From Actinotalea sp. Marseille-Q4924 (GTDB lineage Bacteria; Actinomycetota; Actinomycetes; Actinomycetales; Cellulomonadaceae): 64,000 bases of DNA. A program made the translations under genes and the position numbers. The stretch is from assembly GCF_916618755.1 (NCBI RefSeq), contig NZ_CAKAKB010000003.1, positions 124,001 to 188,000 on the forward strand, in the 5' to 3' direction. A model generated the notes under the pieces. That model did no database searches. It was not told the origin of the DNA and saw only the letters and a list, made by a program, of their open reading frames with translations. This document shows positions 1 through 64,000 of the stretch, one piece after another (the stretch's first letter is position 1; each line of letters opens with the position of its first letter).

Positions 1-128
1 CCGCCGAGCTGTGCCGCGTCGTCGCCCAGTACCGTCCCGAGCGCGTCCGCCCGGGTGTCACCGGCCTCACGCGGGAGCAGCTCGCGGCGCCCTTCGCCAC
101 GTTCCTGGAGCGCCGCGCGACCCCGTGA
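1..128 (+). CDS. 3' end of an unidentified gene, truncated by the window edge
   Basis: An open frame enters from the left edge and stops at the TGA at 126-128, leaving about 41 C-terminal residues ending in FLERRATP. The codons are strongly G/C-ending like the real genes nearby. Too little is present to recognise a family. An 11-bp inverted repeat (158-183) lies just downstream. Confidence 0.5.
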   Translation, partial: AELCRVVAQYRPERVRPGVTGLTREQLAAPFATFLERRATP

Positions 129-157
129 CGCGCCTGCTGCCCGGCTGGTGGTCTGCC

Positions 158-183
158 ATGCTGAGACGACGACGTCTCAGCAT
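158..183. promoter_or_regulatory. Perfect inverted repeat upstream of fdhA
   Basis: ATGCTGAGACG and CGTCTCAGCAT form 11-bp perfect arms around a 4-nt spacer (ACGA). No T-run follows, and the TGAGACG...CGTCTCA form resembles TetR/GntR-type operators. It could instead end transcription of the partial upstream gene. It lies about 150 bp before the fdhA start. Confidence 0.55.
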
Positions 184-330
184 CCGACCCGGTACCCCGG
201 CTCCGTGCGTGGTCACGATCCGGTCACGGTCCGATCCCGATTCCGCTCGCGGTACCGGCCTGCGAGGTCGAAGGTGGAGGGACGGGCCGACCAGCAGGGG
301 TCGGTCCATGACGGTCAAGGAGGATCGTCC

Positions 331-1551
331 GTGTCAGGAAACCGCGCTATCGCGTACAAGGGTCCGGGCAAGGTCGAGGTCATCGACGTCGACTACCCGA
401 CCTTCGAGCTCCAGGACGGGCCCGGCGTCAACCCCGCCAACGTCGGCCGCAAGGTGAACCACGGCGTCATCCTCAAGACGGTGGCGACGAACATCTGCGG
501 CTCGGACCAGCACATGGTCCGCGGTCGGACGACCGCGCCGACCGACCTGGTCCTCGGCCACGAGATCACCGGCGAGGTGGTCGAGGTCGGCTCGGACGTC
601 GAGTTCATCAAGGTCGGCGACCTCGTCTCGGTGCCGTTCAACATCGCCTGCGGCCGCTGCCGCAACTGCAAGGAACGCAAGACCGGCATCTGCCTCAACG
701 TGAACCCCGACCGCCCGGGCAGCGCCTACGGGTACGTGGACATGGGCGGCTGGGTCGGCGGGCAGGCCGAGTACGTGCTCGTGCCCTACGCCGACTGGAA
801 CCTGCTGAAGTTCCCGGACAAGGACCGGGCGATGGAGAAGATCCTCGACCTCGCCATGCTGTCGGACATCTTCCCGACGGGCTTCCACGGTGCGGTCACG
901 GCCGGCGTCGGCGTCGGTGCGACGGTCTACGTCGCCGGTGCCGGCCCGGTGGGCCTCGCCGCTGCCACGGGCGCACAGCTGCTGGGCGCCGCCGTCGTGA
1001 TCGTGGGCGACCTCAACGAGGACCGGCTCGCCCAGGCCCGCAGCTTCGGCTGCGAGACCATCGACGTGTCCAAGGGCGACCCGGGGGAGCAGATCGCGGA
1101 GATCCTCGGGGTGCCCGAGGTGGACTGCGGCGTCGACGCCGTCGGCTTCGAGGCGCGCGGCCACGGCCAGGACGCGAGCCACGAGGCGCCGGCGACGGTG
1201 CTCAACTCGCTCATGGACATCACCAAGGCCGGTGGGGCGCTCGGCATCCCCGGCCTGTACGTCACGGGTGACCCGGGCGGCATCGACGAGGCCGCCCAGA
1301 AGGGCTCCCTGTCGCTCAGCCTGGGCACCGGCTGGGCCAAGTCGCTGTCCTTCACCACGGGCCAGTGCCCGGTCATGAAGTACAACCGCGACCTCATGAT
1401 GGCGATCCTGCACGACCGGGTGAGCATCGCGAAGAACGTCAAGGCGACCCCGATCACGCTCGACAAGGCCCCGGAGGGCTACGCCGAGTTCGACGCGGGC
1501 GCGGCGAAGAAGTACGTGCTCGACCCGAACGGGTACCTCGGCGCCGCCTGA
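331..1551 (+). CDS. fdhA: Glutathione-independent formaldehyde dehydrogenase
   Basis: A zinc-dependent medium-chain dehydrogenase of 406 aa that oxidises formaldehyde to formate with NAD in the cytoplasm. The GTG start at 331 is chosen because AAGGAGG lies 8 nt upstream and the family is about 400 aa long. Catalytic-zinc ligands are visible as Cys56 and His77 (GHE). The structural-zinc lobe has Cys107, 110, 113 and 121 in the CxxCxxC pattern of the Pseudomonas putida enzyme. The NAD-binding GAGPVG motif and a C-terminal half of the same family complete the match. The next gene, on the opposite strand, is a formate-dehydrogenase-like oxidoreductase, which fits removal of the formate product. 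Confidence 0.93.
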   Translation: MSGNRAIAYKGPGKVEVIDVDYPTFELQDGPGVNPANVGRKVNHGVILKTVATNICGSDQHMVRGRTTAPTDLVLGHEITGEVVEVGSDVEFIKVGDLVSVPFNIACGRCRNCKERKTGICLNVNPDRPGSAYGYVDMGGWVGGQAEYVLVPYADWNLLKFPDKDRAMEKILDLAMLSDIFPTGFHGAVTAGVGVGATVYVAGAGPVGLAAATGAQLLGAAVVIVGDLNEDRLAQARSFGCETIDVSKGDPGEQIAEILGVPEVDCGVDAVGFEARGHGQDASHEAPATVLNSLMDITKAGGALGIPGLYVTGDPGGIDEAAQKGSLSLSLGTGWAKSLSFTTGQCPVMKYNRDLMMAILHDRVSIAKNVKATPITLDKAPEGYAEFDAGAAKKYVLDPNGYLGAA

Positions 1552-1560
1552 GGACCACGC

Positions 1561-1593
1561 GGCGGGCCCGGGCCCTCGGGGTCCGGGCCCGCC
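1561..1593. terminator. Bidirectional hairpin terminator
   Basis: GGCGGGCCCGG and its exact complement CCGGGCCCGCC form an 11-bp stem with an 11-nt loop, between the convergent ends of fdhA and the FdhF-type gene. There is no clear T-tract, as is common in high-GC actinobacteria. Confidence 0.75.
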
Positions 1594-1623
1594 GTGCGTC
1601 CCACGGCGCCCGGCCCGCTGCGC

Positions 1624-3966
1624 TCAGGCGGCCGCCGGCTCCAGACGGATGACGACGCTCTTGCTCGTGGGGGTGTTCGAGTCGTCGGCGGTGGAGTCGA
1701 GCGGCACGAGCACGTTCGTCTCGGGGAAGTAGGCGGCGGCGCAGCCCCGGGCCGTGTCGTAGGCGACGACGCGGAAGGCCTCGGCCCGCCGCTCGACGCC
1801 GTCGGTGAACTCCGACACGAGGTCCACCACGTCGCCGTCGGCGAACCCCAGCTCGTCCAGGTCGGCGGCGTTGACCAGGACCACGCGCCGCCCGCCGTGG
1901 ATGCCGCGGTACCGGTCGTCCGGGCCGTAGACCGTGGTGTTGTACTGGTCGTGGGACCGCAGGGTCTGCAGCAGCAGGCGGCCGGGCGGCGTCCGGGGCC
2001 ACCACAGCGGGGTCGTCGTGAAGTGTGCCTTCGTGCTCGTCGTCTCGAAGGTCCGGACGTCGTGCGGGCCGTGCGGCAGCCGGAAGCCGCCGGGGTCGTC
2101 GATGCGTCGCTCGTAGTCCACGAACCCCGGCACCACCGCCTCGATGTGCCGGCGGATCAGACGGTAGTCGTCCTCCATCGCCTGCCAGTCCGCCTCCGGA
2201 GCGCCCGGCCGCGGGCGGCCGTCGTCGTCGTGGAAGAGCGCGCTGGCCAGGCGGCACACGATCGCGATCTCCGAGAGCAGGCCCTTCGCCGGGGGCTGCA
2301 GGTGTCCCGAGGACGCGTGGACCATCGACATCGAGTCCTCGACCGTGACGCGCTGCCGGCCGGTGCGCTGGACGTCGAGGTCGGAGCGTCCGAGGGTCGG
2401 CAGGATGATCGCCGTCCGCCCGGGCGCGAGGTGGGAGTGGTTGAGCTTCGTGCTGACCTGCACGGTCATCGCGCAGGAGCGCAGCGCGGCCTCGGTGACC
2501 GCCGTGTCCGGCGCGGCCTTGAGGAAGTTGCCGCCCATCCCCATGAAGAAGCGCACCCGGCCGTCGCGCATGGCGCGGATCGTGTCCACGGTGTCGTGCC
2601 CCGCCTCGCGCGGGCTGGCGAAGCCGAACTCCGCCTCGAGCCGGTCCAGGAACGGCTGCGGCATCTTCTCGAAGATGCCCATCGTGCGGTCGCCCTGGAC
2701 GTTGGAGTGCCCGCGCACCGGGAGCAGGCCCGCGCCGGGGCGCCCGAGGTTGCCCTGGAGCAGCACGAGGTTGACGATCTCCTTGATCGTCGCGACGGCG
2801 TGCTTGTGCTGGGTGAGCCCCATGGCCCAGGCGACGATCGTCCGGTCGGAGTCGAGGAGCATCTCGCCGACCTCGCGGATCTGCGCCTCGCTCAGGCCCG
2901 TCGCCTCCTCGATGTCGCTCCACGGTGTCGCCCGCAGGTTCGCGGCGTACTCCTCGATGCCCACGGTGTGCTGCTCGACGAAGGCGTGGTCCAGCACCGA
3001 GGTCAGGCCGATCGAGCGCCGACCGGCGTCCTCCGCCTCGAGCAGCACCTTGCCCAGACCCAGGAACACGCCCAGGTCCCCGCCGAGGCGCACCTGGAGG
3101 TGGACGTCCGCGATCCGCGTCCCCCGGCCGAGCATGCCGTGGACCCGCTGGGGGTTCCGGTAGTGGGTGAGCCCGGCCTCCGGCAGCGGGTTGATCGCGA
3201 CGATCCGCGCGCCCTGCTCCTTCGCCTTCTCCAGCGAGGTCAGCATGCGCGGGTGGTTCGTCCCGGGGTTCTGCCCCGCGATGAGGATGAGCTTGGCGGT
3301 CTCGACGTCGTGCAGCGTGACCGAGCCCTTGCCGATGCCGATCGTCTTGCCGAGCGCCTCGCCGGAGGACTCGTGGCACATGTTCGAGCAGTCGGGGAGG
3401 TTGTTCGTGCCGTACCCCCGGACCATGAGCTGGTAGAGGAACGCCGCCTCGTTCGACGTCCGGCCGGAGGTGTAGAACGCCGCCTGGTCGGGGCTGTCGA
3501 GGCTCCGGAGCTGGTCCGCGATGCGCCGGAAGGCGTCCTCCCAGCTGATCGGGCGGTAGTGGGTGTCGCCGTCCTCGCGCAGCATCGGCGTCGTGAGGCG
3601 GCCCTGGCGGTTGAGCCAGTGGTCGTCGCGCTCGTACAGGGCGTCGATCGAGTGCTCCGCGAAGAGCTCCGGCCGGACCTTCTTGCGCGTCGCCTCCGAC
3701 GCGAGCGCCTTGGCGCCGTTCTCGCAGAACTCGGCGTGGCTGCGGTCCGGTGCGCTCGGGTCGGGCCAGGCGCAGCTCATGCAGTCGAAGCCGGCGGGCT
3801 GGTTCATCCGGAGCAGACCGCTGAGCGTCCGGACCGGCCCCATCTCCCGCAGCGCGTGCTGCATCGCCGTCGTCACGCCCGGCACACCGGCCGCGGTGCG
3901 CTTGCGGCGACCCACCTCCACCGTGTCGGCGGGTCGGTCGAGGTCGTCTGCGGGCGTCGTCGCCAT
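1624..3966 (-). CDS. FdhF/YdeP-family molybdopterin oxidoreductase
   Basis: A 780-aa cytoplasmic molybdopterin-guanine-dinucleotide oxidoreductase of the FdhF/YdeP type. No signal peptide is visible. The N-terminal segment contains a short cysteine cluster ([11 protein letters not shown], then FCENG). Further on come the conserved molybdopterin stretches [34 protein letters not shown] and [12 protein letters not shown], then a C-terminal molybdopterin-dinucleotide-binding domain ([18 protein letters not shown]). FdhD lies divergently 53 bp away and FdhA converges on it. A formate dehydrogenase role is inferred; YdeP-type homologues are often of uncertain substrate. The start is fixed by a TAGCAT box 6 nt upstream, indicating a leaderless mRNA. 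Confidence 0.9.
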
Positions 3967-3972
3967 CCACCC

Positions 3973-3978
3973 ATGCTA
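3973..3978 (-). promoter_or_regulatory. -10 box of a leaderless transcript (FdhF/YdeP gene)
   Basis: TAGCAT on the minus strand ends 6 nt before the ATG at 3966, so transcription would begin at or next to the start codon. Confidence 0.6.
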
Positions 3979-4019
3979 GGTCGGCGGCGCCCGTACGGCT
4001 CCTGGTACAGGCTGTCCTC

Positions 4020-4871
4020 ATGCGGATCACGAAACGGTGGCGGGTGCGCCGGCTCTCTGCCGACGGCGGCACGCGCGATCGCGCCGACGTGCTCGCGGGC
4101 GAGGAGCCGCTCGAGATCCGCGTGGGGGGACGCTCGTACGCGGTCACGATGCGCACCCCCGGGCACGACGTCGAGCTGGTGGCCGGGTTCCTCGTCTCGG
4201 AGGGCGTCCTGGCGGCGGCCGACGACGTCCTGCTCATGGACGACCGCGCCGGGGTCACGGCCACGGGGGAGCGGGACCGGAACGTGGTGGACGTGCGGCT
4301 CGCCCCCGGGGTCGCGCCGCCCGACGCGTCGCGGCACCGGCACGTCTACACGACGAGCAGCTGCGGGGTGTGCGGGACGGCGTCGATCGACGCGGTGCGG
4401 ACGGTCAGCCGGTTCGACGTGGCGTCCGACGACGTCGCGGTCCCGCTGCGCACGCTGCTGGGGCTGCCCGCGCGGCTGCGTGCGGAGCAGGAGGTGTTCG
4501 GCCGCACCGGCGGCGTGCACGCGGCGGCGCTGCTGTCGATCCCGGCACAGGGGGGCCCGCACGACGACGACGGCGCGCTGCTGTGCGTCCGGGAGGACGT
4601 CGGGCGGCACAACGCGGTGGACAAGGTCGTCGGGTGGGCGGTGCTGGGCGGCAGGCTCCCGCTGCGCCGGACCGTCCTGCAGGTGTCCGGGCGCGCGTCC
4701 TTCGAGCTCGTGCAGAAGGCGGCCATGGCGGGGATCCCGGTGCTCTCGGCGGTGTCCGCGCCGTCCGCGCTCGCGGTGGAGCTCGGGGAGGAGCTCGGCG
4801 TCACCGTCGTCGGCTTCAACCGCGGGGACGCGCTCAACGTGTACAGCCGCGTGGAGCGCGTCGTGCCGTGA
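4020..4871 (+). CDS. fdhD: Formate dehydrogenase accessory sulfurtransferase FdhD
   Basis: A 283-aa protein that carries sulfur from a cysteine desulfurase to the molybdenum cofactor of formate dehydrogenases. The mobile cysteine loop is present as SSCGVCG with Cys115 and Cys118. Family segments such as [15 protein letters not shown], the [15 protein letters not shown] block and [18 protein letters not shown] are all visible. It is divergent from the molybdopterin oxidoreductase across only 53 bp, so the two are probably co-regulated and FdhD is likely its dedicated maturase. Confidence 0.95.
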
Positions 4872-4885
4872 GCCGCGAGGGTCGG

Positions 4886-5203
4886 TCAGAGGTCGACCAG
4901 CTCCACGCGCACGTGGGTCGTCGTGCCGGGCAGCAGACCCTCGGCGGTACGGACGGCCTTCTTCACCGGGAGGACGTACGTGCCGGCGGAGGAGTCCGGG
5001 AACAGGGAGGTGCGCCACACCGTCCGGCCGATCGTCACCTCCACGCGGACCGACCCGAAGCCGCGCGCCCTGCTGCCGACCACGTCGAGGATCTCGTCCG
5101 CCTGCGCCTCCGGCACGCTGACGAAGGTCCAGGTGTCGGTCTTGCGGGCGTCCCACACCCACACCTCCGCGTCGAACTCGTACGCCGTGCCCGCGGTGCT
5201 CAC
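4886..5203 (-). CDS. DUF1905 domain protein
   Basis: A small cytoplasmic protein of about 105 aa made of one DUF1905-type beta-rich domain (YEFDAEVWVWD near the start, GSVRVEVTIGRTVWRTSLFPD in the middle, a C-terminal LPVKKAVR segment). The function of the family is unknown. Two GTG starts are possible, at 5203 and 5221. The downstream one is chosen because homologues begin just before the YEF strand. Neither has a strong ribosome-binding site. Confidence 0.75.
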   Translation of the reverse strand: MSTAGTAYEFDAEVWVWDARKTDTWTFVSVPEAQADEILDVVGSRARGFGSVRVEVTIGRTVWRTSLFPDSSAGTYVLPVKKAVRTAEGLLPGTTTHVRVELVDL

Positions 5204-5281
5204 CGGGACAGCGTGGCGCACGGCACCGACAGGACGCGCTGTCGCGCTCCTGGCGTCCGGGGGTGACCGCGCGAGGGCGCG

Positions 5282-6205
5282 TCAGCGCACGACGTTCTCC
5301 AGCGGCTCGCCGGCCGAGAAGCGTCGGACCTGCGCCTCGGTCAGCCGGCGCGCGCGCGGCTCGAAGGCGCTCGTGTTGCCGCCGACGTGCGGCGTCATGA
5401 GCAGCCCCCGTGCGTGCCAGAGCGGGTGCCCGGGCGGGGGCGGCTCCGGGTCCGTGACGTCGACGGCGGCGCGCAGCCGCCCGGTCGCCAGCTCCGCGAG
5501 CAGCGCGTCCGTGTCGACGACGGCGCCGCGGGCGACGTTCACCACGACCGCGCCGTCGGGCAGCGCCCCGAGGAACGACGCGTCGACCAGGTGCCGCGTC
5601 GCGGTGGTGAGCGGGACCACGAGGATCACCACGTCCGCCGTCGGCAGCAGGGCAGCGAGCTCGTCGATACCGTGCACCACGGTGCCGTCCGGCTCCCTCC
5701 GGGTCCGGCTCGCGACGGGGACCACCTCGCACTCGAACGGCTCGAGCCGGCGGCCCACGGCCCGGCCGATCGAGCCCCAGCCGACGACGAGGACCCGCCG
5801 GTCGGCGAGCGCGGGGTGGCGCACGTGCGCCCAGCTCTGCGCGGCCTGGTCCCGCACCGCGTCGTCGATCCGGCGCAGCGACGCGATCGTCAGGCCGACG
5901 GCGAGCTCGGCGGTGCTCGCGTCGTGCACCCCCCTCGCGTTGCAGAGGGTCACCCCGGGCGGCACGAGGTCGGCGAGGTGCTCGACGCCCGCGGTCAGCG
6001 ACTGGACCGCGCGCAGCGCGGGCAGCCCGCGGCGCAGCGGGTCGACCGCCCAGGCGTCGAACGTGTACGGCACGACGAAGAGGCCGACCCGGTCCAGGAC
6101 GTCGGCGGCGGGGAGCGGCCCACCGTCCCAGACGGCGACCTCGACGCCGTCCGCCTCGACGGGGAAGGGGCTGAGGACGACGGGTCTGCTCATGGGCCCG
6201 ATCAT
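5282..6205 (-). CDS. D-2-hydroxyacid dehydrogenase (NAD-dependent)
   Basis: A D-isomer-specific 2-hydroxyacid dehydrogenase of about 307 aa. The Rossmann motif appears as VLVVGWGSIGRAVGRRL, followed by the VVPLTTATRHLVD and VVNVARGAVVDTDALLAEL segments that hold the substrate arginine region. Catalytic His is expected in LMTPHVGGNT near the C terminus. Substrate cannot be assigned. The ATG at 6205 is preferred because GGGAG precedes it by about 4 nt; the ATG at 6193 is the alternative. A hairpin at 6261-6293 separates it from the membrane-protein gene upstream. Confidence 0.88.
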   Translation of the reverse strand: MIGPMSRPVVLSPFPVEADGVEVAVWDGGPLPAADVLDRVGLFVVPYTFDAWAVDPLRRGLPALRAVQSLTAGVEHLADLVPPGVTLCNARGVHDASTAELAVGLTIASLRRIDDAVRDQAAQSWAHVRHPALADRRVLVVGWGSIGRAVGRRLEPFECEVVPVASRTRREPDGTVVHGIDELAALLPTADVVILVVPLTTATRHLVDASFLGALPDGAVVVNVARGAVVDTDALLAELATGRLRAAVDVTDPEPPPPGHPLWHARGLLMTPHVGGNTSAFEPRARRLTEAQVRRFSAGEPLENVVR

Positions 6206-6260
6206 CCCGCTCCCACTCGCTGCCCGACGCCCTGTCCGAGCCCGTCGGAGCCCCTCGTCG

Positions 6261-6293
6261 GGACGGCCCGCCCCCGCGAGGGACGGGCCGTCC
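6261..6293. terminator. Hairpin terminator
   Basis: GGACGGCCCG pairs exactly with CGGGCCGTCC across a 13-nt loop, just after the stop of the minus-strand membrane protein gene at 6312. Confidence 0.7.
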
Positions 6294-6311
6294 GCCGTGC
6301 AGGGCAGCGGG

Positions 6312-6863
6312 TCAGCGCTTCGCGAGCTTGGCGAGGATCCCCTGCTTGACCTCCTCGGGCTTCTGCAGCTCACCCTGCTGCGCGTTGAGCACCAGCACCG
6401 AGCCGACGAGCGCCGGGGTCACCCACTGGAGCACCTTCTGCTGCTTCTGAGCCTTCGCCACGTCCTCGGGAGTGGCCGCGGACGGCGTCACCGCGCTCTC
6501 GGCGGGGGCGTCGGCGGCCTGGGCGATCTTCGCGCCGAGGGCACCGCTCCAGGCGGTGGTCCCCAGGGCGGCGGCGGTCAGCGCGAGCTTCGCGACCGTG
6601 CTGGCGCCCACGCCCTGCTGGACGGCGAGACGGTCCTTGTTCGCCCAGAGCAGGCCGGCGCCCCCGACGAGGTGCGCACCGATCGCGGCCGCGTTGAGCG
6701 GCGCCCACTTGCCCCACCCTGCGGAGGCCGTCTTGAGGCGCTCGGTGGGGTTGGAGACGACCTTCGAGGCGCCGTTGAGGCCGACGGCACCCATGAGGTT
6801 GCCGCCGAACCACGCGGCGGCGCCGAGGTCGTGCAGCGAGCGGATGACGGTGTTCGTGCTCAT
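6312..6863 (-). CDS. Membrane protein of unknown function
   Basis: A 183-aa protein with about four hydrophobic segments: around residues 10-30, 55-75, 85-110 and near WVTPALVGSVLVLNAQQ. An Ala/Pro-rich loop (AADAPAESAVTPSAATPEDVA) lies between the third and fourth, and the C terminus is Lys-rich (KQGILAKLAKR). I do not recognise a functional family; similar uncharacterised proteins occur in actinobacteria. Transcription probably ends at the hairpin at 6261-6293. Confidence 0.8.
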   Translation of the reverse strand: MSTNTVIRSLHDLGAAAWFGGNLMGAVGLNGASKVVSNPTERLKTASAGWGKWAPLNAAAIGAHLVGGAGLLWANKDRLAVQQGVGASTVAKLALTAAALGTTAWSGALGAKIAQAADAPAESAVTPSAATPEDVAKAQKQQKVLQWVTPALVGSVLVLNAQQGELQKPEEVKQGILAKLAKR

Positions 6864-7038
6864 GGGTGTCCCCCAAAGGGTGTCGTCGGAGCGCTGGAGG
6901 CGCGGGCGCGGCGGGCCGCCGCGCGACGTCCACCGTCCGTCGAGGTCTTCATGAGCGCATCTGGGGGAGCACGCCGGGTCGGGTCCGGCCAGGGCGCGCT
7001 CAGGTGATCACGGGGGCGCGGCGTAGCATCTCGCCTTT

Positions 7039-8409
7039 GTGAGCGCTCTCGTGGAGGCCGTGCTGCCGCGTCGCCTCGGCACCGACTTCCGGTGGCTCAT
7101 GGGCTCGTCCTGGACGAGCAACCTGGGTGACGGCATCGCGCTCGCGGCGGGACCCCTGCTGGTGGCCTCTCTGACGGACGACGCGCGGGTCGTCGCGCTG
7201 GCGGCGGGTCTGCAGTGGCTCCCACCCCTGCTGCTCGGTCTGCCGGCCGGTGCGCTCACGGACCGGCTGGACCGCCGCCGCATCGTCATCACGGTCAACG
7301 TCGTCCGCGTCGTGGTGCTGCTCGTGCTGGCAGCGCTCCTGCTCACGGGCCAGGCGCCGGTCGTCGTCGTCCTCGTGACCCTCTTCGTGCTCGCCAGCGC
7401 CGAGGTGTTCGCGGACAACAGCGCCCAGACGTTCCTGCCGACGCTCGTCGCGCGCGACGACCTCGCCGTGGCGAACGCCCGGCTGCAGGCCGGCTTCGTC
7501 ACCGTCAACCAGCTCGCCGGGCCGCCGATCGGCGCCGCGCTCTTCGCCCTCGGCGCGATGTGGCCGTGGTCCACGCAGGCGCTGGTCATGGCGCTGAGCG
7601 TCGCGCTCGTGTCCCGCGTGGCCCTGCCCCCGCACGGCCGGGAGCGGGCGCCGCGCTCGCACCTGCGGCGCGACATCGCCGAGGGCTTCCGGTGGGTGCG
7701 CCACCACGCCGCCGTGCGGACGCTCGTCATCACGATCCTCGTGTTCAACGTGACGTTCGGGGCGGCGTGGTCGGTGCTCGTGCTGTACGCGACCGAACGG
7801 ATCGGACTCGGTCCCGTCGGCTACGGACTGCTCACGACCGTCGGCGCGGTCGGCGGCGTCGTCGGCATCGCGGCGTACGGGTGGCTGACGCGCCGGGTCA
7901 GCCTGGGCAACCTCATGCGCGCGGGCCTCGTCATCGAGGCGCTGACGCACCTGGGGCTCGCTCTGGCCCGGAGCCCGTGGGTCGCGCTGCCGATCTTCTT
8001 CGTCTTCGGCCTCCACGCCTTCGTCTGGGGGACGACCTCGACGACGATCCGCCAGCGCGCCGTGCCGCGCGAGCTCCAGGGCCGCGTGGGCAGCGTCAAC
8101 CTCGTCGGGGTGTTCGGAGGGCTCGTCGTCGGCTCCGCCATCGGCGGCGTGCTCGCCGAGCGGTGGGGCGTGACCGCGCCGTTCTGGTTCGCGTTCGTCG
8201 GGTCGGTGCTGTTCGTCGTCCTGCTCTGGGGGCAGCTGCGGCACGTCGCGCACGCCGACGACGCCCTCACCATCCCTGACGCCCCCGACTCCCGTGACGC
8301 CCCGACGCCCCGGACGCCCCTGACGCCCCGGACGCCCCCGACTCCCGGGACGCCGAGCGGCCCTAGCCGCCGTCAGGCACGGCGCTCCAGGAGCACGGCG
8401 ACCTCGTAG
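7039..8409 (+). CDS. MFS transporter
   Basis: A 456-aa inner-membrane transporter of the major facilitator superfamily, MFS_3/enterobactin-exporter type. Twelve hydrophobic helices are visible, with the loop motif GALTDRLDRRRIVI between helices 2 and 3 and a matching one (YGWLTRRVSLG) in the second half. Substrate is unknown; drug or siderophore efflux is typical. The C-terminal 55 residues are a Pro/Thr/Asp/Arg-rich tail encoded by a degenerate DNA repeat. The last 37 bp overlap the 3' end of rlmC on the other strand. The GTG start follows a TAGCAT box at 7023-7028. Confidence 0.88.
   Translation: MSALVEAVLPRRLGTDFRWLMGSSWTSNLGDGIALAAGPLLVASLTDDARVVALAAGLQWLPPLLLGLPAGALTDRLDRRRIVITVNVVRVVVLLVLAALLLTGQAPVVVVLVTLFVLASAEVFADNSAQTFLPTLVARDDLAVANARLQAGFVTVNQLAGPPIGAALFALGAMWPWSTQALVMALSVALVSRVALPPHGRERAPRSHLRRDIAEGFRWVRHHAAVRTLVITILVFNVTFGAAWSVLVLYATERIGLGPVGYGLLTTVGAVGGVVGIAAYGWLTRRVSLGNLMRAGLVIEALTHLGLALARSPWVALPIFFVFGLHAFVWGTTSTTIRQRAVPRELQGRVGSVNLVGVFGGLVVGSAIGGVLAERWGVTAPFWFAFVGSVLFVVLLWGQLRHVAHADDALTIPDAPDSRDAPTPRTPLTPRTPPTPGTPSGPSRRQARRSRSTATS
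8279..8356. repeat. Degenerate GACGCCCCG-type short tandem repeat
   Basis: About seven imperfect copies of a 9-12 bp unit (CGCCCCGGA / CGCCCCTGA / CCCCCGACTCC) run through the 3' end of the MFS gene and encode its low-complexity Pro/Thr/Arg tail. Confidence 0.6.
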
Positions 8410-9506
8410 TGGGTGGTCTGCGGGAACATGTCGAGCAGCCGCGCCTGCACGGGCGCCAGCGACGGCATCGCGGCGAGGTCGCGCGCGAGGGACACGGCGT
8501 TGCAGCTGGAGTACACGACGTGGCGCGCCCGTGATGCCTCGAGCCACCCGGCCAGCTCGGCACCGATGCCGCGCCGGGGCGGGTTGACGACGACGAGGTC
8601 CGGCGCCGTCTCCGGCGGCGACCGCAGCGCGAACGCCGTCGCGTCGTCGGCGACGAAGCCCGCCCGGACCAGGCCGGCCTCGCCCGCGGACAGTCGCGCG
8701 CTGGCCACGGCCTCGGCGCTCACCTCCACGCCGACGACGTCGCGCCCGGGCGCGGCGAGGTGCAGCGCGAAGCCCCCGACCCCGCAGTACAGGTCCCACA
8801 CGGACCGCGGCGTCGCGGTGTCCACCCAGGCGCGCGCCTGCCGGTACAGGGCGGCGGCGACGGGCGTGTTCGTCTGGAAGAAGCTCTGCGGGCGCAGGTG
8901 CAGGGTGACGTCGTCGAGCCGCATGGGCAAGGTCTCGTGCTCGGTGAGGAGGATCTCCACGTCGCCCTCGAGGACCGCCTTGTGCTCCGGTTGCACGTTG
9001 ACCGACGCCACGCGCACCGCCGGGAGGGCGGCGCGCAGGGTGGGCAGGTGCTTGCGGATGCGGCTCACCGCCTCCGTGGACCGCAGCACGAACCGGACCA
9101 TGAGGTCGCCGTCGGGCGACTCGGTGGCGAGGAGGTGCTTGAGCTCCCCGCGCCGCGCCGGCACGTCGTAGGGGACCAGCGCCGCGAGGGTCACGAAGCG
9201 GGCCAGGGCCGGGAGCGCGGCGTGGAGCCCGGGGGAGTGGAGCCCGCAGTCGCGCAGGTCGACGCCGTGGCCGTCGGCGTCGAGGATGCCGAGGGTCGGG
9301 TGCTCCACCGTGCCGCCGACGACCATCTTCGCCTTGTTCCGGAACCGCTGCTCCGGACTGAGGACGGGCGGCAGCCAGGCGAGGCCGGGTGGGTCGCCGA
9401 GCAGCTCGCGAGCGTGACGCTCCTTGCCCTCGACCTGGTCGGCGTAGGGCGTCGGGAGGAGCGTGCAGGACCGGCACAGCGCCGCGTCGTAGTAGTGGCA
9501 CCGCAC
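8373..9506 (-). CDS. rlmC: 23S rRNA (uracil(747)-C(5))-methyltransferase RlmC
   Basis: A 377-aa SAM-dependent RNA methyltransferase of the RumA/RumB class. The N terminus carries the iron-sulfur cluster cysteines (MRCHYYDAALCRSC). The SAM domain shows WDLYCGVGGFAL, motif IV VVNPPRRGIG and the catalytic cysteine in VVYSSCNAVSLARDL. It lacks the TRAM domain, which separates RlmC-type from RlmD-type enzymes. The GTG start is preferred because TAGACT ends 6 nt upstream and the conserved cysteines begin at residue 3. Confidence 0.92.
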   Translation of the reverse strand: MRCHYYDAALCRSCTLLPTPYADQVEGKERHARELLGDPPGLAWLPPVLSPEQRFRNKAKMVVGGTVEHPTLGILDADGHGVDLRDCGLHSPGLHAALPALARFVTLAALVPYDVPARRGELKHLLATESPDGDLMVRFVLRSTEAVSRIRKHLPTLRAALPAVRVASVNVQPEHKAVLEGDVEILLTEHETLPMRLDDVTLHLRPQSFFQTNTPVAAALYRQARAWVDTATPRSVWDLYCGVGGFALHLAAPGRDVVGVEVSAEAVASARLSAGEAGLVRAGFVADDATAFALRSPPETAPDLVVVNPPRRGIGAELAGWLEASRARHVVYSSCNAVSLARDLAAMPSLAPVQARLLDMFPQTTHYEVAVLLERRA

Positions 9507-9512
9507 CCGCGG

Positions 9513-9518
9513 AGTCTA
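9513..9518 (-). promoter_or_regulatory. -10 box of a leaderless transcript (rlmC)
   Basis: TAGACT on the minus strand lies 6 nt before the GTG start at 9506. Confidence 0.6.
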
Positions 9519-9648
9519 CGGTCGCCGTCCTCAGCCCTGGCTGCGAGGTGGTCAGGGCGAGGCCGGGCTCGTCCGGGGAGGTCCTGCACCGTCGCGCGGT
9601 CGATGCCGAGAGGCCGTCCGAGACCTCTGGCGCGCGCCTCGGCCGGCG

Positions 9649-10230
9649 CTACGGCTCCCGGGGGTGCTGAGCGACCTCGCGGCGCATGATCCAGCGCTCG
9701 CGGTGGCCGCTGTGCGCCGTCGTCGGACTGACGCGGTGGAACCCGGCGGCCTCGAAGAGCTCGACCGTGCCGACGTAGCCTGCGACGACGTCGACTCGGG
9801 TGCCGCCGGTCTCGACGGGGTAGCCCTCGATCACCGCGGCCCCGTGGGCGACCGCGTGCTCGACGGCCCCCGCGAGCAGCACGTGCATCAGCCCCTGCCG
9901 CCGGAACGGTGCCCGCACGACGAAGCAGACGACGCTCCACGGGTCACGGTCGTCCAGCACCGGGATGGTCCGGCTGTTCATGAGGCGCCGGTAGGAGCTC
10001 CGGGGAGCGACCGAGCACCAGCCCGCGACGTCGCCGTCGACGTAGGCGAGCACCCCCGGCCCCGGCTCGGTCGCGCACTCGCCCGCCATGTACGCGGGCC
10101 GCTCCGTGTTCCTCACCCGCGAGTCCCGGTAGCTCATGCACCAGCAGGCGCCCGCGTCCGGGCGCTGCGTGCCCACGACGGTGGCGACGTCCTCGAAGCG
10201 CCCGACGGCGGGGCGCACCACGGTGGCCAT
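9649..10230 (-). CDS. GNAT-family acetyltransferase
   Basis: A 193-aa GNAT acetyltransferase. The acetyl-CoA site is recognisable in VVCFVVRAPFRRQGLMHVLLAGAVEHAVAHG. The early CWCMSYRDSR segment and a Gly-x-Pro stretch (EGYPVETGG) are typical of a group of actinobacterial GNAT proteins with unknown substrates. The C terminus (YVGTVELFEAAGF) is the usual GNAT end. TAGCGT ends 6 nt before the ATG, supporting this start. Confidence 0.88.
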   Translation of the reverse strand: MATVVRPAVGRFEDVATVVGTQRPDAGACWCMSYRDSRVRNTERPAYMAGECATEPGPGVLAYVDGDVAGWCSVAPRSSYRRLMNSRTIPVLDDRDPWSVVCFVVRAPFRRQGLMHVLLAGAVEHAVAHGAAVIEGYPVETGGTRVDVVAGYVGTVELFEAAGFHRVSPTTAHSGHRERWIMRREVAQHPREP

Positions 10231-10236
10231 CCGGCC

Positions 10237-10242
10237 ACGCTA
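10237..10242 (-). promoter_or_regulatory. -10 box of a leaderless transcript (GNAT gene)
   Basis: TAGCGT on the minus strand lies 6 nt before the ATG at 10230. Confidence 0.55.
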
Positions 10243-10374
10243 GAGGAGGGCGCCGCCGCAGGCCGCTCTCGGGGTGGCACCACGGCAGCACTTTTCATCT
10301 ATCGGCGACCGGGGAGGAGGAGTAGACCAGGGAACCACCGGCGCAATGGCGCGCGGGCCGAACCAGGAGACCTC

Positions 10375-10623
10375 ATGCCCACGTTCATGGACGTCCACCA
10401 CGGGATGCACGGCATCACCCCTGAGGCGCTCAAGGCGGCGCACCAGGCGGACCTCGACATCCAGGGGGAGGAGGGCGTCGACTTCCAGCGCGCCTGGGCC
10501 GACCCGGAGGCCGGCATGGTGTGGTGCCTCTCCGAGGCGCCGGACGCCGACGCCGTCAAGCGCATCCACGAGCGTGCTGGTCACCCGGCGTCCGAGGTCC
10601 ACGAGGTCCCCGTCGTGGTGTGA
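10375..10623 (+). CDS. SCO4226-like nickel-binding (DUF4242) small protein
   Basis: An 82-aa protein beginning MPTFMDVHHGMHGI, with the WCLSEAPDADAVKRIHERAG segment and a C-terminal Val-rich strand. This matches the SCO4226 group, ferredoxin-like-fold proteins reported to bind nickel; the alternating histidines near the N terminus fit a metal site. The ATG at 10375 is supported by AGGAGA 6 nt upstream. Confidence 0.85.
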   Translation: MPTFMDVHHGMHGITPEALKAAHQADLDIQGEEGVDFQRAWADPEAGMVWCLSEAPDADAVKRIHERAGHPASEVHEVPVVV

Positions 10624-10712
10624 CGGAGGTCCTTCCTGTCCCTCTCTCAGGCGGCGCACCCGGCCGTCCTGTCCTGCTGATGCGCGACCCGTCCCTGCCC
10701 CCGGAGGCTGTC

Positions 10713-11246
10713 ATGTCCCGTCGTTCCCTCGCCCTCGCGATGTCCCTCCCGCTCGTGGCGGCCGTCGCCGCCCCGGCAGCTGCCGGCCACCACGGCGAGG
10801 CGCCGGAGGCCTCGCGCGGCGCCGTCGTCCACCAGGTCGAGCTGCACGCGCTGAACGACTCGGGAGTCCAAGGCAAGGCGGTGCTCGTCCAGCGCGACGG
10901 CGTCCTTCGCGTCCACCTCACCGCCCGCGGTCTTGAGCCCGACATGCTCCACCCGCAGCACATCCACGGCCTACCGGGCTCGGCGGAGGCGACCTGCCCG
11001 CCGGCGTCGGCCGCGGGCGACGACGGCGTGCTGACGCTGGTCGAAGGGCTCCCGTACTACGGCGGCGTCCTCGTCGACCTCGCCCCGTACACCACCGCAC
11101 CGCAGGGGCACATCAACTACCACCGCACGTTCGAGGTGACAGGCGACGTCGCGGACCTCACGGACGAGGCGATCGTCGTGCACGGCGCGTTCGTCGACGG
11201 CCAGTACGTGGCGTCGCTCCCTGTCGCCTGCGGCACGATCGATTGA
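10713..11246 (+). CDS. Secreted CHRD-like protein
   Basis: A 177-aa exported protein. Signal peptide: MSRRSLALAMSLPLVAAVAAPAAAGHHG, with cleavage likely after AAA. The mature domain has LNDSGVQGKAVLVQRDGVLRVHL, HPQHIHGLPGS, a central YGGVLVDLAPY and a C-terminal VHGAFVDG, with one Cys pair (ATCPP...VACG). This pattern is close to CHRD or Cu/Zn-SOD-like beta-barrels, though a catalytic role is not demonstrated. The start is fixed by GGAGG at 10702-10706. Confidence 0.78.
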   Translation: MSRRSLALAMSLPLVAAVAAPAAAGHHGEAPEASRGAVVHQVELHALNDSGVQGKAVLVQRDGVLRVHLTARGLEPDMLHPQHIHGLPGSAEATCPPASAAGDDGVLTLVEGLPYYGGVLVDLAPYTTAPQGHINYHRTFEVTGDVADLTDEAIVVHGAFVDGQYVASLPVACGTID

Positions 11247-11249
11247 CGA

Positions 11250-11270
11250 GGCGCGCCCGACGGACGCGCC
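11250..11270. terminator. Short hairpin between convergent genes
   Basis: GGCGCG...CGCGCC forms a 6-bp G/C stem with a 9-nt loop between the secreted protein gene and dinB, whose 3' ends face each other. Confidence 0.45.
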
Positions 11271-11279
11271 GCACCGGCC

Positions 11280-12539
11280 TCACAGGTCGTGCTCCGCGAG
11301 CTCGCGGAACTCCTCGGGCACGGTCGCACCCCGGCTGAGCAGCGCGGGCAGGTAGCCGACCGCGTCGCGGCCGAACCTGGTCCGGACACGGTCCATGGAC
11401 CCGTCCACCGCGCGCCGTGCCGCGCCCGGGACGGTCCCGGGCCGCCACGGGTCCTGCGGCGGCAGGTCGAGCTCGAGCTGCACGGTGCGTTGCGTGGTCA
11501 GGTGGGACACGGACACCGCGAGCAGCGTGATCTCCGCTCCCGGACCGCGCTCGTCGATGGCCCCCCATGCGAGCCGCTCGGCCACCTCGGTGAGCGTCAG
11601 CGTGGACGCGACGGGCTGCGGGAGCGTCCGGGCCCGCGTGGCCCGTCCCATCCCGGCGAACCGGACCGCGACCGTGACGGTCCGCCCGGCCAGGTCCTTC
11701 TCCCGCAGCCGGCGCGCGACGCGGTCCGCGAGGTGCGTCAGCGTCGCGCGGACGTCCTCCGGCTGGGGCCGACGCCGGCTCATGGCGGACTGGGCCCCCA
11801 CCGAGCGTGCGCGCCGCGAGGTGACCACCCGGCGGGGGTCCTCGTCGTGGGCCAGCGCGCTGAGCCGGTGCCCGACGGCGCCGCCGAGGAGCCGCTCGAC
11901 GAGACTGCCGGGCACCTCCGCGAGCTCGCCCACCGTCCGGATCCCCTGCTCGGCCAGCCGCTTCTCGGTCACGGGGCCGACCCCCCACAGCAGGCCGACC
12001 GGCAGCGGGTCGAGGAACGCGCGTTCCGTGCCCGGGTGCACCACGACGAGGCCGTCTGGCTTGGCGACCTGCGAGGCCACCTTCGCCAGGTGCTTGGTCC
12101 GCGCGGCCCCGACGGAGATCGGCAGGCCCACCTCGTCGCGCACGCGCCGGCGGATCGTCGCGCCGATGACCTCGGGCGCGCCGAAGAGGTGCGTCGAGCC
12201 GGACACGTCCAGGAACGCCTCGTCGATGGAGATCCGCTCCACCGCGGGGGTCACGTCGCGCAGGACGGCCATCGCGGCGTCGCCGAGGCGCTGGTACTCG
12301 CGGAAGTGCCCGCGGACGAAGACGAGCCGAGGGCACAGCGTGGCCGCACGCCACCCCGGCATCCCGCCCTGGACGCCGAACGCCTTGGCCTCGTAGGACG
12401 CCGCAAGGACCACGCCGCCGGTCGGCCCGCCGCCGACCGCGATCGGGCGGCCGCGCAGCGCGGGGTCCAGCAGCTGCTCCACGGACGCGTAGAAGGCGTC
12501 GAGGTCTGCATGGAGGATCGTCGCGCCCTCGCTCGGCAT
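11280..12539 (-). CDS. dinB: DNA polymerase IV (Y family)
   Basis: A 419-aa translesion polymerase. The palm begins with ILHADLDAFYASVEQ, whose Asp residues bind metal. The catalytic Asp-Glu pair appears in RISIDEAFLDVSG, the helix-hairpin-helix in TVGELAEVPGSLVERLLGG, and a little-finger domain follows. No obvious beta-clamp motif is visible at the C terminus, which ends REFRELAEHDL. TAGGCT ends 6 nt before the ATG, so the transcript is probably leaderless. I see no clear SOS (LexA) box upstream. Confidence 0.94.
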   Translation of the reverse strand: MPSEGATILHADLDAFYASVEQLLDPALRGRPIAVGGGPTGGVVLAASYEAKAFGVQGGMPGWRAATLCPRLVFVRGHFREYQRLGDAAMAVLRDVTPAVERISIDEAFLDVSGSTHLFGAPEVIGATIRRRVRDEVGLPISVGAARTKHLAKVASQVAKPDGLVVVHPGTERAFLDPLPVGLLWGVGPVTEKRLAEQGIRTVGELAEVPGSLVERLLGGAVGHRLSALAHDEDPRRVVTSRRARSVGAQSAMSRRRPQPEDVRATLTHLADRVARRLREKDLAGRTVTVAVRFAGMGRATRARTLPQPVASTLTLTEVAERLAWGAIDERGPGAEITLLAVSVSHLTTQRTVQLELDLPPQDPWRPGTVPGAARRAVDGSMDRVRTRFGRDAVGYLPALLSRGATVPEEFRELAEHDL

Positions 12540-12545
12540 GTCCCG

Positions 12546-12551
12546 AGCCTA
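12546..12551 (-). promoter_or_regulatory. -10 box of a leaderless transcript (dinB)
   Basis: TAGGCT on the minus strand ends 6 nt before the ATG at 12539. Confidence 0.55.
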
Positions 12552-12613
12552 GTCGAACAGGTGTTCGAAGACCAGGCCTCGTGCCTGCAGAGGGACGGCG
12601 CCACCGCGCCGGC

Positions 12614-14266
12614 TCAGAGCAGCCGCTTCTCCTGCCCGCGGACGATGCGCAGCCAGCGGTGGTCGTACCCGTCGAGCTCGACCTGGAGGCACCCGGCCTC
12701 GTCGCACGCATTCGTCGTCTCACCGACCATGTCGACCACCCGCGTGGTCGTGTCCGCGTCACGCAGGTGGACGCGCGCCGTCCTGCGGTTCGCGGAGAGG
12801 TTGTGTAGCAGGACGAGCTGACCCGTCGTCCCCGTCATCGCGTGGGCCAGTACGGCGGGGTCGTCCTGCTCGAGCAGCTCGAGCCGGCCCCAGCCGATCT
12901 CGGGGGACCGCCGGTAGGCGTGCACGAGCGTGCGGATGAAGCTCAGGAGCGAGTCCGACACGTGGAGCTGGTCCGAGACGCTGACGTGCGCCGGCCCGTA
13001 GGAGCCCTCGACCACGGGGAGCGTGAAGGCGTCCGGGTCCGCGTTCGAGAAGCCGCCGGTGTCGCCGGAGGACCACTGCATCGGTGTCCGCACGGCGTCC
13101 CGCGTCCTGGGCAGGCCCGGGTGCTCGCCCATCCCGATCTCCTCGCCGTAGTACAGGACAGGTGCCCCGGGCAGCGAGAACAGGAGGCTGTAGACCATGC
13201 GGACCCGGCGCGGGTCGCCGTCGAGCATGGGAGGCAGTCGCCGGACGATGCCCCGCCCGTGGACCCGCTGGTCCTCCGACGGCGCGAACGCCGCGAACAC
13301 CTCCTCGCGCTCCTCCACGCTGAGCTGGTCCAGGGTCAGCTCGTCGTGGTTGCGGACGAAGTTGGCCCACTGGTTCGTCAGGGCGATCGCGGGACGGGCA
13401 CGCAGGGCCTCGACCAGCGGCCCGGCCTCCTGCCGCGCGAGCGCCAGGTAGAGCTGCTGGTTTGCCACGAAGTCGAACTGCATCGTCAGCTCGTCGCCGT
13501 CCGAGCCGCCGAAGAAGGCCATCTGCTCCGCGTAGGGGACGTTGACCTCGCCCAGCAGCATCGCGTGACCGCTGCGGCGGCCGACGTACCCGCGGATCGC
13601 CCGGAGGTAGTCGTGCTCGTCGCCGTGCTCGCCGTCGATGAGGAAGGGCACCGCGTCGACGCGGAACCCGTCGACGCCCATCTGCAGCCAGAAGCCGACG
13701 ACCTTCGCGATCTCCTCGCGCACCGCCGGGTTCGCCGTGTTGAGGTCCGGCTGGTGCCGGTAGAACGAGTGCTCGTAGTACTGCCCCGCGGCGTCGTCGA
13801 ACGACCACACGCCGTCCTCGGCGTCCGGGAACATGCTGGGCCGCTGCTGCGCGGGCGGCTCGTCACGCCACACGTAGAAGTCCCGGTAGGGGCTGTCGGG
13901 CGAGCTCCTGGCGGCTCGGAACCAGGGGTGCTGGTCGGACGTGTGGTTCACGACCAGGTCGACGATCACCCGCATGCCCCGGTCGTGTGCCGTGCGGACG
14001 ACCTCCACGAGGTCGCCCAGGTGGCCGTAGCGCTCGTCCACGCCGAAGTAGTCCGCGATGTCGTAGCCGTTGTCCTGGCGCGGTGACGGGTAGAACGGCG
14101 CGAGCCACAGGCACGTCACCCCGAGCTCGGCCAGGTAGTCCAGCCGCTGCGCGAGTCCGGCCAGGTCACCGATGCCGTCGTCGTCCCAGTCCATGTAGGT
14201 CTCGAGGTTGAGGTTGTAGTAGACGGCGGTCTTCCACCAGAGGTCGCTGGTGTCGGTGAGGCGCAC
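12614..14266 (-). CDS. GH13 alpha-glucosidase / trehalose synthase-like enzyme
   Basis: A 550-aa GH13 alpha-amylase family protein. The N terminus (WWKTAVYYNLNLETYMDWDDDGIGDLAGL) is that of the trehalose synthase/oligosaccharide-acting subgroup. Catalytic residues are seen in GFRVDAVPF (nucleophile Asp), LLGEVNVPY (acid/base Glu) and VRNHDELTL (transition-state Asp). The maltokinase domain found in longer TreS fusions is absent. Typical TreS starts W(Y/F)K.AV(F/I)YE, so this may be a hydrolase relative instead. No signal peptide is seen, so it acts in the cytoplasm. Confidence 0.88.
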   Translation of the reverse strand: MRLTDTSDLWWKTAVYYNLNLETYMDWDDDGIGDLAGLAQRLDYLAELGVTCLWLAPFYPSPRQDNGYDIADYFGVDERYGHLGDLVEVVRTAHDRGMRVIVDLVVNHTSDQHPWFRAARSSPDSPYRDFYVWRDEPPAQQRPSMFPDAEDGVWSFDDAAGQYYEHSFYRHQPDLNTANPAVREEIAKVVGFWLQMGVDGFRVDAVPFLIDGEHGDEHDYLRAIRGYVGRRSGHAMLLGEVNVPYAEQMAFFGGSDGDELTMQFDFVANQQLYLALARQEAGPLVEALRARPAIALTNQWANFVRNHDELTLDQLSVEEREEVFAAFAPSEDQRVHGRGIVRRLPPMLDGDPRRVRMVYSLLFSLPGAPVLYYGEEIGMGEHPGLPRTRDAVRTPMQWSSGDTGGFSNADPDAFTLPVVEGSYGPAHVSVSDQLHVSDSLLSFIRTLVHAYRRSPEIGWGRLELLEQDDPAVLAHAMTGTTGQLVLLHNLSANRRTARVHLRDADTTTRVVDMVGETTNACDEAGCLQVELDGYDHRWLRIVRGQEKRLL

Positions 14267-14335
14267 GGCGGGGCTCCCGGGGTCGAGGGGTGATCAAGCA
14301 GTCTCACCCACGACCGACGACGACGCCTCCCGTCG

Positions 14336-15349
14336 TCACCGCTTCCTCGGGCCGGCGAGGCCGACGACGACGTCCGCCGCCGTGAGGACCAGCTCGTGGT
14401 CGACGACCGTGAGCGCCGCCGTCCCGACCGGCAGGTCGGTGTGCCACAGCTCCGTGCCGTCGGTGAGGCGTCGTGCGACGAGGACCAGGTCGCCGTCGGT
14501 GTCACGCTCCGGGAGAAGGAGGACCCGACCGTCGGTGAGGCCGTGGCCGGCGACGGCGGGTTCGACCGTCGCCGTCCACAGCGCCTGGCCGGTGCGCACG
14601 TCGAGCGTCGTCAGAGCCGTGCCCTCGTCCAGGACCAGCACGCCGTCGACCTGCGCGACGGCCTCCACGGGGCCGGTCCGCACGCGCGGCGTCGACCAGA
14701 GCCGGTCGCCTGTGAGGAGGGCGATGCCGCGCAGGTGGGTGCCGTCCCCGGTCACGACCACGAGCGTCCGGGGCACCGAGCCGTCGGTGACGGCCGGCAG
14801 GAGGACCGGGCCGGGCAGGGCGTAGCTGCGGGAGCCTCCGCGGACGACGACGCGGCCGCGGTCCCGCTCCCCGTCGGTCGACCAGATCACCCGGGAGCCG
14901 TCGGGCAGGGTGCGGTCGATGGCCCCGGCGGGCTCGACGGGCGGTCGGGTGGCTGCGTCCGGTCCGCTGGTCCGCCATGCCTCCGTCGGTGGTCCGTCCA
15001 GCTCCTGGAGCACCCCGGGATCCGCCGCGAGCCGCGCCGCGGCGGCAGCGGCGTTGCGGGCGTCGACCACCGTCGTGGCGACCGCGACCACGGTCAGCAG
15101 CGCGACAGCGGCCAGGGCCCAACGCCGCCACGACGTCCGGAAGGAGAGCGCGCCGGCGCCCTCACCGCGGGGGTCGCCGCCGTCCGGCCGCTCCTCCCGG
15201 GGGTCACCGGGCGACACCGCGCGCAGGGCCACCGCAGCGAGCGCGATCTCGCGCAGCAGGTCCAGGAACTCGTCACGGGTCTCGTCCTCGACGAGCACGA
15301 CCTCCATGACGTCGCTGTCGTGAGGAGCGTCCGACCCCGGCCGGCGCAT
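14336..15349 (-). CDS. PQQ-like beta-propeller membrane-anchored protein
   Basis: A 337-aa protein. About 75 cytoplasmic residues are followed by one membrane helix (RRWALAAVALLTVVAVATTVV) and an external domain of PQQ-like repeats, seen as ALLTGDRLWSTP, DVRTGQALWTATV and RLTDGTELWHTDL. Such repeats form a beta-propeller; a scaffold or sensor role is likely but unproven. TAGCCT ends 6 nt before the ATG at 15349, favouring this start over the internal Met at 15307. The gene ends 69 bp before the GH13 gene on the same strand. Confidence 0.8.
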   Translation of the reverse strand: MRRPGSDAPHDSDVMEVVLVEDETRDEFLDLLREIALAAVALRAVSPGDPREERPDGGDPRGEGAGALSFRTSWRRWALAAVALLTVVAVATTVVDARNAAAAAARLAADPGVLQELDGPPTEAWRTSGPDAATRPPVEPAGAIDRTLPDGSRVIWSTDGERDRGRVVVRGGSRSYALPGPVLLPAVTDGSVPRTLVVVTGDGTHLRGIALLTGDRLWSTPRVRTGPVEAVAQVDGVLVLDEGTALTTLDVRTGQALWTATVEPAVAGHGLTDGRVLLLPERDTDGDLVLVARRLTDGTELWHTDLPVGTAALTVVDHELVLTAADVVVGLAGPRKR

Positions 15350-15355
15350 GCTGCC

Positions 15356-15361
15356 AGGCTA
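15356..15361 (-). promoter_or_regulatory. -10 box of a leaderless transcript (PQQ-like gene)
   Basis: TAGCCT on the minus strand lies 6 nt before the ATG at 15349. Confidence 0.5.
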
Positions 15362-15404
15362 CCCAGCGGCGGGCGTGGCGTCCCGGGAGAGGGCGCGGCG
15401 GAGG

Positions 15405-16166
15405 TCACCCGTCGACCGGCGTCACCGGACGTCGCGCGTCGAACGGTGCGCCGAACCGGGTCCGCACCCCTCGGGAGAAGAGCACCGAGTCCGGCGGCCG
15501 CGTCGCGACGCCTGCCGGCCCGCACGCGGCGACGAGCGTCTCGTCGAGGTGGAGCAGCTCGGCGCGCTGCAGCGGCCACGCCTCGTGCGTGTTCGGGACG
15601 TAGAGGGTGCGGCCGAACGCGTGGGTGTGCAGACCCCACCGCGCCGTGAGGAAGTGCTCCAGCGGTCCTGGGTCCGTCACCGCGGCCCCCGGCCGGACGG
15701 CCAGCGCCGTCGCCGCCGACCGCGGGCCTGGCCAGCGCCGCCGCGAGTGGTAGCGCACGACGCCGTCGGACTCCCGGACGCTCATCCGTGCCCAGGTGTA
15801 CGGCAGGCCGAACGCCGCGCGCGCCGCCAGGACGACGGCGAGCCGGGACGCCTCCAGGGTGAGGAACACGACCCCGCGGCGCCCCTGGTCGTCGACCGAG
15901 TACAGGCGGATGTTCGTCTCGGCGAACGTGCCGAGGTAGGGGATCGCAGGCCCCCGACCGACTCCCGCGCCGACCATCCGGAACGGGACGAGGCCGACCC
16001 ACGTGGCGCCGTCGTGCACGTCGGGGTGGGTCCCGGCGGGAAGGAGCGGCGCGACGACGGCCGGGTCGGCACGCCAGTGCACGAACGTGAGGTCCCGCCA
16101 TGCCTGGCCCATGATGCGTGCGCCCGGCAGCACCGGGGCGGTCACGGTCAGCGGCTGCGCGCCCAT
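15405..16166 (-). CDS. YqjF/DUF2071 family protein
   Basis: A 253-aa protein of the DUF2071 (YqjF) family, seen in WRDLTFVHWRADPAVVAPLLPAG near the N terminus, VGLVPFRMVGAGVG and ETNIRLYSVDDQGRRGVVFLTLEASR. The function of the family is unknown; related folds include acetoacetate decarboxylase. The ATG at 16166 is chosen over a GTG at 16181. Confidence 0.85.
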   Translation of the reverse strand: MGAQPLTVTAPVLPGARIMGQAWRDLTFVHWRADPAVVAPLLPAGTHPDVHDGATWVGLVPFRMVGAGVGRGPAIPYLGTFAETNIRLYSVDDQGRRGVVFLTLEASRLAVVLAARAAFGLPYTWARMSVRESDGVVRYHSRRRWPGPRSAATALAVRPGAAVTDPGPLEHFLTARWGLHTHAFGRTLYVPNTHEAWPLQRAELLHLDETLVAACGPAGVATRPPDSVLFSRGVRTRFGAPFDARRPVTPVDG

Positions 16167-16311
16167 GGCTCCACTGTGCACCCGTGGTGCGGGGCGGTCG
16201 CCGCCTGGATGGGCCGGCTCTCAGGCGGGCCGATCCGCGGTAAACGTTGAACCGATCGGGCTTCCGGGGTGACACTGGCCCTCCGGACGACGACGACCGC
16301 AGGAGGCCACC

Positions 16312-17157
16312 ATGGCGCAGGGCACCTCGCACGGCACCTCGCACGAGATCGACACCGCTCCGATCGTGGACGCGCTCTACACGGACGGCATCACCGCGCT
16401 GCGCGGCGCGTTCGACGTCGTGTGGGTCGACCGGCTGCGCGAGGACGTCGACGCCGCGTTCGAGGACGCGGTCAACCGCCCGGGCGGCGCCGTCGGCCGG
16501 GGCCCGAAGCGGTGGTACGTGGAGATCCACCCGCAGCAGATCCGCGGGTTCGTCGACCTCGTCACCCCCCCGTGGGTGGTCGCCACGTGCGAGGCCGTCC
16601 TCGGCCCGGACTACGAGATCGTCGAGGTCGGCTTCGACACCCCGTTCCCGGGGGCGATGAACCAGCCGTGGCACCGCGACTTCCCCATGCCGGAGGAGAC
16701 CCGGCAGGAGCGCCGGCTCACGTCGCTCGCGTTCAACATGACGCTCGTCGACACCACGGAGGACATGGGGCCCTTCGAGATCGCGCCGGGGACGCAGTGG
16801 GACGACAGCCCGGAGTTCGACCACGGCATGTTCCCCCCGAAGGAGCACTACGGGCGGTACGAGGGCCTCGCCGTCCGCAAGATGCCGCAGCGCGGGGACA
16901 TCTCGGCGCGGTCAGCGCTGACCATCCACCGCGGGACGACGAACCACTCGGAGAAGTACCGTCCCGTGCTGGTCCTCGGGGTGGACGCCCCCGGGGCCGG
17001 CAACGCCGAGCACCACGACCTCGCGGTCACCGAGGACTACTGGGCGGCCCTGCCGCAGCAGGTGCGGGACCACCTGCACTGCCCGGTGGTGGACGAGCTG
17101 ACGCCGATCGTCCAGAAGCACACGATCGAGGGCCTGGTCATGGGAGAGGCGGAGTAG
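16312..17157 (+). CDS. Phytanoyl-CoA dioxygenase family protein
   Basis: A 281-aa Fe(II)/2-oxoglutarate-dependent oxygenase of the PhyH family. The HxD iron ligands lie in QPWHRDFPMP and the distal histidine in ALTIHRGTTNHS. The glycine-rich DMGPFEIAPGTQWD strand also matches. Substrate unknown. A strong AGGAGG (16301-16306) precedes the ATG. It converges on the LysE-type exporter gene. Confidence 0.88.
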   Translation: MAQGTSHGTSHEIDTAPIVDALYTDGITALRGAFDVVWVDRLREDVDAAFEDAVNRPGGAVGRGPKRWYVEIHPQQIRGFVDLVTPPWVVATCEAVLGPDYEIVEVGFDTPFPGAMNQPWHRDFPMPEETRQERRLTSLAFNMTLVDTTEDMGPFEIAPGTQWDDSPEFDHGMFPPKEHYGRYEGLAVRKMPQRGDISARSALTIHRGTTNHSEKYRPVLVLGVDAPGAGNAEHHDLAVTEDYWAALPQQVRDHLHCPVVDELTPIVQKHTIEGLVMGEAE

Positions 17158-17193
17158 CCGGCAGCCCGGTCCGGTGGCGCCCCGGGGGCGGGG

Positions 17194-17811
17194 TCAGAGC
17201 GCGGCGGCCACGAGCGACGCGGCGAGCACGAGCATGACGACGGCGATCGCCGCGTCGAGCACCTGCCACGCGCGTGGACGGGCGAACAGGGGCCGCAGGA
17301 GCGCGGCCCCGTACCCCAGGGCGCTGAACCACACGACGCTGCCGACGGCGGCGCCCGCCGCGAACCACCACTGCCTGCCCGGGTGGCTCTGGGCGATGGA
17401 CCCCAGCAGCACGACGGTGTCGAGGTACACGTGCGGGTTCAGCCACGTCAGCGCGAGCGCCGTCGTGGCGGTCGCCGCCAGGGACGCCGGCACGGCCCCG
17501 CCGCGGGGCGCCAGGACGTCGTGGCGCACGGCGCGGCGCGCGGCCAGCAACCCGTAGGTCGTGAGGAACACCGCACCGGCGACCCGCACGACGTCGAGCA
17601 GGACCGGTCGGCCCTGCACGACGGCGCCGGCCCCCGCGACACCCGCCGCGATGAGCACGGCGTCGGACAGCGCGCACACGAGCACGACGGCACCGACGTG
17701 CTGCCGAGCCAGGCCCTGTCGCAGGACGAACGCGTTCTGCGCCCCGATCGCCACGATGAGGGACAGGCCGAGGCCGAGGCCGGAGAGCGCGGCGAGCACG
17801 TCGGGGAGCAC
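17194..17811 (-). CDS. argO: LysE/ArgO family amino-acid exporter
   Basis: A 205-aa six-helix exporter of the LysE superfamily. The hallmark IVAIGAQNAFVLRQGL near residue 20 and LTWLNPHVYLDTVVLLG in the middle are clear. It exports basic amino acids (Lys/Arg). It is divergent from an ArgP/LysG-type LysR regulator, the classical arrangement in which that regulator activates the exporter when cytoplasmic lysine or arginine is high. The GTG start is supported by TAGCGT 6 nt upstream. Confidence 0.92.
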   Translation of the reverse strand: MLPDVLAALSGLGLGLSLIVAIGAQNAFVLRQGLARQHVGAVVLVCALSDAVLIAAGVAGAGAVVQGRPVLLDVVRVAGAVFLTTYGLLAARRAVRHDVLAPRGGAVPASLAATATTALALTWLNPHVYLDTVVLLGSIAQSHPGRQWWFAAGAAVGSVVWFSALGYGAALLRPLFARPRAWQVLDAAIAVVMLVLAASLVAAAL

Positions 17812-17817
17812 GCGACG

Positions 17818-17823
17818 ACGCTA
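17818..17823 (-). promoter_or_regulatory. -10 box of a leaderless transcript (argO)
   Basis: TAGCGT on the minus strand lies 6 nt before the GTG at 17811. The LysG operator should lie between this and 17869. Confidence 0.55.
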
Positions 17824-17868
17824 GGCGTCGGGGTCGATGAAGACCAGTTCAGGTTTCTGACGATCGGT

Positions 17869-17874
17869 TAGCGT
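17869..17874 (+). promoter_or_regulatory. -10 box of a leaderless transcript (lysG/argP)
   Basis: TAGCGT lies 6 nt before the ATG at 17881, the mirror image of the argO promoter on the other strand. Confidence 0.55.
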
Positions 17875-17880
17875 GGCTTC

Positions 17881-18768
17881 ATGGACCTGGACCTCGCCCA
17901 GCTCCGCGCGCTCAGCGCGACGGTCTCCGAGGGGACGCTCGAGGCCGCTGCGCGGTCGCTCCACATCACGCCGTCCGCGGTGAGCCAGCGGCTGCGCGCC
18001 CTCGAGGTCGCCACCGGCCGCGTGCTCCTCGTCCGCAGCAGGCCCGTGCGGCCGACCGAGTCGGGGGAGGTGCTGCTCCGCCTGGCCCGGCAGATCGACC
18101 TCCTCGCCGGGGACGCCGTCGCCGAGCTCGGCGTCGCGGCCGCGGACGACCGGATCGTCACGCTGCCGATCGCGGTCAACGCCGACTCCTTGGCCACGTG
18201 GGCCCTGCCCGCCCTGGCCGAGCTGGCGGGCGACGTCGCGCTCGAGCTGCACCGCGACGACGAGGAGCACACCGCGGCCCTCCTGCGCTCCGGCGCGGTC
18301 GTGGCCGCCGTCACGACGGACCCGGACCCCGTCCCGGGGTGCTCGGTCACGCGCCTCGGCGTCATGCGCTACCGACCGACGGCGTCGCCGACGTTCGCCC
18401 GCCGCTGGTTTCCCGGCGGCGTGACGGCCGAGGCGTTGGCGCGCGCGCCCGTCGTCGTCTTCGACCGCAAGGACGACCTGCAGCACCGCTACCTGCGCGA
18501 GCGGCTCTCGGAGCCGGTGTCCCCGCCGACGCACGGGGTGCCCGCGTCGGCGGAGTTCCTCACCGCCGTCCGGCTCGGCATGGGCTGGGGGATGCTCCCC
18601 GACCTCCAGGCCGCCGCCGCGCGCGACGCCGGCGACCTGGTCGACCTGGACCCGGCCGGGGCCGTCGACGTCGTCCTGCACTGGCAGCAGTGGAAGCTGC
18701 GATCGGCGCGGCTGGACCGCGTCGGCGCGGCCCTCGCGACGGCGGCGCGCGCCCAGCTCCTGCGGTGA
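17881..18768 (+). CDS. lysG: LysR-type regulator ArgP/LysG
   Basis: A 295-aa LysR regulator. The N-terminal helix-turn-helix is ARSLHITPSAVSQRLRALEVATGRVLLVRS. The effector domain follows, with the ArgP-type features YRPTASPTFARRWFPGGV, VFDRKDDLQHRYLRE and PASAEFLTAVRLGMGWGMLPD. ArgP/LysG senses lysine or arginine and controls the exporter. The divergent argO gene 69 bp away confirms the pairing. Confidence 0.92.
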   Translation: MDLDLAQLRALSATVSEGTLEAAARSLHITPSAVSQRLRALEVATGRVLLVRSRPVRPTESGEVLLRLARQIDLLAGDAVAELGVAAADDRIVTLPIAVNADSLATWALPALAELAGDVALELHRDDEEHTAALLRSGAVVAAVTTDPDPVPGCSVTRLGVMRYRPTASPTFARRWFPGGVTAEALARAPVVVFDRKDDLQHRYLRERLSEPVSPPTHGVPASAEFLTAVRLGMGWGMLPDLQAAAARDAGDLVDLDPAGAVDVVLHWQQWKLRSARLDRVGAALATAARAQLLR

Positions 18769-18959
18769 GGCCACCCGAGCCGTGACCGCGGTGCGTCCGC
18801 CGGACTCGCCCGCTGCGTCGTGGGCACCCGACAAGACGACCGGTTGTTCCTGTCCGCCGGGCGACCGTCGCGGCCGGACCCGGCGGGCTAGCGTCGGGCC
18901 CGGCCGTCGCAGCGCCTGCGCGCCGGCGACGCCCGCACACGACTGGACGGAGTCCCTCG

Positions 18960-19727
18960 ATGGGCCTGCTCGACGGCAAGAAGCTCCTCGTCACCGGCGT
19001 CCTGACCGAGGGATCCATCGCCTTCCACGCGGCACGGCTCGCGCAGGAGCAGGGCGCCGACGTCGTCCTGACGTCGTTCGGGCGCCAGCTGCGGCTCACC
19101 CAGGCGATCGCGCGCCGGCTGCCCGCGGCGGCACCGGTGGTCCGGCTCGACGTCACGTCGGCGGAGGACCTCGCGGCGCTCGCCGACGTGGTGGGCGAGC
19201 ACACGGACCACCTCGACGGGGTCGTCCACTCGATCGGGTTCGCGCCGCAGTCGGTCCTGGGCGGGAACTTCCTGGCGGCGTCGTGGGAGGACGTCGCGAC
19301 GGCGGTCCACGTGTCCGCCTTCTCCCTCAAGGCCCTCGCCGTGGCCTCCCGGCCGCTGCTGCGACGGGGCTCCGCCGTCGTCGGGCTGACCTTCGACGCG
19401 CGGTACGCCTGGCCGGTCTACGACTGGATGGGAGTCGCGAAGGCGGCGTTCGAGGCTACGTCGCGGTACCTCGCCCGCGACCTCGGGCCGGACGGCATCC
19501 GGGTCAACCTCGTCTCGGCAGGCCCCGTCCGGACGACCGCCGCGACCTCGATTCCGGGGTTCGAGGAGATCGAGCGGCGCTGGCCGGAGCGGTCGCCGCT
19601 GGGTTGGGACATGCGCGACGCCGAGCCGACCGCCCGGGCCGTCGTGGCCCTCCTGTCCGACTGGTTCCCGGCGACCACCGGCGAGGTCGTGCACGTCGAC
19701 GGCGGCTTCCACGCGACGGGGCTGTGA
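18960..19727 (+). CDS. fabI: Enoyl-ACP reductase (NADH), FabI/InhA type
   Basis: A 255-aa short-chain reductase catalysing the last step of fatty-acid elongation. N-terminal GKKLLVTGVLTEGSIAFHAARLAQEQGADVVLTSF is the FabI/InhA nucleotide site. Catalytic Tyr and Lys are in YDWMGVAKAAFEA, and the C-terminal HVDGGFHATGL is typical of InhA-like enzymes. A weak GGAG precedes the ATG. It is followed by a nitronate-monooxygenase-type gene, with a palindromic operator between them. Confidence 0.93.
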   Translation: MGLLDGKKLLVTGVLTEGSIAFHAARLAQEQGADVVLTSFGRQLRLTQAIARRLPAAAPVVRLDVTSAEDLAALADVVGEHTDHLDGVVHSIGFAPQSVLGGNFLAASWEDVATAVHVSAFSLKALAVASRPLLRRGSAVVGLTFDARYAWPVYDWMGVAKAAFEATSRYLARDLGPDGIRVNLVSAGPVRTTAATSIPGFEEIERRWPERSPLGWDMRDAEPTARAVVALLSDWFPATTGEVVHVDGGFHATGL

Positions 19728-19786
19728 CCGCGGCCGGGAGGGACGAAGGTCCCGGGTGCGCCGGGACGGCCTGCCTACGGTGAGCG

Positions 19787-19806
19787 AACCTACGGAACCG
19801 TAGGTT
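19787..19806. promoter_or_regulatory. Perfect palindromic operator upstream of the nitronate monooxygenase gene
   Basis: AACCTACGG-AA-CCGTAGGTT: 9-bp perfect arms with a 2-nt centre. An extra CCTACGG half-site lies 16 bp upstream at 19773. The form is typical of a TetR-family operator. It is 42 bp before the ATG at 19848. Confidence 0.7.
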
Positions 19807-19847
19807 GCCGCCCCCGGGGTCCCGCCGAGCATCGAGGAGCCGCGCCC

Positions 19848-21350
19848 ATGAGCTCACCGTCCGCGTCGACGGGACCTCCCGGTGGCCACCCCCGCGCCAT
19901 CCAGGGCGGGATGGGCGTCGCCGTGTCGTCGTGGCGACTCGCGTCGGCGGTGGCCCGCGCCGGACAGCTCGGCGTCGTCTCCGGGACGGCGCTGGACCTC
20001 GTCCTCGCGCGCCGGCTCCAGGACGGCGACGTCGACGGCAGCTGCCGGCGGGCGATGGCGGCGTTCCCCGTCCCGGAGGTCGCCGACCGGGTGCTCGAGC
20101 GGTACTTCACAGCCGGTGGACGCGCGGCCGGCCGGCCGTACCTGCCCCAACCGCGGCTGGCCCTGCGGCAGACCCGCGCGATGCAGGAGCTCATCGTCCT
20201 CGGCAGCTTCGTCGAGGTCTGGCTCGCCCGTGAGCGCCACACCGGCCGGGTGGGCATCAACCTCCTCGAGAAGGTCCAGATGGCCACCCCGGCCGCCGTG
20301 TACGGCGCCATGGTCGCGGGCGTCGACGTCGTCCTCATGGGGGCGGGCGTGCCGCGGGAGATCCCGCGGATGCTCGACCGGCTCGCCGCGCAGGAGCCCG
20401 TGCGGCTGCCCGTGCACGTCACCGGCGCCGCGGTGGGCGAGCACGGTGTGGACCTCGACCCGGTGGGGCTCCTCGGCCCTCTCACGGTCCGTCGGCCGGA
20501 CCTGCTCGCCATCGTCTCGGCCGACGTGCTCGCCGCTTATCTGGCTCGCGACGAGGCGATCCGCCCCGACGGGCTCGTCGTCGAAGGCCCGAGCGCCGGC
20601 GGTCACAACGCGCCTCCTCGGGGCCGTCCCGTGCTGGACGACCTCGGCCAGCCGGTGTTCGGGCCGCGCGATGCCGCCGACGTGGCGAAGGTCGCGGCCC
20701 TGGGCCTGCCGTTCTGGCTCGCGGGCTCGTTCGGGACGCCCGAGGCGCTGCAGGCGGCGCAGGCCGCGGGCGCGTGCGGGGTGCAGGTCGGCTCGCTGTT
20801 CGCGCTGAGCTCCGACTCGGGGCTGGCGCCGTCGTTGCGCGAGAGCCTGCTGGCGGAGCTCCGCGCAGGGACGCTCGAGGTCCGGACCGACCCCCGCGCC
20901 TCGCCGACCGGCTTCCCGTTCAAGGTCGCGCAGCTCGCGGGGACCCTGTCGGACGAGCGCCTCAGCGCTGACCGGCCGCGCCTGTGCGACCTGGGGTACC
21001 TGCGCACGCCGTACGTGCGTCCGGGCGGTGGCGTCGGCTACCACTGCCCGTCCGAGCCGCTCCTGACGCACGCCCGCAAGGGCGGGAGCGTCGCCGAGGC
21101 GGCCGGCCGGGCGTGCCTGTGCAACGCGCTCGCCGCCAACGTGGGGCTGGGGCAGACGCGGCCCGACGGCTACGTCGAGCAGCCGTTGGTGACCCTGGGC
21201 ACCGATCTCGAGGGGCCCCTGCGTCTGGTGCGGACGTACCCGGGTGGGTGGTCGGCCGCGGAGGCGGTGCGGTGGCTGCTCGCGGGCGACGCCGTACCAG
21301 CCCCCGAGGGTCAGCGCGCCTTGGGGATGAACACCCACAGGACGACGTAG
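19848..21350 (+). CDS. Nitronate monooxygenase / PfaD-like flavoprotein
   Basis: A 500-aa FMN-dependent TIM-barrel protein of the 2-nitropropane dioxygenase superfamily. It starts AIQGGMGVAVSSWRLASAVARAGQLGVVSGTA (FMN phosphate region) and continues through VGINLLEKVQMATP, GVDVVLMGAGVPREIPRML, VEGPSAGGHNAPP (catalytic His region) and AAGACGVQVGSLFALS. It is longer than bacterial nitronate monooxygenases (about 350 aa) and resembles PfaD-type enoyl reductases. That resemblance and the adjacent fabI suggest a lipid role, as inference. GAGG precedes the ATG. The last 40 bp overlap the convergent pspC-like gene. Confidence 0.82.
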   Translation: MSSPSASTGPPGGHPRAIQGGMGVAVSSWRLASAVARAGQLGVVSGTALDLVLARRLQDGDVDGSCRRAMAAFPVPEVADRVLERYFTAGGRAAGRPYLPQPRLALRQTRAMQELIVLGSFVEVWLARERHTGRVGINLLEKVQMATPAAVYGAMVAGVDVVLMGAGVPREIPRMLDRLAAQEPVRLPVHVTGAAVGEHGVDLDPVGLLGPLTVRRPDLLAIVSADVLAAYLARDEAIRPDGLVVEGPSAGGHNAPPRGRPVLDDLGQPVFGPRDAADVAKVAALGLPFWLAGSFGTPEALQAAQAAGACGVQVGSLFALSSDSGLAPSLRESLLAELRAGTLEVRTDPRASPTGFPFKVAQLAGTLSDERLSADRPRLCDLGYLRTPYVRPGGGVGYHCPSEPLLTHARKGGSVAEAAGRACLCNALAANVGLGQTRPDGYVEQPLVTLGTDLEGPLRLVRTYPGGWSAAEAVRWLLAGDAVPAPEGQRALGMNTHRTT

Positions 21351-21499
21351 GCGAGCTCGCCGGCGCCGACCAGACCGAAGACGACGAACAGCAGCCGGAC
21401 GAGGGTGCGGGACAGCCCGAAGCGGTCCGCGACGGCGGCGGCGACTCCGGCGATGACGGCGCCCTCGCCCCGTCGCGGGCGGGTCAGCGTGGTAGCCAT
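21311..21499 (-). CDS. PspC-domain small membrane protein
   Basis: A 62-aa single PspC domain: MATTLTRPRRGEGAVIAGVAAA, then DRFGLSRTLVRLLFVVFGLVG, a second hydrophobic stretch and an FIPK end. PspC proteins act in envelope-stress sensing. The ATG at 21499 is fixed by GGAGG about 5 nt upstream; longer in-frame extensions lack a site. It overlaps the 3' end of the preceding convergent gene. Confidence 0.88.
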   Translation of the reverse strand: MATTLTRPRRGEGAVIAGVAAAVADRFGLSRTLVRLLFVVFGLVGAGELAYVVLWVFIPKAR

Positions 21500-21573
21500 G
21501 CGGTCCTCCAGCTGTGGGTGGGTGACTCTCTGTCTACACGGCGCCGAGGTCGTGCGCCCGTCCGGACCTCCGC

Positions 21574-22017
21574 TCACCCGGCCGCGAGCAGCCGGGCGAG
21601 CAGCCGTCTCAGCGTGGCGTGGCCCTCCGGGCCGAGGACGTCGTCGAGGCGGCTCTCGATGCCCTGGATCGTGGCGATGCCCGCCGCGATGCACTGCTGT
21701 CCGCGCGGCGTCAGGACGATCAGCTTCGCCCGACGGTCCGTCGGGTCGGGCGTCCGCTCGACGTAGCCCAGCTCCTCCAGCTCGTCGACCAGCTCGCCCA
21801 TGGCCTGAGGTGACATGTTCGCCCCCCTCGCGAGCGCCGTGAGGCGGCTGCCGTCGGGGTGGATCTGAGCGAACACCGCGGAGTGGGAGGGCTTCTGCGG
21901 GTAACCGGCACCGACGACACCGTCGACGATCTGGAAGCCCAGCATGCTGTACGCACGCCCGAGCATGGCGACCGTGTTGCCGGCCTGCTCCGGGGTGTGC
22001 TCTTGCCGCATGGTCAC
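21574..22017 (-). CDS. MarR-family transcriptional regulator
   Basis: A 147-aa winged-helix MarR regulator. The helix-turn-helix is SRLTALARGANMSPQAMGELVDELEELGYVERTPDPTDRRAKLIVLTPRG, including the DxRxK wing. A perfect 14-bp palindrome sits 5 bp before its start, in the space shared with the divergent hemerythrin-nitroreductase gene. Autoregulation and control of that gene are inferred. Confidence 0.9.
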   Translation of the reverse strand: MTMRQEHTPEQAGNTVAMLGRAYSMLGFQIVDGVVGAGYPQKPSHSAVFAQIHPDGSRLTALARGANMSPQAMGELVDELEELGYVERTPDPTDRRAKLIVLTPRGQQCIAAGIATIQGIESRLDDVLGPEGHATLRRLLARLLAAG

Positions 22018-22021
22018 ATCC

Positions 22022-22035
22022 TCAGGTATACCTGA
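22022..22035. promoter_or_regulatory. Palindromic MarR-type operator
   Basis: TCAGGTATACCTGA is a perfect 14-bp palindrome directly before the marR start and 53 bp before the divergent gene. A further ATCAGGTGA half-site follows at 22038. Confidence 0.75.
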
Positions 22036-22087
22036 CTATCAGGTGAACCGTAGGACCTGTCCGGCACCAGCTCGCGGAGGCGCGCCG

Positions 22088-23209
22088 ATGAGGACCACTG
22101 CCGCTCCCACACCGGCTCGTACCGAGGAGATGGCCGTCATCCACCGGGTGTTCCGGCGGGGCCTTCCCATGGTCGCCGGGCTGGTCCGTCGCACGCCGCC
22201 GGGCGCTACCGGCCGCTCGGAGGTGATCGCCGGGCATCTCGACTTCCTGCTCAGCGCCCTTCATCACCACCACTCCGGCGAGGACAGGAACATCTGGCCA
22301 CTGCTGCTGGAGCGCGCCGCCCCCGCGGCCGAGCTGGTCAGGCGGATGGAGGCGCAGCACGCGACCGTCGCGGAGCGGTCCGGCCGGGTCCGCTCGTTGC
22401 TGGACGCCTGGCGGGGATCGGCGACGGACGGCGAACCGCTCGCCGTGGCGATCGACGAGCTCAGCGCCGCGCTGGGCGAGCACCTCGACGACGAGGAGGC
22501 TCACGTCGTACCGCTCATCCGTGCCCACATCACCGCGCCGGAGTGGGAGCGGTTCGGTCGCCAGACGTTCGAGGAGCTCACCGATCCGGAGAAGCTGACG
22601 GCGACGGGGGCCCTCGAGGACGTGGCGACGGCTGAGGAGGCGGCCTGGTTCACCGGTGGACGGCCCGTCGCGACCACGGTGATGTGGCGACTCGTCGGAC
22701 GCCGCCGGTACGACCGCTACATCGCCGGGGTCCGCGGCACGTCGTCTCCCGGCCCGGCGCTGCAGCGGCTGTTCCGGGGGGCCAACCGCCTGGCCGTCGC
22801 GCTCTACCGCCGCTCGGGCGGCAGGATCGGTGGCTCGGCGAAGGGCGTACCCGTCCTGCTGCTCACCGCTCCGGGGCGGCGTACCGGCACCCCGCACACC
22901 GTGCCCGTGGCGTACCTGGAGCACGAGGGCGGCTACGTCGTGACCGGGTCGGCGGGCGGCGCCCCGGTCGACCCTCAGTGGTTCCGCAACGTCCGCGCCG
23001 CCCACTGGGTCCGGATCGAGATCGGCACGGAGTCCTACGACGCCGAGGTGACGGTGCCGGACGCCCCCACGCGCGATCTGCTGTGGCGCGACGTGGTGCT
23101 GGCGCGCGCCCCGTTCTTCGCGAAGTACGAGGAGAAGTCAGGCCGGATCATCCCGGTGGCCGTGCTGACCCCGCGACCTCCTGTCCCAGGGTCTCGCGGT
23201 CCGGGCTGA
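22088..23209 (+). CDS. Hemerythrin-like domain fused to an F420-type nitroreductase (DDN) domain
   Basis: A 373-aa two-domain protein. Residues about 10-150 form a hemerythrin HHE bundle, with histidines and acids in HLDFLLSALHHHHSGEDRNIWPLL and LGEHLDDEEAHVVPLI. From about residue 230 on it is a deazaflavin-dependent nitroreductase (DDN) fold: SAKGVPVLLLTAPGRRTGTPHTVPVAYLEHEGGYVVTGS, then PQWFRNVRAAHWVRIEIG and the APFFAKYEEKSGRIIPVAVL end. DDN proteins use F420H2 to reduce quinones or nitro compounds. The ATG at 22088 follows CGGAGG. It is divergent from the MarR gene and probably under its control. A redox or oxygen-sensing role is inferred. Confidence 0.85.
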   Translation: MRTTAAPTPARTEEMAVIHRVFRRGLPMVAGLVRRTPPGATGRSEVIAGHLDFLLSALHHHHSGEDRNIWPLLLERAAPAAELVRRMEAQHATVAERSGRVRSLLDAWRGSATDGEPLAVAIDELSAALGEHLDDEEAHVVPLIRAHITAPEWERFGRQTFEELTDPEKLTATGALEDVATAEEAAWFTGGRPVATTVMWRLVGRRRYDRYIAGVRGTSSPGPALQRLFRGANRLAVALYRRSGGRIGGSAKGVPVLLLTAPGRRTGTPHTVPVAYLEHEGGYVVTGSAGGAPVDPQWFRNVRAAHWVRIEIGTESYDAEVTVPDAPTRDLLWRDVVLARAPFFAKYEEKSGRIIPVAVLTPRPPVPGSRGPG

Positions 23210-23217
23210 CTCCCGAA

Positions 23218-23255
23218 GGGCGCGGCCACGCCGTCACGACGGCGTGGCCGCGCCC
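23218..23255. terminator. Strong bidirectional hairpin terminator
   Basis: An 18-bp perfect inverted repeat (GGGCGCGGCCACGCCGTC and its complement) separated by 2 nt lies between the convergent nitroreductase fusion and the small secreted protein gene. Confidence 0.85.
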
Positions 23256-23278
23256 CCCGGCGTGGATCTATGCCCTGG

Positions 23279-23578
23279 TCAGCGGCACCAGGCGAAGAGC
23301 GAGGGGCTCTCGGTGTGCAGCTTCACGACCTGGCCCAGCGAGAGGTTGCTGCCGGCGGGAAGGGTTGTGAAGATCGGGCCGCTGACCGGGTCGGCCAGGG
23401 TCGAGTAGTCGATCTGCTTCTGGGCCGCGGCCTGCAGGAGGCCCGCCTCCTTGAGGAAGCCGATGCCCTGCTGGGCGCACGCAGCACCGGCGTTCGCGGG
23501 CGCGGCGGTCGCGGGCGCGGCGGCGAAGCCGGCGCTGAGCACGAGGGCGGTGGTGGCGAGGGCGATCTTCTTCTTCAT
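23279..23578 (-). CDS. Small secreted protein of unknown function
   Basis: A 99-aa exported protein. Signal peptide: MKKKIALATTALVLSAGFAAAPATAAP. The mature part is about 73 aa, with two cysteines (ACAQQ and the C-terminal WCR) that could form a disulfide, and QGIGFLKEAGLLQAAAQKQIDYSTLADP. No family is recognised. AGGAGG precedes the ATG. Confidence 0.82.
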   Translation of the reverse strand: MKKKIALATTALVLSAGFAAAPATAAPANAGAACAQQGIGFLKEAGLLQAAAQKQIDYSTLADPVSGPIFTTLPAGSNLSLGQVVKLHTESPSLFAWCR

Positions 23579-23734
23579 GGGGAGCCTCCTGAAGTGATCT
23601 CGTGTCCGGTTCATCCCGGACCTCACCTCCACTACGGCGGCGGGTGCTCCGTCGGATGCACCACATCTCGTCCAGTCAGGCTGAGGTCCGCCTGCCCCCT
23701 GTCGCACGGAGCGCCCCGCTGCGAGACTGCGCTG

Positions 23735-24883
23735 GTGAGGCTTGTCTTCGCCGCCATCCCGGCGTTCGGGCACCTGTACCCGCTCATGCCGTTGGCCCTG
23801 GCCTGCGCGGACGCCGGCCACGACGTGACGGTGGCAGCCGGGCCGCCCTTCCTGGGTCGACTGCCCCTCCCGACGATCCTCCAACAGCCTCCAGGGCTGG
23901 ACCTGGAGGCGACCATGGCGGAGACGCAGCGACGCAACCCGCACCTCCATGGCGGGGAGCTGATGGTCGGGCTGTTCGCCGATGTCACGGCCGAGGCAGT
24001 GGTCGAGACCCTCCTCCCTGCGCTGGAGGCGTCCCCGCCGGACCTGATCGTGTACGAGGCGATGGATGCCGGGGTCGGCGTCGTCGCCGACCTGCTGGGC
24101 GTGCCGGCGGTCGCGTACGCCATCTCGCTCGTGCAGGACGGTCCCGCGGCCGTCCATCCGGCGACGGTGCGGTACCGGCAGGAGGCGTGGCGCAGGCGTG
24201 GCCGGCGACCGCCGGAGGACGTCGTGCTGCTGGGGCGGGGGCTGCTCGACCACACCCCGCCGTCGCTGCGTGGGCTCGGCGCGGCGCTCGACGCGACGAG
24301 GTTCCCGGTTCGGCCCGTGCCGTATGCCGAGGGCTCCGCGACCGTCCCGGCATGGATGACGGCTCCCGCTTCCCGGCCCCGGGTGTACCTCACGCTCGGC
24401 ACGGTCTCGTTCGGCGCCGTCGATGTGCTGAGGCGAGCGGTCCAGGAGATCTCGAGCCTGGACGTCGACCTGCTGGTCGTCGTCGGGCCCGAGGGAGACC
24501 CGGCGGCACTCGGTGCGGTGCCGGCGAACGTCCAGGTGGAGCGGTTCGTCGACCAGGCGGGTGTGCTCGCCCGGGTCGACCTGCTCGTCCACCACGGGGG
24601 GACGGGTTCCGTGCTTGGCGCGCTGGCGAACGGACTACCCCAGCTGGTGATGCCGCAGGGCGCCGACCAGTACGCCAACGCAGCCGCACTGAGCGAGGTC
24701 GGTGCTGCGCGGGCCCTGGTGGAGCCGTACCCCGAGTCCGGGGCGATCCGGCGGGAGGTCGAGCACCTGCTGTCCGGAACGGCGGAGCGGGGCAGGGCGC
24801 GGGAGCTCCAGGCCGAGATCGCGGCCCTCCCGGAGCCGGCCGACGTCGTCGATCAGCTGGTCGCTCTCGCGGCGGACGGCTAG
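23735..24883 (+). CDS. Family 1 (MGT-like) glycosyltransferase
   Basis: A 382-aa GT-B glycosyltransferase of the UGT/macrolide-transferase kind. The N-terminal domain begins VRLVFAAIPAFGHLYPLMPLALACADAGHDVTVAAG. The C-terminal donor-binding domain contains VERFVDQAGVLARVDLLVHHGGTGSVLGALANGLPQLVMPQGADQYANA, including the HHGG and GxDQ nucleotide-sugar signature. The acceptor is probably a small lipophilic molecule; no biosynthetic cluster is adjacent. The GTG at 23735 is the only start that keeps the first beta strand intact. Confidence 0.88.
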   Translation: MRLVFAAIPAFGHLYPLMPLALACADAGHDVTVAAGPPFLGRLPLPTILQQPPGLDLEATMAETQRRNPHLHGGELMVGLFADVTAEAVVETLLPALEASPPDLIVYEAMDAGVGVVADLLGVPAVAYAISLVQDGPAAVHPATVRYRQEAWRRRGRRPPEDVVLLGRGLLDHTPPSLRGLGAALDATRFPVRPVPYAEGSATVPAWMTAPASRPRVYLTLGTVSFGAVDVLRRAVQEISSLDVDLLVVVGPEGDPAALGAVPANVQVERFVDQAGVLARVDLLVHHGGTGSVLGALANGLPQLVMPQGADQYANAAALSEVGAARALVEPYPESGAIRREVEHLLSGTAERGRARELQAEIAALPEPADVVDQLVALAADG

Positions 24884-25016
24884 ACAGGGCGCCGCGCGGC
24901 AGTCTTCAGTGCGCTGCGCGCGGGCTCTCGCATCTGGGCAGAGCGTCAGCACAGGTATGAGCGTGAGGGGGCTGATCTCGTTGACGACGCTGCAGACGGG
25001 GGCGCACCATCGGGAC

Positions 25017-25523
25017 ATGCACGAGGCCGGCATCGCCCTGGTGCGACTCAGCGAGGTGCCGCTCGAGGCCGTTCACGCGCTGCTGAACGACGAGCGCAGC
25101 CATCGACACCTCCCGCTCGCGGCTCCCTTCACTCCGGAGCAGGTGGCCGCCTGGGTCCGCGACAAGGACGCTCAGTGGGAAGAGGCCGGCTACGGCCCCT
25201 GGGCCGTCACCGTCGACGGACGGCTGGCCGGCTGGGGCGGTTTCCAGCGCGAGGCGAGCGGGGCCGATCTCGCTCTGGTCATGGATCGTGCCGACTGGGG
25301 CATCGGCCGGACGCTGCTTCACGTGATGCTCGAGCGCGGGTTCGCGGAGCTCGGACTCGACGAGGTCACCGTGGCGCTCCCGTTCTCACGCAACGCCACA
25401 CGTGCGCTCATGCGGTTCGGTTTTCGTCCAGACGGCGAGGTGATGTACGGCGGGATCATGTTCCGGCAGTACCGTCTCGACCGCGCCGCGTGGCAGGTCA
25501 CGGCAGCGTCGCTCCTGGAGTAG
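25017..25523 (+). CDS. GNAT-family acetyltransferase
   Basis: A 168-aa GNAT enzyme of the RimJ/RimL-like type, with VVGW-like core WAVTVDGRLAGWGGFQREASGADLALVMDRADWGIGRTLLHVMLERGFAELGLDEVTVALPFSRNATRALMRFGF compressed into the usual order: substrate strand, acetyl-CoA loop and C-terminal Asn-Ala-x-Arg element. Substrate unknown. An upstream in-frame ATG at 24957 would add 20 residues; 25017 fits family length better. Confidence 0.8.
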   Translation: MHEAGIALVRLSEVPLEAVHALLNDERSHRHLPLAAPFTPEQVAAWVRDKDAQWEEAGYGPWAVTVDGRLAGWGGFQREASGADLALVMDRADWGIGRTLLHVMLERGFAELGLDEVTVALPFSRNATRALMRFGFRPDGEVMYGGIMFRQYRLDRAAWQVTAASLLE

Positions 25524-25815
25524 CAGCCCTGGCAGCCCTCCGTGACGTCGCTCCCGGGGGCGAGCCCGGGCACAGAAGAGCGATCCGTGTCGACGGATGG
25601 CTGTCCCTGGTCGACCGACCAGAGTGCTCCAGCGTCCAGGCGTCGATACCTGCTCGACCTTGCCGCCGTCGTCGACACGCGTGCACCGTGGAACCCATGC
25701 ATGACGCCTGAGTTCCGCCACTCGACAGCGCCTGCAACCGACTCCAGCACTGACCGGCACGCCCCGGCTGTCCGCGAGGGCCGCCGCGCGCGCGGCAGGT
25801 CGGAGCCGGCAGTCG

Positions 25816-27009
25816 TCATCGCCGCCGTCGGCGGCCCGGTGCCCGGGCAGTCGAGCGGCGCACGATCAGCTCGTTGGGCAGGGCGGCTTCGAGCGCAGGC
25901 TCCTCGCCGCTGATCCGGCCGAGAAGCTGCGTGACGGCCTGCCGGCCCTGGGCCGCGAAGTCGACGCGGAGCGTCGTCAGTGGCGGGCGGTAGTACGCCG
26001 CATCTGGGACGTCGTCGACACCCGTCACGCTGATGTCGTCCGGTATCCGCAGGCCGCACTCCTCGAGGGCAAGCATGGCTCCCAGGGCCATCTGGTCGTT
26101 CGAGGCGACGATCGCCGTCGCCTCGACCCCGCCCGCGAGGGATCGGACCGCTTCGTACCCGGACCGTGCCGACCAGTCGCCGTGCACAGTTCCGACGGCT
26201 CGGAGCCCGTGAGACGTGAGCTCCGTCTCGTATGCCCGGACGCGGTTGCGCGCCGACGACCATGTCCGCGGCCCCGCGATGTGGAGGAAGTCGCGATGAC
26301 CGTGGTCCGCGAGGTGCTCGATGAGCGATCGGAAACCCGTCGTGGTGAGCTCAGAGCGTGTCTCGCCACCGGTGTCGTCAGGCTCCGCACCGATGAACGC
26401 GGGGACACCGAAGTCGGCCCTCTCGAACGCGGACGTCATCTCGTCCGTTGAGGACAGAGCGAGGACGCCGGCGAGGTCGTGGTGGCGGAGCAGTTCGAGC
26501 GCTTCCTCGATGGAGCCGGGACTGCTGACGTCGAGGGTGACGATGTCCATGACGTAGCCGGCGGCGCGCGCCGCGGCAGCGGCGCCATGGATGATCTTGC
26601 TCGGTCCGAACCGGTCGATCTCGTGCGTCAGTGCCCCGATCCGGTGCGACCGTCCCGTCGTGAGGGACCGCGCCGTGAGGTTGGGCCGGTAGCCGAGGAG
26701 CTTCAGCGCGTCGGTGACGCGGTCCCGGGTGGCCGGGCGGATTCCCTCGTAGCCCTGCAGATAGCGCGTCACCGTCTGGTGCGACACGCCCGCCGCGCGG
26801 GCGACGTCGTAGATGGTCGGCGGCTTGTCGGCGTTCTGGGGTGAGGCGCGTCTGAGGGTGGAGAGCGCCTCGCGCCGCCGCGGCGGAGCATCGCCCTCGG
26901 GCTCGACGGGCGCGGACGCGAGGGCGTCGGGCTCAGCGTCGGTCTTCGAAGGGACGGACGCCCCCGCGGCCTCGGTCGTCGGCACGGCCGAAGGAGAGGG
27001 TCGATCCAT
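25816..27009 (-). CDS. LacI-family transcriptional regulator
   Basis: A 397-aa regulator. About 60 low-complexity residues (Ala/Pro/Glu-rich) precede the helix-turn-helix PTIYDVARAAGVSHQTVTRYLQGYEGIRPATRDRV. The periplasmic-binding-like sugar domain follows, with GVLALSSTD, ATAIVASNDQMALGAMLALEECG and VTGVDDVPDAAYYRPPLTT. The N-terminal extension is unusual for the family. It is divergent from a secreted GH16-containing hydrolase. Two palindromes in the gap fit LacI operators, so it likely represses that gene until a sugar ligand is present. GGAG precedes the ATG. Confidence 0.92.
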   Translation of the reverse strand: MDRPSPSAVPTTEAAGASVPSKTDAEPDALASAPVEPEGDAPPRRREALSTLRRASPQNADKPPTIYDVARAAGVSHQTVTRYLQGYEGIRPATRDRVTDALKLLGYRPNLTARSLTTGRSHRIGALTHEIDRFGPSKIIHGAAAAARAAGYVMDIVTLDVSSPGSIEEALELLRHHDLAGVLALSSTDEMTSAFERADFGVPAFIGAEPDDTGGETRSELTTTGFRSLIEHLADHGHRDFLHIAGPRTWSSARNRVRAYETELTSHGLRAVGTVHGDWSARSGYEAVRSLAGGVEATAIVASNDQMALGAMLALEECGLRIPDDISVTGVDDVPDAAYYRPPLTTLRVDFAAQGRQAVTQLLGRISGEEPALEAALPNELIVRRSTARAPGRRRRR

Positions 27010-27096
27010 GGCGGCTCCTTCCGTGCGTCGCGAGAGACGTGCGGAGTGCCCAGTATCACCCCATAACGCCGCTTTCGTCGGCCTGCGGAGGTGACA

Positions 27097-27110
27097 TGTT
27101 GCCGGTAACA
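27097..27110. promoter_or_regulatory. LacI-type operator, copy 1
   Basis: TGTTGCCGGTAACA, 12 of 14 bases palindromic, in the intergenic region between the LacI gene and the secreted hydrolase; same outer half-sites (TGTT...AACA) as copy 2. Confidence 0.65.
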
Positions 27111-27128
27111 GGTTTTGATTTGCGCGCG

Positions 27129-27142
27129 TGTTGTCGACAACA
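27129..27142. promoter_or_regulatory. LacI-type operator, copy 2
   Basis: TGTTGTCGACAACA is a perfect 14-bp palindrome centred 32 bp (about three helical turns) from copy 1, so both could bind on the same DNA face. Confidence 0.7.
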
Positions 27143-27297
27143 TCGACGCATGCAGATGGTGATGAATTAAATGCTAGAGTTCGGCGGCGTCAAGAAAGCA
27201 GAGGCCGTGCTTTCCCCGCAAATCGGACAAAACCTTGAGCAATGACATGCGGGGAATTACGACATTGCGATTCTACCGAACCGACCGAAGGGTGAAC

Positions 27298-29595
27298 GTG
27301 AGACGGAAACTACTCGCCATGCTTACAGCGGCAGGCATGGGCGTGGGATTGGCGGTGACGGCGGCGGCCTCCAGCCAAGCGGCCGGGACGGTGACACTCT
27401 TCCCTACGGCCGACACCTACGTCCGGTATGACCATCCGAATACGAACTACGGTTCTAGCGTTCGATGGTCCGTCGATGGCCGGGCGGACGTGAGGCGTAG
27501 TAGCCTGATCCGCTTCCAGGCACCCACCATCCCAGCGGACGAGAGAGTAGTTTCAGCTAAGCTTTCCGTCACGGCCAAGCTGGACCTCGCCCTGTCCGCT
27601 ACGGACCGTGTGAACGTCTACCAGACCACCGGCTCGTGGACAGAGACCGGGGCCACGTGGAGCAACGTTCCCGCGCGCGGGACTTTGCTGGACGGCAAGG
27701 GTGGGTTCCTTGATGACCAGCGCGTGGAATTTGACGTCACACAGGCTATCGGGGACGGCGGCTCCGTAAACTTCAAGATCGAGTCCGACGTCCGGAAGTG
27801 GATCGGCTTCACCTCCAAGGAAGCTTCTGACGCTTCCAAGCGTCCGCAGCTCATCGTGAAGACCGAACCGCGCGTCGGATCTGAGCCGACACCGACGCCT
27901 ACGCCTACCCCCACGGCGACGACCCCCACGGCGACTATCCCTGGGCCTCCTCCGCCCAGCACCGACGGCGTTACTGCTGCTTCCACCCAGAACTGGGGAG
28001 CCCCGGTAGCTGGTGACGAGTTCAACTACACCGGAGCGCCGGACCCTTCCAAGTGGAGCGTCTATGCCTCCGCCGGGCACGCGGGCAACGGTATCCGCTC
28101 GCCACAGCAGGTCACCGTCGACGGTTCCAAGATGGTCATGAACGGCACAGCTGACGGGACTACCGCTGGCATGTCGGCCAAGTTCGCCAATCAGAGGTAC
28201 GGCCGTTGGGAAGTGCGCGCGGCCGGCTCCGGCGATGACGAGTACCACATGGTTTCGATCCTGTGGCCCGACTCCGGCAACTGGCCCTGTGACGGCGAGA
28301 TCGATTACGCCGAGACAACCGGTGACTGGAACATCATCCAGTTCTTCCACCACTACTCCTGCGAGAACCGTCAGGTATCCGCCACCAAGGCGCTGGATGT
28401 TTCCCAGTTCCACAACTACGCGGTTGACTGGCACCCCGGCGGCATCATCGGTTACGTGGATGGTGTGAAGTGGTTCGAAACCACAGACCCGGCCCAGTTC
28501 CCCCCGGGCCCGATGCATCAAACCCTTCAGCTGGACTGGTTCCCGGACTCCACCGCGAACGGTACCGGTGAGATGAGGGTGGATTGGGTACGCGTTCACG
28601 CCCCGGCCGGCACTACCCCGCCGAGCCCGACGCCTACACCTACGCCGACTGCGCCGCCGGCTCCGGCTACCGATGGTTTCCAGTTCGCCGCAGTCGGGGA
28701 TATGAACCCCAGCGGTCACACCTCCGCTACCGGCGACTCGGGCAAGAACGCGAACAGCATCAAGGCAGCACTGGCCGACGGCACACTGGACAACTTCATC
28801 GGACTGGGCGATTTCCAGTACAGCGTGGGCCATTGTGGAGGGCTCTCGGCCTACCCGAACGACACCTTCGCCAAGTGGCAGACCCAATGGGGCGCGTTCA
28901 AGGACAGGACGTACTGGACTGCAGCGCCGAACCACGACTACGAGCCCGGCCGGAACACCGATCTTGCCAGGTTCATGGATGGTCAGTGTGTGTCTACCAC
29001 CAGGAGTGCCACCAGCACTGATCCGACCCGCAACGGCCCGAACCCTGCCGGTACATTCCAGAAGGATGAGGAATGGTACAGCTTCGACAAGGGCAACTGG
29101 CACTTCCTTGTTGCCCCGTCTGCTGTGTGGCGGTATGACGCCACCCGCGCCCGCGCCATGACCGCCGAGATGGACGCCAACCTCGCTGCAGCCCGGGCAG
29201 CGGGCAAGCATCTCGCCGTGGTCATGCATGACCCGTACTTCACGTCGAACACCTCTTCGCACACCCGTTTCACTGAGGGCAAGCCGTGGATCGACGTGTT
29301 CTGGAAGAACCGGGTCAAGGTTCTGCTCTCCGGCAGCCAGCACAACTATGAGCGGTCCTGTCCGGTGAACAACGCGGATCAGTGCGTTGCCGACGGGATG
29401 CAGCAGTTCCAGGTCTCCACGGGCGGCATCAGCCTCCGGTCCTTCACGAGCAACCCCGCCTACATCCAGAAGAAGTTCTCGGATACGTGGGGTCACCTTC
29501 GGATGGACCTGAAGGACGACGGCTCCTACACGTGGCAGTTCGTTCCCACCTCCGGCGGGATGCAGACTGACTCCGGCTCCCGGGCCGCGCAGTAG
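27298..29595 (+). CDS. Secreted DNRLRE / GH16 / metallophosphoesterase three-domain protein
   Basis: A 765-aa exported protein. Signal peptide (GTG start) RRKLLAMLTAAGMGVGLAVTAAASSQA. Residues about 30-195: DNRLRE/CBM96-like carbohydrate-binding domain (LFPTADTYVRYDHPNTNYGSS). Then a Pro-Thr linker. About 220-440: GH16 beta-glucanase fold with the catalytic WPCDGEIDYAE (ExDxxE). A second Pro-Thr linker. About 460-755: calcineurin-like phosphoesterase with GDMN, GLGDFQY, APNHDYE, VMHDPYF and SGSQHNYER metal-ligand motifs. The base composition is clearly lower in GC than the flanks, suggesting recent transfer. Joint hydrolysis of a beta-glucan and a phosphorylated group is inferred. GAAGG precedes the chosen GTG; a TTG at 27235 is the alternative. 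Confidence 0.88.
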   Translation: MRRKLLAMLTAAGMGVGLAVTAAASSQAAGTVTLFPTADTYVRYDHPNTNYGSSVRWSVDGRADVRRSSLIRFQAPTIPADERVVSAKLSVTAKLDLALSATDRVNVYQTTGSWTETGATWSNVPARGTLLDGKGGFLDDQRVEFDVTQAIGDGGSVNFKIESDVRKWIGFTSKEASDASKRPQLIVKTEPRVGSEPTPTPTPTPTATTPTATIPGPPPPSTDGVTAASTQNWGAPVAGDEFNYTGAPDPSKWSVYASAGHAGNGIRSPQQVTVDGSKMVMNGTADGTTAGMSAKFANQRYGRWEVRAAGSGDDEYHMVSILWPDSGNWPCDGEIDYAETTGDWNIIQFFHHYSCENRQVSATKALDVSQFHNYAVDWHPGGIIGYVDGVKWFETTDPAQFPPGPMHQTLQLDWFPDSTANGTGEMRVDWVRVHAPAGTTPPSPTPTPTPTAPPAPATDGFQFAAVGDMNPSGHTSATGDSGKNANSIKAALADGTLDNFIGLGDFQYSVGHCGGLSAYPNDTFAKWQTQWGAFKDRTYWTAAPNHDYEPGRNTDLARFMDGQCVSTTRSATSTDPTRNGPNPAGTFQKDEEWYSFDKGNWHFLVAPSAVWRYDATRARAMTAEMDANLAAARAAGKHLAVVMHDPYFTSNTSSHTRFTEGKPWIDVFWKNRVKVLLSGSQHNYERSCPVNNADQCVADGMQQFQVSTGGISLRSFTSNPAYIQKKFSDTWGHLRMDLKDDGSYTWQFVPTSGGMQTDSGSRAAQ

Positions 29596-29609
29596 CACCA
29601 CACAGGGAC

Positions 29610-29633
29610 GCCCCCGGTCGATGGGTCGGGGGC
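29610..29633 (+). terminator. Rho-independent terminator
   Basis: GCCCCCG...CGGGGGC, a 7-bp stem with 10-nt loop followed by TTT, 15 bp after the secreted hydrolase stop. Confidence 0.8.
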
Positions 29634-29999
29634 TTTCCCTTGCCCGGCTGTACCCATGGTCTGCTGCCTCAGGCCGATGGGGCGGTGACAGTGTTGTCAG
29701 ACCCGACTCGCCTCGGTTCGATGCGTCCCTCGGGGTGCCTCGGCATCCTCGGCGTACGTCTGGGCACCCCGGCCGTGGACGTCGCGGCGGTGGCCGACGG
29801 TCGAGCGATGTAGCGGTGATCAGGATCGAGTTACACAGGCCTTGCCCTGGCCAGCCCGCCGAGCTCGCACCGGTGCGACGGAACCGCCGTCGGAGCCGGC
29901 TACAGGGGAGGGTTGAGCGGCCCTCGGGGTGGGCACGACCCTGTCAGGGTGCGAGACCCGGCCCGTCAGCGGAGCCTGTGCGCTGAGCTGAGCGACTGG
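29634..29999. other. Non-coding spacer with no recognised gene
   Basis: About 366 bp between the terminator and the next minus-strand gene. The open frames here have poor codon bias and no family resemblance. No RNA gene or repeat was recognised. Confidence 0.5.
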
Positions 30000-30263
30000 T
30001 CAGGGGCACAGTGCGAACCCGACGACGGACACCGGGTTGTGCACCCGTTCGAAGGCGAAAAGGCCTGGGGTGCCCTTGTGGACCTGCGAGTGGAACGAGG
30101 GAGGGTCGTGCGCCTCGCCGGTGCCGAATCCGACACCCGCCTTGTCCACGCACGCGCCGGGAGTGTCGATGATGTGGGAGTGGTCGGCAGACGCCGGCCC
30201 AGCCACAGCGAGAGTCAAGAGGGCTGCTGCACCTGCAGTCGCGAGAAGGCGCGAGACGTTCAT
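30000..30263 (-). CDS. Small secreted protein of unknown function
   Basis: An 87-aa exported protein. Signal peptide: MNVSRLLATAGAAALLTLAVAGPASADHSH. The mature part contains ACVDKAGVGFGTGEAHDPPSFHSQVHKG and ends in GFALCP, so two cysteines may pair, and several histidines (HSHI, AHDPPSFHSQVH) could bind metal. No family is recognised. GGAGG lies 5 nt upstream of the ATG. Confidence 0.78.
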   Translation of the reverse strand: MNVSRLLATAGAAALLTLAVAGPASADHSHIIDTPGACVDKAGVGFGTGEAHDPPSFHSQVHKGTPGLFAFERVHNPVSVVGFALCP

Positions 30264-30501
30264 GTCATCCTCCGGATGAGGCCGATCGAGTTGGTGGCAC
30301 GCAGGGCCGACGGCGCTGAACGAGGCGACGACGCCTGAACCGCGCACTTTCGCAGTGCGCATCGCCGGCTGCACGCTGCGCAGAATCAGCACGATGGACC
30401 GGGTCACGGGGGACGCCGTTGTCCTCGATCGATCCTGCTCCTCGTACGCATGCAGCGCAACACTCGCGGCGTCCGACGTCGGGCACCGTCGAGGCGACGG
30501 T

Positions 30502-30782
30502 TCACATCTCCAGCACGACGTCGGCCTGCTGCTGGTAGGTGTTCAGCTCGTCGGCCGCCTCGGTCGTGTCCCAGCGGGTCCGTGACAGCGCAGGGACGAG
30601 CCGGTACCGCCCGGTCGGCAGGGGACCGGACGGGACGAGGAGGGCCCGTAGCCGTTCTGCATCATCGTCACCGGTACGTCGATCTCGACCTCGACCGTCG
30701 GTCGGCACCAGACGCCGAGGAGGATGGCCAGCTCTGCGGAGAGCAGCAGGACGCCACCCAACCACGACGGGCTGGCAAGCAT
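30502..30782 (-). pseudogene. Frameshifted gene for a small membrane or secreted protein
   Basis: Two protein-like halves lie in different frames. The first runs from the ATG at 30782: MLASPSWLGGVLLLSAELAILLGVW (a membrane or signal helix), then VEVEIDVPVTMMQNGYG. After about position 30645 the natural-looking sequence continues in another frame as LLVPSGPLPTGRYRLVPALSRTRW and ends QQADVVLEM. A single-base indel near 30640-30650 would join them into about 93 residues. It is either a decayed gene or a sequencing error. No family is recognised. Confidence 0.5.
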
Positions 30783-30919
30783 CCTGCGAACTCGACCGGC
30801 TCGCGCGTGCCCGGCCTCGGCGTCCGGTCGGCTCTCAGCGCACACGAAGGGCCGCCACCCCCGGCGAGAGGGATGACGGCCTTCAGGGCGTGCCCACCTT
30901 GCGGCGGTCACAGCGTGCG

Positions 30920-31284
30920 TGGAGGTGGCGGGAATCGAACCCGCGTCCGGCGGCAGTGAAACAGGGCTTCTCCGGGTGCAGTCTGCTGACGATTTTCTCG
31001 GCCCCAGCGATCACGCAGACATGTCGCTGACGGGCCCAGTCATCTGAGTGTCGCGGCAGCCCCGATGACGAGGGCTACAGCCAGTGGCTTCCTAGATGAC
31101 GCCAGGAACTGAGACGGAAGCTAGCTCAGGCTGACGGACTCCGGGACTCGCTCAGGCGGCGAGTGCGAAGTCGGTGCGCTTGGAATCGGCACCTATTGGT
31201 TTGCATGGATCGTTGACGAGATGACCATGCATCCTCGACCCGCTTCCCCTGGATCGACGACCGTCGTCGAAACCGATCACCCCC
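30920..31284 (-). ncRNA. ssrA: Transfer-messenger RNA (tmRNA)
   Basis: The 5' end GGGGGTGATCGGTTTCGACG and the 3' end, with the TTCGATTCCCGCC T-arm followed by CACCTCC-A, pair as a 7-bp tRNA-like acceptor stem. The CCA is not encoded. The tag reading frame at 31152-31190 encodes ADSKRTDFALAA and a stop, typical of actinobacterial tmRNA. It acts with SmpB (encoded about 5 kb away) to rescue stalled ribosomes and mark products for ClpXP and related proteases. Confidence 0.96.
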
Positions 31285-31705
31285 TGTGCAGTTGTCAACC
31301 ACGCGCCCCAGCGGCAAGGCCGGGACGAGCAGGTCCATCGTAGGTCAGAACCGCGGCGCCGTCGTCGCTATTCCGCCCGCGCCGCTGGGGGTGCTCTCCG
31401 CTCCAGCAGACGCGAGGCGGGGCGGCGACCCTCCCACCTCACCCGCCCCGAACCGCCCGACAGCGGCCAGGATCGCGCCGTCGCGCCGTCGCGCCGTCGC
31501 GCCGTCGCGCCGTCGCGCCGTCGCGCCGGTGCGCCGTCGTGTCGTTGACGTGTCGACGGAGGAAGAGGACGGTTGAGATGCAGCCCGCTGCAGCGGCTCC
31601 GGCCGTGGCGGCGGTTGTGCACCGTGTCGCTGCGGAGCGGCTGCCGAGGGCGGACGCCGCCCTGGTCCGCGCTCCGGATCCGTCGGTGATGAAGGTGGTG
31701 GCGCG
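31285..31705. other. Non-coding spacer containing an octamer repeat
   Basis: A 421-bp gap between the ssrA 5' end and the lipoprotein gene. Its main feature is the 8-bp tandem array at 31473-31528. Open frames across it are produced by that repeat and look spurious. Confidence 0.5.
31473..31528. repeat. Seven perfect copies of an 8-bp tandem repeat
   Basis: The unit TCGCGCCG occurs seven times head to tail without a mismatch, followed by partly degenerate copies to about 31545. It is non-coding, about 180 bp upstream of the lipoprotein serine hydrolase start. Such arrays can change copy number by slippage. Confidence 0.9.
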
Positions 31706-32878
31706 ATGAAGCGCTTCCTGGGCGGGTCGGTGTCATCCACGTGTCCGCGGGCGCGCACGTGCGCCGTCGTCGTCCTGGTCGCCTCACTGACGGTCGTCGG
31801 GTGCAGCGCGGGGCCCCCGGCGGAGGTTCCTGCGCCCACGGCGGAGACGACCACGGCGCCCGCGCAGGTGTGCGCGCAGCGTGCCGCGCATCCCGCCAAG
31901 GACGCCTCCCTCGATCAGCTCCTGACGCGGTTGACCGCCGACACGTCCGGCGGCGTCGTCATCGCCCTGGGCAAGGGTGGCGAACCGATCCGCTTCTGCG
32001 CGGCCGGTCGAGCGGACCGCGCCGAGCGGCAGCTGGAGACCGGCGACGCCTTCCGCATCGGCAGCATCACGAAGACGTTCGTGGCGGTCCTGGTGATACA
32101 GCTGGTCGAGGAGGGTCGCCTGGACCTCACTGCCCCCGTCGAGTCGGTACTGCCCGGGGTGCCCTGGACAACCGGCGTCACGGTCGAGCAGCTGCTGAAC
32201 CACACCAGCGGCATCCCGAACTTCTACGACGCCCTGTACGCCCAGGCCACGGCCGACAGGGACCGGCTCTGGACGCCGCAGGAGGTGCTCGCACTGGTCG
32301 GCACCTTCCCACGCCGCTTCGAGCCGGGCGCCGATCAGGAGTACTCCAACTCCAACTACCTCCTGCTGGGCATGGTGCTGGAGTCCGTGACCGGGCAGCC
32401 GTGGACGCAGCTGGTGCAGGAGCGGATCGTCGTCCCGCTGGGTCTGACCCGGACCGGGGCAGGCGGGGACGCGCCCGAACCGGTCACCGGCTTCTCCACG
32501 TCCTTCGGTGTCGACCGCGACTCAGAGGGGATCTCCTACCGGGCGATGGCCACCGGCGCGGGCGCGGCCGGGAGCATGGTGTCCACCGCCCCGGACCTGG
32601 TCACGTTCTTCACCGCGCTCGCCGGCGGCGACCTGGTCAGTCAGGACTCGCTGAACCGCATGAGGTCCTTCGTGCCGTCCGACGAGGAGGCGTGGTACGG
32701 CCTCGGCCTCGGACGGGTCGACTTCCCCTCCGGTGACGGCTTCGGGCACTCAGGCGAGATCCCCGGATACACGAGCCTGGCCGCGATCCGACCGGAGTCC
32801 GGGGACCTCGTCGTCATCCTCACCAACGACGACAACACACCCCACCTGGACCTCGACCGGCTCTTCGCAGCCTGGTGA
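31706..32878 (+). CDS. Lipoprotein serine hydrolase (beta-lactamase class C / DD-peptidase family)
   Basis: A 390-aa serine hydrolase. A lipoprotein signal ends at VVGC (Cys33), so the enzyme is anchored outside the membrane. The catalytic SxxK is SITK (Ser120, Lys123), the second motif is YSNSNY around residue 213, and the third is HSGEIPG near the C terminus. The fold is that of class C beta-lactamases and R61 DD-carboxypeptidases. True beta-lactamase activity is not implied. An 8-bp repeat array lies upstream. Confidence 0.9.
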   Translation: MKRFLGGSVSSTCPRARTCAVVVLVASLTVVGCSAGPPAEVPAPTAETTTAPAQVCAQRAAHPAKDASLDQLLTRLTADTSGGVVIALGKGGEPIRFCAAGRADRAERQLETGDAFRIGSITKTFVAVLVIQLVEEGRLDLTAPVESVLPGVPWTTGVTVEQLLNHTSGIPNFYDALYAQATADRDRLWTPQEVLALVGTFPRRFEPGADQEYSNSNYLLLGMVLESVTGQPWTQLVQERIVVPLGLTRTGAGGDAPEPVTGFSTSFGVDRDSEGISYRAMATGAGAAGSMVSTAPDLVTFFTALAGGDLVSQDSLNRMRSFVPSDEEAWYGLGLGRVDFPSGDGFGHSGEIPGYTSLAAIRPESGDLVVILTNDDNTPHLDLDRLFAAW

Positions 32879-32928
32879 GCGTCGGCGACGTCACACGGAC
32901 CCGGTGCGCGTCGCTGGAGCGCGCGCGT

Positions 32929-33906
32929 TCACTGCCTCTCGGCGCGACCCTGCCGCCAGTAGCCCATGAAGGCGACGTTGCGCCGGTCGACGCCGACGTC
33001 ACTCACCAGGAACCGGCGCAACGAGCGGACGACACCGGCCTCGCCCGCGATCCAGGCGTAGAAGTCGCCCGTCGTGGGATCGAGAGGGGCGTCCCACAGC
33101 AGCTCCGTGTCCACGTCCACGTCGTCGAGCTCGTCGGGCGTGGGCCGCACGGCGCCGGCCAGGTGGCTCATGTGCCGGGGGAGCCAGGCGGCGAGCGCCT
33201 GCTGCAGCAGCAGCCCGTGGGGCGCCACCGCCTGGAACCCCTGCGCCGTCACGCACCCGGCGTCCCGGGCGACCCAGGTCACCTGGGAGCGCCCCGGGAC
33301 CATGACGTTGAGGATGTCGGCGCCGGTCGGCACCTCGACGAACGCCTGTGCCGTGACCCCGGGACGCAGCGACTCGACGATGCTGCAGATGGCCGGTGCC
33401 GCCGTCTCGTCGCCGACGAGCAGGAGGTGGCGTGCGCTCCCCGGGCGCCAGTCGATGCCGGCGGTGCGGTCGGCGCTCCGCGCGTCCGGCCCGACGACGA
33501 CCACCCGGTCGCCGACGGCGGCGCGACGCAGCCAGGCCGCGGCCGGGCCGTCCGGACGTCCGGGGTGCGGGTCGTGCAGCACCATGTCGACGTCGAGCTC
33601 GCGCCGCTCCGGGCGGGCCGCCCGGACCGTGTAGGTGCGCACGGGGTTGCGTTCCGCCTCCGGCAGGGCGCGCCAGCGGGCGTACCAGGTCCCGGCGAGG
33701 ATCGTCTCGTGGTCGTCCGCGCCGACGTCGCAGAGGCGGCCGTCGGGTGTGGGCAGGACCAGCTTGATGCGCTGGTCCAGGCCGGCGGTGCCGAGACAGC
33801 CGAGGTCCTCGCCGGTGAACGTCACCCGGACGAGGTGCGGCGACAGCCGCAGGACACGCTGGACGACGGCCTCGTAGGGGCGGTAGGCGGGGTAGGCCCG
33901 CGCCAT
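32929..33906 (-). CDS. Siderophore-interacting protein (ferric-siderophore reductase)
   Basis: A 325-aa FAD-binding SIP-family reductase that releases iron from ferric siderophores in the cytoplasm. The N-terminal FAD-binding barrel contains VVQRVLRLSPHLVRVTFTGEDL and VRTYTVR. The C-terminal NAD(P)H domain starts HLLLVGDETAAPAI and ends with AFMGYWRQGRAE. The ATG at 33906 is preferred to a GTG at 33930, because the latter overlaps an IdeR/DtxR-like box. Iron repression is therefore likely. Confidence 0.92.
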   Translation of the reverse strand: MARAYPAYRPYEAVVQRVLRLSPHLVRVTFTGEDLGCLGTAGLDQRIKLVLPTPDGRLCDVGADDHETILAGTWYARWRALPEAERNPVRTYTVRAARPERRELDVDMVLHDPHPGRPDGPAAAWLRRAAVGDRVVVVGPDARSADRTAGIDWRPGSARHLLLVGDETAAPAICSIVESLRPGVTAQAFVEVPTGADILNVMVPGRSQVTWVARDAGCVTAQGFQAVAPHGLLLQQALAAWLPRHMSHLAGAVRPTPDELDDVDVDTELLWDAPLDPTTGDFYAWIAGEAGVVRSLRRFLVSDVGVDRRNVAFMGYWRQGRAERQ

Positions 33907-33923
33907 CGTGGCCTGAACCCGAG

Positions 33924-33942
33924 TAAGCACAGCCTTACCTTA
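33924..33942 (-). promoter_or_regulatory. IdeR/DtxR-like iron box
   Basis: TAAGGTAAGGCTGTGCTTA on the minus strand matches the 19-bp consensus TTAGGTTAGGCTAACCTAA well in its left half and centre and more loosely at the right. It lies 17 bp before the start of the siderophore-interacting protein gene. Confidence 0.7.
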
Positions 33943-34012
33943 CGCCCCCGCCGGCGCCCGGCACGGTGGTGTGGTCGGGACCACAGGAGGCCCGCGCCGT
34001 CGCCGCACCGGT

Positions 34013-35803
34013 CTACCAGGTCCCGCCGCCGCCCCCACCGACACCGGCACCTGCCGAGCCCGCCGTGAACCCGGTGCCGCCGCCTTCGCCCGGCGTAGGC
34101 GGCGGAGCGATGACGGCCGCATCCGTGGAGCGCGTGAACCGGTCGATCCGCTCGCCGAACGTCCCGGTCGCCCACAGCGCGCCGTGGCCCACGTACCAGG
34201 TCGGCTGCGCGGCGGGCCGGCCGTGCGTCGGCGGGACGGCGAGAACCCGCGCCCAGCGCCGCGTCAGGCCGAACGCGACCGCGAACGGGAGGTGCGTGCT
34301 GAAGACCTCCAGGTGGTCCTGCGACCCCGACCCGTCGGGGTCCGCCGCCTCCAGGTACCGGCGGAAGGCCTGCGTCTCGCGCAGGACGGCGACGCCCCGA
34401 GCGGTCCGGAGCGGCGCGACCCCGGTCGTGGCGAGCACGGCGGCGCCGACCACGACGACGGCGGCGCCCACCAGCGCGAAGGACGTCCACACGGCGAGCG
34501 CCACGGTGACGACCACTCCGCCGGCGAGGACGGCGACCCCGACGGTGACACGACGGTTCCGGGCCGCCCGCGGGTCGGCGCGGAACCAGCCCCGTGCGGT
34601 GACGTCGTCGTAGAGGGCGGTCCGGACCTCCGCCAGCGTGCCGTCGAACGTGCCGGCGACCTGGGAGAGCATCACCACGTCCCGACCCTCGAAGAACCGG
34701 TCCACCAGGATGCGCTCGTACGGGAGGAGGTCGTCGGTGGACCGTGCGGCGCGGGTGAGGGTCCAGTCGCCCTCGGTGACCTCGGCGATCGTGACGTGGC
34801 CGCGCACGGCCAGGTCGACGAGCGTCGCCGTGACGTCACGCGCGTCGGCCCGGCCGTCCACGAGCGTGCCGAGCTGCCCCGGCCGCAGGCCCTCCGGTGG
34901 GGTCGAGCGGACCCCGGTCGGGTCGGACCGGCGCCGGCGGGTGTCGGCGATGGCGCCCGACGCCGGTTCGGAGACGGCGACGAGGCCCGCGAACCGGCGG
35001 TCCCGACGCTGTCGGAGCGCGGCACCCACGCCGACGAGCACGACCACCCCGGCAAGTCCTCCGGTGACCGGCGTCAGGGCGAACGCGCGGCCCGGTGCCC
35101 ACCGGTCCTGCAGGATGGGCTCGACACCGCCGAAGGTGCCTGCCGGGTAGGCGATCGCGACCGTCAGCGGCTCGCCGGGCACCAGCGTGGCCTCCGCGAA
35201 CGTCGCGGTCGGGCCCTCGGTCTCCGTCCGCATGCACGCGGCGTCCTGACCCGCGTAGCAGCGGGCGGCCTGCACCTGTCCCGGACCGACGACGGTCACG
35301 CCGACGTCGATGACCGGGATCGTCCACGAGTCGCCGATGACGTTGAGGAACAGCTCGTCGTGCTCGAGGCCGAACGCGTCGGCGGAGCTGACCCAGCCCT
35401 CGACGCGGTAGGTCACGCGGTACGAGTGGACGCCCGTGAGGTCGTCCTGGTCCTCGTCACCGATCCGCACCTCCAGCAGCGCGCCCCTGGTCTCGAGGTG
35501 CACCTCGTCGGGCGCGGTGCGGCTGGACGCCCGCACGTCGGTGATCCGGTAGACGCGGTCGCTCGCCTCGTCGAAGCGCTGCTTGACGACGTACGAGAGG
35601 TACGGCCCCCGGTTCGGGTCCTGGCCGAAGTCCACCTCGAGGACGAGGTCGACCTGTGCCACGCCGTCGTCGTCGAGCGTGATGGTGACGTCGTAGCGGG
35701 TGACCCGGTCGTCGCCGTCCGTGGCCGCGGTGGCGGGGCCGGCGACGACGACGGCCGCCCCCAGCACGATGCCGACGGCGACCCGGCGAGGCCCCCCACC
35801 CAT
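34013..35803 (-). CDS. DUF2207 membrane protein
   Basis: A 596-aa membrane protein of the DUF2207 family. Signal peptide: GIVLGAAVVVAGPATAATDG. An extracytoplasmic beta-rich domain follows (VTRYDVTITLDDDGVAQVDLVLEVDFG). One helix (LAGVVVLVGVGAAL) leads to a cytoplasmic region, and two more helices lie near residues 445-490. It ends in a Gly-rich tail (GAGVGGGGGGTW) typical of this family. Function unknown. It starts 5 bp from the smpB stop and is probably co-transcribed. Confidence 0.88.
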   Translation of the reverse strand: MGGGPRRVAVGIVLGAAVVVAGPATAATDGDDRVTRYDVTITLDDDGVAQVDLVLEVDFGQDPNRGPYLSYVVKQRFDEASDRVYRITDVRASSRTAPDEVHLETRGALLEVRIGDEDQDDLTGVHSYRVTYRVEGWVSSADAFGLEHDELFLNVIGDSWTIPVIDVGVTVVGPGQVQAARCYAGQDAACMRTETEGPTATFAEATLVPGEPLTVAIAYPAGTFGGVEPILQDRWAPGRAFALTPVTGGLAGVVVLVGVGAALRQRRDRRFAGLVAVSEPASGAIADTRRRRSDPTGVRSTPPEGLRPGQLGTLVDGRADARDVTATLVDLAVRGHVTIAEVTEGDWTLTRAARSTDDLLPYERILVDRFFEGRDVVMLSQVAGTFDGTLAEVRTALYDDVTARGWFRADPRAARNRRVTVGVAVLAGGVVVTVALAVWTSFALVGAAVVVVGAAVLATTGVAPLRTARGVAVLRETQAFRRYLEAADPDGSGSQDHLEVFSTHLPFAVAFGLTRRWARVLAVPPTHGRPAAQPTWYVGHGALWATGTFGERIDRFTRSTDAAVIAPPPTPGEGGGTGFTAGSAGAGVGGGGGGTW

Positions 35804-35807
35804 GGGC

Positions 35808-36281
35808 TCAGGCCCGTTGCTTGCGCACGCTCATCGCGGCCTGCGCCTCACGCAGCTCCTGCCTCTCGCGCAGGGCGTGCCGCTTGTCGTACTCCTTCTT
35901 GCCTCGCGCCAGCGCGATCTCGACCTTGGCGCGCCCGTCGACGAAGTACAGGGCCAGCGGGACGATCGTGTGCCCCTTCGCCGACGACTCCCGCTCGAGC
36001 TCCTCGATCTGGCGGCGGTGCAGCAGCAGCTTGCGCTTGCGCCGGGGCGCGTGGTTCGTCCACGTGCCCTCGGTGTACTCGGGGATGTAGACGTTCTCCA
36101 GCCACGCCTCGCCGCGGTCCACGTCGACGTAGCCGTCCACGAGCGACGCCCGACCCGCCCGGAGGGCTTTGACCTCGGTACCCGTCAGCACGAGGCCCGC
36201 CTCGAACGTCTCGTCGATGTGGAAGTCGTGCCGCGCCTTCTTGTTCGACGCGACGAGCTTGCGTCCCGTCTCCTTGGCCAT
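35808..36281 (-). CDS. smpB: SsrA-binding protein SmpB
   Basis: A 157-aa tmRNA-binding protein needed for trans-translation. The OB-fold signature is clear: [65 protein letters not shown] and the basic C-terminal tail [14 protein letters not shown]. The ssrA gene lies 4.5 kb away on the same strand. TAGTCT ends 6 nt before the ATG, giving it its own leaderless promoter. Confidence 0.97.
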
Positions 36282-36287
36282 GCGGCA

Positions 36288-36293
36288 AGACTA
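36288..36293 (-). promoter_or_regulatory. -10 box of a leaderless transcript (smpB)
   Basis: TAGTCT on the minus strand lies 6 nt before the ATG at 36281. Confidence 0.55.
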
Positions 36294-36329
36294 ACGACCG
36301 CGGCAGGCTGGGTCGCCGCAACGGTCGCG

Positions 36330-37808
36330 TCAGCGGGAGAGCATCGGCCACGGGTCGACGGTGCCGCCGTTGATGTAGGCCTCGAAGTGCAGGTGGCAGG
36401 CCGACGACGTGCCGGTGTTGCCGGAGTACCCCAGCAGCTGGCCGCGCGAGACGGTCTGGCCCGCGTCCACGGTCGAGCCCGACAGGTGGTTGTAGCTGGA
36501 CATCAGCGACCGGTCGTCCCAGTAGCCGTGGTTGACCATGACCTGGTTGCCGTAGCCCTCGCGGTAGCGCGACCACACGACCTCACCGGACATCGCCGCG
36601 TAGATCGGGGTGCCGCACCACGTGCGGAGGTCGACCCCGGCGTGCAGCCGCCAGTAGCCGAGCACCGGGTGCAGACGGTTGCCGTAGTCCGACGTCTTGT
36701 ACATCGGCTCGATGCTCGTGGGGTTGGTGAACGGCCGGCTCGTGGTCGAGGCGGGCGGGGGAGGAGGCGGCGGGGGCGCTGCCGGGGCGCCGCCACCTCC
36801 GCCACCACCGCCGCTCCCGCGGCTGGCGGCCGCCTCCCGGGCCTTGCGCTCGGCGTCCTCCCGTGCCTGACGCTCGGCCGCCTCCCGGGCCTTTCGCTCG
36901 GCCTCCTCCCGGGCACGCTGCTCCGCGATGATCCGCTGCCGCTCAGCCTCCTGCGCAGCGATGATCTGCTGCAGCTCCGTCTCCAGCTGAGCCCGCTGCT
37001 GCTCCAGCTCCGCGCGGCGGGCCAGCTGCTCGGCACGCTTGGACTCGATCGTCGCGATGCGCTCGGTCTCCTGCTGCTGCAGGCGCTCGAGCTCGACCTT
37101 GCGCGCCTCGGCCTGGGCCCGTGCCGCCTCGGCCTCGATGACCTTCGCGTCCGCCTCCGCCTTGAGCTGGACGATCTGCTCGCGCACGGCCGTCAGGCGC
37201 GCCTGCCGGTTGCGGTTGACACCGTTGATCTGCTCCAGGTCACGCAGGGCCTGGGTCTGCGCGCGCAGCGCGGTCGACGCGAGCTCGGACTGCTGGACGA
37301 ACTCGTCGGTCGTCTTCGCGTCCAGCACGGCCGACAGCGCGGACGCGGCCATGTCGCCCTTGTAGGCGTCGCGGGCCATCTGGCCGATGGCGACGCGGAT
37401 GTCATCGGCGCGGCCGGCGTCCGCGTCGATCTGGCCGGTGATGGTGGTCTCCTGCTCCTGGGCGACCGTGAGCCGCTCGGCGATGAGCTCGGCCTCCAGC
37501 TGCAGCTGCGCCAGCAGCGCCTCGGCGGCGGCGAGCTCCGCCTGCGCACCGGGGATCCGCGCCTGGATGTCCTGCAGCTCCTGCTGCGCCTGGAGCAGCT
37601 CGGCGTCGGTGTCCTCCAGGTCCGCGTGCAGGCCCTCGAGCGCGCCGTCGGTGGCGCGCTGCTGGTCCTCGGTGGTCCGGCGACGGTCGTCGAGGTCGTC
37701 GGCGGTCGCGGGCAGCGTCGTCGCGGTGAGCAGGCCGAGGCCCAGCAGCGCGACGACGACGCGCCGCAGCGTGGAGCGCGTCGTCGGGGGCGTCGTCGGG
37801 CGGGGCAT
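36330..37808 (-). CDS. M23 peptidoglycan endopeptidase with coiled coil (EnvC-like)
   Basis: A 492-aa exported cell-wall hydrolase. Signal peptide: RRVVVALLGLGLLTATTLPATADD. About residues 30-335 form long coiled coils (Glu/Ala/Gln/Arg-rich, ending in KAREAAERQAREDAERK). A Gly- and Pro-rich linker follows. The C-terminal LytM domain has the zinc ligands in YGNRLHPVLGYWRLHAGVDL (H, D) and CHLHFEAYINGG (HxH). The gene directly follows ftsEX, so it is probably the FtsEX-gated murein hydrolase, as EnvC, PcsB or RipC are elsewhere. Confidence 0.92.
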   Translation of the reverse strand: MPRPTTPPTTRSTLRRVVVALLGLGLLTATTLPATADDLDDRRRTTEDQQRATDGALEGLHADLEDTDAELLQAQQELQDIQARIPGAQAELAAAEALLAQLQLEAELIAERLTVAQEQETTITGQIDADAGRADDIRVAIGQMARDAYKGDMAASALSAVLDAKTTDEFVQQSELASTALRAQTQALRDLEQINGVNRNRQARLTAVREQIVQLKAEADAKVIEAEAARAQAEARKVELERLQQQETERIATIESKRAEQLARRAELEQQRAQLETELQQIIAAQEAERQRIIAEQRAREEAERKAREAAERQAREDAERKAREAAASRGSGGGGGGGGAPAAPPPPPPPPASTTSRPFTNPTSIEPMYKTSDYGNRLHPVLGYWRLHAGVDLRTWCGTPIYAAMSGEVVWSRYREGYGNQVMVNHGYWDDRSLMSSYNHLSGSTVDAGQTVSRGQLLGYSGNTGTSSACHLHFEAYINGGTVDPWPMLSR

Positions 37809-37813
37809 GAACC

Positions 37814-38728
37814 TCACACCTTCGTGTATCGGCTGAGAGTGACCACGGATGAGATGGCGGCGAGCAGGATCGCGACGGCGACGAGCAGCGGGGCGATCGT
37901 CCAGACGGCATCCGTGCTGATGTACGGGACGAACTGCACCGACTGCGCGAGCCAGTCCTGGACGAGGTAGGTGACCCCGAACCACAGGCCGGCGACCGCG
38001 AGCGCCGCGCCGATCGTCGCCGCGATCGCGCCCTCCAGCATGAACGGCAGCTGGATGAAGAGGTTCGACGCGCCGACGAGGCGCATGATCCCCGTCTCCC
38101 GGCGGCGGCTCAGGGCGGACAGGCGGATCGTCGTCGTGATGAGCAGCACCGCGGACAGGAGCATGACGGCAGCGAGGCCGGCGGCGACGAGGCTCGCGCG
38201 GTTGAGGACGAGGATGAGCGGCTCGATGACCTGCCGCTGGTCGCGGACGACCTCCACCCCCTGGCGCCCGGTGAAGACGTCCGAGACGACCTGGTACTGC
38301 TCGGGGTCGACGAGCGCGACGCGGTAGGAGGCCTGGAGCTGGTCGGCGGTGACGCCGGCGGCCCACCACTCCTCGGCGAAGCGCTCCTGGAACGCGACGT
38401 ACGCGTCCTCCTTGGACTCGAAGAACACCTCCTCGACGTACGGGTCGAGCGCCTCGCCCTCCAGCTCCGCGCCGATCGCCTCGATCTGCTCGGGCGTCGC
38501 CTCGCCCGCGGCGCACGTCGGCTGCTCGGACTGGGCGGGGCAGAGGAAGATCGAGACCTCGACGCGGTCGTACCAGTCGTCCTTCATCTGGTCGACCTGC
38601 ACCTGCAGGAGGCCGGCGGCGCCGACGAACGTGAGGGACACGAAGGTCACGAGGATGACCGAGATGGTCATCGACAGGTTCCGACGCAGGCCGATGCCGA
38701 GCTCGGACAGGATGAACTGCAGTCTCAT
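37814..38728 (-). CDS. ftsX: Cell division protein FtsX
   Basis: A 304-aa permease with four helices: one near the N terminus (LSMTISVILVTFVSLTFVGAAGLL), a large extracellular loop (about residues 40-175, with cysteines in FLCPAQSEQPTCAAGE), then three helices. The segment RLSALSRRRETGIMRLVGASNLFIQLPFMLEG is the classic FtsX coupling region. It works with FtsE to control cell-wall hydrolysis during division. It ends 5 bp before the M23 gene. Confidence 0.95.
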   Translation of the reverse strand: MRLQFILSELGIGLRRNLSMTISVILVTFVSLTFVGAAGLLQVQVDQMKDDWYDRVEVSIFLCPAQSEQPTCAAGEATPEQIEAIGAELEGEALDPYVEEVFFESKEDAYVAFQERFAEEWWAAGVTADQLQASYRVALVDPEQYQVVSDVFTGRQGVEVVRDQRQVIEPLILVLNRASLVAAGLAAVMLLSAVLLITTTIRLSALSRRRETGIMRLVGASNLFIQLPFMLEGAIAATIGAALAVAGLWFGVTYLVQDWLAQSVQFVPYISTDAVWTIAPLLVAVAILLAAISSVVTLSRYTKV

Positions 38729-38738
38729 GGCATCCCCC

Positions 38739-39428
38739 TCAGCGGTCCGAGCCGTACACGCCGCGGGACTGGTCCCGGACCATCCGCCCGTTGTCGAGCT
38801 CGATGACGCGCTTGCGCATCTGGTCGACGATCTCGTCGTCGTGGGTGGCCATGACCACCGTGGTCCCGGTCCGGTTGATGCGGTCCAGCAGGCGCATGAT
38901 CCCGACCGACGTGGTGGGGTCCAGGTTCCCGGTGGGCTCGTCGGCGAGCAGGATCGGGGGCCGGTTGACGAACGCGCGCGCGATCGCCACGCGCTGCTGC
39001 TCGCCACCGGACAGCTCGTGCGGGCGGCGCTTCTCCTTGCCGCCGAGTCCGACGAGCTCGAGCGTGTCGGGGACCGTCGTGAGGATGTGGTGCTTCGGCT
39101 TGCCGATGACCTGCAGGGCGAACGCCACGTTCTCGAAGACCGTCTTGTTGGGCAGCAGGCGGAAGTCCTGGAACACCGCGCCGATCTGCCGGCGCAGGTG
39201 CGGGACCTTCCACGTCGAGAGCGTCGACAGGTCCTTGCCCGCGACGAACACGCGTCCGGCGCTGGGGCGCTCCTCGCGCAGGACGAGGCGAAGGAAGGTG
39301 GACTTGCCGGAGCCGGAGGCCCCGACGAGGAACACGAACTCCCCGCGCTCGACCTCCAGCTCGACGTCGCCGAGCGCCGGCCGGGCGCCGCGCGCGTAGA
39401 CCTTGGAGACGTTCTCGAATCGGATCAC
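38739..39428 (-). CDS. ftsE: Cell division ATP-binding protein FtsE
   Basis: A 229-aa ABC ATPase. Walker [11 protein letters not shown]-loop VFQDFRLL, signature [13 protein letters not shown] and Walker [13 protein letters not shown] are intact. The GTG at 39428 is chosen since [11 protein letters not shown] is the normal FtsE start; an upstream GTG-led extension lacks homology. It pairs with FtsX, 10 bp downstream. Confidence 0.95.
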
Positions 39429-39561
39429 GTGAGAGCCAGTCGTCGGGGGCAGGGCACCGCTGGCGGGACCGGGCACGGCTGCGCGCGCACGAATCCCATC
39501 AGACCGTTTCGAGAGTAGGCAGACGGGACCGGAGGAACGGGCCGTGACACGCCGACGGGGC

Positions 39562-40677
39562 TCAGGCGGGCGACTGGCTCTGGTTGCGGCGCCAGCGGAT
39601 GCCGGCCTCGATGAAGCCGTCGATGTCCCCGTCGAACACCGCCGACGGGTTGCCGACCTCGTGCTCGGTCCGCAGGTCCTTGACCATCTGGTAGGGCTGC
39701 AGGACGTAGGAGCGCATCTGGTCGCCCCAGCTCGCCTTGATGTCCCCGGCGAGCTCCTTCTTCTGCGCCTGCTCGGCCTCCTTCTGAAGCAGGAGCAGGC
39801 GCGACTGCAGCACGCGCAGGGCCGCGGCGCGGTTCTGGATCTGGGACTTCTCGTTCTGCATCGACACCACGGTCCCGGTGGGGATGTGGGTCAGCCGCAC
39901 GGCGGAGTCGGTCGTGTTGACGGACTGACCGCCCGGGCCGGACGACCGGAACACGTCGACCTTGATCTCGTTCTCCGGGATGTCGATGTGGTCGGTGCCC
40001 TCGATGAGCGGCACGACCTCCACGGCGGCGAACGACGTCTGACGGCGTCCCTGGTTGTCGAAGGGCGAGATGCGCACGAGACGGTGCGTACCGGCCTCGA
40101 CGGACAGGGTGCCGAACGCGTACGGCGCCTTGACCTCGAACGTCGCGGACTTCAGGCCAGCCTCCTCCGCGTAGGAGGTGTCCATGACGGTGGTGGGGTA
40201 GCCGTGCCGCTCGGCCCAGCGCAGGTACATGCGCATGAGCATCTCGGCGAAGTCGGCCGCGTCCACGCCGCCGGCGCCGGAGCGGATGGTGACGACGGCG
40301 TCGCGCTCGTCCCACTCGCCGGACAGCAGGGTGCGGACCTCGAGCGCGCCGAGGTCCTTCTTGATGCCCTCGAGCTCGGCGTCGGCGTCGGCGAGGGTGT
40401 CCGCGTCGTCCTCCTCCTGCGCCATCTGGACGAGGGTCTCGAGATCCTCGATGCGCTGGTCGAACGTCTCGATCCGCTCGAGCTCGCTCTGGGCGTGGGA
40501 GAGGGCGGAGGTGACCTTCTGCGCGGCGTCGGTGTCGTCCCACAGGTCGGGCGCGGAGGCCTGGTCGGACAGCTCGGCGATGCGCTCCCGCAACCGGTCG
40601 GGGTCGCTGACCGCCCGGATGGTCCCGAGGGTGCTCCGGAGGGCGGCGATCTCTGCGGGGAAGTCGGTGGCTGCCAC
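39562..40677 (-). CDS. prfB: Peptide chain release factor 2
   Basis: A 371-aa class I release factor recognising UGA and UAA. The codon-recognition tripeptide is SPF ([11 protein letters not shown]) and the peptidyl-hydrolysis motif is GGQ ([17 protein letters not shown]). No programmed frameshift is needed: the frame is continuous from the GTG, as is usual in actinobacteria. TACCCT lies 8 nt upstream. prfB-ftsE-ftsX followed by an M23 gene and smpB is the conserved actinobacterial order. Confidence 0.96.
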
Positions 40678-40685
40678 GAGGGTCG

Positions 40686-40691
40686 AGGGTA
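40686..40691 (-). promoter_or_regulatory. -10 box of a leaderless transcript (prfB)
   Basis: TACCCT on the minus strand lies 8 nt before the GTG at 40677. Confidence 0.45.
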
Positions 40692-40756
40692 TCGCGCGGT
40701 GCCGGGCCCCCTCACCCGGCCGGGCTGCCGGCCCGGCCCTCGGAAGCGCCGCCGCC

Positions 40757-41257
40757 TCAGTCGGCGCGAGCCCGGGACGTCGCTCGGAGAGCGATCCCGT
40801 CGGACCACGCGGCGGTGACCCAGGAGATGAGCGGCGGGCGGGCGACGGCGCCGAGCGTCACCTCCGCGGTGCGGCCGTCCGTGCTCGTCCCGACAACCAC
40901 GAGGCCGGTGAGCCGCGCGGCGCCCGGCGATCGCTCGAGGTGCTCCTGGACGGCTGTCCGGACAGCCGTCTCGGTGAGGACGACGAGCCCGTCGTCCGCA
41001 GTGGCGCGGGCGGGGTCGCGGCCGTAGTAGGCGTCCTCACCCATGCTGTCGGCGGCAGCGAGCGCGGCCTGGTCCGCCACCGCCAGGAGGCGCTTGCGCT
41101 CGAGGTGGACGCCCGACGCGGAGACGACGACGGTCACCAGCAGCAGCGCGATCACGGCGTAGCAGAGGCTCAGCAGCATGATCTGTCCGTCGTCGCCGCC
41201 GTGGTGCAGCAGGCGGCGCACGGGGCCGCCCGGCGCCGGGGCGCTGTCCGGGGTCAC
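40757..41257 (-). CDS. TadG-like pilus locus protein
   Basis: A 166-aa protein with one N-terminal membrane helix: [27 protein letters not shown], then [23 protein letters not shown]. The order matches Rv3654-type/TadG-like pseudopilin genes at the end of actinobacterial tad operons. It begins with GTGA, overlapping the stop of the TadE-like gene, so translation is coupled. Confidence 0.8.
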
Positions 41258-41742
41258 GGCCGCTCCCGGCTGCGGTAGTCGTCCACCGGCGCGGTGATGG
41301 TCGCACTGACCGGCACCGCGAGCGGCACGGCGTCGCGGACGAACCCGGGCACGCCGGGGAGGGCGACGTCGAGCGCCACCTCGACGGTGAGGGTGGTGCC
41401 GGGGCTGAGGCAGTCCGGCTCGCACCGGACCGTGAGGGCACCCGCGGCCAGTGCGGGGTCGAGCCCCTGGTCCTCGAGGGCGATCGCGACGGCCGCAGCG
41501 GCACGGGGACCGGCGTCGTCCGGGTCGGCGGTGACGACGGCGCGCGCTGCCTCGCGCGCCGCGCCGTCGACCGCGAAGGTCGCCGCCTGCACCGCCGCCG
41601 TGACCACGACGAGGTACACGAGCGGGACCAGCAGCACGACCGTCACGCCGAGGAACTCCACGACGGCGCTGCCCCTGTCGCCCTCCGCCGCGACGAGCCA
41701 TCGGCGGAACCACGCCCGGATCCTGCCCACCGTGCCGGTCAC
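41254..41742 (-). CDS. TadE-family pilus assembly protein
   Basis: A 162-aa TadE-like protein. The signature GDRGSAVVEFLGVTVVLLVPLVYLVVVTAAVQAATFAVDGAAREAARAV, with the prepilin-like Glu after the hydrophobic start, is characteristic. The C-terminal domain holds two cysteines (VRCEPDCLSPG). It overlaps its neighbours by 4 bp (ATGA and GTGA), within one operon. Confidence 0.88.
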   Translation of the reverse strand: MTGTVGRIRAWFRRWLVAAEGDRGSAVVEFLGVTVVLLVPLVYLVVVTAAVQAATFAVDGAAREAARAVVTADPDDAGPRAAAAVAIALEDQGLDPALAAGALTVRCEPDCLSPGTTLTVEVALDVALPGVPGFVRDAVPLAVPVSATITAPVDDYRSRERP

Positions 41743-42128
41743 GGTCCCTCCGCCAGGGCGTGGCCGTCGACGCTCAGAACGCCGCCGGGTCCCAGCAGGC
41801 CCAGCACGGGCAGGGGCGCGGAGACCTCCACCCGTACCACGTCCAGGCCCTGCACCACGGCGCGTGAGCCCTCGACGTCCTCGGCGAACCGGGGGGAGAG
41901 CGACATGGCGACGAGCTCCCGGGTGCGGGCGGCACCGTCCGCGGCCGTGCGGTCGGCGAGGGCGCCGTACCGGGCCCCTTCGGCTGCGCAGTCGACGAGG
42001 GTGGCGCGCACGTGCAGGGCCAGGGCCACCTGCAGCACCCCGAGGAAGACGACGGTGGTCAGCAGGCTGACGAGGACGAACCCGACGACGGCCGAGCCGG
42101 CGTCGTCAGCCGCCGACCGAGGTGACAC
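41739..42128 (-). CDS. Second TadE-like pilus protein
   Basis: A 129-aa TadE-like protein. DDAGSAVVGFVLVSLLTTVVFLGVLQVALALHVRATLVDCAAEGARYGALAD is the helix and following segment. A Gly replaces the usual Glu of the prepilin motif. It overlaps the next gene by 4 bp and the pilin-like gene upstream by 23 bp. Confidence 0.82.
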   Translation of the reverse strand: MSPRSAADDAGSAVVGFVLVSLLTTVVFLGVLQVALALHVRATLVDCAAEGARYGALADRTAADGAARTRELVAMSLSPRFAEDVEGSRAVVQGLDVVRVEVSAPLPVLGLLGPGGVLSVDGHALAEGP

Positions 42129-42303
42129 GGCTGATGGCCTGCTCGAACACGGCCGCCAGTGCGTCGCCCGCCAGGGCCCACAGCATCACCACCAGCCCGG
42201 CGGTCATGAGCGTGACGAGCACCCAGCCCGGCACGTCACCGCGTTCCGGGTCGTCCTCGTGCGACGACCTGATCACGGGTCGGATGTGGTGCGGGTGCGG
42301 CAT
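42106..42303 (-). CDS. Small Flp-pilin-like peptide of the tad operon
   Basis: A 65-aa protein with one hydrophobic helix (GDVPGWVLVTLMTAGLVVMLWALAGDALAAVFEQ) behind a short charged leader, the size and layout of Flp/Tad pilins or the DUF4244 peptide at this position. The usual Gly-x-x-Thr-x-Glu prepilin motif is not clear. The ATG at 42303 follows AGGAGGAACC, a strong site. Confidence 0.65.
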   Translation of the reverse strand: MPHPHHIRPVIRSSHEDDPERGDVPGWVLVTLMTAGLVVMLWALAGDALAAVFEQAISRVTSVGG

Positions 42304-42344
42304 GGTTCCTCCTCGGTCGGCGGGCGGTTCGGTCGCTACGGCGG

Positions 42345-43304
42345 TCACAGGTCGAGGCGCAGGGCGATCAGCCGGGGGAAGACGGCGAAGAGGACCGTGA
42401 CCGGCAGGACGAGGAAGACGACCGGGACGAGCATCGCCACCTCTTTGCGCCCTCCGGCCTCCATGAGCTCCCGGCGCCCCGCCTCACGGACGTCCTGGGC
42501 CTGCGCCCGCAGCACGTCCGCCAGGGGCGTGCCACGGTCCACCGCGACGGCGATGGCCTCGCTGAACCGGGCGAGCGGGACGAGCCCCGTCCGGTCAGCC
42601 AGGGCGTCCAGCGCAGCCGTCAGAGAGCCTCCGGCGCGGACGTCGGCGACCACCACTGCGATCTCGGCGCTCAGCTCGCCCCGCGCCGTCCGGCTCACCC
42701 GGTCCAGCGCCCCGAGCGCGCCCTCGCCGGCTGCCACGGCGAGCGCGAGCAGCTCGGCGACGGTCGGCAGCTCCGCCATGAGGACGCGCTCGCGCCGTCG
42801 CGCCTGCTGCGCCAGGCGCTGGTCGCTGACCACCAGTCCGGCGGCCGCCGCCGCGACCACGAGCACCACACCGGCGACCGCGGAGGTCCCTCGGGCGGCA
42901 GCCAGCACGATGGCGGCGGCGAGCCCGGCGGCCGCGCCGACGACGGCCAGGACGACCTGCTCGGCGCGGAGCTCCTCGACGGTCTGGCGGCGGCCCGCGC
43001 GGACGAGGCGGCGTTGCAGGTCGCCCGTCGAGGAGCCGTGACGTTCGACGAGCCGCACGGCGTCCTGCATGAGCGGCGCGAGCAGTCTGGCGAGGACCGG
43101 GAACGGGGACCGCGCCGGTGCCTGCTCCAGCAGGCGCGAGCCGCTCGGCCGACGGCGCAGGTACGGGGCCAGGCGCTGGTCCAGCGTCGGTGTCCGAGCG
43201 CGGACGCGCGCCACGACGAGGCAGCCGCCGAGGGCGGCGAGTGCGCCGAGGAGACCCCCGACGAGTGCGGGTGACGTGTCGACGAGCTGCACGAGCGCTG
43301 TCAT
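42345..43304 (-). CDS. tadC: TadC, type II/IV secretion F-domain protein
   Basis: A 319-aa inner-membrane platform protein. It has an N-terminal helix (PALVGGLLGALAALGGCLVVA), a central pair (VLAVVGAAAGLAAAIVLAA, VAGVVLVVAAAAAGLVV), the T2SSF domain (ELPTVAELLALAVAAGEGALGALDRVSR) and a C-terminal helix (AMLVPVVFLVLPVTVLFAVFPRL). It starts inside the TadB stop (ATGA). Confidence 0.9.
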   Translation of the reverse strand: MTALVQLVDTSPALVGGLLGALAALGGCLVVARVRARTPTLDQRLAPYLRRRPSGSRLLEQAPARSPFPVLARLLAPLMQDAVRLVERHGSSTGDLQRRLVRAGRRQTVEELRAEQVVLAVVGAAAGLAAAIVLAAARGTSAVAGVVLVVAAAAAGLVVSDQRLAQQARRRERVLMAELPTVAELLALAVAAGEGALGALDRVSRTARGELSAEIAVVVADVRAGGSLTAALDALADRTGLVPLARFSEAIAVAVDRGTPLADVLRAQAQDVREAGRRELMEAGGRKEVAMLVPVVFLVLPVTVLFAVFPRLIALRLDL

Positions 43305-44161
43305 CGGAGCACCCTCACGTCCTCGGGGAGACGGGCTACCCGGAGCATCAGCTGGTACGCGACCACCGTGGACGCCCCGCCGGCGGCGAGGACGAGCGCC
43401 CCGGTCGCCGTCCCGTACGCGGCGGCTGCCCCCGGCCGCGTGGTCAGCAGCGCCAGCACGACCCAGGGCGCGGTGGCCGCCAGCCGTGCGGCGTTGACCG
43501 TCCAGCTCTGGCGTGCCTCCAGCTCGCCACGCGTGCGCAGGTCCTCGCGCAGGAAGTGCGACAGCGTCCGCAGCAGGCGTCCCAGGTCGCTGCCGCCGAC
43601 GTCGCGCGTGAGGCGCAGCGCTTCCACGATGCGGTCCGCGACCGGGTCCGCGAGACGGGCCTTGAGGGCGTCGAGGCAGTCGCCGAATCGCCCCGTCACG
43701 CGGTGGTCCTCCGCGAAGGCCCGGAACGCCGGGCGCAGCTCCTCCGGCCCCCGCTGGCCGAGCTGCCCCAGGGCCTCCGGCAGCGACAGCCCTGCCCGGA
43801 TGCCCGACGCGAGGTGGTCGACCACTTCCGGCCACACCTCACGCAACGCCGCCCGCCGTCGTCGGGCGCGGGCACGCACCAGGCTCAGCGGGGCGCCGGC
43901 GGCGAGCACCGCGAAGCACATCCCCACCGCCGGGACGCCGGAGACGGCGGTGACGGTCACGAACACCACGACGGCGACCAGTGCGCTGAGTCCGACCAGA
44001 CCTCCTGCCGACACGCCGGTGACGCCCGCCTGGACGAGGAGGTCGGTGAGCCGGTCGGTCCACCGGCGGGCAGGCGCGGGTCCGGACGGCGGGTCGGACG
44101 TCACCGCCCACAGCAGCAGGCACAGACCTGCCCCCAGCACCAGACCGGCGACCACGCCCAC
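43301..44161 (-). CDS. tadB: TadB, type II/IV secretion F-domain protein
   Basis: A 286-aa partner of TadC in the pilus platform, with the T2SSF segment EVWPEVVDHLASGIRAGLSLPEALGQLGQRGP and two sets of helices. It begins 3 bp after the tadA 3' fragment stop, so it was translated as part of the tadA message. The element insertion in tadA may be polar on it. Confidence 0.9.
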   Translation of the reverse strand: MGVVAGLVLGAGLCLLLWAVTSDPPSGPAPARRWTDRLTDLLVQAGVTGVSAGGLVGLSALVAVVVFVTVTAVSGVPAVGMCFAVLAAGAPLSLVRARARRRRAALREVWPEVVDHLASGIRAGLSLPEALGQLGQRGPEELRPAFRAFAEDHRVTGRFGDCLDALKARLADPVADRIVEALRLTRDVGGSDLGRLLRTLSHFLREDLRTRGELEARQSWTVNAARLAATAPWVVLALLTTRPGAAAAYGTATGALVLAAGGASTVVAYQLMLRVARLPEDVRVLR

Positions 44162-44164
44162 CGC

Positions 44165-44519
44165 TCAGGCCCCCTGCCCGCGCAGGAGCGCGACGACGTC
44201 GCACCCCGTGCGCTCGAAGCGCTCGGGATGGGGCGGGAACCCGTCGGCGCGGACCAGCGCGCCGGCTCGTCGGTGGAAGACATCGCTCGTCTCCACCACA
44301 CCGTTCTCGACCCGACCGGGCACCGCGACGATCTCGCGCGTGCGCCGACGGCCCGAGGAGTCCAGGTCGAGGTGGACGACCAGGTCGATGGCGGCCGCGA
44401 CCGTCGGGACGACGAACTGCGCGGAGACGTTCTCACCGGCGAGCAGCGGCAGCGTGCACAGCTTGGTGAGCGCCTCCCGCGCGCTGTTGGCGTGGAGCGT
44501 GCACATGCCCGGCACGCCG
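44165..44519 (-). pseudogene. tadA: tadA/cpaF pilus ATPase, 3' part (separated by the integrated element)
   Basis: This encodes the last 118 or so residues of the TadA/CpaF ATPase: GVPGMCTLHANSAREALTKLCTLPLLAGENVSAQFVVPTVAAAIDLVVHLDLDSSG and the C terminus. The conserved histidine box LHANS is here, while the Walker A and B motifs are in the 5' part at 53672-54572. A Met codon inside the element (44536) could start a short chimeric peptide, but without the ATP site. Joining with the 5' part restores one open frame of 415 codons including the stop. Confidence 0.92.
44509..44519. repeat. attL: Attachment-site core, left copy (attL)
   Basis: CCGGCACGCCG, identical to the right copy. The sequence inside the element next to it (AAGCCTACGA then ATGGCACA at 44530-44537) is one half of the reconstructed attP. 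Confidence 0.88.
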
Positions 44520-44537
44520 AAGCCTACGAATGGCACA

Positions 44538-44570
44538 TGAGCAGCCGGGAGTGCCCGGCCTACTCCTCCC
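44538..44570. repeat. Element-specific repeat, copy 1 (TGAGCAGCCGGG...CTACTCCTCCC)
   Basis: Begins TGAGCAGCCGGG, has a small CCGGG...CCCGG hairpin and ends ACTCCTCCC. Copies 2 and 3 (46048, 47583) share the same start and end. This copy abuts the attP arm. Confidence 0.65.
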
Positions 44571-44601
44571 TGGCCGAACCCGACCCGCCAGGAGGCTCAC
44601 G

Positions 44602-46050
44602 ATGACCACCGCACCGCACCGACGCGCCGCCCTCTACCTGCGCCTCTCGGAGAAGTCCGAGGAGTCGACGTCGATCGACCGGCAGGAGGCTGACCTCCGC
44701 CACCACGCCGAGCGCGAGGGCTGGGAGATCGCTGAGGTGCTCGTCGACGAAGGGATTTCCGGCCGCCGCTCACGCGAGCGCGCCGATCGCGCCGTCGCCA
44801 TGCTCCGCTCGGGAGAGGTCGACGTCCTGGCCGTCTGGAAGTTCGATCGGTTCTCGCGCCAGGGTCTCGGCGCGCTCGGCCGCCTCATTGAGGCGCTCGA
44901 CGAGCGGCCCGCGGCGCGCTTCGTCGCCCTGAAGGACGGCCTCTCGTCCGACGCCCCCGCGTGGCGGATCGTCGCGTCTGTCCTCGCCGAGGTCGCCCGC
45001 ATGGAAGCCGAGAACACCTCGACGCGCGTCTCTTCGTCCGTTGCTGCACTCCGCCGGGCGGGCCGTTTCGCGGGCGGTACGCCGCCGATCGGCTACACGT
45101 CGACCCCGGCGCCCGACGGCCCCGGGCGCGTCCTCGTGCCGGACCCCGTCGCGGCGCCCGTGCTGCGTGAGGCAGCCGAGCGAATCGTGGCGGGGGAGTC
45201 GGCGTACTCGGTGACGCAGAGTCTCAACGCCTCCGGCGTCCGCCCGCCTCGCGCGAAGTCGTGGAGCGTCCAGGCGCTCACTCAGGCCCTCGCGGGCCAC
45301 GCGATCGTCGGGCGCGTGAAGGTGAAGGGCGAGATCCTCACCGACGCGGACGGCGTCCCGCTCCAGGTCTGGGAGCCGGTCCTCCCGCTCGACGTCTGGC
45401 GCACGGTCGGCGCCACGCTTCGGGCGCGGAAGGCGAAGCGCGCGCCCGTCGGCCAGCGCGCCTCGTCGCGCTCGCGGCTCCTCTCTGGCGTCGCTTCCTG
45501 CGCGGCGTGCGGCGGTCCGCTCTACGTCCGCCCCGGCGGTGAGGCCCGAGCGACGGTCTACGCCTGCGGTGCCCGCTCGAACGGGCGCCCGTGCCCCGGG
45601 ACCGCCGTCACGGCGGAGCGCCTCGAAGAGCACGTCGCGAGCGCGTTCCTCGGGCTCTTCGGCTCATGGGCCGTCACAGCGCCGCGTGAGGTCGAGGCGC
45701 CCACGCTCGCGCTAGCAGAGGTCGAGGAGGCGATCGCGGCGACGACGGACGCCATGCGCGTGCGAGGCGCCGACCGCGCGGTCCTCCTGGCGCGCCTTGA
45801 CGCGCTCGACGCCCGCCGCGAGGTCCTTGTCGCCTCGGCGGCTCGTCCCGCCGAGGTTGAGTACGTCGACACGGGGGAGACGATGCGGGAGGTCTGGGAC
45901 CGCGGCGACACGCTCGCGCGCCGCGACCTCCTCACGTCGGCGATCGAGTACGTCGCCGTGTCGAAGGGCAAGCGGGGCGCCCACGGCCTGGACCCGGCGC
46001 GCGTTGAGATCGGCTGGCGCTTCGACGAGGTGGCAGCAGAGGCGGCGTGA
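44602..46050 (+). CDS. Large serine recombinase (integrase)
   Basis: A 482-aa serine integrase. The resolvase catalytic domain (residues about 8-150) has the active serine in YLRLSEKSEESTSIDRQ (Ser16) and the KFDRFSRQGLGALGRLIEAL helix. The recombinase domain follows (GGTPPIGYTSTP...SAYSVTQSLNASGVRPPRAKSW). A zinc ribbon has SCAACGGPLYVRPGG and YACGARSNGRPCPG. A coiled coil and C-terminal tail end it. It would catalyse integration and, with a directionality factor, excision at the tadA site. A strong AGGAGG at 44590-44595 sets the ATG. It sits at the left element end, as integrases usually do. Confidence 0.94.
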   Translation: MTTAPHRRAALYLRLSEKSEESTSIDRQEADLRHHAEREGWEIAEVLVDEGISGRRSRERADRAVAMLRSGEVDVLAVWKFDRFSRQGLGALGRLIEALDERPAARFVALKDGLSSDAPAWRIVASVLAEVARMEAENTSTRVSSSVAALRRAGRFAGGTPPIGYTSTPAPDGPGRVLVPDPVAAPVLREAAERIVAGESAYSVTQSLNASGVRPPRAKSWSVQALTQALAGHAIVGRVKVKGEILTDADGVPLQVWEPVLPLDVWRTVGATLRARKAKRAPVGQRASSRSRLLSGVASCAACGGPLYVRPGGEARATVYACGARSNGRPCPGTAVTAERLEEHVASAFLGLFGSWAVTAPREVEAPTLALAEVEEAIAATTDAMRVRGADRAVLLARLDALDARREVLVASAARPAEVEYVDTGETMREVWDRGDTLARRDLLTSAIEYVAVSKGKRGAHGLDPARVEIGWRFDEVAAEAA

Positions 46051-46071
46051 GCAGCCCGGCACACTCCTCCC
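46048..46071. repeat. Element-specific repeat, copy 2
   Basis: TGAGCAGCCCGGC...ACACTCCTCCC, overlapping the integrase stop codon; a shorter version of copies 1 and 3. Confidence 0.6.
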
Positions 46072-46123
46072 ATGGGACAAGAAGCGGCGTCGTCGCTTCT
46101 CCGAGGGGTCTGGAGGTGCTGCC

Positions 46124-46309
46124 GTGCGTTCGTGCGTCGTGTGCTCTGAGCCCTTCCCAGACGGCCGCCGTCCGCACGCTCTGACGTGCTCGGACCGCTG
46201 CCGCCACCGCCGCGCGTGGCTGCGCCGCCGGGACCTCCTCGACGCCGGGCGCGCTGCGCTCGGCCACTGGTCTCCAGGCCGCCCCGGAGGTGTGCGTGCC
46301 TCGTCCTAG
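46124..46309 (+). CDS. Small zinc-ribbon protein 1
   Basis: A 61-aa protein with GTG start and GGAGG 7 nt upstream. CVVCSEPFPDGRRPHALTCSDRCRHRRAWLRRR has the spacing CxxC...CxxxC of a treble-clef/zinc-ribbon knuckle followed by an Arg-rich helix, suggesting nucleic-acid binding. Related small proteins lie at 48018 and 50915 in the same element. Function unknown. Confidence 0.7.
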   Translation: MRSCVVCSEPFPDGRRPHALTCSDRCRHRRAWLRRRDLLDAGRAALGHWSPGRPGGVRASS

Positions 46310-46427
46310 CGGGCGGGGCGGCCTGATCTATACCCGGCCGCTTCAGCAACGGCCGATGAGTGCGCGTGTTGCTCCTGGCTTCGCACGCACGCCCCGCCGT
46401 GTCGCCTCAGGAGGGACACGGCGGCGC

Positions 46428-46471
46428 GGCCGGTCCGTCGTCGCTCTCTGGAAGGCGTCGACGGACCGGCC
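46428..46471. other. Long perfect hairpin in the spacer before the capsid gene
   Basis: GGCCGGTCCGTCG and its exact complement make a 13-bp stem with an 18-nt loop. A second, 6-bp hairpin (GGCTCC...GGAGCC) is at 46479-46501. The 385-bp spacer 46310-46694 has no convincing gene. The hairpin may end the integrase transcript, or be a structured RNA or packaging signal. Confidence 0.55.
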
Positions 46472-46694
46472 CGCGTAGGGCTCCTGGCAAGGCCCGGAGC
46501 CTCCTTCCCGCCAGCCCTCATCCCGTCCGCGCCAGGCGCGCGAGACGGCCCCTCTGCATGCCCTAGGGGCACTCCCGCGGCCAGGCGCCGCCCGAGCACG
46601 CCCGCCGCGAAGCCGCGGAACTCCACTCACTCATCCCCGCCGGACCCGAGAGCACCCTCTCGGCGCCCCGGCCCTCCTCACAGGAGTTCCCCTC

Positions 46695-47564
46695 ATGGTT
46701 AACGCCCTTCTCACCTCCGACAAGATCGCCTCGGTCGCCGCCGCCCTCGTCGGCCAGGACCTCGGCCTCGCTGGGCTGGTCTATCGCGACGTCGACCGCG
46801 ACCTCGGCGACGGCTCCGGCGACACCGTCAAGGTCCGCGTCCCCGGCGCCCTGGCCTCCCAGACCCGCGGCGTTCGCTCCCTCGACCCGCTGATCCGCGG
46901 CGAGATCCGCGAGCAGCACATCGCCGTGACCCTCACGGACGAGGTCTACGACCAGATCCCGCTCGCCCGCGGCACGCTCGACCTGGACCTCGTCGATTTC
47001 TCGAAGCAGATCCTCGTCCCGCAGGCCTCTGCGATCGTCCGACACATCGAGCGGACCGTCGCCGCAGCGATGAGCGCCACGCCGGAGACCACCACGATCA
47101 CCTACGACCCGGCTGCCCCCGCGAAGACCTTCACGCAGATCCGTAAGGCCCTGCGCGACAACGGCGTGACCGCCGAGACTCCGCTCCTGGCGGCCGTCGG
47201 CTCCAGCGTCTACGGCGACCTCCTGGACGCCGAGGCCCTGGACGGCGACACGGTCCGCGGCTTCCGCGTCTACGAGTCGACCCGCCTCGCCGCCGAGGAG
47301 ATCGTCGGCTTCGTCGAGCAGGCCTTCGCCCTGGCCGTGCGCGCGCCGATCGCCCCCGAGGGCGCCCCGTACAGCGCCAGCGTGAAGGAGGGCGGCTTCG
47401 CCCTGACCCACGTCCGCGCGTTCGATCCCACGATCGGCGCCGACACGTCCCTCGTGTCGACCCTCATCGGCTGCCGGGCGATGCCCCTCGCGGTCGACAA
47501 CGAGGACGGCACCGTCACCCTCACGCCCCACGCGGGCGCCGTGCGCGTGGTGACCGCCGCCTGA
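46695..47564 (+). CDS. Phage major capsid protein (P22-coat/HK97-fold type)
   Basis: A 289-aa protein of the P22 coat (gp5)/HK97 superfamily. The family pattern is visible: SDKIASVAAALVGQDLGLAGLVYRDVDRDLGDGSGDTVKVRVPG near the N terminus, EQHIAVTLTDEVYDQIPLARGTLDLDLVDFSKQILVPQASAIVRHIERTVAAAM (the spine helix) and the C-terminal GGFALTHVRAFDPTIGADTSLVSTLIG. It is the only recognisable structural gene in the element. No separate scaffold or protease gene is seen. AGGAG precedes the ATG. Confidence 0.88.
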   Translation: MVNALLTSDKIASVAAALVGQDLGLAGLVYRDVDRDLGDGSGDTVKVRVPGALASQTRGVRSLDPLIRGEIREQHIAVTLTDEVYDQIPLARGTLDLDLVDFSKQILVPQASAIVRHIERTVAAAMSATPETTTITYDPAAPAKTFTQIRKALRDNGVTAETPLLAAVGSSVYGDLLDAEALDGDTVRGFRVYESTRLAAEEIVGFVEQAFALAVRAPIAPEGAPYSASVKEGGFALTHVRAFDPTIGADTSLVSTLIGCRAMPLAVDNEDGTVTLTPHAGAVRVVTAA

Positions 47565-47582
47565 GGTTCCCCGACCTCGGAG

Positions 47583-47616
47583 TGAGCAGCCGGGCTAGCC
47601 CCGGCCCACTCCACCC
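47583..47616. repeat. Element-specific repeat, copy 3
   Basis: TGAGCAGCCGGGCTAGCCCCGGC...CCACTCCACCC, 18 bp after the capsid stop. The GCCGGG/CCCGGC hairpin could act as a terminator. Confidence 0.6.
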
Positions 47617-47728
47617 CTGCCCAGAGGACAGCCGAGCCCGAGCGCCCGGCCCGCCCCCGTCTGCCTCCCCGGCGGGCGGGGGCTCTCTCTCGCATCAGCT
47701 CCGTTCCGCACACACGAGAGGCCACGCC

Positions 47729-48031
47729 ATGACCGCGTTCATCAGCCTGACCGAGAGCGAGCACGGCGACGTCCCCGTCGACTCCGGTCACCTCCTGATC
47801 GTCGACCCCTGCCACCTGCCGCCGGATCTCGTCGCCAGCCTCACCCGCCCGAACCGGCACGGCGTGACCGCCGCCGCCCTGGTCGCCACGCCGTCTGGTG
47901 ACGGCCTCTATCCGGTGATCGGCGAGCGCGGCGCCCTGGTCGTGCTCGACCCGCACCACGACGACACTGATCCGGCGTCGTGGGGCGACGGTCGGGCCTA
48001 CCGGGAGGTGGTGCTCGATGAGGTGCTCTGA
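47729..48031 (+). CDS. Hypothetical element protein (100 aa)
   Basis: A 100-aa protein: ISLTESEHGDVPVDSGHLLIVDPCHLPPDLVASL, then ALVATPSGDGLYPVIGERGALVVLDPHHDD. The DSGxLLIVDPC phrase recurs in uncharacterised phage- and bacteria-encoded proteins with DUF4241-like strands. Function unknown. It overlaps the start of the next gene by 14 bp, so the two may be translationally coupled. Confidence 0.65.
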   Translation: MTAFISLTESEHGDVPVDSGHLLIVDPCHLPPDLVASLTRPNRHGVTAAALVATPSGDGLYPVIGERGALVVLDPHHDDTDPASWGDGRAYREVVLDEVL

Positions 48032-48185
48032 GTGCCGCGCACCCCTGCCCGCCGACGCGGACCCCCGCCGGGTGACGTGCTCGGCGACCTGCCGCTCGGC
48101 GCGCAAGCGACGCCGCGACGCCGAGGAGGTCGCCCACCTGCGCGCGGCCGTCGCCGCCAGGGGCGGTCCGCACCCCCGACAGTGA
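48018..48185 (+). CDS. Small zinc-ribbon protein 2
   Basis: A 55-aa protein: MRCSECRAPLPADADPRRVTCSATCRSARKRRRDAEE. It has CxxC then CxxxC and an Arg/Lys helix, like the protein at 46124. Starts with ATG and overlaps the upstream gene. It probably binds nucleic acid; role unknown. Confidence 0.65.
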   Translation: MRCSECRAPLPADADPRRVTCSATCRSARKRRRDAEEVAHLRAAVAARGGPHPRQ

Positions 48186-48366
48186 CGAAGTGACGCAAGT
48201 GATGGTCTTCTCAGTTCAGTTCTCAGCGCTCTCTCCCAGGGCCATGCACCCGATGCACCTTTGCACCCCGGTAGCCGCCTGACGTGGGAGAACGTGAGCC
48301 GGCCAATTCCGCCGGCTGCACCCACGAGGGCCAGAACTGCACCCCTGAGCGCTAGAACTGCACCAC
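48182..48366. other. Non-coding region with repeated TGCACC and GTGACG motifs
   Basis: This lies in the 302-bp gene-free gap 48186-48487. TGCACC occurs six times (48245, 48254, 48262, 48317, 48338, 48359), two of them within an 11-bp direct repeat AGAACTGCACC (48333, 48354). AAGTGACG-like octamers repeat at the left edge. The cluster resembles iterons or a multi-site operator and precedes the 317-aa orphan gene. Confidence 0.5.
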
Positions 48367-48487
48367 CTACTTAAAGACGCCGGGGAGGCTCCGCCTCCTG
48401 GCCCGGCCGGAGGCCGCTAGACCCTCCGAAGCCTCGCCCCGCATGCCCGCCCTCCCGGGCACCGCCCGCACCCCAGGAGACCCCACC

Positions 48488-49441
48488 ATGCCCGGACTCA
48501 CGCCCGCCGAAGAGGCGATTCGCCTCAACGAAGCCCGCGCCGCCCTGGCCGCCGACCGCGGCGAGCCCGCCCCGGCCCCGTGGCCCGTCCCGCACCCCGG
48601 CGGCCTCCTCGCCTGGGCCGACACCCCCACGTCCGGCCCCGGCCCGTTGCCGCCCCTGGAGACCCGCCGCACCCGCCGCGGAACCCACGGCCCGGACCAC
48701 CTCGGCTGGCCCGTCGGCCTCCTGCCCGGCGCCCTCATCGCCGCCGACCTGACCGCCCGCGGCCTCGCGTTCGCTCGCGGCGCCGGGTACACCCTCCACG
48801 GCGATCGGATCTCCGTCGACCAGGCCGCCCGCATGGTCGCCGACGTCCTGGACGCCGCCGCCTTCCTCCTGCCCGACCCCCGCCTCGCCGCCCTGCGTCA
48901 GATCCGCGCCGTGCTCGGCGAGGAGAGCATGGCCGCTCGCCTGCGAGCCTGCGATGACGGCGACCGCGGCGAGATACCCGACGGCGTCGAGTTCCTCACT
49001 TGGGCGCGCGCCCTGGACACCTCCGGCCCGATGCGCGCGGCAACCGCCCTCGCCCTGGCCGACGCCACCGACGCCGACCGCGCCGAGGACACCCGCGAGA
49101 CCGCCGCCGAGCGCGTCGCCCTGCGCCACGCCCTGCGGGCCACCGCCCAGGAGATCCGCGTCTCGGCCGCCGCGCGCCGTGGCGTGGTGGACCTCGTCCG
49201 CCCGCACCTCCGCCCGGCGACTCGGCCGGTCGACGCCACGGCCGCCGATGCCTTCCTCGCCCGCTTCGACGCCGAGACCACTCTCCGGCGCTCCGCCCTC
49301 GCCCCCGCCTACGCCGAAGCGGGCTCACCCGGCGCTCTGACGAAGACCGCCCTCCTGGCCGCCGCCGACGCCCGCTGGGGCACCCCCGCGCGCCTGCACG
49401 GCCACGTCACCTACCGCCCGGCCCGGACGGTCCGGCCATGA
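48488..49441 (+). CDS. Orphan element protein, possibly replication- or DNA-related
   Basis: A 317-aa Ala/Arg-rich protein with no signal or membrane helix. Parts look helical (PAEEAIRLNEARAALAADRG, ARMVADVLDAAAFLLPDPRLAALRQIRAVLG). The end (AYAEAGSPGALTKTALLAAADARWGTPARLHGHVTYR) vaguely recalls the DNA-binding tails of phage primases, but I cannot assign a family. It follows the repeat-rich region and leads a run of overlapping small genes, so a regulatory or replication role is possible. Confidence 0.6.
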   Translation: MPGLTPAEEAIRLNEARAALAADRGEPAPAPWPVPHPGGLLAWADTPTSGPGPLPPLETRRTRRGTHGPDHLGWPVGLLPGALIAADLTARGLAFARGAGYTLHGDRISVDQAARMVADVLDAAAFLLPDPRLAALRQIRAVLGEESMAARLRACDDGDRGEIPDGVEFLTWARALDTSGPMRAATALALADATDADRAEDTRETAAERVALRHALRATAQEIRVSAAARRGVVDLVRPHLRPATRPVDATAADAFLARFDAETTLRRSALAPAYAEAGSPGALTKTALLAAADARWGTPARLHGHVTYRPARTVRP

Positions 49442-49560
49442 CCACCGCGGCTCTCCTGGCGCGCCTGGCGGTCCTGGAGGCCCGCCTTGACCGCGCTCTC
49501 GCCCGCCCACCCCAGCCCACGACCGGAGGCCGCCCATGCCCGCCCACGGCCACCGCCTAA
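49438..49560 (+). CDS. Small element protein (40 aa)
   Basis: A 40-aa peptide (MTTAALLARLAVLEARLDRALARPPQPTTGG...) starting with ATGA inside the previous stop. The N-terminal half could form a short coiled coil. Expression is plausible from the overlap only. Function unknown. Confidence 0.4.
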   Translation: MTTAALLARLAVLEARLDRALARPPQPTTGGRPCPPTATA

Positions 49561-49805
49561 CCCTCGACGGCGTCCAGCGCTACCACTCCGACCCGCTCTT
49601 CGACCGCCCGCGCCCGCCGCCCCGAATCCTCCCGGCGCCGCTGGCCCGCGGCGTCGCCGAGCGCCGCGCCGACGTCGCCGCCCGGCGTCGCCTCTCGACC
49701 ATCTGGGACGACCCCGCCCATGCCACCGAGAAGGCCGATCTCCTGGCCCGCCTGAGCCGCCCCACCTGGCCCCGCTACCGCCCGCATGCAGAGAGGACCG
49801 ACTGA
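49536..49805 (+). CDS. Hypothetical element protein (89 aa)
   Basis: An 89-aa basic protein, MPAHGHRLTLDGVQRYHSDPLFDRPRPPPRILPAPLARGVAERRADVAARRRLSTIWDDP. Overlaps both neighbours by a few bases. Size and charge are those of phage excisionases/RDFs, but there is no motif to prove it. Confidence 0.55.
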   Translation: MPAHGHRLTLDGVQRYHSDPLFDRPRPPPRILPAPLARGVAERRADVAARRRLSTIWDDPAHATEKADLLARLSRPTWPRYRPHAERTD

Positions 49806-49978
49806 TGGAGCGCAACCGCTATGGCAACTGTCCGCCTCGGCGCCCGAACCTCGACGGCCCGCGAGCACGCCGCACCGCGGCCTATCGCTCGCCCTACGAC
49901 GTCCCCCGCGGCACCCGCCCAGGCCGGATCCGCACACGCCCGCACACCCCCGCCCGCATCGAAGGAGACCCCCGATGA
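49805..49978 (+). CDS. Small Arg/Pro-rich element protein (57 aa)
   Basis: A 57-aa peptide (MERNRYGNCPPRRPNLDGPRARRTAAY...) starting in the TGATG overlap with the gene before and ending in an ATGA overlap with the next. Highly basic. Function unknown. Confidence 0.45.
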   Translation: MERNRYGNCPPRRPNLDGPRARRTAAYRSPYDVPRGTRPGRIRTRPHTPARIEGDPR

Positions 49979-50262
49979 TCCTCGACCCCGTCAACCACAC
50001 CACCGCCCCCGCCTCGGCGGCCTTCCTGGAGACCGTGCGAGTGAAGTGCCCGGCCCTGAGCGGGTACGCCGACGCCGACCTCCTGGCGCTCGCCGGGGGG
50101 ATCGCCACCCTCGGCTACGGCGGCGCGCACGCGGACGTCTGGAGCATTGGCCGCGAACTCGGGATGAGCGACCACGACTTCGGCGTCCTCGCCCGCGAGA
50201 CGTTCGTGACGCTCTACCCGGTCGGAGCCGTCTCGCTCCCGGACGCGCCGTCAGGCTCCTAG
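49975..50262 (+). CDS. Hypothetical element protein (95 aa)
   Basis: A 95-aa acidic helical protein with an HTH-like layout (CPALSGYADADLLALAGGIATLGYGGAHADVWSIGRELGMSDHDFGVLARETF). Good ribosome site (GAAGGAGA). A DNA-binding or regulatory role is only a guess. It converges on the minus-strand membrane protein gene with a 4-bp overlap. Confidence 0.6.
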   Translation: MILDPVNHTTAPASAAFLETVRVKCPALSGYADADLLALAGGIATLGYGGAHADVWSIGRELGMSDHDFGVLARETFVTLYPVGAVSLPDAPSGS

Positions 50263-50735
50263 CAGAACGCCTGCGCGAGCAGCGCCAGCACGGCGAAGAT
50301 CGCACCGGCGATGACGTACCCCGTCGCCGCTTGCGCGTCTTCGTCGTGCTTGACGACCCGCGCCTCCAACGCCGCCCTTGCCGCCTCAAGGTCCGCGAGC
50401 CGCCGCGCGTGCTCCAGGTCCGTTTCGGCCAGGCGGTCAAGTTCCTTCCGCGTCGCCTGTATGTACCCGCGAAGGGCCTCGGCGAGGTGACTCGGCAGGG
50501 CGTAGCCGGAGGCCTCGCCAACTGCCGCGACGCTCCCGGCCGCGCTGCCGACGTGGACGGTCACCGAACGGTTGACGCCTAGTCTCGCGAGCGCTCGCCG
50601 GAGCGACGTCGAGAGCCACCGTCGAGCGCCGGTCCCGCCCTGCCGCACGCTCTCGCGGATCGCACCCAGCGCGAGCGCATTCGCGGCGACTGAGAGCACT
50701 GTGAAGACCACAGCGACCACCGTGTGCCATTCCAC
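50259..50735 (-). CDS. Two-TM coiled-coil membrane protein of the element
   Basis: A 158-aa protein with an N-terminal helix (TVVAVVFTVLSVAANALALGAI), a central helical part (QATRKELDRLAETDLEHARRLADLEAARAALEARVVKHDEDA) and a C-terminal helix (TGYVIAGAIFAVLALLAQAF). The GTG start is inferred from the hydrophobic start. Among the element genes before 51.7 kb it alone runs on the minus strand, so it is probably a separately expressed accessory gene, for example for exclusion or host interaction. Confidence 0.6.
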   Translation of the reverse strand: MEWHTVVAVVFTVLSVAANALALGAIRESVRQGGTGARRWLSTSLRRALARLGVNRSVTVHVGSAAGSVAAVGEASGYALPSHLAEALRGYIQATRKELDRLAETDLEHARRLADLEAARAALEARVVKHDEDAQAATGYVIAGAIFAVLALLAQAFC

Positions 50736-50914
50736 TCGCTGACGGTATCGACCCACGCGCCCTCCGCGACGTGCACCGCACACCGGTCAACCCTGGGGGC
50801 CTGCCCCCTCCCCGGGGGTGACCTCCGGCCCGAGACGGCATAGCGCCCGGCCATGCGTACCGGCATGCCGCTGGTCTTCCCCCATTTTCGCCCCACCCCG
50901 AGAGGAGGCCCTGC

Positions 50915-51106
50915 ATGGCCTCGACCACCTGCGGCGAGTGCTGTCGGCGCTCCGTCTCGACGAGCGCCAGCACGTTCCCGTACTGCGGCACCCGCTGCGA
51001 GGAGGAGGCCGCCGAGCGCCGCGCCCGCCTGGCGCCGCTGACCGCCGACGGCGCCGCCGTCCCCGACCCTCGCCCGCGCCGCGCGGGCACGCTGAGAGGT
51101 TTCTGA
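50915..51106 (+). CDS. Small zinc-ribbon protein 3
   Basis: A 63-aa protein: TTCGECCRRSVSTSASTFPYCGTRCEEEAAERRARLAPL. The CxxC...CxxxC spacing matches the proteins at 46124 and 48018, with a charged helix after it. GAGAGGAGG precedes the ATG. It directly precedes the small-terminase-like gene. Confidence 0.68.
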   Translation: MASTTCGECCRRSVSTSASTFPYCGTRCEEEAAERRARLAPLTADGAAVPDPRPRRAGTLRGF

Positions 51107-51108
51107 CG

Positions 51109-51516
51109 ATGACCGACACCGCCACCCCGACCGGCGACGTTCTCGACGGCTGGAGCCTGCCGAAGGACTGGACCCAGGGCGCCTGCGACGTGTTCGCCGA
51201 GGTCCTGACCCAGCGCCCGGACCTCGCGGGCTCCGACCTCGCCTCGCTGGAGCACGCCTCCGCGCTCACCTCGGCGGCCGAGCGCCTCGACGCCGTCGCG
51301 CTCGCCGCTGGCATGGTCTCGACCGGCTCCACCGGGCAGACCGTCGTCCACCCGGCCGCCGTCGAGGCGCGCCTCGCCCGAACCGCCGCGGCACAGATTC
51401 TCGCCCGCCTGGCGCCGCCGTCGCCGTCCCACCGCCAGACCGCCAGCGAGCGGGGCCGCGCCGCCGCTCGCGCTCGCTGGGGCGGCTCCGGCTCCGTCCC
51501 GATCGGCCGCCGATGA
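51109..51516 (+). CDS. Small-terminase-like protein (P27 type)
   Basis: A 135-aa protein with WTQGACDVFAEVLTQRPDLAGSDLASLEHASALTSAAERLDAVALAAGMVSTGSTGQTVVHPAAVEARLARTAAAQILARLAP. This order (helix, acidic 'D..SL' turn, 'A..LD', GxxxxG, 'hP...E.R') resembles P27-family phage small terminase subunits. No large terminase is in the element, as in satellites that redirect a helper phage's packaging motor. The assignment is by pattern only; the C terminus (SERGRAAARARWG) is a common phage-protein tail. Confidence 0.5.
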   Translation: MTDTATPTGDVLDGWSLPKDWTQGACDVFAEVLTQRPDLAGSDLASLEHASALTSAAERLDAVALAAGMVSTGSTGQTVVHPAAVEARLARTAAAQILARLAPPSPSHRQTASERGRAAARARWGGSGSVPIGRR

Positions 51517-51746
51517 CGCGCCGCCCGGCCGTCGTCCGGCGCCCCACGGCCGACGCGGCGACGGTCCGCGCGCTCCCGGCGCTCGACGTCCCTCCGGGCG
51601 ACCTCCGCGCCGCCTTCGACGTCGTCCGCGCTCACCCCGTCGTCGTCGAGGCCGCCCAGCACGCCCGCTCGCTCAACGAGCGCGAGACCCTCGCCGCTGC
51701 GCGCGCGTCGCTCGTCCGGCGCTCGTTGGCCGCCGCGAGCCGCTAG
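51513..51746 (+). CDS. Small element protein after the terminase-like gene (77 aa)
   Basis: A 77-aa Arg/Ala-rich protein starting in an ATGA overlap with the terminase-like gene. Predicted mostly helical (DLRAAFDVVRAHPVVVEAAQHARSLNERETLAAARASLVRRSLA). No family recognised; could assist the terminase-like protein. Confidence 0.55.
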   Translation: MTRRPAVVRRPTADAATVRALPALDVPPGDLRAAFDVVRAHPVVVEAAQHARSLNERETLAAARASLVRRSLAAASR

Positions 51747-51916
51747 GCCTTTCCGGCGTCGCCGGGCGCCGCCGACGGCGCGTCGCGCCACCACTCGCCG
51801 TGCTCGGGGCAGATCCGGACAGACGTGTGCCCGGTATCCGTGATCGACCGCTCGTCCGCGGGGGAGACCCACACGCGCGTCCTACGCCCACACCAGCACT
51901 TCACGTCCTCGGACAC
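51743..51916 (-). CDS. Small zinc-ribbon-like protein 4 (57 aa)
   Basis: A 57-aa protein read from a GTG at 51914-51916, with GGAGG 7 nt upstream. It begins VSEDVKCWCGRRTRVWVSPADE and ends with RICPEHGEWWRDAP. CxC and CPEH could form a zinc site. Function unknown. It overlaps the 3' end of the plus-strand gene by 4 bp. Confidence 0.55.
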   Translation of the reverse strand: MSEDVKCWCGRRTRVWVSPADERSITDTGHTSVRICPEHGEWWRDAPSAAPGDAGKA

Positions 51917-51934
51917 TGTCGCTCCTCCGCTCCT

Positions 51935-51971
51935 GGCCCCTGGCCTCGCCCTTGTCGGCGGGGCCAGGGCC
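51935..51971. terminator. Imperfect hairpin between element genes
   Basis: GGCCCCTGGCCTCGCC pairs with GGCGGGGCCAGGGCC with a single mismatch and one bulge, around a 6-nt loop. It follows the stop of the 264-aa gene on the minus strand. Confidence 0.55.
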
Positions 51972-51991
51972 TTCCGTCTTTACCCCGCGGC

Positions 51992-52786
51992 TCAGGCCTC
52001 GGGCCGGTCCTCGACCACGACGCCGCCGAAGTCGACGACCCGGCCGCCTACCTCCGTCACCTGGAAGACGAGGAGCCGCCCGCGCGCGGGGTAGCGGATC
52101 ACGGCCCCGCTCGCCGAGTGCGGCTTCCCGTTGTCGCCTCGGCGCCAGCGGAGACGACCGAGCACGCCCGCGCCGTCCGAGACGGTCCAACCGCGTTCGT
52201 CCTCCTCGACGACGAGGACGTCGTCGATGCGGACGGCCGCGACTCGCTCGCTCGGCTCCGGTCGCTTCGCGAGCCCCCACACGGGCGGCGTGCCCGCCGC
52301 GTAGAGCACCTCGGCGAGCGGAAGCCGCCGCCCGCGCACGACGAGGCCGTCGTCTCCAGTCGAGATCACCTGGACCGGCCGCACGGCGAGCCCGTCGGCG
52401 ATCGGCGCTCCCTCGCCGAGCCAGGCAACGATCTCCGCGGGCCACGGGAGCGAGAGTCGCACGGCAGGCGCGCCCTGCACCGTCTCGACGACCCCTGACA
52501 CGACAACGTAGAGCCCGCGTGCGGCGATCTCGCGGAGCGCCCTCCGCATCTCTTCGCCGCCGCCGTTCACCCATCCCACGCGCCGCCCGTCCGCATGAAC
52601 CGCGACGGCACCGGACCAGTCGCGCGGCGGCTCGTCCGGGCTCAGCGCCATCGCTACGGCCGTCCCGACGGGGAGGCGTGGTGCCGATGCCTCACCTCCC
52701 TGGACGAGCCGCTCCATCCCTCCGGCGAACCTGACCGGCGCTGGCCGCGGTGCGGGCGTCGCTGCACGCCGCGAGAAGAGACCCAT
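51992..52786 (-). CDS. Orphan element protein (264 aa), possible HIRAN-like part
   Basis: A 264-aa beta-rich protein without signal. WSGAVAVHADGRRVGWVNGGGEEMRRALREIAARGLYVVVSGVVE resembles the HIRAN DNA-binding fold loosely ('.aV..dG..vG.v'). The C-terminal half has alternating strands (AAVRIDDVLVVEEDERGWTVSDGAGVLG). No family can be assigned. It is divided from the DUF4145 gene by a strong terminator. Confidence 0.6.
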   Translation of the reverse strand: MGLFSRRAATPAPRPAPVRFAGGMERLVQGGEASAPRLPVGTAVAMALSPDEPPRDWSGAVAVHADGRRVGWVNGGGEEMRRALREIAARGLYVVVSGVVETVQGAPAVRLSLPWPAEIVAWLGEGAPIADGLAVRPVQVISTGDDGLVVRGRRLPLAEVLYAAGTPPVWGLAKRPEPSERVAAVRIDDVLVVEEDERGWTVSDGAGVLGRLRWRRGDNGKPHSASGAVIRYPARGRLLVFQVTEVGGRVVDFGGVVVEDRPEA

Positions 52787-52868
52787 CCCTAAAGTCTGCC
52801 GCGTCAGCCGACGTCGCCAGCGTCCCGACTCACCGGGCGCCGCGCCGCGCGCGAGCACCGGCCAAGAC

Positions 52869-52905
52869 AGAGCCCCGCCCCTCCCGACCGGAGGAGCGGG
52901 GCTCT
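52869..52905. terminator. Strong bidirectional terminator
   Basis: A 16-bp stem with one mismatch (AGAGCCCCGC.CCTCC / GGAGGAGCGGGGCTCT) and a 5-nt loop, lying between the DUF4145 gene's 3' end and the 264-aa gene's 5' end. Confidence 0.8.
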
Positions 52906-52980
52906 TCGTCGTTTACACGCCCTCTCAGACGCCCCGCGCCGCGAGCGCCACCACGCAGACTCTTTGCGCGCGGACTCTCC

Positions 52981-53622
52981 TCACTTCTCGGGTGAACTGT
53001 CTCGACGCTCGATTGCGGACCGCGCCCCTTCCGGAAGGGACTCAAAGAGCGCATCCACCGTTGCCGCCCGCACGATCACCTGCTCTACGATGAGGTTGGT
53101 CAACGCGAAGAGGGCCGGAATGAGTCGCTCATCTTCGCTGGCCTCGATCTGCCCCGGATGAACGCTGTTGTTGCCGATGACCCGGACGACGTCCATCGCG
53201 CGGGACACGTCGGGATTCAGCCCTCGCCGTGAGAGGCGGCCGATCTTGTCGTGAAGCGACCCTGCGCCCGGTTCTAGACCGTCGACGAGGACCTGGAGTG
53301 CGAGCCTGAGCAGCGCCGCCGCGCTGCGAGGGGACACGGCGGACACGTTCCGCGCCTCCTCGTATAGACGACGCACGTCGTCGGGCATCCCCTCCAGCGG
53401 GGCGGCGCCTAGACGCACTCCCACGGGGACGACCATCTGTTCCTCTGACCACATGCTCCAGGCATCGCAGTGACTGCACTGCGCCGCGTCGAACTGGCTC
53501 GTATCCGACAAGCCGCCGCTGGAGTTTCTCAGGTATACGTCCGACCAGTGCTGCGCTGCGAAGGCGTCGCACGTCGGGCAATTGAACGCCGTGGCGTGGA
53601 ACGCCGGAACCCGCTGAGACAT
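52981..53622 (-). CDS. DUF4145 domain protein
   Basis: A 213-aa protein. The N-terminal zinc finger (NCPTCDAFAAQHW...CSHCDAWSMW) is followed by the DUF4145 helical domain: PDDVRRLYEEARNVSAVSPRSAAALLRLALQVLVDGLEPGAGSLHDKIGRLSRRG, then NNSVHPG. DUF4145 occurs alone or fused to restriction-type enzymes and is common on mobile elements. Its place at the element's right end suggests a cargo or anti-phage role (inference). The tadA chimeric frame overlaps its start. Confidence 0.82.
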   Translation of the reverse strand: MSQRVPAFHATAFNCPTCDAFAAQHWSDVYLRNSSGGLSDTSQFDAAQCSHCDAWSMWSEEQMVVPVGVRLGAAPLEGMPDDVRRLYEEARNVSAVSPRSAAALLRLALQVLVDGLEPGAGSLHDKIGRLSRRGLNPDVSRAMDVVRVIGNNSVHPGQIEASEDERLIPALFALTNLIVEQVIVRAATVDALFESLPEGARSAIERRDSSPEK

Positions 53623-53654
53623 GTCCGCGATGGTACGGCGCACGTCTCGGCAGA

Positions 53655-53662
53655 TGTGCCAT
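53655..53662. other. attP arm, right end of the element
   Basis: TGTGCCAT, exact inverted partner of ATGGCACA at 44530-44537. In the circular element they flank the core at 9 and 10 nt. Confidence 0.75.
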
Positions 53663-53671
53663 CATCATGAT

Positions 53672-53682
53672 CCGGCACGCCG
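53672..53682. repeat. attR: Attachment-site core, right copy (attR)
   Basis: CCGGCACGCCG, identical to the left copy. In the uninterrupted tadA it encodes part of ALNAGVPGM. Confidence 0.88.
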
Positions 53683-54572
53683 GCGTTCAGGGCGATGAGC
53701 ATGTCGAGGCTCTCGGCCTCGCGGACCTCGCCGATGACGATCCGGCTGGGGCGCATCCGCAGCGCCTCCTTGACGAGCCGCCGCAGGGTGATCTCGCCCG
53801 CGCCCTCGAGGTTCGGCTGGCGGCACTGGAGCGCCACGACGTCGCGCGTCGGGACCTGCAGCTCGAAGACCTCCTCGCACGTGATGACGCGGTCGCGAGG
53901 CGGGATCGAGCCCGCCAACGCGTTCAGCGCGGTCGTCTTCCCCGCCTGCGTCGGTCCCGACACGAGGATGTTGAGCCCCGCGGCGACCGAGGCGTGGAGG
54001 AACCGGGCCGCGGCGGGGGTCAGCGAGCCGAGCGCGACGAGGTCCTCGAGCGTGGTGGCCCGCGCCACGAACTTGCGGATGTTGACGGCCCAGTGGCGGC
54101 GGGTCACGTCCGGGATGGCGACGTGGAGGCGTTCGCCGCCCGGCAGCGCCGCGTCGGCGAACGGGCTGGACAGGTCGAGACGGCGTCCGGACAGCCGAAG
54201 CATCCGCTCGACCAGGTCGCGGACCTGAGCCTCGGTCAGCAGTGTGGTCGTCAGCTCCGGCTGACCGCGACGGGCGACGAAGACCTGGCTCGGCTCATTG
54301 ATCCAGATCTCCTCGACCTCGTCGTCGTCGAGGTACTGCTGCAGCGGACCGAGGCCGCCGACGGCGTCCTGAACCGCCTTGCGCGTGCCGACCGGGTCCG
54401 CCAGGGGCGGCACGTCACCGCGCAGAGCACGCCGGTCGTAGTCGGACAGCACCGCGGTGACGAGGTCGCCGAGCGAGCGTGGATCCGTGAGCGGGTCGAT
54501 GCCGCGGCGGCGCACCAGCTCGCGCACCTCGTGCTCGACGAGCACGACCGCGTCCCCCTGCACGACAGTCAT
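53672..54572 (-). pseudogene. tadA: tadA/cpaF pilus ATPase, 5' part (separated by the integrated element)
   Basis: This encodes the first 300 residues of TadA/CpaF: GLGPLQQYLDDDEVEEIWINEPSQVFVARRG, the Walker A motif GPTQAGKTTALNALAG, the Asp/Glu box CEEVFELQ and Walker B RIVIGEVREAESLDMLIALNAG. The frame then runs 47 codons into the element and stops at 53529, giving a chimeric tail overlapping the DUF4145 gene. The His box is on the other side of the element. With the 3' part it makes a 414-aa ATPase, normal for the family. Confidence 0.93.
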
Positions 54573-54732
54573 CCAGCCCCCTGTGCCCCCGGCGGCGCCC
54601 CCTGACGCCGCCCAGCGCCCATGGGGCGCGCGCCGAAACTAGCGCAGGTGCGCAGCGACGCGGGTGCCGGCGGACGAGGTGGACACAGCCCGCGGGGACG
54701 ACACGGACGGGAGCGGCAGGGTGCCGCGTCGG

Positions 54733-55695
54733 TCAGTCGCGCGGCGCGTCGTCCTGCGCGGGGGCGCCGACGCCGACGGGGGCGGCCGGGGGAGGGGTAG
54801 CGACAGGTGACGCCGTTGTCGCCTGTCGCCGCATGCGGGACCGTAGCGCGATCACCAGGAGGGCGACCACACCGGCGGCCAGGGCCCACGGCAGGAGCAC
54901 GCCGACCACGAGCAGGACGGTACCGACCGCCGTGACGAGGGACTCCCACCCGGTGCTCACGCCGCCCCAGAAGCCTGTCGCGGCGGGCTGGGGCACCGCG
55001 TCGGCGGTCCACATCTCGAGGCGGAACGTCGCCATCTCGACCCGGTCGGCGAGCAGGGCGCGCTGGGAGAGCAGCCGCTCGAGCTGCTCCTGCCGGTCGG
55101 TGAGCGTCTGCTCGGCCTCGATGACCGCCTGGGTCGTCGTCGCCTCGGCGAGCAGCACCTCGAGCCGCCCGACGGAGGTCTCGAGCGCGCGGACGCGGGC
55201 GTCGAGGTCCGTGACCTGGCCCGTGACGTCCGTGCTGGTCAGCTGGACGTCGCGGACCTCCCCGAACTGGCGCAGCTGCTCCAGGACCCGCGACACCTCG
55301 TCCGCCGGCACCCGCACGACCAGGCTCGCGGTCGAGTCGCCGTCCGGGTCGCTGCCCGCGCTCTCGACCCGCTCGGCGACCCGCCCGCCCGCGTGCTCGA
55401 CGAGCAGCGCGGCGTCGTTCGCGGCGGCGCGCGGGTCCTCGACCTCCAGGACCACGGAGCCCTCCGTGACGACCTGCCGGGCCTCCGCGCCGAGATCCAT
55501 GTCCGCCGCTTCGTCCCCGCCGCTCTCGCCGCCCGCGGCGTCGGACGAACCGCCGCCGTCGCTCGCCGCGACCTCCGCCGAGTCGGCGCCCGCGCCCGCC
55601 CCCGTGCAGCCGGCCAGCAGCGCCACGGCGAGGGCGGCGGCGGGCAGGGCAGCGGCCGATCGGCGAGGACGGCGCGGCAGGCGGGTGGTGCTCAT
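54733..55695 (-). CDS. DUF4349 lipoprotein
   Basis: A 320-aa lipoprotein. Signal ends at LLAGC (Cys30). An acidic Gly/Ser-rich linker follows, then the DUF4349 domain with VVTEGSVVLEVEDPRAAANDAALLVEHAGGRVAE, SLVVRVPADEVSRVLEQLRQFG and a coiled coil (LDARVRALETSVGRLEVLLAEATTTQAVIEAEQTLTDRQEQLERL). One C-terminal helix (VGVLLPWALAAGVVALLVIAL) suggests a second anchor. Function unknown. TAGCGT ends 6 nt before the ATG. Confidence 0.9.
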   Translation of the reverse strand: MSTTRLPRRPRRSAAALPAAALAVALLAGCTGAGAGADSAEVAASDGGGSSDAAGGESGGDEAADMDLGAEARQVVTEGSVVLEVEDPRAAANDAALLVEHAGGRVAERVESAGSDPDGDSTASLVVRVPADEVSRVLEQLRQFGEVRDVQLTSTDVTGQVTDLDARVRALETSVGRLEVLLAEATTTQAVIEAEQTLTDRQEQLERLLSQRALLADRVEMATFRLEMWTADAVPQPAATGFWGGVSTGWESLVTAVGTVLLVVGVLLPWALAAGVVALLVIALRSRMRRQATTASPVATPPPAAPVGVGAPAQDDAPRD

Positions 55696-55701
55696 ACGGC
55701 C

Positions 55702-55707
55702 ACGCTA
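55702..55707 (-). promoter_or_regulatory. -10 box of a leaderless transcript (DUF4349 gene)
   Basis: TAGCGT on the minus strand lies 6 nt before the ATG at 55695. Confidence 0.55.
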
Positions 55708-55948
55708 GGGCGCGGAAGTCGTCCCATGCATCGTTCCGGGACATCGTGACGGGATCGATGCGCCAGGGGGCCGATGTGACCCTCCCGTGACCGGTCCGAC
55801 GACGCGCTGTGACCCGGGCGGCGGCGTCCGCGAGCGCCCGACGACGACGCCGCGGCGGCAGGGCCGGGAGCCACGCGCTGAGACCCGGCTGTGACCGGAC
55901 CCCCGAACGGCGGCCCCGGCAGGGGCCCGGCCCCGCCCGCGTGTGACG

Positions 55949-56902
55949 ATGACCGACGTGTCCGCCGACCGCCCCGCCCGCCCCGCGCACCCGCTCACGC
56001 GCGTCCGCACGGGACTGGCCGGCGCCCTGCTGACCCGCGTGGCCGGGCCGGAGCCGGCGGACGCGCGCGCCGCGATCCACAGCGCCCCCGGTCCCCGCTG
56101 GTTCGACCCGGACAGCGCCATCGGGCGGGTCCACGGCGACGCGTCGATGTTCCCGGGGGGTGTCCGGGCCCTCCTGCTGCAGTCCCTCCACCCCCGCGCG
56201 ATGGCGGCGGTCGCCGGGCACTCCGGGTACAAGCAGGACCCGTGGGGTCGGCTGCAGCGCACCGCGACCTTCCTCGCGGCCACGACGTTCGGCCCGGCCG
56301 ACGACGCCCGCCGGTCCGTCGAGATCGTCAAGGCGGTCCACCGGCGCATCAAGGGCACGACGCCCGACGGCGAGCCGTACGACGCGGAGGACCCGCACCT
56401 GCTGCGCTGGGTCCACGTCGCGGAGGTCGACAGCTTCCTCGCCGCGCACCAGCGCTACGGCCGCCGACCTCTCGACGCGGCAGGGTGCGACGAGTACGTG
56501 CGCCAGGCCGCCGTCGTCGGCCGGGAGCTGGGCGCCACGGAGCTGCCCCTCACCCTCGCGGAGCTGCGCGAGCAGGTCGAGGCGTACCGCCCGGAGCTGC
56601 GACCCACCCCCGCTGCGCTTGAGGCCGCGCACTTCCTGCTCCGCGAGCCGCCCCTGCCCAAGGCGGTGCTGCCGGGCTACGCGCTCATCACCGCCGCCGG
56701 TGTCGCGCTGCTGCCCCGCTGGGCCCGGGAGCCGCTGCGGCTGTCGGACGCGCCGCGGTTCGAGCGGGCGGTCGTCCGACCGGTCGGCCGGTTCGTCACC
56801 GGCACGATCCGGTGGGCGCTGGACTCGGTGCCGGCCGCGGAGCCGCCCGGCCCCCTCGTCGTGGCGCCGCCGCGCGGGAGCATGCCCGCGCCGTCCGCCT
56901 GA
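55949..56902 (+). CDS. MpaB-family oxygenase (DUF2236)
   Basis: A 317-aa protein of the oxygenase MpaB/latex-clearing protein superfamily. GPRWFDPDSAIGRVHGDASMFPGGVRALLLQSLHPRAMAAVAGHSGYKQDP contains the conserved HP-x-A-M region, and WVHVAEVDSFLAAHQRYG the second helix block. Substrate and cofactor cannot be stated. The ATG at 55949 is two codons inside a GTG at 55943. Confidence 0.85.
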   Translation: MTDVSADRPARPAHPLTRVRTGLAGALLTRVAGPEPADARAAIHSAPGPRWFDPDSAIGRVHGDASMFPGGVRALLLQSLHPRAMAAVAGHSGYKQDPWGRLQRTATFLAATTFGPADDARRSVEIVKAVHRRIKGTTPDGEPYDAEDPHLLRWVHVAEVDSFLAAHQRYGRRPLDAAGCDEYVRQAAVVGRELGATELPLTLAELREQVEAYRPELRPTPAALEAAHFLLREPPLPKAVLPGYALITAAGVALLPRWAREPLRLSDAPRFERAVVRPVGRFVTGTIRWALDSVPAAEPPGPLVVAPPRGSMPAPSA

Positions 56903-56925
56903 CCGGCCCGTGCGCGACCCCGCCG

Positions 56926-56931
56926 TAGGCT
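56926..56931 (+). promoter_or_regulatory. -10 box of a leaderless transcript (ABC transporter)
   Basis: TAGGCT lies 7 nt before the ATG at 56939. Confidence 0.55.
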
Positions 56932-56938
56932 CACCGGC

Positions 56939-57697
56939 ATGATCGCCGTACGGCTGCGGGGGCTCGTGAAGCGCTTCGGCGCCACGACCGCCGTCGCGGG
57001 CGTCGACCTCGACATCCCCGCCGGCTCGTTCTACGGCGTCGTGGGACCCAACGGCGCGGGCAAGACCACCACCCTGTCCATGGCGACCGGCCTCCTGCTG
57101 CCGGACGCCGGCACGGTCCACGTCCACGACGTCGACGTGTGGCGGCACCCGCGCCAGGCGGCCCCCCTGCTCGGCGTGCTGCCGGACGGGCTGCGGCTGT
57201 TCGACCGGCTCACCGGTCCCGAGCTCATCTCCTACGCCGGCCTGCTGCGGGGCATGGACCGCGACGTCCTGGCCGCCCGGCGCGACGACCTCGTCGCCGC
57301 GCTCGACCTCGGCGGCGCGGGCAGCACGCTCGTCAGCGACTACTCGGCCGGCATGACGAAGAAGGTCGCGCTCGCGTGCGCCCTCGTGCACGCGCCCCGG
57401 GTCCTCGTGCTCGACGAGCCCTTCGAGGCGGTCGACCCCGTCTCCGCCACGGCCATCCGCGGGATCCTCCGCGGCTTCGTCGCCGCCGGCGGCACCGTCG
57501 TGCTGTCCAGCCACGTCATGGCCCTCGTCGAGCAGCTGTGCGACCACGTCGCCGTCGTCGGCGGCGGGCGCGTCCTGGCCGCGGGCACGCTCGACGACGT
57601 GCGAGGTGGTCAGGACCTCGAGGGCAGGTTCGTCGCGCTCCTCGGCGGCCTGCCCGGCCAGACGGAGCTGTCGTGGCTGCGACCGTCCTCCGGCTGA
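56939..57697 (+). CDS. ABC transporter ATP-binding protein
   Basis: A 252-aa ABC ATPase. Walker A GPNGAGKTT, the signature region YSAGMTKKVALACALVHAP (a variant of LSGGQ) and Walker B VLVLDEPFEAVD are visible. It forms an exporter with the permease encoded next, whose start overlaps it by 25 bp. Substrate unknown. Confidence 0.9.
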   Translation: MIAVRLRGLVKRFGATTAVAGVDLDIPAGSFYGVVGPNGAGKTTTLSMATGLLLPDAGTVHVHDVDVWRHPRQAAPLLGVLPDGLRLFDRLTGPELISYAGLLRGMDRDVLAARRDDLVAALDLGGAGSTLVSDYSAGMTKKVALACALVHAPRVLVLDEPFEAVDPVSATAIRGILRGFVAAGGTVVLSSHVMALVEQLCDHVAVVGGGRVLAAGTLDDVRGGQDLEGRFVALLGGLPGQTELSWLRPSSG

Positions 57698-59286
57698 GGG
57701 CGGTCCTGCTGCGGCGTGCCCTCGCCGCGGAGCCGTGGCGGCTGGTCCTGCTGGTCCTCGGGTGCGTGTGGGCGCTGCTGGCCGTGCCCTCGGTGCTCGG
57801 TGGCATGACGTGGGTCTCGCGGCAGTCGCCCGACGTCGCCCACGACGTGCTGGTCGTCGCGGGGACGCTCCTGGCCCTCGGCTGGGCCGTCGTCCCGGTG
57901 CTCGTGCCGGGACTCGACGACTCCCTGGACATCCGCCGGTTCGCCACCACCGGCGTGGCGCCCGCCCGGCTCGTCCCCGGCCTGCTGCTGGCGTCCCTGC
58001 TCGGTGTCCCGACCGCCTTCACCGGCATGCTGACGCTGGCGCCCGTCGTCGCGTGGTCGGAGCCGGGGCGGGGGGCCGCGCAGGTCGCGGCCGTGGTCCT
58101 CGCCCCCGTCCTGCTCGTCACGTGCGTCGTGACGTCGCGGATCACCACCGGTGCGGTGGCGCGGCTCCTGGGTGCCCGGTGGTCCCGCGAGCTGGCGCTG
58201 GCGGCCGGCGCGCTGGCCGTCGTCGGGCTGGTCGTCGCGGTCGCGCAGGTGCGACGGCTCGGCCTGGAGGGCGTCCTGGAGGGCGTACCGGAGGTCGCGG
58301 CCGCACTCGGGTGGACCCCGTGGGGAGCCGGGTGGTCCGCCCCCGCGATGCTCGCGGCGGGGGAGACCGCGACCGCCGTCGGCCAGGGCCTGGTCGCCGT
58401 GGCCGGCGCCGCGGTGGGCATCGGCGTGTGGGCGGTCCTTCTGCGTCGTTCCCTCGTGCAGCCGCCGTCGCGGTCCGGTCGCTCGCGGCGCCGCCTCGAC
58501 GCGATGCTGCCGCGGCCGTCCCGGCCCGGTGCCACGACGCGTCCGACGACGACGGCGCCCGGCCCGGCCGCGGCCCGTGCGGTCGCGCTCCGTTCCCTGC
58601 GCTCCTGGACGACGGACCCGCGGTACACGAGCGCGCTCGTGGGTGCCGTCGCCCTGCCGGTGATCATCGTGCTGCTCGCCGCCACGGTGGTCGACGCCCC
58701 GGCCGCCGTCGCCCTGAGCATGGCGCCGCTCATGGCGGGCACCATCGCGTGGGGGCGGCACAACGACACGGCGTTCGACGGCACCGCCCTGTGGCTGCAC
58801 GTCGTCTCGCAGGTGCCGGGGTGGGCGGACCGGGCCGGACGGGCGGCGGCCACGCTCGTGTGGGCGGCGCCCGTGCTCGTCGTCGTCGCGGTCGCCGGGG
58901 CCGTCGTGGCGGGGCGGGCCGATCTCGCGCCGGCGAGCGTGGGCGCGGCCGTCGGCGTCCTCGGTGCGGGCCTGGCCGTGTCGGCCGTGTCCAGTGCGGC
59001 GCTCGTGTACCCCGTGCCGGCGCCGGGTGCCAGCCCCTACGCCGCGCAGGCCGGCTCGCTCGGCGCGAGCCTGGTGGCGCAGCTGGTGACGTCGCTGGCG
59101 ACCGCGGTCGTCTGCCTGCCCGTGACCGCGCTGTACCTCGCGGCGCTGTGGTGGCGCCCGGGCCTGTCGTGGTTCGTGCTCGCCGTCGGCATCCTCGGTG
59201 GCGCGGCGGCGCTGGTCGGCGGCGTCGTGGTCGGCGGTCGGGTCTACGAGGTCCGCGCCGTGCGGCTGCTGGCGAGCGTCGACTGA
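57673..59286 (+). CDS. ABC transporter permease
   Basis: A 537-aa membrane protein with about 12 hydrophobic helices, for example LVLLVLGCVWALLAVPSVLGG, VVAGTLLALGWAVVPVLVPG, ALVGAVALPVIIVLLAATVV and FVLAVGILGGAAALVGGVVVGG. A positively charged Ser/Arg loop (RSGRSRRRLDAMLPRPSRPG) divides the two halves, suggesting a fused-duplicate permease. The GTG at 57673 overlaps the ATPase gene and keeps the first helix intact. Confidence 0.85.
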   Translation: MAATVLRLRAVLLRRALAAEPWRLVLLVLGCVWALLAVPSVLGGMTWVSRQSPDVAHDVLVVAGTLLALGWAVVPVLVPGLDDSLDIRRFATTGVAPARLVPGLLLASLLGVPTAFTGMLTLAPVVAWSEPGRGAAQVAAVVLAPVLLVTCVVTSRITTGAVARLLGARWSRELALAAGALAVVGLVVAVAQVRRLGLEGVLEGVPEVAAALGWTPWGAGWSAPAMLAAGETATAVGQGLVAVAGAAVGIGVWAVLLRRSLVQPPSRSGRSRRRLDAMLPRPSRPGATTRPTTTAPGPAAARAVALRSLRSWTTDPRYTSALVGAVALPVIIVLLAATVVDAPAAVALSMAPLMAGTIAWGRHNDTAFDGTALWLHVVSQVPGWADRAGRAAATLVWAAPVLVVVAVAGAVVAGRADLAPASVGAAVGVLGAGLAVSAVSSAALVYPVPAPGASPYAAQAGSLGASLVAQLVTSLATAVVCLPVTALYLAALWWRPGLSWFVLAVGILGGAAALVGGVVVGGRVYEVRAVRLLASVD

Positions 59287-59376
59287 CGGTGCCCACCGGC
59301 CCCAGAGCTGCGGGGGGCGCCCGGCGCTCACGGCGAGCCGCGCTCGGACCGCCGCGGCCCTGTCCGGACCCCGACG

Positions 59377-59382
59377 TAGACT
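59377..59382 (+). promoter_or_regulatory. -10 box of a leaderless transcript (DUF3039 gene)
   Basis: TAGACT lies 7 nt before the ATG at 59390. Confidence 0.55.
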
Positions 59383-59389
59383 TCCGCGC

Positions 59390-59743
59390 ATGAGCCAGAC
59401 CACCGGACCCGAGGACCCGTACGGCGCCCCTGGTGACGGCACGTCGACGAGCGTGCTGGAGCGCACGGAGGCGCGCGAGGAGCTCGAGCCCGGTGACCGG
59501 GAGCGGTTCTCCCACTACGTCCGCAAGGAGAAGATCCTCGCCTCCGCGGTCTCGGGCACCCCCGTCGTCGCGCTGTGCGGCAAGGTCTGGGTCCCGGGAC
59601 GCGACCCCCAGAAGTTCCCGGTGTGCCCGGTGTGCAAGGAGATCTACGACGGTCTGCGCGACCCGCAGGACGGCGGGCCCGGCGACTCCGGAGGGCCCGG
59701 CTCGGGCGGCTCCGGCGCGGGCTTCGGCTCCGGCGGACGGTGA
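59390..59743 (+). CDS. DUF3039 protein
   Basis: A 117-aa actinobacterial protein. The core DRERFSHYVRKEKILASAVSGTPVVALCGKVWVPGRDPQKFPVCPVCKEIYDGL, with three cysteines in CGKxW and CPVCKE, is a probable zinc ribbon. It ends in a Gly/Ser-rich tail. Function unknown. The helicase gene begins inside its stop codon (GTGA), so the two are coupled. Confidence 0.9.
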   Translation: MSQTTGPEDPYGAPGDGTSTSVLERTEAREELEPGDRERFSHYVRKEKILASAVSGTPVVALCGKVWVPGRDPQKFPVCPVCKEIYDGLRDPQDGGPGDSGGPGSGGSGAGFGSGGR

Positions 59744-61569
59744 CCCGCCCGCACCACGGCGCCCGGCACCACGGCGTCCCTGCTCAGCAGGGCCCTGCCG
59801 TCGCGTCCACCGCCGCCGCGTCCCACCTGTCCCCGGCCTTCCCGGCCCGCGCCCCCTGGGGCACGGCCCAGAAGCTCCGCGCCTGGCAGGCCGCGGCGCT
59901 CGAGGCCTACGAGGCACGCCACCCCCGGGACTTCCTCGCCGTGGCCACGCCCGGTGCCGGCAAGACGACGTTCGCCCTGCGCATCGCGACCGACCTGCTC
60001 GAGCGCGGCGTGGTCCGCCGCGTGACGGTGGTGGCGCCCACCGACCACCTCAAGCGCCAGTGGGCGGACGCCGCGGCGCGGGTCGGCATCCACCTGGACC
60101 CCAACTTCCGCAACGCCCAGGGTCGGCACGGGTCCCACTACGACGGCGTGGCGCTGACGTACGCGCAGGTCGCCACGAAGCCCGCGCTGCACGCCGCCAA
60201 GACGACCGCCGCGCCCACCCTCGTCATCCTCGACGAGATCCACCACGGCGGTGACGCGTTGTCGTGGGGCGACGCGGTGCGTGAGGCGTTCGAGGGTGCC
60301 ACCCGCCGCCTCGCGCTGACCGGCACGCCGTTCCGGTCCGACACCGCTGCCATCCCCTTCGTCGGCTACGCGCCGGACGCCGACGGCATCCGTCGCTCCG
60401 TCGCCGACTACACCTACGGGTACGGCCACGCGCTGCGGGACGGCGTCGTCCGGCCGGTGCTCTTCCTGTCCTACAGCGGCGCGATGCGCTGGCGGACGCG
60501 GGCGGGGGACGAGGTGAGCGCCCGGCTCGGCGAGGAGACCCTGACCAAGGACATGACGGCGCAGGCCTGGCGCACCGCCCTGGACCCGGAGGGCGAGTGG
60601 ATCCCGTCCGTCCTGGCCGCTGCCGACCGCCGGCTCTCGGAGGTCCGACGGTCCGTGCCGGACGCCGGTGGGCTCGTCATCGCGACCGACCAGGCCGACG
60701 CGCGCGCCTACGCCGCGCACCTGCGCCGCCTGACGGGGGAGCCCGCGACCGTCGTCCTCTCCGACGACGACGGCGCCTCGGACCGGATCGACGCGTTCTC
60801 CACCGGGGACTCGCGGTGGATGGTCGCCGTCCGCATGGTGTCCGAGGGCGTCGACGTGCCGCGCCTGGCCGTCGGCGTCTACGCCACGTCGACGGCCACG
60901 CCGCTGTTCTTCGCCCAGGCCGTCGGCCGATTCGTGCGGGTGCGTCGACGCGGCGAGACCGCATCGGTGTTCCTGCCGAGCGTCCCGCAGCTCCTCGCGC
61001 TCGCCGCCACGCTCGAGCTCGAGCGGGACCACGCGCTCGACCGGCCGGCCGGGCCGGACGCCCCGCAGGAGGAGGACCTGCTCCTGCTCGAGGCCAACCG
61101 CGCCGAGAAGGGCTCCGACACGGTGGGGGAGGACGGCGTCGTGGGCGGCTTCCAGGCGCTGGAGGCCCAGGCGAGCTTCGACCGCGTGCTGTTCGACGGA
61201 GGCGAGTTCGGCACCGGGGCGGACGTCGGCTCGGAGGAGGAGCTCGACTTCCTCGGCCTGCCCGGCCTGCTCGACGCGGACCAGGTCCGGACGCTCCTGA
61301 GCCAGCGTCAGGCCGACCAGGTGGGCCGCGGCAAGGGCAGCGGCCGAGCTGCCGACGCGCCCACGGTGGACCACCGGCGGCTCGCGGAGCTGCGCAAGGA
61401 GCTCAACACGCTCGTGGGTGCGTGGGCCCGGCGCAGCGGCCAGCCGCACGGCTCGGTGCACACGGAGCTGCGGCGCCGGTGCGGTGGGCCGGAGGTCGCG
61501 ACGGCCACCGCCGAGCAGCTCGAGGCGCGGACGGCCATGGTCCGGGACTGGTTCGTGGGACGCCGCTGA
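59740..61569 (+). CDS. DEAD/DEAH-box helicase
   Basis: A 609-aa superfamily 2 helicase. Q/GxxxR-like start RAWQAAALEAYEA, motif I ATPGAGKTTFAL, motif II LVILDEIHH, motif III ALTGTPFRSD and motif VI FFAQAVGRFVRVRRRG are in order. A C-terminal region with DAPTVDHRRLAELRKELNTLVGAWARRSG is family-specific. The conserved DUF3039-helicase pair occurs in actinobacteria; the nucleic-acid substrate is unknown. Start GTG overlaps the previous stop. Confidence 0.92.
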   Translation: MTRPHHGARHHGVPAQQGPAVASTAAASHLSPAFPARAPWGTAQKLRAWQAAALEAYEARHPRDFLAVATPGAGKTTFALRIATDLLERGVVRRVTVVAPTDHLKRQWADAAARVGIHLDPNFRNAQGRHGSHYDGVALTYAQVATKPALHAAKTTAAPTLVILDEIHHGGDALSWGDAVREAFEGATRRLALTGTPFRSDTAAIPFVGYAPDADGIRRSVADYTYGYGHALRDGVVRPVLFLSYSGAMRWRTRAGDEVSARLGEETLTKDMTAQAWRTALDPEGEWIPSVLAAADRRLSEVRRSVPDAGGLVIATDQADARAYAAHLRRLTGEPATVVLSDDDGASDRIDAFSTGDSRWMVAVRMVSEGVDVPRLAVGVYATSTATPLFFAQAVGRFVRVRRRGETASVFLPSVPQLLALAATLELERDHALDRPAGPDAPQEEDLLLLEANRAEKGSDTVGEDGVVGGFQALEAQASFDRVLFDGGEFGTGADVGSEEELDFLGLPGLLDADQVRTLLSQRQADQVGRGKGSGRAADAPTVDHRRLAELRKELNTLVGAWARRSGQPHGSVHTELRRRCGGPEVATATAEQLEARTAMVRDWFVGRR

Positions 61570-61747
61570 CCTGCGGTGACGCGCGAGCCGACCGCTTGTA
61601 CCAGGCGTGGACGAGTTTCGCGCGACTTGCTGTCAACCCCCCTTTCAAGATGCGGACCTCGATCGCCGCTGTCACGCTCAGTCGAACGGATTCGTCCGCA
61701 AGACCTCCACAGTCCGCACACAGGGACTCGAGCGAAAGGCAGAGATC

Positions 61748-61900
61748 ATGCCCACCTGGCTTCTCATCCTCATCGTCGGCATCGTGCTGCTCGTCTTCGG
61801 GATCGCCGTCGAGGCCGCGCAGTTCCTCATCTGGCTCGGCATCATCGTGCTGGTGATCAGCCTGATCCTCGGCCTCGTCGGGGGCCGTCGGAAGGTCTGA
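61748..61900 (+). CDS. Small hydrophobic membrane protein (50 aa)
   Basis: A 50-aa peptide with two membrane helices: MPTWLLILIVGIVLLVFGIAVEAAQFLIWLGIIVLVISLILGLVGGRRKV in two halves split by VEAAQF. Resembles widespread small stress-induced hydrophobic proteins. AAGGCAGAG precedes the ATG. Function unknown. Confidence 0.8.
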   Translation: MPTWLLILIVGIVLLVFGIAVEAAQFLIWLGIIVLVISLILGLVGGRRKV

Positions 61901-61965
61901 CCGCGCACCTGAGCGCCGTCGCGCGTCCTGAGCGACGCCGACCACCGCGGTGCTGAGCACCGCCC

Positions 61966-62001
61966 ACGACGCCCGGTCCACCTCGGTGGGCCGGGCGTCG
62001 T
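61966..62001. terminator. Strong bidirectional hairpin terminator
   Basis: A 17-bp stem with one G-U pair (ACGACGCCCGG.CCACC / GGTGG.CCGGGCGTCGT) lies between the convergent small membrane protein gene and pncB. A duplicated 12-mer GTGCGTCCACCC follows at 62003-62026. Confidence 0.8.
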
Positions 62002-62052
62002 CGTGCGTCCACCCGTGCGTCCACCCGTACGGGCGACCAGGCCGCTCGGGGG

Positions 62053-63450
62053 TCACTCCAGGCGGAGGGTCACCGTCGGGATGGCGGGGTCGCCCTGGGA
62101 CAGGCGCCGCGCCCCGCGCGGCAGCTCGGCGCGGGACCGCCGGTGCCGCTCGACGGCGAGCTGCACGCCGGCCGCCCCGGTCCACCTCGTGTCCACGGCG
62201 CCGTGCGCCACGAGCGGCACCATGAGCCCGCGCAGCTCGGCGCCCGGCGGCGTCCACGTCGCGACCGCGTCGTCGGGGCCGGTCACGACCACCTCCTCCA
62301 CCGCACGCCCGTCGTCGTCGAGTCGCCGCGCGGCGCACTTGCGGCCCCCGACCGAGCCCTTCCGGGCGGACGCCTTCGCGACCGGTGCGAGGTGGCCGTC
62401 CGCCCCCTCGCGGGCCACGAGCTTGTAGACCATGCCGCAGGTCGGTGCGCCGGAGCCGGTGACGACGGACGTCCCGACGCCGTACGCGTCCACCGGAGCG
62501 ACCGCCAGGGCGGCGATCGCGTGCTCGTCCAGGTCTGAGCTGACGACGATCCGCGTCCTCGTCGCCCCCAGGGAGTCGAGCTGGTCCCGCACCTCCTGCG
62601 CCAGCTGGGTCAGGTCGCCGGAGTCCAGGCGGACCGCGCCCAGCTCGGGGCCGGCCGCCTCGACGGCGTTGCGCACGCCCTGGGGGACGTCGTAGGTGTC
62701 GACGAGCAGCGTCGTCCCGACTCCCTGCGCCGCCACCTGGGCACGGAAGGCCGCGCGCTCGTCGTCGTGCAGCAACGTGTAGGAGTGGGCTGCGGTGCCG
62801 ATCGTCCGCAACCCGTAGCGGCGCCCCGCCTCGAGGTTCGAGGTCCCGTCGAACCCGGCGACGACGGCGGCGCGCGCGGCGGCCACCGCCGCGTACTCGT
62901 GGGCCCGGCGCGACCCCATCTCCAGGCACGGCCGGTCGATGGCGGCCGACGTCATACGGGACGCCGCCGAGGCCACCGCGGAGTCGTAGTTGAGGACCGA
63001 CAGCGTCAGCGTCTCCAGGAGCAGCGCCTCCGCGAAGGTGCCCTCCACGACCATGACGGGCGAGCCGGGGAGGAACACCTCGCCCTCGGCGTACCCGGTG
63101 ATCGAGCCGCCGAAGCGGTAGGACTCCAGCCACCGCAGCGTCTCGCGGTCCACGACGCCCTGGCGGGACAGGAACGACAGCTCCTCCTCGCCGAACCGGA
63201 AGTCGGCGAGCGCCTCCAGGACACGGCCCGTGCCCGCGACGACGCCGTAGCGGCGGCCCGGCGGGAGCCGGCGGCTGAAGACCTCGAAGACGCAGTGCCG
63301 CCGGGCAGTGCCGTCGGCGAGGGCGGCCTGGAGCATGGTGAGCTCGTAGCGGTCGGTGAGCAGCGATGTCGAGGGGCGTGGCCCCGTCCACCCCGTGGCC
63401 GGGGCGAGGGACAGGTGGGGCGCCGTCGGCGAGGGCAGCTCTGCGCTCAT
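62053..63450 (-). CDS. pncB: Nicotinate phosphoribosyltransferase
   Basis: A 465-aa enzyme joining nicotinate to PRPP to make nicotinate mononucleotide for NAD salvage. Family marks: LLTDRYELTMLQAAL at the N terminus, SFLSRQGVV, CLEMGSRRAHEYAAVAAARAAVVAGFDGTSNLEAGRRYG, AHSYTLL (catalytic His region), VDTYDVPQGVRNAVEAA, VRLDSGDL and YGVGTSVVTGSGAP. TACGGT ends 6 nt before the ATG. Confidence 0.95.
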   Translation of the reverse strand: MSAELPSPTAPHLSLAPATGWTGPRPSTSLLTDRYELTMLQAALADGTARRHCVFEVFSRRLPPGRRYGVVAGTGRVLEALADFRFGEEELSFLSRQGVVDRETLRWLESYRFGGSITGYAEGEVFLPGSPVMVVEGTFAEALLLETLTLSVLNYDSAVASAASRMTSAAIDRPCLEMGSRRAHEYAAVAAARAAVVAGFDGTSNLEAGRRYGLRTIGTAAHSYTLLHDDERAAFRAQVAAQGVGTTLLVDTYDVPQGVRNAVEAAGPELGAVRLDSGDLTQLAQEVRDQLDSLGATRTRIVVSSDLDEHAIAALAVAPVDAYGVGTSVVTGSGAPTCGMVYKLVAREGADGHLAPVAKASARKGSVGGRKCAARRLDDDGRAVEEVVVTGPDDAVATWTPPGAELRGLMVPLVAHGAVDTRWTGAAGVQLAVERHRRSRAELPRGARRLSQGDPAIPTVTLRLE

Positions 63451-63456
63451 GGCCTC

Positions 63457-63462
63457 ACCGTA
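63457..63462 (-). promoter_or_regulatory. -10 box of a leaderless transcript (pncB)
   Basis: TACGGT on the minus strand lies 6 nt before the ATG at 63450. Confidence 0.5.
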
Positions 63463-63595
63463 GGGCGGCCCGGCCAGGGCGTGCGCCTCACGTCCTCGCG
63501 GGGTCGTCCGTGCCGACCCTTCCGGCCGTCACCCGAACGGTCCTCGGCCCTGCGCGGACCCCGGTCCTGGGCGAGCCGCGGGCACGCACGCTGCC

Positions 63596-63601
63596 TACAG
63601 T
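63596..63601 (+). promoter_or_regulatory. -10 box of a leaderless transcript (clpS)
   Basis: TACAGT lies 6 nt before the ATG at 63608. Confidence 0.55.
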
Positions 63602-63607
63602 GTCCGC

Positions 63608-63892
63608 ATGAGCACCGTGCCCGCCGAGGACGTCCGCACCGAGGGTGCGCGCCTCGCGGACGGCTGGACGACCGTCGTCTGGAACGACCCGGTGAACCTC
63701 ATGAGCTACGTCACCTGGGTCTTCCGGACGTACTTCGGGTACTCCGAGGCCAAGGCCCACCGCCTCATGCTCCAGGTGCACCAGGAGGGTCGGGCGACGG
63801 TGTCACGCGGCAACCGCGAGCAGATGGAGGTCGACGTCCAGGCGATGCACGGGTACGGCCTGTGGGCCACCGTGCAGCCGGCGGAGGCCTGA
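63608..63892 (+). CDS. clpS: Clp protease adaptor ClpS
   Basis: A 94-aa adaptor that delivers N-degron substrates to the Clp protease. The conserved [52 protein letters not shown] segment includes the substrate-binding NDPVN loop. It overlaps the next gene by one base (TGATG). The pncB/clpS/DUF2017 neighbourhood is conserved in actinobacteria. Confidence 0.95.
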
Positions 63893-64000
63893 TGCGCACC
63901 TTCGTCCCCGAGGGCGCTGCGTACGTGGCTCGCCTCGAGGCGCCGGAGCGCGCCGTCCTCCTGGACGTCGTCGACGACGTGCTGGGGCTCGTCGGGGCCC
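63892..64000 (+). CDS. DUF2017 protein, 5' part, truncated by the window edge
   Basis: The first 36 residues ([36 protein letters not shown]) match the start of the DUF2017 family, which follows clpS in many actinobacteria. The frame runs off the right edge. Function unknown. Confidence 0.82.
   Translation, partial: MRTFVPEGAAYVARLEAPERAVLLDVVDDVLGLVGA

What the first reader, a model, noticed from the sequence alone, without database searches (positions are those of the whole stretch)
44509..53682. Minimal capsid-encoding satellite element: serine integrase, capsid protein and terminase-like protein without portal, large terminase or tail
Seen: a 9.2-kb unit with exact ends holding a large serine recombinase, one P22/HK97-type capsid gene, a P27-like small-terminase candidate and many tiny orphans. 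Known: PICI/SaPI-type satellites carry a TerS to redirect helper packaging, and cf-PICIs encode a full capsid and packaging set. This element has a capsid gene but apparently no portal, large terminase, protease or scaffold. Inference: it may remodel or replace a helper phage's capsid, or build its own shell and borrow the remaining parts. This may be an undescribed satellite class in actinobacteria.
Basis: partly seen in the sequence, partly recalled or inferred. Interest (0 to 1): 0.93.

Follow-up and report, generated by a model that had tools for sequence, protein, structure and literature searches.

The report
Phage satellite carrying its own capsid
A 9-kilobase mobile element in an actinobacterial genome carries one phage capsid gene, a DNA-packaging start protein and a DNA packaging signal like that of a group of tailed phages, and it belongs to a family of similar elements that probably hijack such phages by swapping the shell protein.

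Summary
Confirmed, and one member of a family. The 9,163-bp element (11-bp direct repeats at both ends) interrupts cpaF. It encodes a serine integrase, a phage major capsid protein (MCP), a small terminase (TerS) and a PD-T7-4-type anti-phage protein, but no detectable portal, large terminase, protease, scaffold or tail. I found ten relatives. All 11 elements have the MCP; in none did profiles find portal, TerL, protease or tail genes; seven add scaffold and/or adaptor. Their MCPs form one clade apart from 27 phage/prophage MCPs (99/96) and are about 11 residues shorter in one segment. The decisive new fact is a cos packaging site like that of Arthrobacter/Curtobacterium siphophages at 50796-50858, upstream of TerS (E 4.9e-4; E 0.006 or better in 7 of 11 elements, best control 8.5). 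Nine elements with both ends placed measure 9.06 +/- 0.22 kb; three phages of the helper type are 40-47 kb. Best reading: a cos-type satellite that replaces or poisons the helper shell with its own MCP and borrows portal, motor and tail. SaPIbov5 Ccm is a precedent in another lineage, so this is a new variant of a known kind. Mobilisation and particles are untested.

The parts
44509..44519 (.). left attachment core (11 bp CCGGCACGCCG) inside cpaF
   Evidence: exact direct repeat; joined flanks restore the open cpaF frame
53672..53682 (.). right attachment core (same 11 bp)
44602..46050 (+). large serine integrase, 482 aa
   Evidence: Resolvase, Recombinase and Zn_ribbon_recom domains; phrog_95 E 2.3e-87
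46124..46309 (+). small CxxC zinc-finger-like protein, 61 aa
   Evidence: ORF; weak treble-clef/HNH-type matches; homologues in L010, L011, L012 and L053
46695..47564 (+). major capsid protein, 289 aa
   Evidence: phrog_283 E 2.5e-30; about 42% identical to phage MCPs; satellite clade 99/96; model pLDDT 82.5, pTM 0.80
47729..48031 (+). orphan, 100 aa
   Evidence: ORF only; no family above noise
48018..48185 (+). second small zinc-finger-like protein, 55 aa
   Evidence: homologues in L010 and L011 and L052
48488..49441 (+). gp6, 317 aa, conserved satellite protein of unknown function
   Evidence: homologues in L009, L010, L011 and L012, 36-41% identity; none in 50,697 phage records by tblastn; no Pfam, PHROGs or PDB match
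49438..49560 (+). orphan, 40 aa
   Evidence: ORF only; no PHROGs match
49536..49805 (+). orphan, 89 aa, partly conserved in L010 and L012
49805..49978 (+). orphan, 57 aa
   Evidence: ORF only
49975..50262 (+). orphan, 95 aa, conserved in L011 (44%)
50259..50738 (-). probable membrane protein, 159 aa
   Evidence: hydrophobic N- and C-terminal segments seen by eye in the translation; no family above noise
50796..50858 (+). cos packaging site; predicted cut GGCAT|AGCG at 50841/50842
   Evidence: nhmmer with a phage-only cos profile E 4.9e-4; 22-bp matrix score 23.1, reached by 0 of 500 and 0 of 200 shuffles; best of the other 54.8 kb of the window 6.7
50915..51106 (+). third small CxxC protein, 63 aa, between cos and TerS
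   Evidence: ORF; no family
51109..51516 (+). small terminase subunit (TerS), 135 aa
   Evidence: phrog_1496 E 3e-5; homologues in L011, L012, L051 and L009; phage TerS of L037 E 1.4e-10
51513..51746 (+). orphan, 77 aa
   Evidence: ORF only
51743..51916 (-). orphan, 57 aa
   Evidence: ORF only
51992..52786 (-). orphan, 264 aa (cargo)
   Evidence: no family above noise
52981..53622 (-). PD-T7-4-like anti-phage defence protein (DUF4145)
   Evidence: PADLOC PD-T7-4 E 3.5e-65, residues 5-209 of 213; DUF4145 E 5.6e-12

Best explanation
The element is an integrated phage satellite of a new actinobacterial family. Shown by sequence: the serine integrase, the att repeats, the MCP of a satellite-only clade, the TerS, a phage-type cos site upstream of TerS, the lack of detectable portal, TerL, protease and tail, and a defence-family gene. 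Inferred: when a helper siphophage with the same head type and cos core infects, the element excises by its integrase and makes cos-bearing concatemers. Its TerS (or, in TerS-less relatives, the helper TerS) brings the helper TerL to the satellite cos. Its MCP replaces or mixes with the helper MCP around the helper portal and scaffold, which makes small shells that fit about 9 kb and not 40-47 kb. The helper tail then completes the particle. So the satellite supplies mainly the part that sets shell size and borrows the portal, motor and tail. The defence gene protects the host from rival phages.
For: 11 elements with the MCP but no TerL, portal, protease, tail terminator or major tail hit (the same profiles hit TerL, portal and protease in 4 of 4 prophages). 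MCP clade 99/96, 98% of 200 bootstrap trees. dN/dS of the MCP: 0.24 (L051/L052), 0.21 (L007/L008), 0.38 (L010/L012), 0.37 (L007/L009), 0.43 (window/L009). A segment of 11 alignment columns is filled in 20 of 20 phage MCPs compared and nearly empty in the 11 satellite MCPs; in the model it lies between helix 170-178 and strand 190-194. cos: a phage-only profile finds sites at E 0.006 or better in 7 of 11 elements; best hit in ten control sequences E 8.5. TerS homologous to the TerS of 5 of 8 phage loci tried. Nine element sizes 8,730-9,418 bp. Clear defence-family hits in 5 of 7 elements tested. Insertion in cpaF (two positions), tadC, and genes that look like dprA and a radical-SAM gene.
Against: No particle, excision or helper has been seen. 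No helper-type TerL lies in the host, so the helper is guessed from homology. The TerS of Mysterium, Tbone and Barnstormer, whose genome ends gave the cos clue, is not detectably related to the satellite TerS. The cos hit is not significant alone in L009 and L007 (E 0.19) and L011 (E 0.47), and L053 has no credible site. A clear TerS was found in only 5 of 11, scaffold in 3 of 11, adaptor in 6 of 11. One relative, L008, has an in-frame stop in its MCP. An unrelated 8.9-kb element without MCP or cos sits in the same cpaF site of G007, so a 9-kb size alone proves nothing. gp6 and most small genes are unexplained, and no replication gene was identified in the window element.
Confidence: 0.77

Rival explanations
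1. The MCP homologue is an interference factor (Ccm-like): it enters helper shells only at some positions, such as pentamers, shifts assembly to small shells and blocks the helper, but cannot build a shell alone.
For: SaPIbov5 Ccm is a capsid-protein homologue in a cos-type satellite, occupies the pentamers and cannot form capsids alone (PMC8569155, abstract and part 1 of the Discussion). All 11 elements lack a detectable portal and eight of 11 lack a detectable scaffold. The shared shortening lies in a loop that by HK97 topology (recalled) belongs to the A domain.
Against: The window MCP keeps the whole fold with the N-terminal helix and is 35-45% identical to eight phage MCPs, while a passage of PMC5052747 gives about 19% for Ccm and its helper CP. 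Scaffold and/or adaptor genes travel with the MCP in seven of 11 elements, which suggests that a more complete head is intended.
Confidence: 0.35
2. The satellite DNA is packaged as multimers into full-size helper heads through cos, and the MCP is only a minor or competing factor.
For: EcCICFT073, a cos satellite, is said to be packaged in full-size heads although it has a capsid-protein homologue (PMC6092414, passages). Four to five units of 9.06 kb would make 36-45 kb.
Against: It leaves the selected, satellite-specific MCP clade unexplained.
Confidence: 0.15
3. The elements are decayed prophage remnants that kept head genes by chance.
For: Small size, missing modules, one MCP with a stop (L008), patchy scaffold, adaptor and TerS.
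Against: Same plan in 11 elements in at least five different insertion sites, one MCP clade separate from phages and dN/dS of 0.2-0.4, retained cos, sharp att ends, gp6 absent from 50,697 phage records.
Confidence: 0.06
4. The MCP shell is used for another purpose (encapsulin-like compartment, decoy antigen or defence trigger) and the element moves by its integrase plus other means.
For: A weak encapsulin match exists (E 0.0037); defence genes are common cargo.
Against: The solved phage MCP matches far better (E 1.1e-55); the cos site and TerS have no role in such a scheme; six of 11 elements carry head-tail adaptors.
Confidence: 0.05

Closest known systems
cos-type SaPIs (SaPIbov5 with Ccm)
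   Same: cos site of the helper; a capsid-protein homologue; host-integrated; genome a fraction of the helper's (PMC5052747 passages; PMC8569155 abstract and part 1 of the Discussion)
   Different: serine instead of tyrosine integrase (SaPI type recalled); own TerS beside the cos in some members; scaffold, adaptor or stopper in some; about 9 kb instead of about 14 kb; no Stl or pri-rep module identified; the window MCP is closer to phage MCPs (about 42%) than Ccm is to its helper CP (about 19% by a passage of PMC5052747)
PmCI172 and EcCICFT073 (Gram-negative PICIs with a capsid-protein homologue)
   Same: a capsid-protein homologue in a satellite, and cos packaging in EcCICFT073 (PMC6092414, passages)
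   Different: other host phylum and element family as far as the passages tell; EcCICFT073 has no TerS according to that paper; sequences were not compared here
cf-PICIs (capsid-forming PICIs)
   Same: satellite-encoded MCP, TerS and, in some relatives, head-tail connectors
   Different: cf-PICIs also encode portal, protease, TerL and HNH and need only tails (definition read in passages of PMC10690885; the primary paper was not read); portal, protease and TerL were not found here
MulchRoom and MiniFlayer (Streptomyces satellites)
   Same: actinobacterial satellites with MCP and TerS, 15-17 kb
   Different: they encode TerL, portal, scaffold and adapter, have direct terminal repeats, and MulchRoom has a tyrosine integrase (PMC10690885: abstract, part 1 of Results, section 17, passages)
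Siphophages of the Tbone (Yangvirus), Mysterium and Barnstormer type
   Same: same MCP family, and adaptor, stopper and scaffold homologous to those of some relatives; cos core GGCAT|AGCG in Mysterium and Tbone
   Different: complete 40-47 kb phages with portal, TerL and tail; MCPs of the near phages are mostly 308-325 aa against 289-303 aa in the satellites, in a separate clade; their own TerS is not detectably related to the satellite TerS

Membership tests
phage satellite in general | integrase and sharp att ends, mobile in different sites | tested here: met
   11-bp repeats, cpaF restored; relatives in cpaF, tadC, and genes that look like dprA and a radical-SAM gene
phage satellite in general | packaging signal or TerS of a helper phage type | tested here: met
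   cos at E 4.9e-4; TerS
phage satellite in general | lacks genes needed for an own virion | tested here: met
   no portal, TerL, protease or tail found
phage satellite in general | mobilised by a helper phage | not testable with these tools
   needs infection experiments; no helper-type TerL in the host
cf-PICI | encodes portal, TerL, protease and MCP | tested here: not met
   MCP present, but portal, TerL and protease found in 0 of 11
cos-type SaPI/PICI | cos site of helper type | tested here: met
cos-type SaPI/PICI | capsid-protein homologue that redirects assembly (Ccm) | tested here: inconclusive
   homologue present; redirection not testable here
cos-type SaPI/PICI | tyrosine integrase with Stl-type regulator and pri-rep module (recalled definition) | tested here: not met
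   serine integrase; no repressor or primase family above noise among the element proteins
MulchRoom/MiniFlayer family | TerL and portal with satellite MCP; direct terminal repeats | tested here: not met
   no TerL or portal found; terminal repeats of the packaged DNA not testable
encapsulin | encapsulin shell protein | tested here: not met
   phage MCP 8zdh E 1.1e-55 against encapsulin E 0.0037
PD-T7-4 defence protein | full-length match to the family model | tested here: met
   E 3.5e-65, profile positions 6-208 of 211; activity not tested

The most novel reading that the evidence does not exclude
A shell-only satellite class: over a long separate evolution these elements have kept their own capsid protein lineage that builds the entire small shell (for a T=7 helper, T=3 holding one 9-kb genome or T=4 holding two), while portal, packaging motor, protease and tail are all taken from the helper. 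Division of the virion at the shell/portal boundary would be a satellite strategy between Ccm-type interference and the complete heads of cf-PICIs.
Probability: 0.4. Interest if true: 0.85.

Novelty: new variant of a known kind. Interest (0 to 1): 0.73.

Why it matters
It would give actinobacteria a family of cos-type satellites with a replacement shell protein, with named, cultivable phages (Tbone, Mysterium, Barnstormer types) as helper candidates. It makes a general question testable: can capsid size be reset by swapping only the shell protein while the portal, motor and tail stay foreign? A related strategy is known in staphylococci (Ccm) from a different kind of element, so convergence can be compared. 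The elements also carry exchangeable defence-family genes (PD-T7-4, TIR, restriction-modification), so they may be a route by which phage resistance moves among actinobacteria.

Tried and rejected
Encapsulin reading: rejected. Decayed prophage: considered unlikely. cf-PICI: rejected. A resemblance of its C-terminus to the winged helix of phage primases is a recollection and was not tested. The gp6 search of a class sample gave one hit besides the own genome, at E 5.1e-4 with three stops inside (G501), not followed. Idea that TerS-bearing and TerS-less satellites differ in the DNA downstream of the cut: suggestive only (L052, L008 and L007, without a clear TerS, resemble one phage group best; L010 weakly; L020 does not fit); not used as evidence. 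Tight size as proof of a packaging limit: weakened by the unrelated 8.9-kb element in G007. Promoter, terminator and Rfam scans of the element: nothing. Two further viral-contig scans with satellite MCP alignments found no new member (L079 was a weak partial match and not followed). Plasmid collection: MCP in 4 of 72,556 records, weak. Phage collection: no tblastn match for gp6 or TerS. Literature: ten searches of a library without most subscription papers; no description of these elements seen in the listings.
Full report
1. Observation. The element is real and its ends are exact: an 11-bp direct repeat (CCGGCACGCCG) lies at 44509-44519 and 53672-53682, and joining the flanks gives one open reading frame of a CpaF/TadA-type ATPase (T2SSE family, E 7.8e-33 for the larger fragment). 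Among the 18 other genomes held for the genus, 14 have this cpaF open across the site. The MCP was found in 1 of 19 genomes of the genus, the window's own, and once in that genome.

2. Gene content. The integrase is a large serine recombinase. The 289-aa protein is a phage MCP: phrog_283 E 2.5e-30 (no real match in Pfam or NCBIfam), about 42% identity over the full length to annotated MCPs of Arthrobacter and Curtobacterium phages (369 of 50,697 phage records match, all under 60%), and E 1.1e-55 to the solved MCP 8zdh with alignment A2. A model of it has pLDDT 82.5 and pTM 0.80, with the order of elements that I recall for the HK97 fold (no fold search was possible). The 135-aa protein at 51109-51516 is a TerS (phrog_1496 E 3e-5). 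The last gene (52981-53622, minus strand) matches the anti-phage family PD-T7-4 over its whole length (E 3.5e-65). No portal, TerL, protease, scaffold or tail protein was found: PHROGs was run with 17 of 17 element proteins, Pfam with 16, NCBIfam with 10. The nearest names, GpA_ATPase E 0.073 for the DUF4145 protein and a minor tail family E 0.027 for the 50259-50738 protein, are noise.

3. A family. gp6 (48488-49441) gave matches in 4 of 396 genomes of the order, own genome included. The MCP gave two Curtobacterium loci (L007, L008) and a 6.8-kb viral contig (L009). An MCP alignment added L020 and, in an order sample, matches in 13 of 396 genomes. By neighbours, 7 of the 13 are satellites (G000, G063, G261, G272, G316, G326, G392). 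Four are prophages with TerL, portal and protease (G066, G342, G230, G346). G143 has large frames where TerL and portal would lie, judged by eye, although the profiles did not name them, and G142 stayed unresolved. Together with L007, L008, L009 and L020 the set is 11 satellites. L009 is an incomplete contig.

4. What the family carries. Profiles built from 18 phage loci were run on all 11 (eight loci; three). MCP: 11 of 11. TerL, portal, protease, tail terminator, major tail protein: 0 of 11. Scaffold: 3 (L008, L010, L012). Adaptor: 6 (L009, L010, L011, L012, L020, and weakly L053). Stopper: 1 (L009). The same profiles hit TerL, portal and protease in the four prophages. A TerS profile made from four satellites also finds L009 (E 3.8e-29), so 5 of 11 have a clear TerS; L052 has a weak match to a phage TerS (E 2.3e-4). 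Of TerS proteins from eight phage loci tried, the profile finds those of L026, L035, L036, L037 and L055 and not those of Mysterium, Tbone and Barnstormer. PHROGs confirmed adaptor (L009, L010), head closure (L009) and scaffold (L010) names.

5. A separate capsid lineage. In a tree of 38 MCPs the 11 satellite MCPs fall on one side of one branch (99/96; 98% of 200 bootstrap trees) from 27 phage and prophage MCPs; the program warns of long branches, among them L053 and L011. dN/dS is about 0.24 for L051/L052, 0.21 for L007/L008, 0.38 for L010/L012, 0.37 for L007/L009 and 0.43 for window/L009. In an alignment of 31 of these rows (seven dropped beforehand: six distant ones and one duplicate) a segment of 11 columns is filled in all 20 phage MCPs and nearly empty in the 11 satellites. 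In the model it falls between helix 170-178 and strand 190-194, which by HK97 topology (recalled) is a loop of the A domain.

6. The cos site. The Mysterium and Tbone records end in GGCAT and begin with AGCGCC; Barnstormer begins with AGCGCG. A search with these junctions and with DNA upstream of phage TerS genes hit several satellites. In 14 phage or prophage loci looked at for GCATAGCG within 900 bases upstream of TerS, nine have it and five do not (one of these five starts at its TerS). A profile of 10 phage sites of 75 bp (eight of those loci, one near-duplicate left out, plus Mysterium and Tbone; no satellite in it) was searched against the 11 satellites and ten control sequences (flanks, the rest of the window, and the unrelated element L078): L008 4.7e-10, L051 1.1e-8, L020 2e-7, L052 7.4e-6, window 4.9e-4, L010 5.4e-4, L012 0.006, L009 0.19, L007 0.19, L011 0.47, L053 1.3 (other strand, not credible); best control 8.5. 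With a 22-bp matrix, 0 of 500 and 0 of 200 shuffles reach the window's score of 23.1. By that short matrix alone L020, L051, L052 and L008 (0 of 200) and L009 (1 of 200) are also clear, L010 is marginal (8 of 200), and L012, L011, L007 and L053 are not significant (31, 29, 34 and 54 of 200; for L011 a different place scored slightly higher). In the window the site is at 50796-50858, upstream of TerS, as in the phages.

7. Size and sites. Nine elements with both ends placed measure 9163 (window), 9418 (L010), 8730 (L012), 8798 (L020), 9076 (L051), 9274 (L052), about 9048 (L011), about 9054 (L053) and 8947 bp (L008; from the offset of an imperfect repeat), mean 9056, SD 217. The ends of L007 could not be fixed. 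Sites: cpaF at the same place (window, L020), cpaF at another place (L053), tadC (L011), dprA (L051, L052; gene named by recollection of the sequence), a radical-SAM gene (L010, L012; likewise); the site of L008 was not identified. Candidate helper phages are 39,951 (Mysterium), 44,111 (Tbone) and 46,860 bp (Barnstormer). If the helper head is T=7 (not known here), the same packing density gives about 11-13 kb for T=3 and 17-20 kb for T=4, so one or two satellite units; this is arithmetic, not evidence.

8. Cargo. Of ten proteins from seven elements scanned against PADLOC, five elements gave clear defence-family hits: window PD-T7-4, L010 TIR-TM, L051 type II restriction enzyme and methyltransferase, L052 methyltransferase, L008 PDC-M36A; L009 gave a weak hit and L020 none. 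[quoted passage not shown]

9. Helper. The TerL of the helper type was absent from all seven satellite-bearing genomes searched and present in four of four prophage genomes. So the helper would come from outside, and the elements are not fragments of a resident prophage of this type. The four Curtobacterium and viral-contig members were not tested in this way.

10. Comparison with the literature. SaPIbov5 is a cos-type satellite whose Ccm is a capsid-protein homologue that takes the pentamer positions, yields T=4 shells and cannot form capsids alone (PMC8569155: abstract and part 1 of the Discussion; PMC5052747: passages). PmCI172 and EcCICFT073 also have capsid-protein homologues (PMC6092414: passages). 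cf-PICIs encode the head, portal, protease and both terminase subunits (as described in passages of PMC10690885; the cf-PICI paper itself was not read). MulchRoom and MiniFlayer carry TerL and portal (PMC10690885: abstract, part 1 of Results, section 17, passages). An analysis of actinobacterial prophages supposes that small elements may be satellites; the passages seen describe none like these (PMC10023795). The present family shares the idea of a satellite capsid homologue with a cos site, but differs in integrase, gene set, host phylum and its distinct MCP clade. I therefore call it a new variant of a known kind.

11. Weighing. Satellite nature: strongly supported by sequence. Shell replacement against Ccm-like mixing: open. 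The close resemblance of the MCP to phage MCPs, the retained N-terminal helix and the scaffold or adaptor genes that accompany it in seven of 11 members favour building of a shell; the lack of a portal in all and of a scaffold in eight of 11 favours co-assembly with helper parts. Both need experiments.

Noticed in passing
L078 (G007:C26:196500-209500): A different serine-integrase element of about 8.9 kb, without MCP, TerS, cos or gp6 by the profiles used, sits at the same cpaF position in another genome of the genus.
   Followed up: partly
window 48488-49441 and relatives L009, L010, L011, L012: gp6 was found only in these satellites (36-41% identity), has no match in phages, Pfam, PHROGs or the PDB, and may be a replication or control protein.
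   Followed up: partly
window 46124-46309, 48018-48185, 50915-51106: Three tiny CxxC, zinc-finger-like proteins in one element; the first two match each other's homologues in relatives; role unknown.
   Followed up: no
L020:2581-4137: A 519-aa protein with a weak AAA ATPase match (E 0.018) lies between integrase and MCP; possibly an alternative replication gene.
   Followed up: no
window 27001-31284: A stretch of lower G+C (0.61-0.69) next to a tmRNA gene (30919-31284, minus strand) looks like another possible integrated island.
   Followed up: no
L051 and L052: Two satellites in the same gene (looks like dprA) of two genera carry different methyltransferase-type cargo.
   Followed up: partly
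window 44168-44536 and 53683-54572: The insertion splits cpaF, so this Tad pilus ATPase is probably inactive in the host while the element is in place.
   Followed up: no
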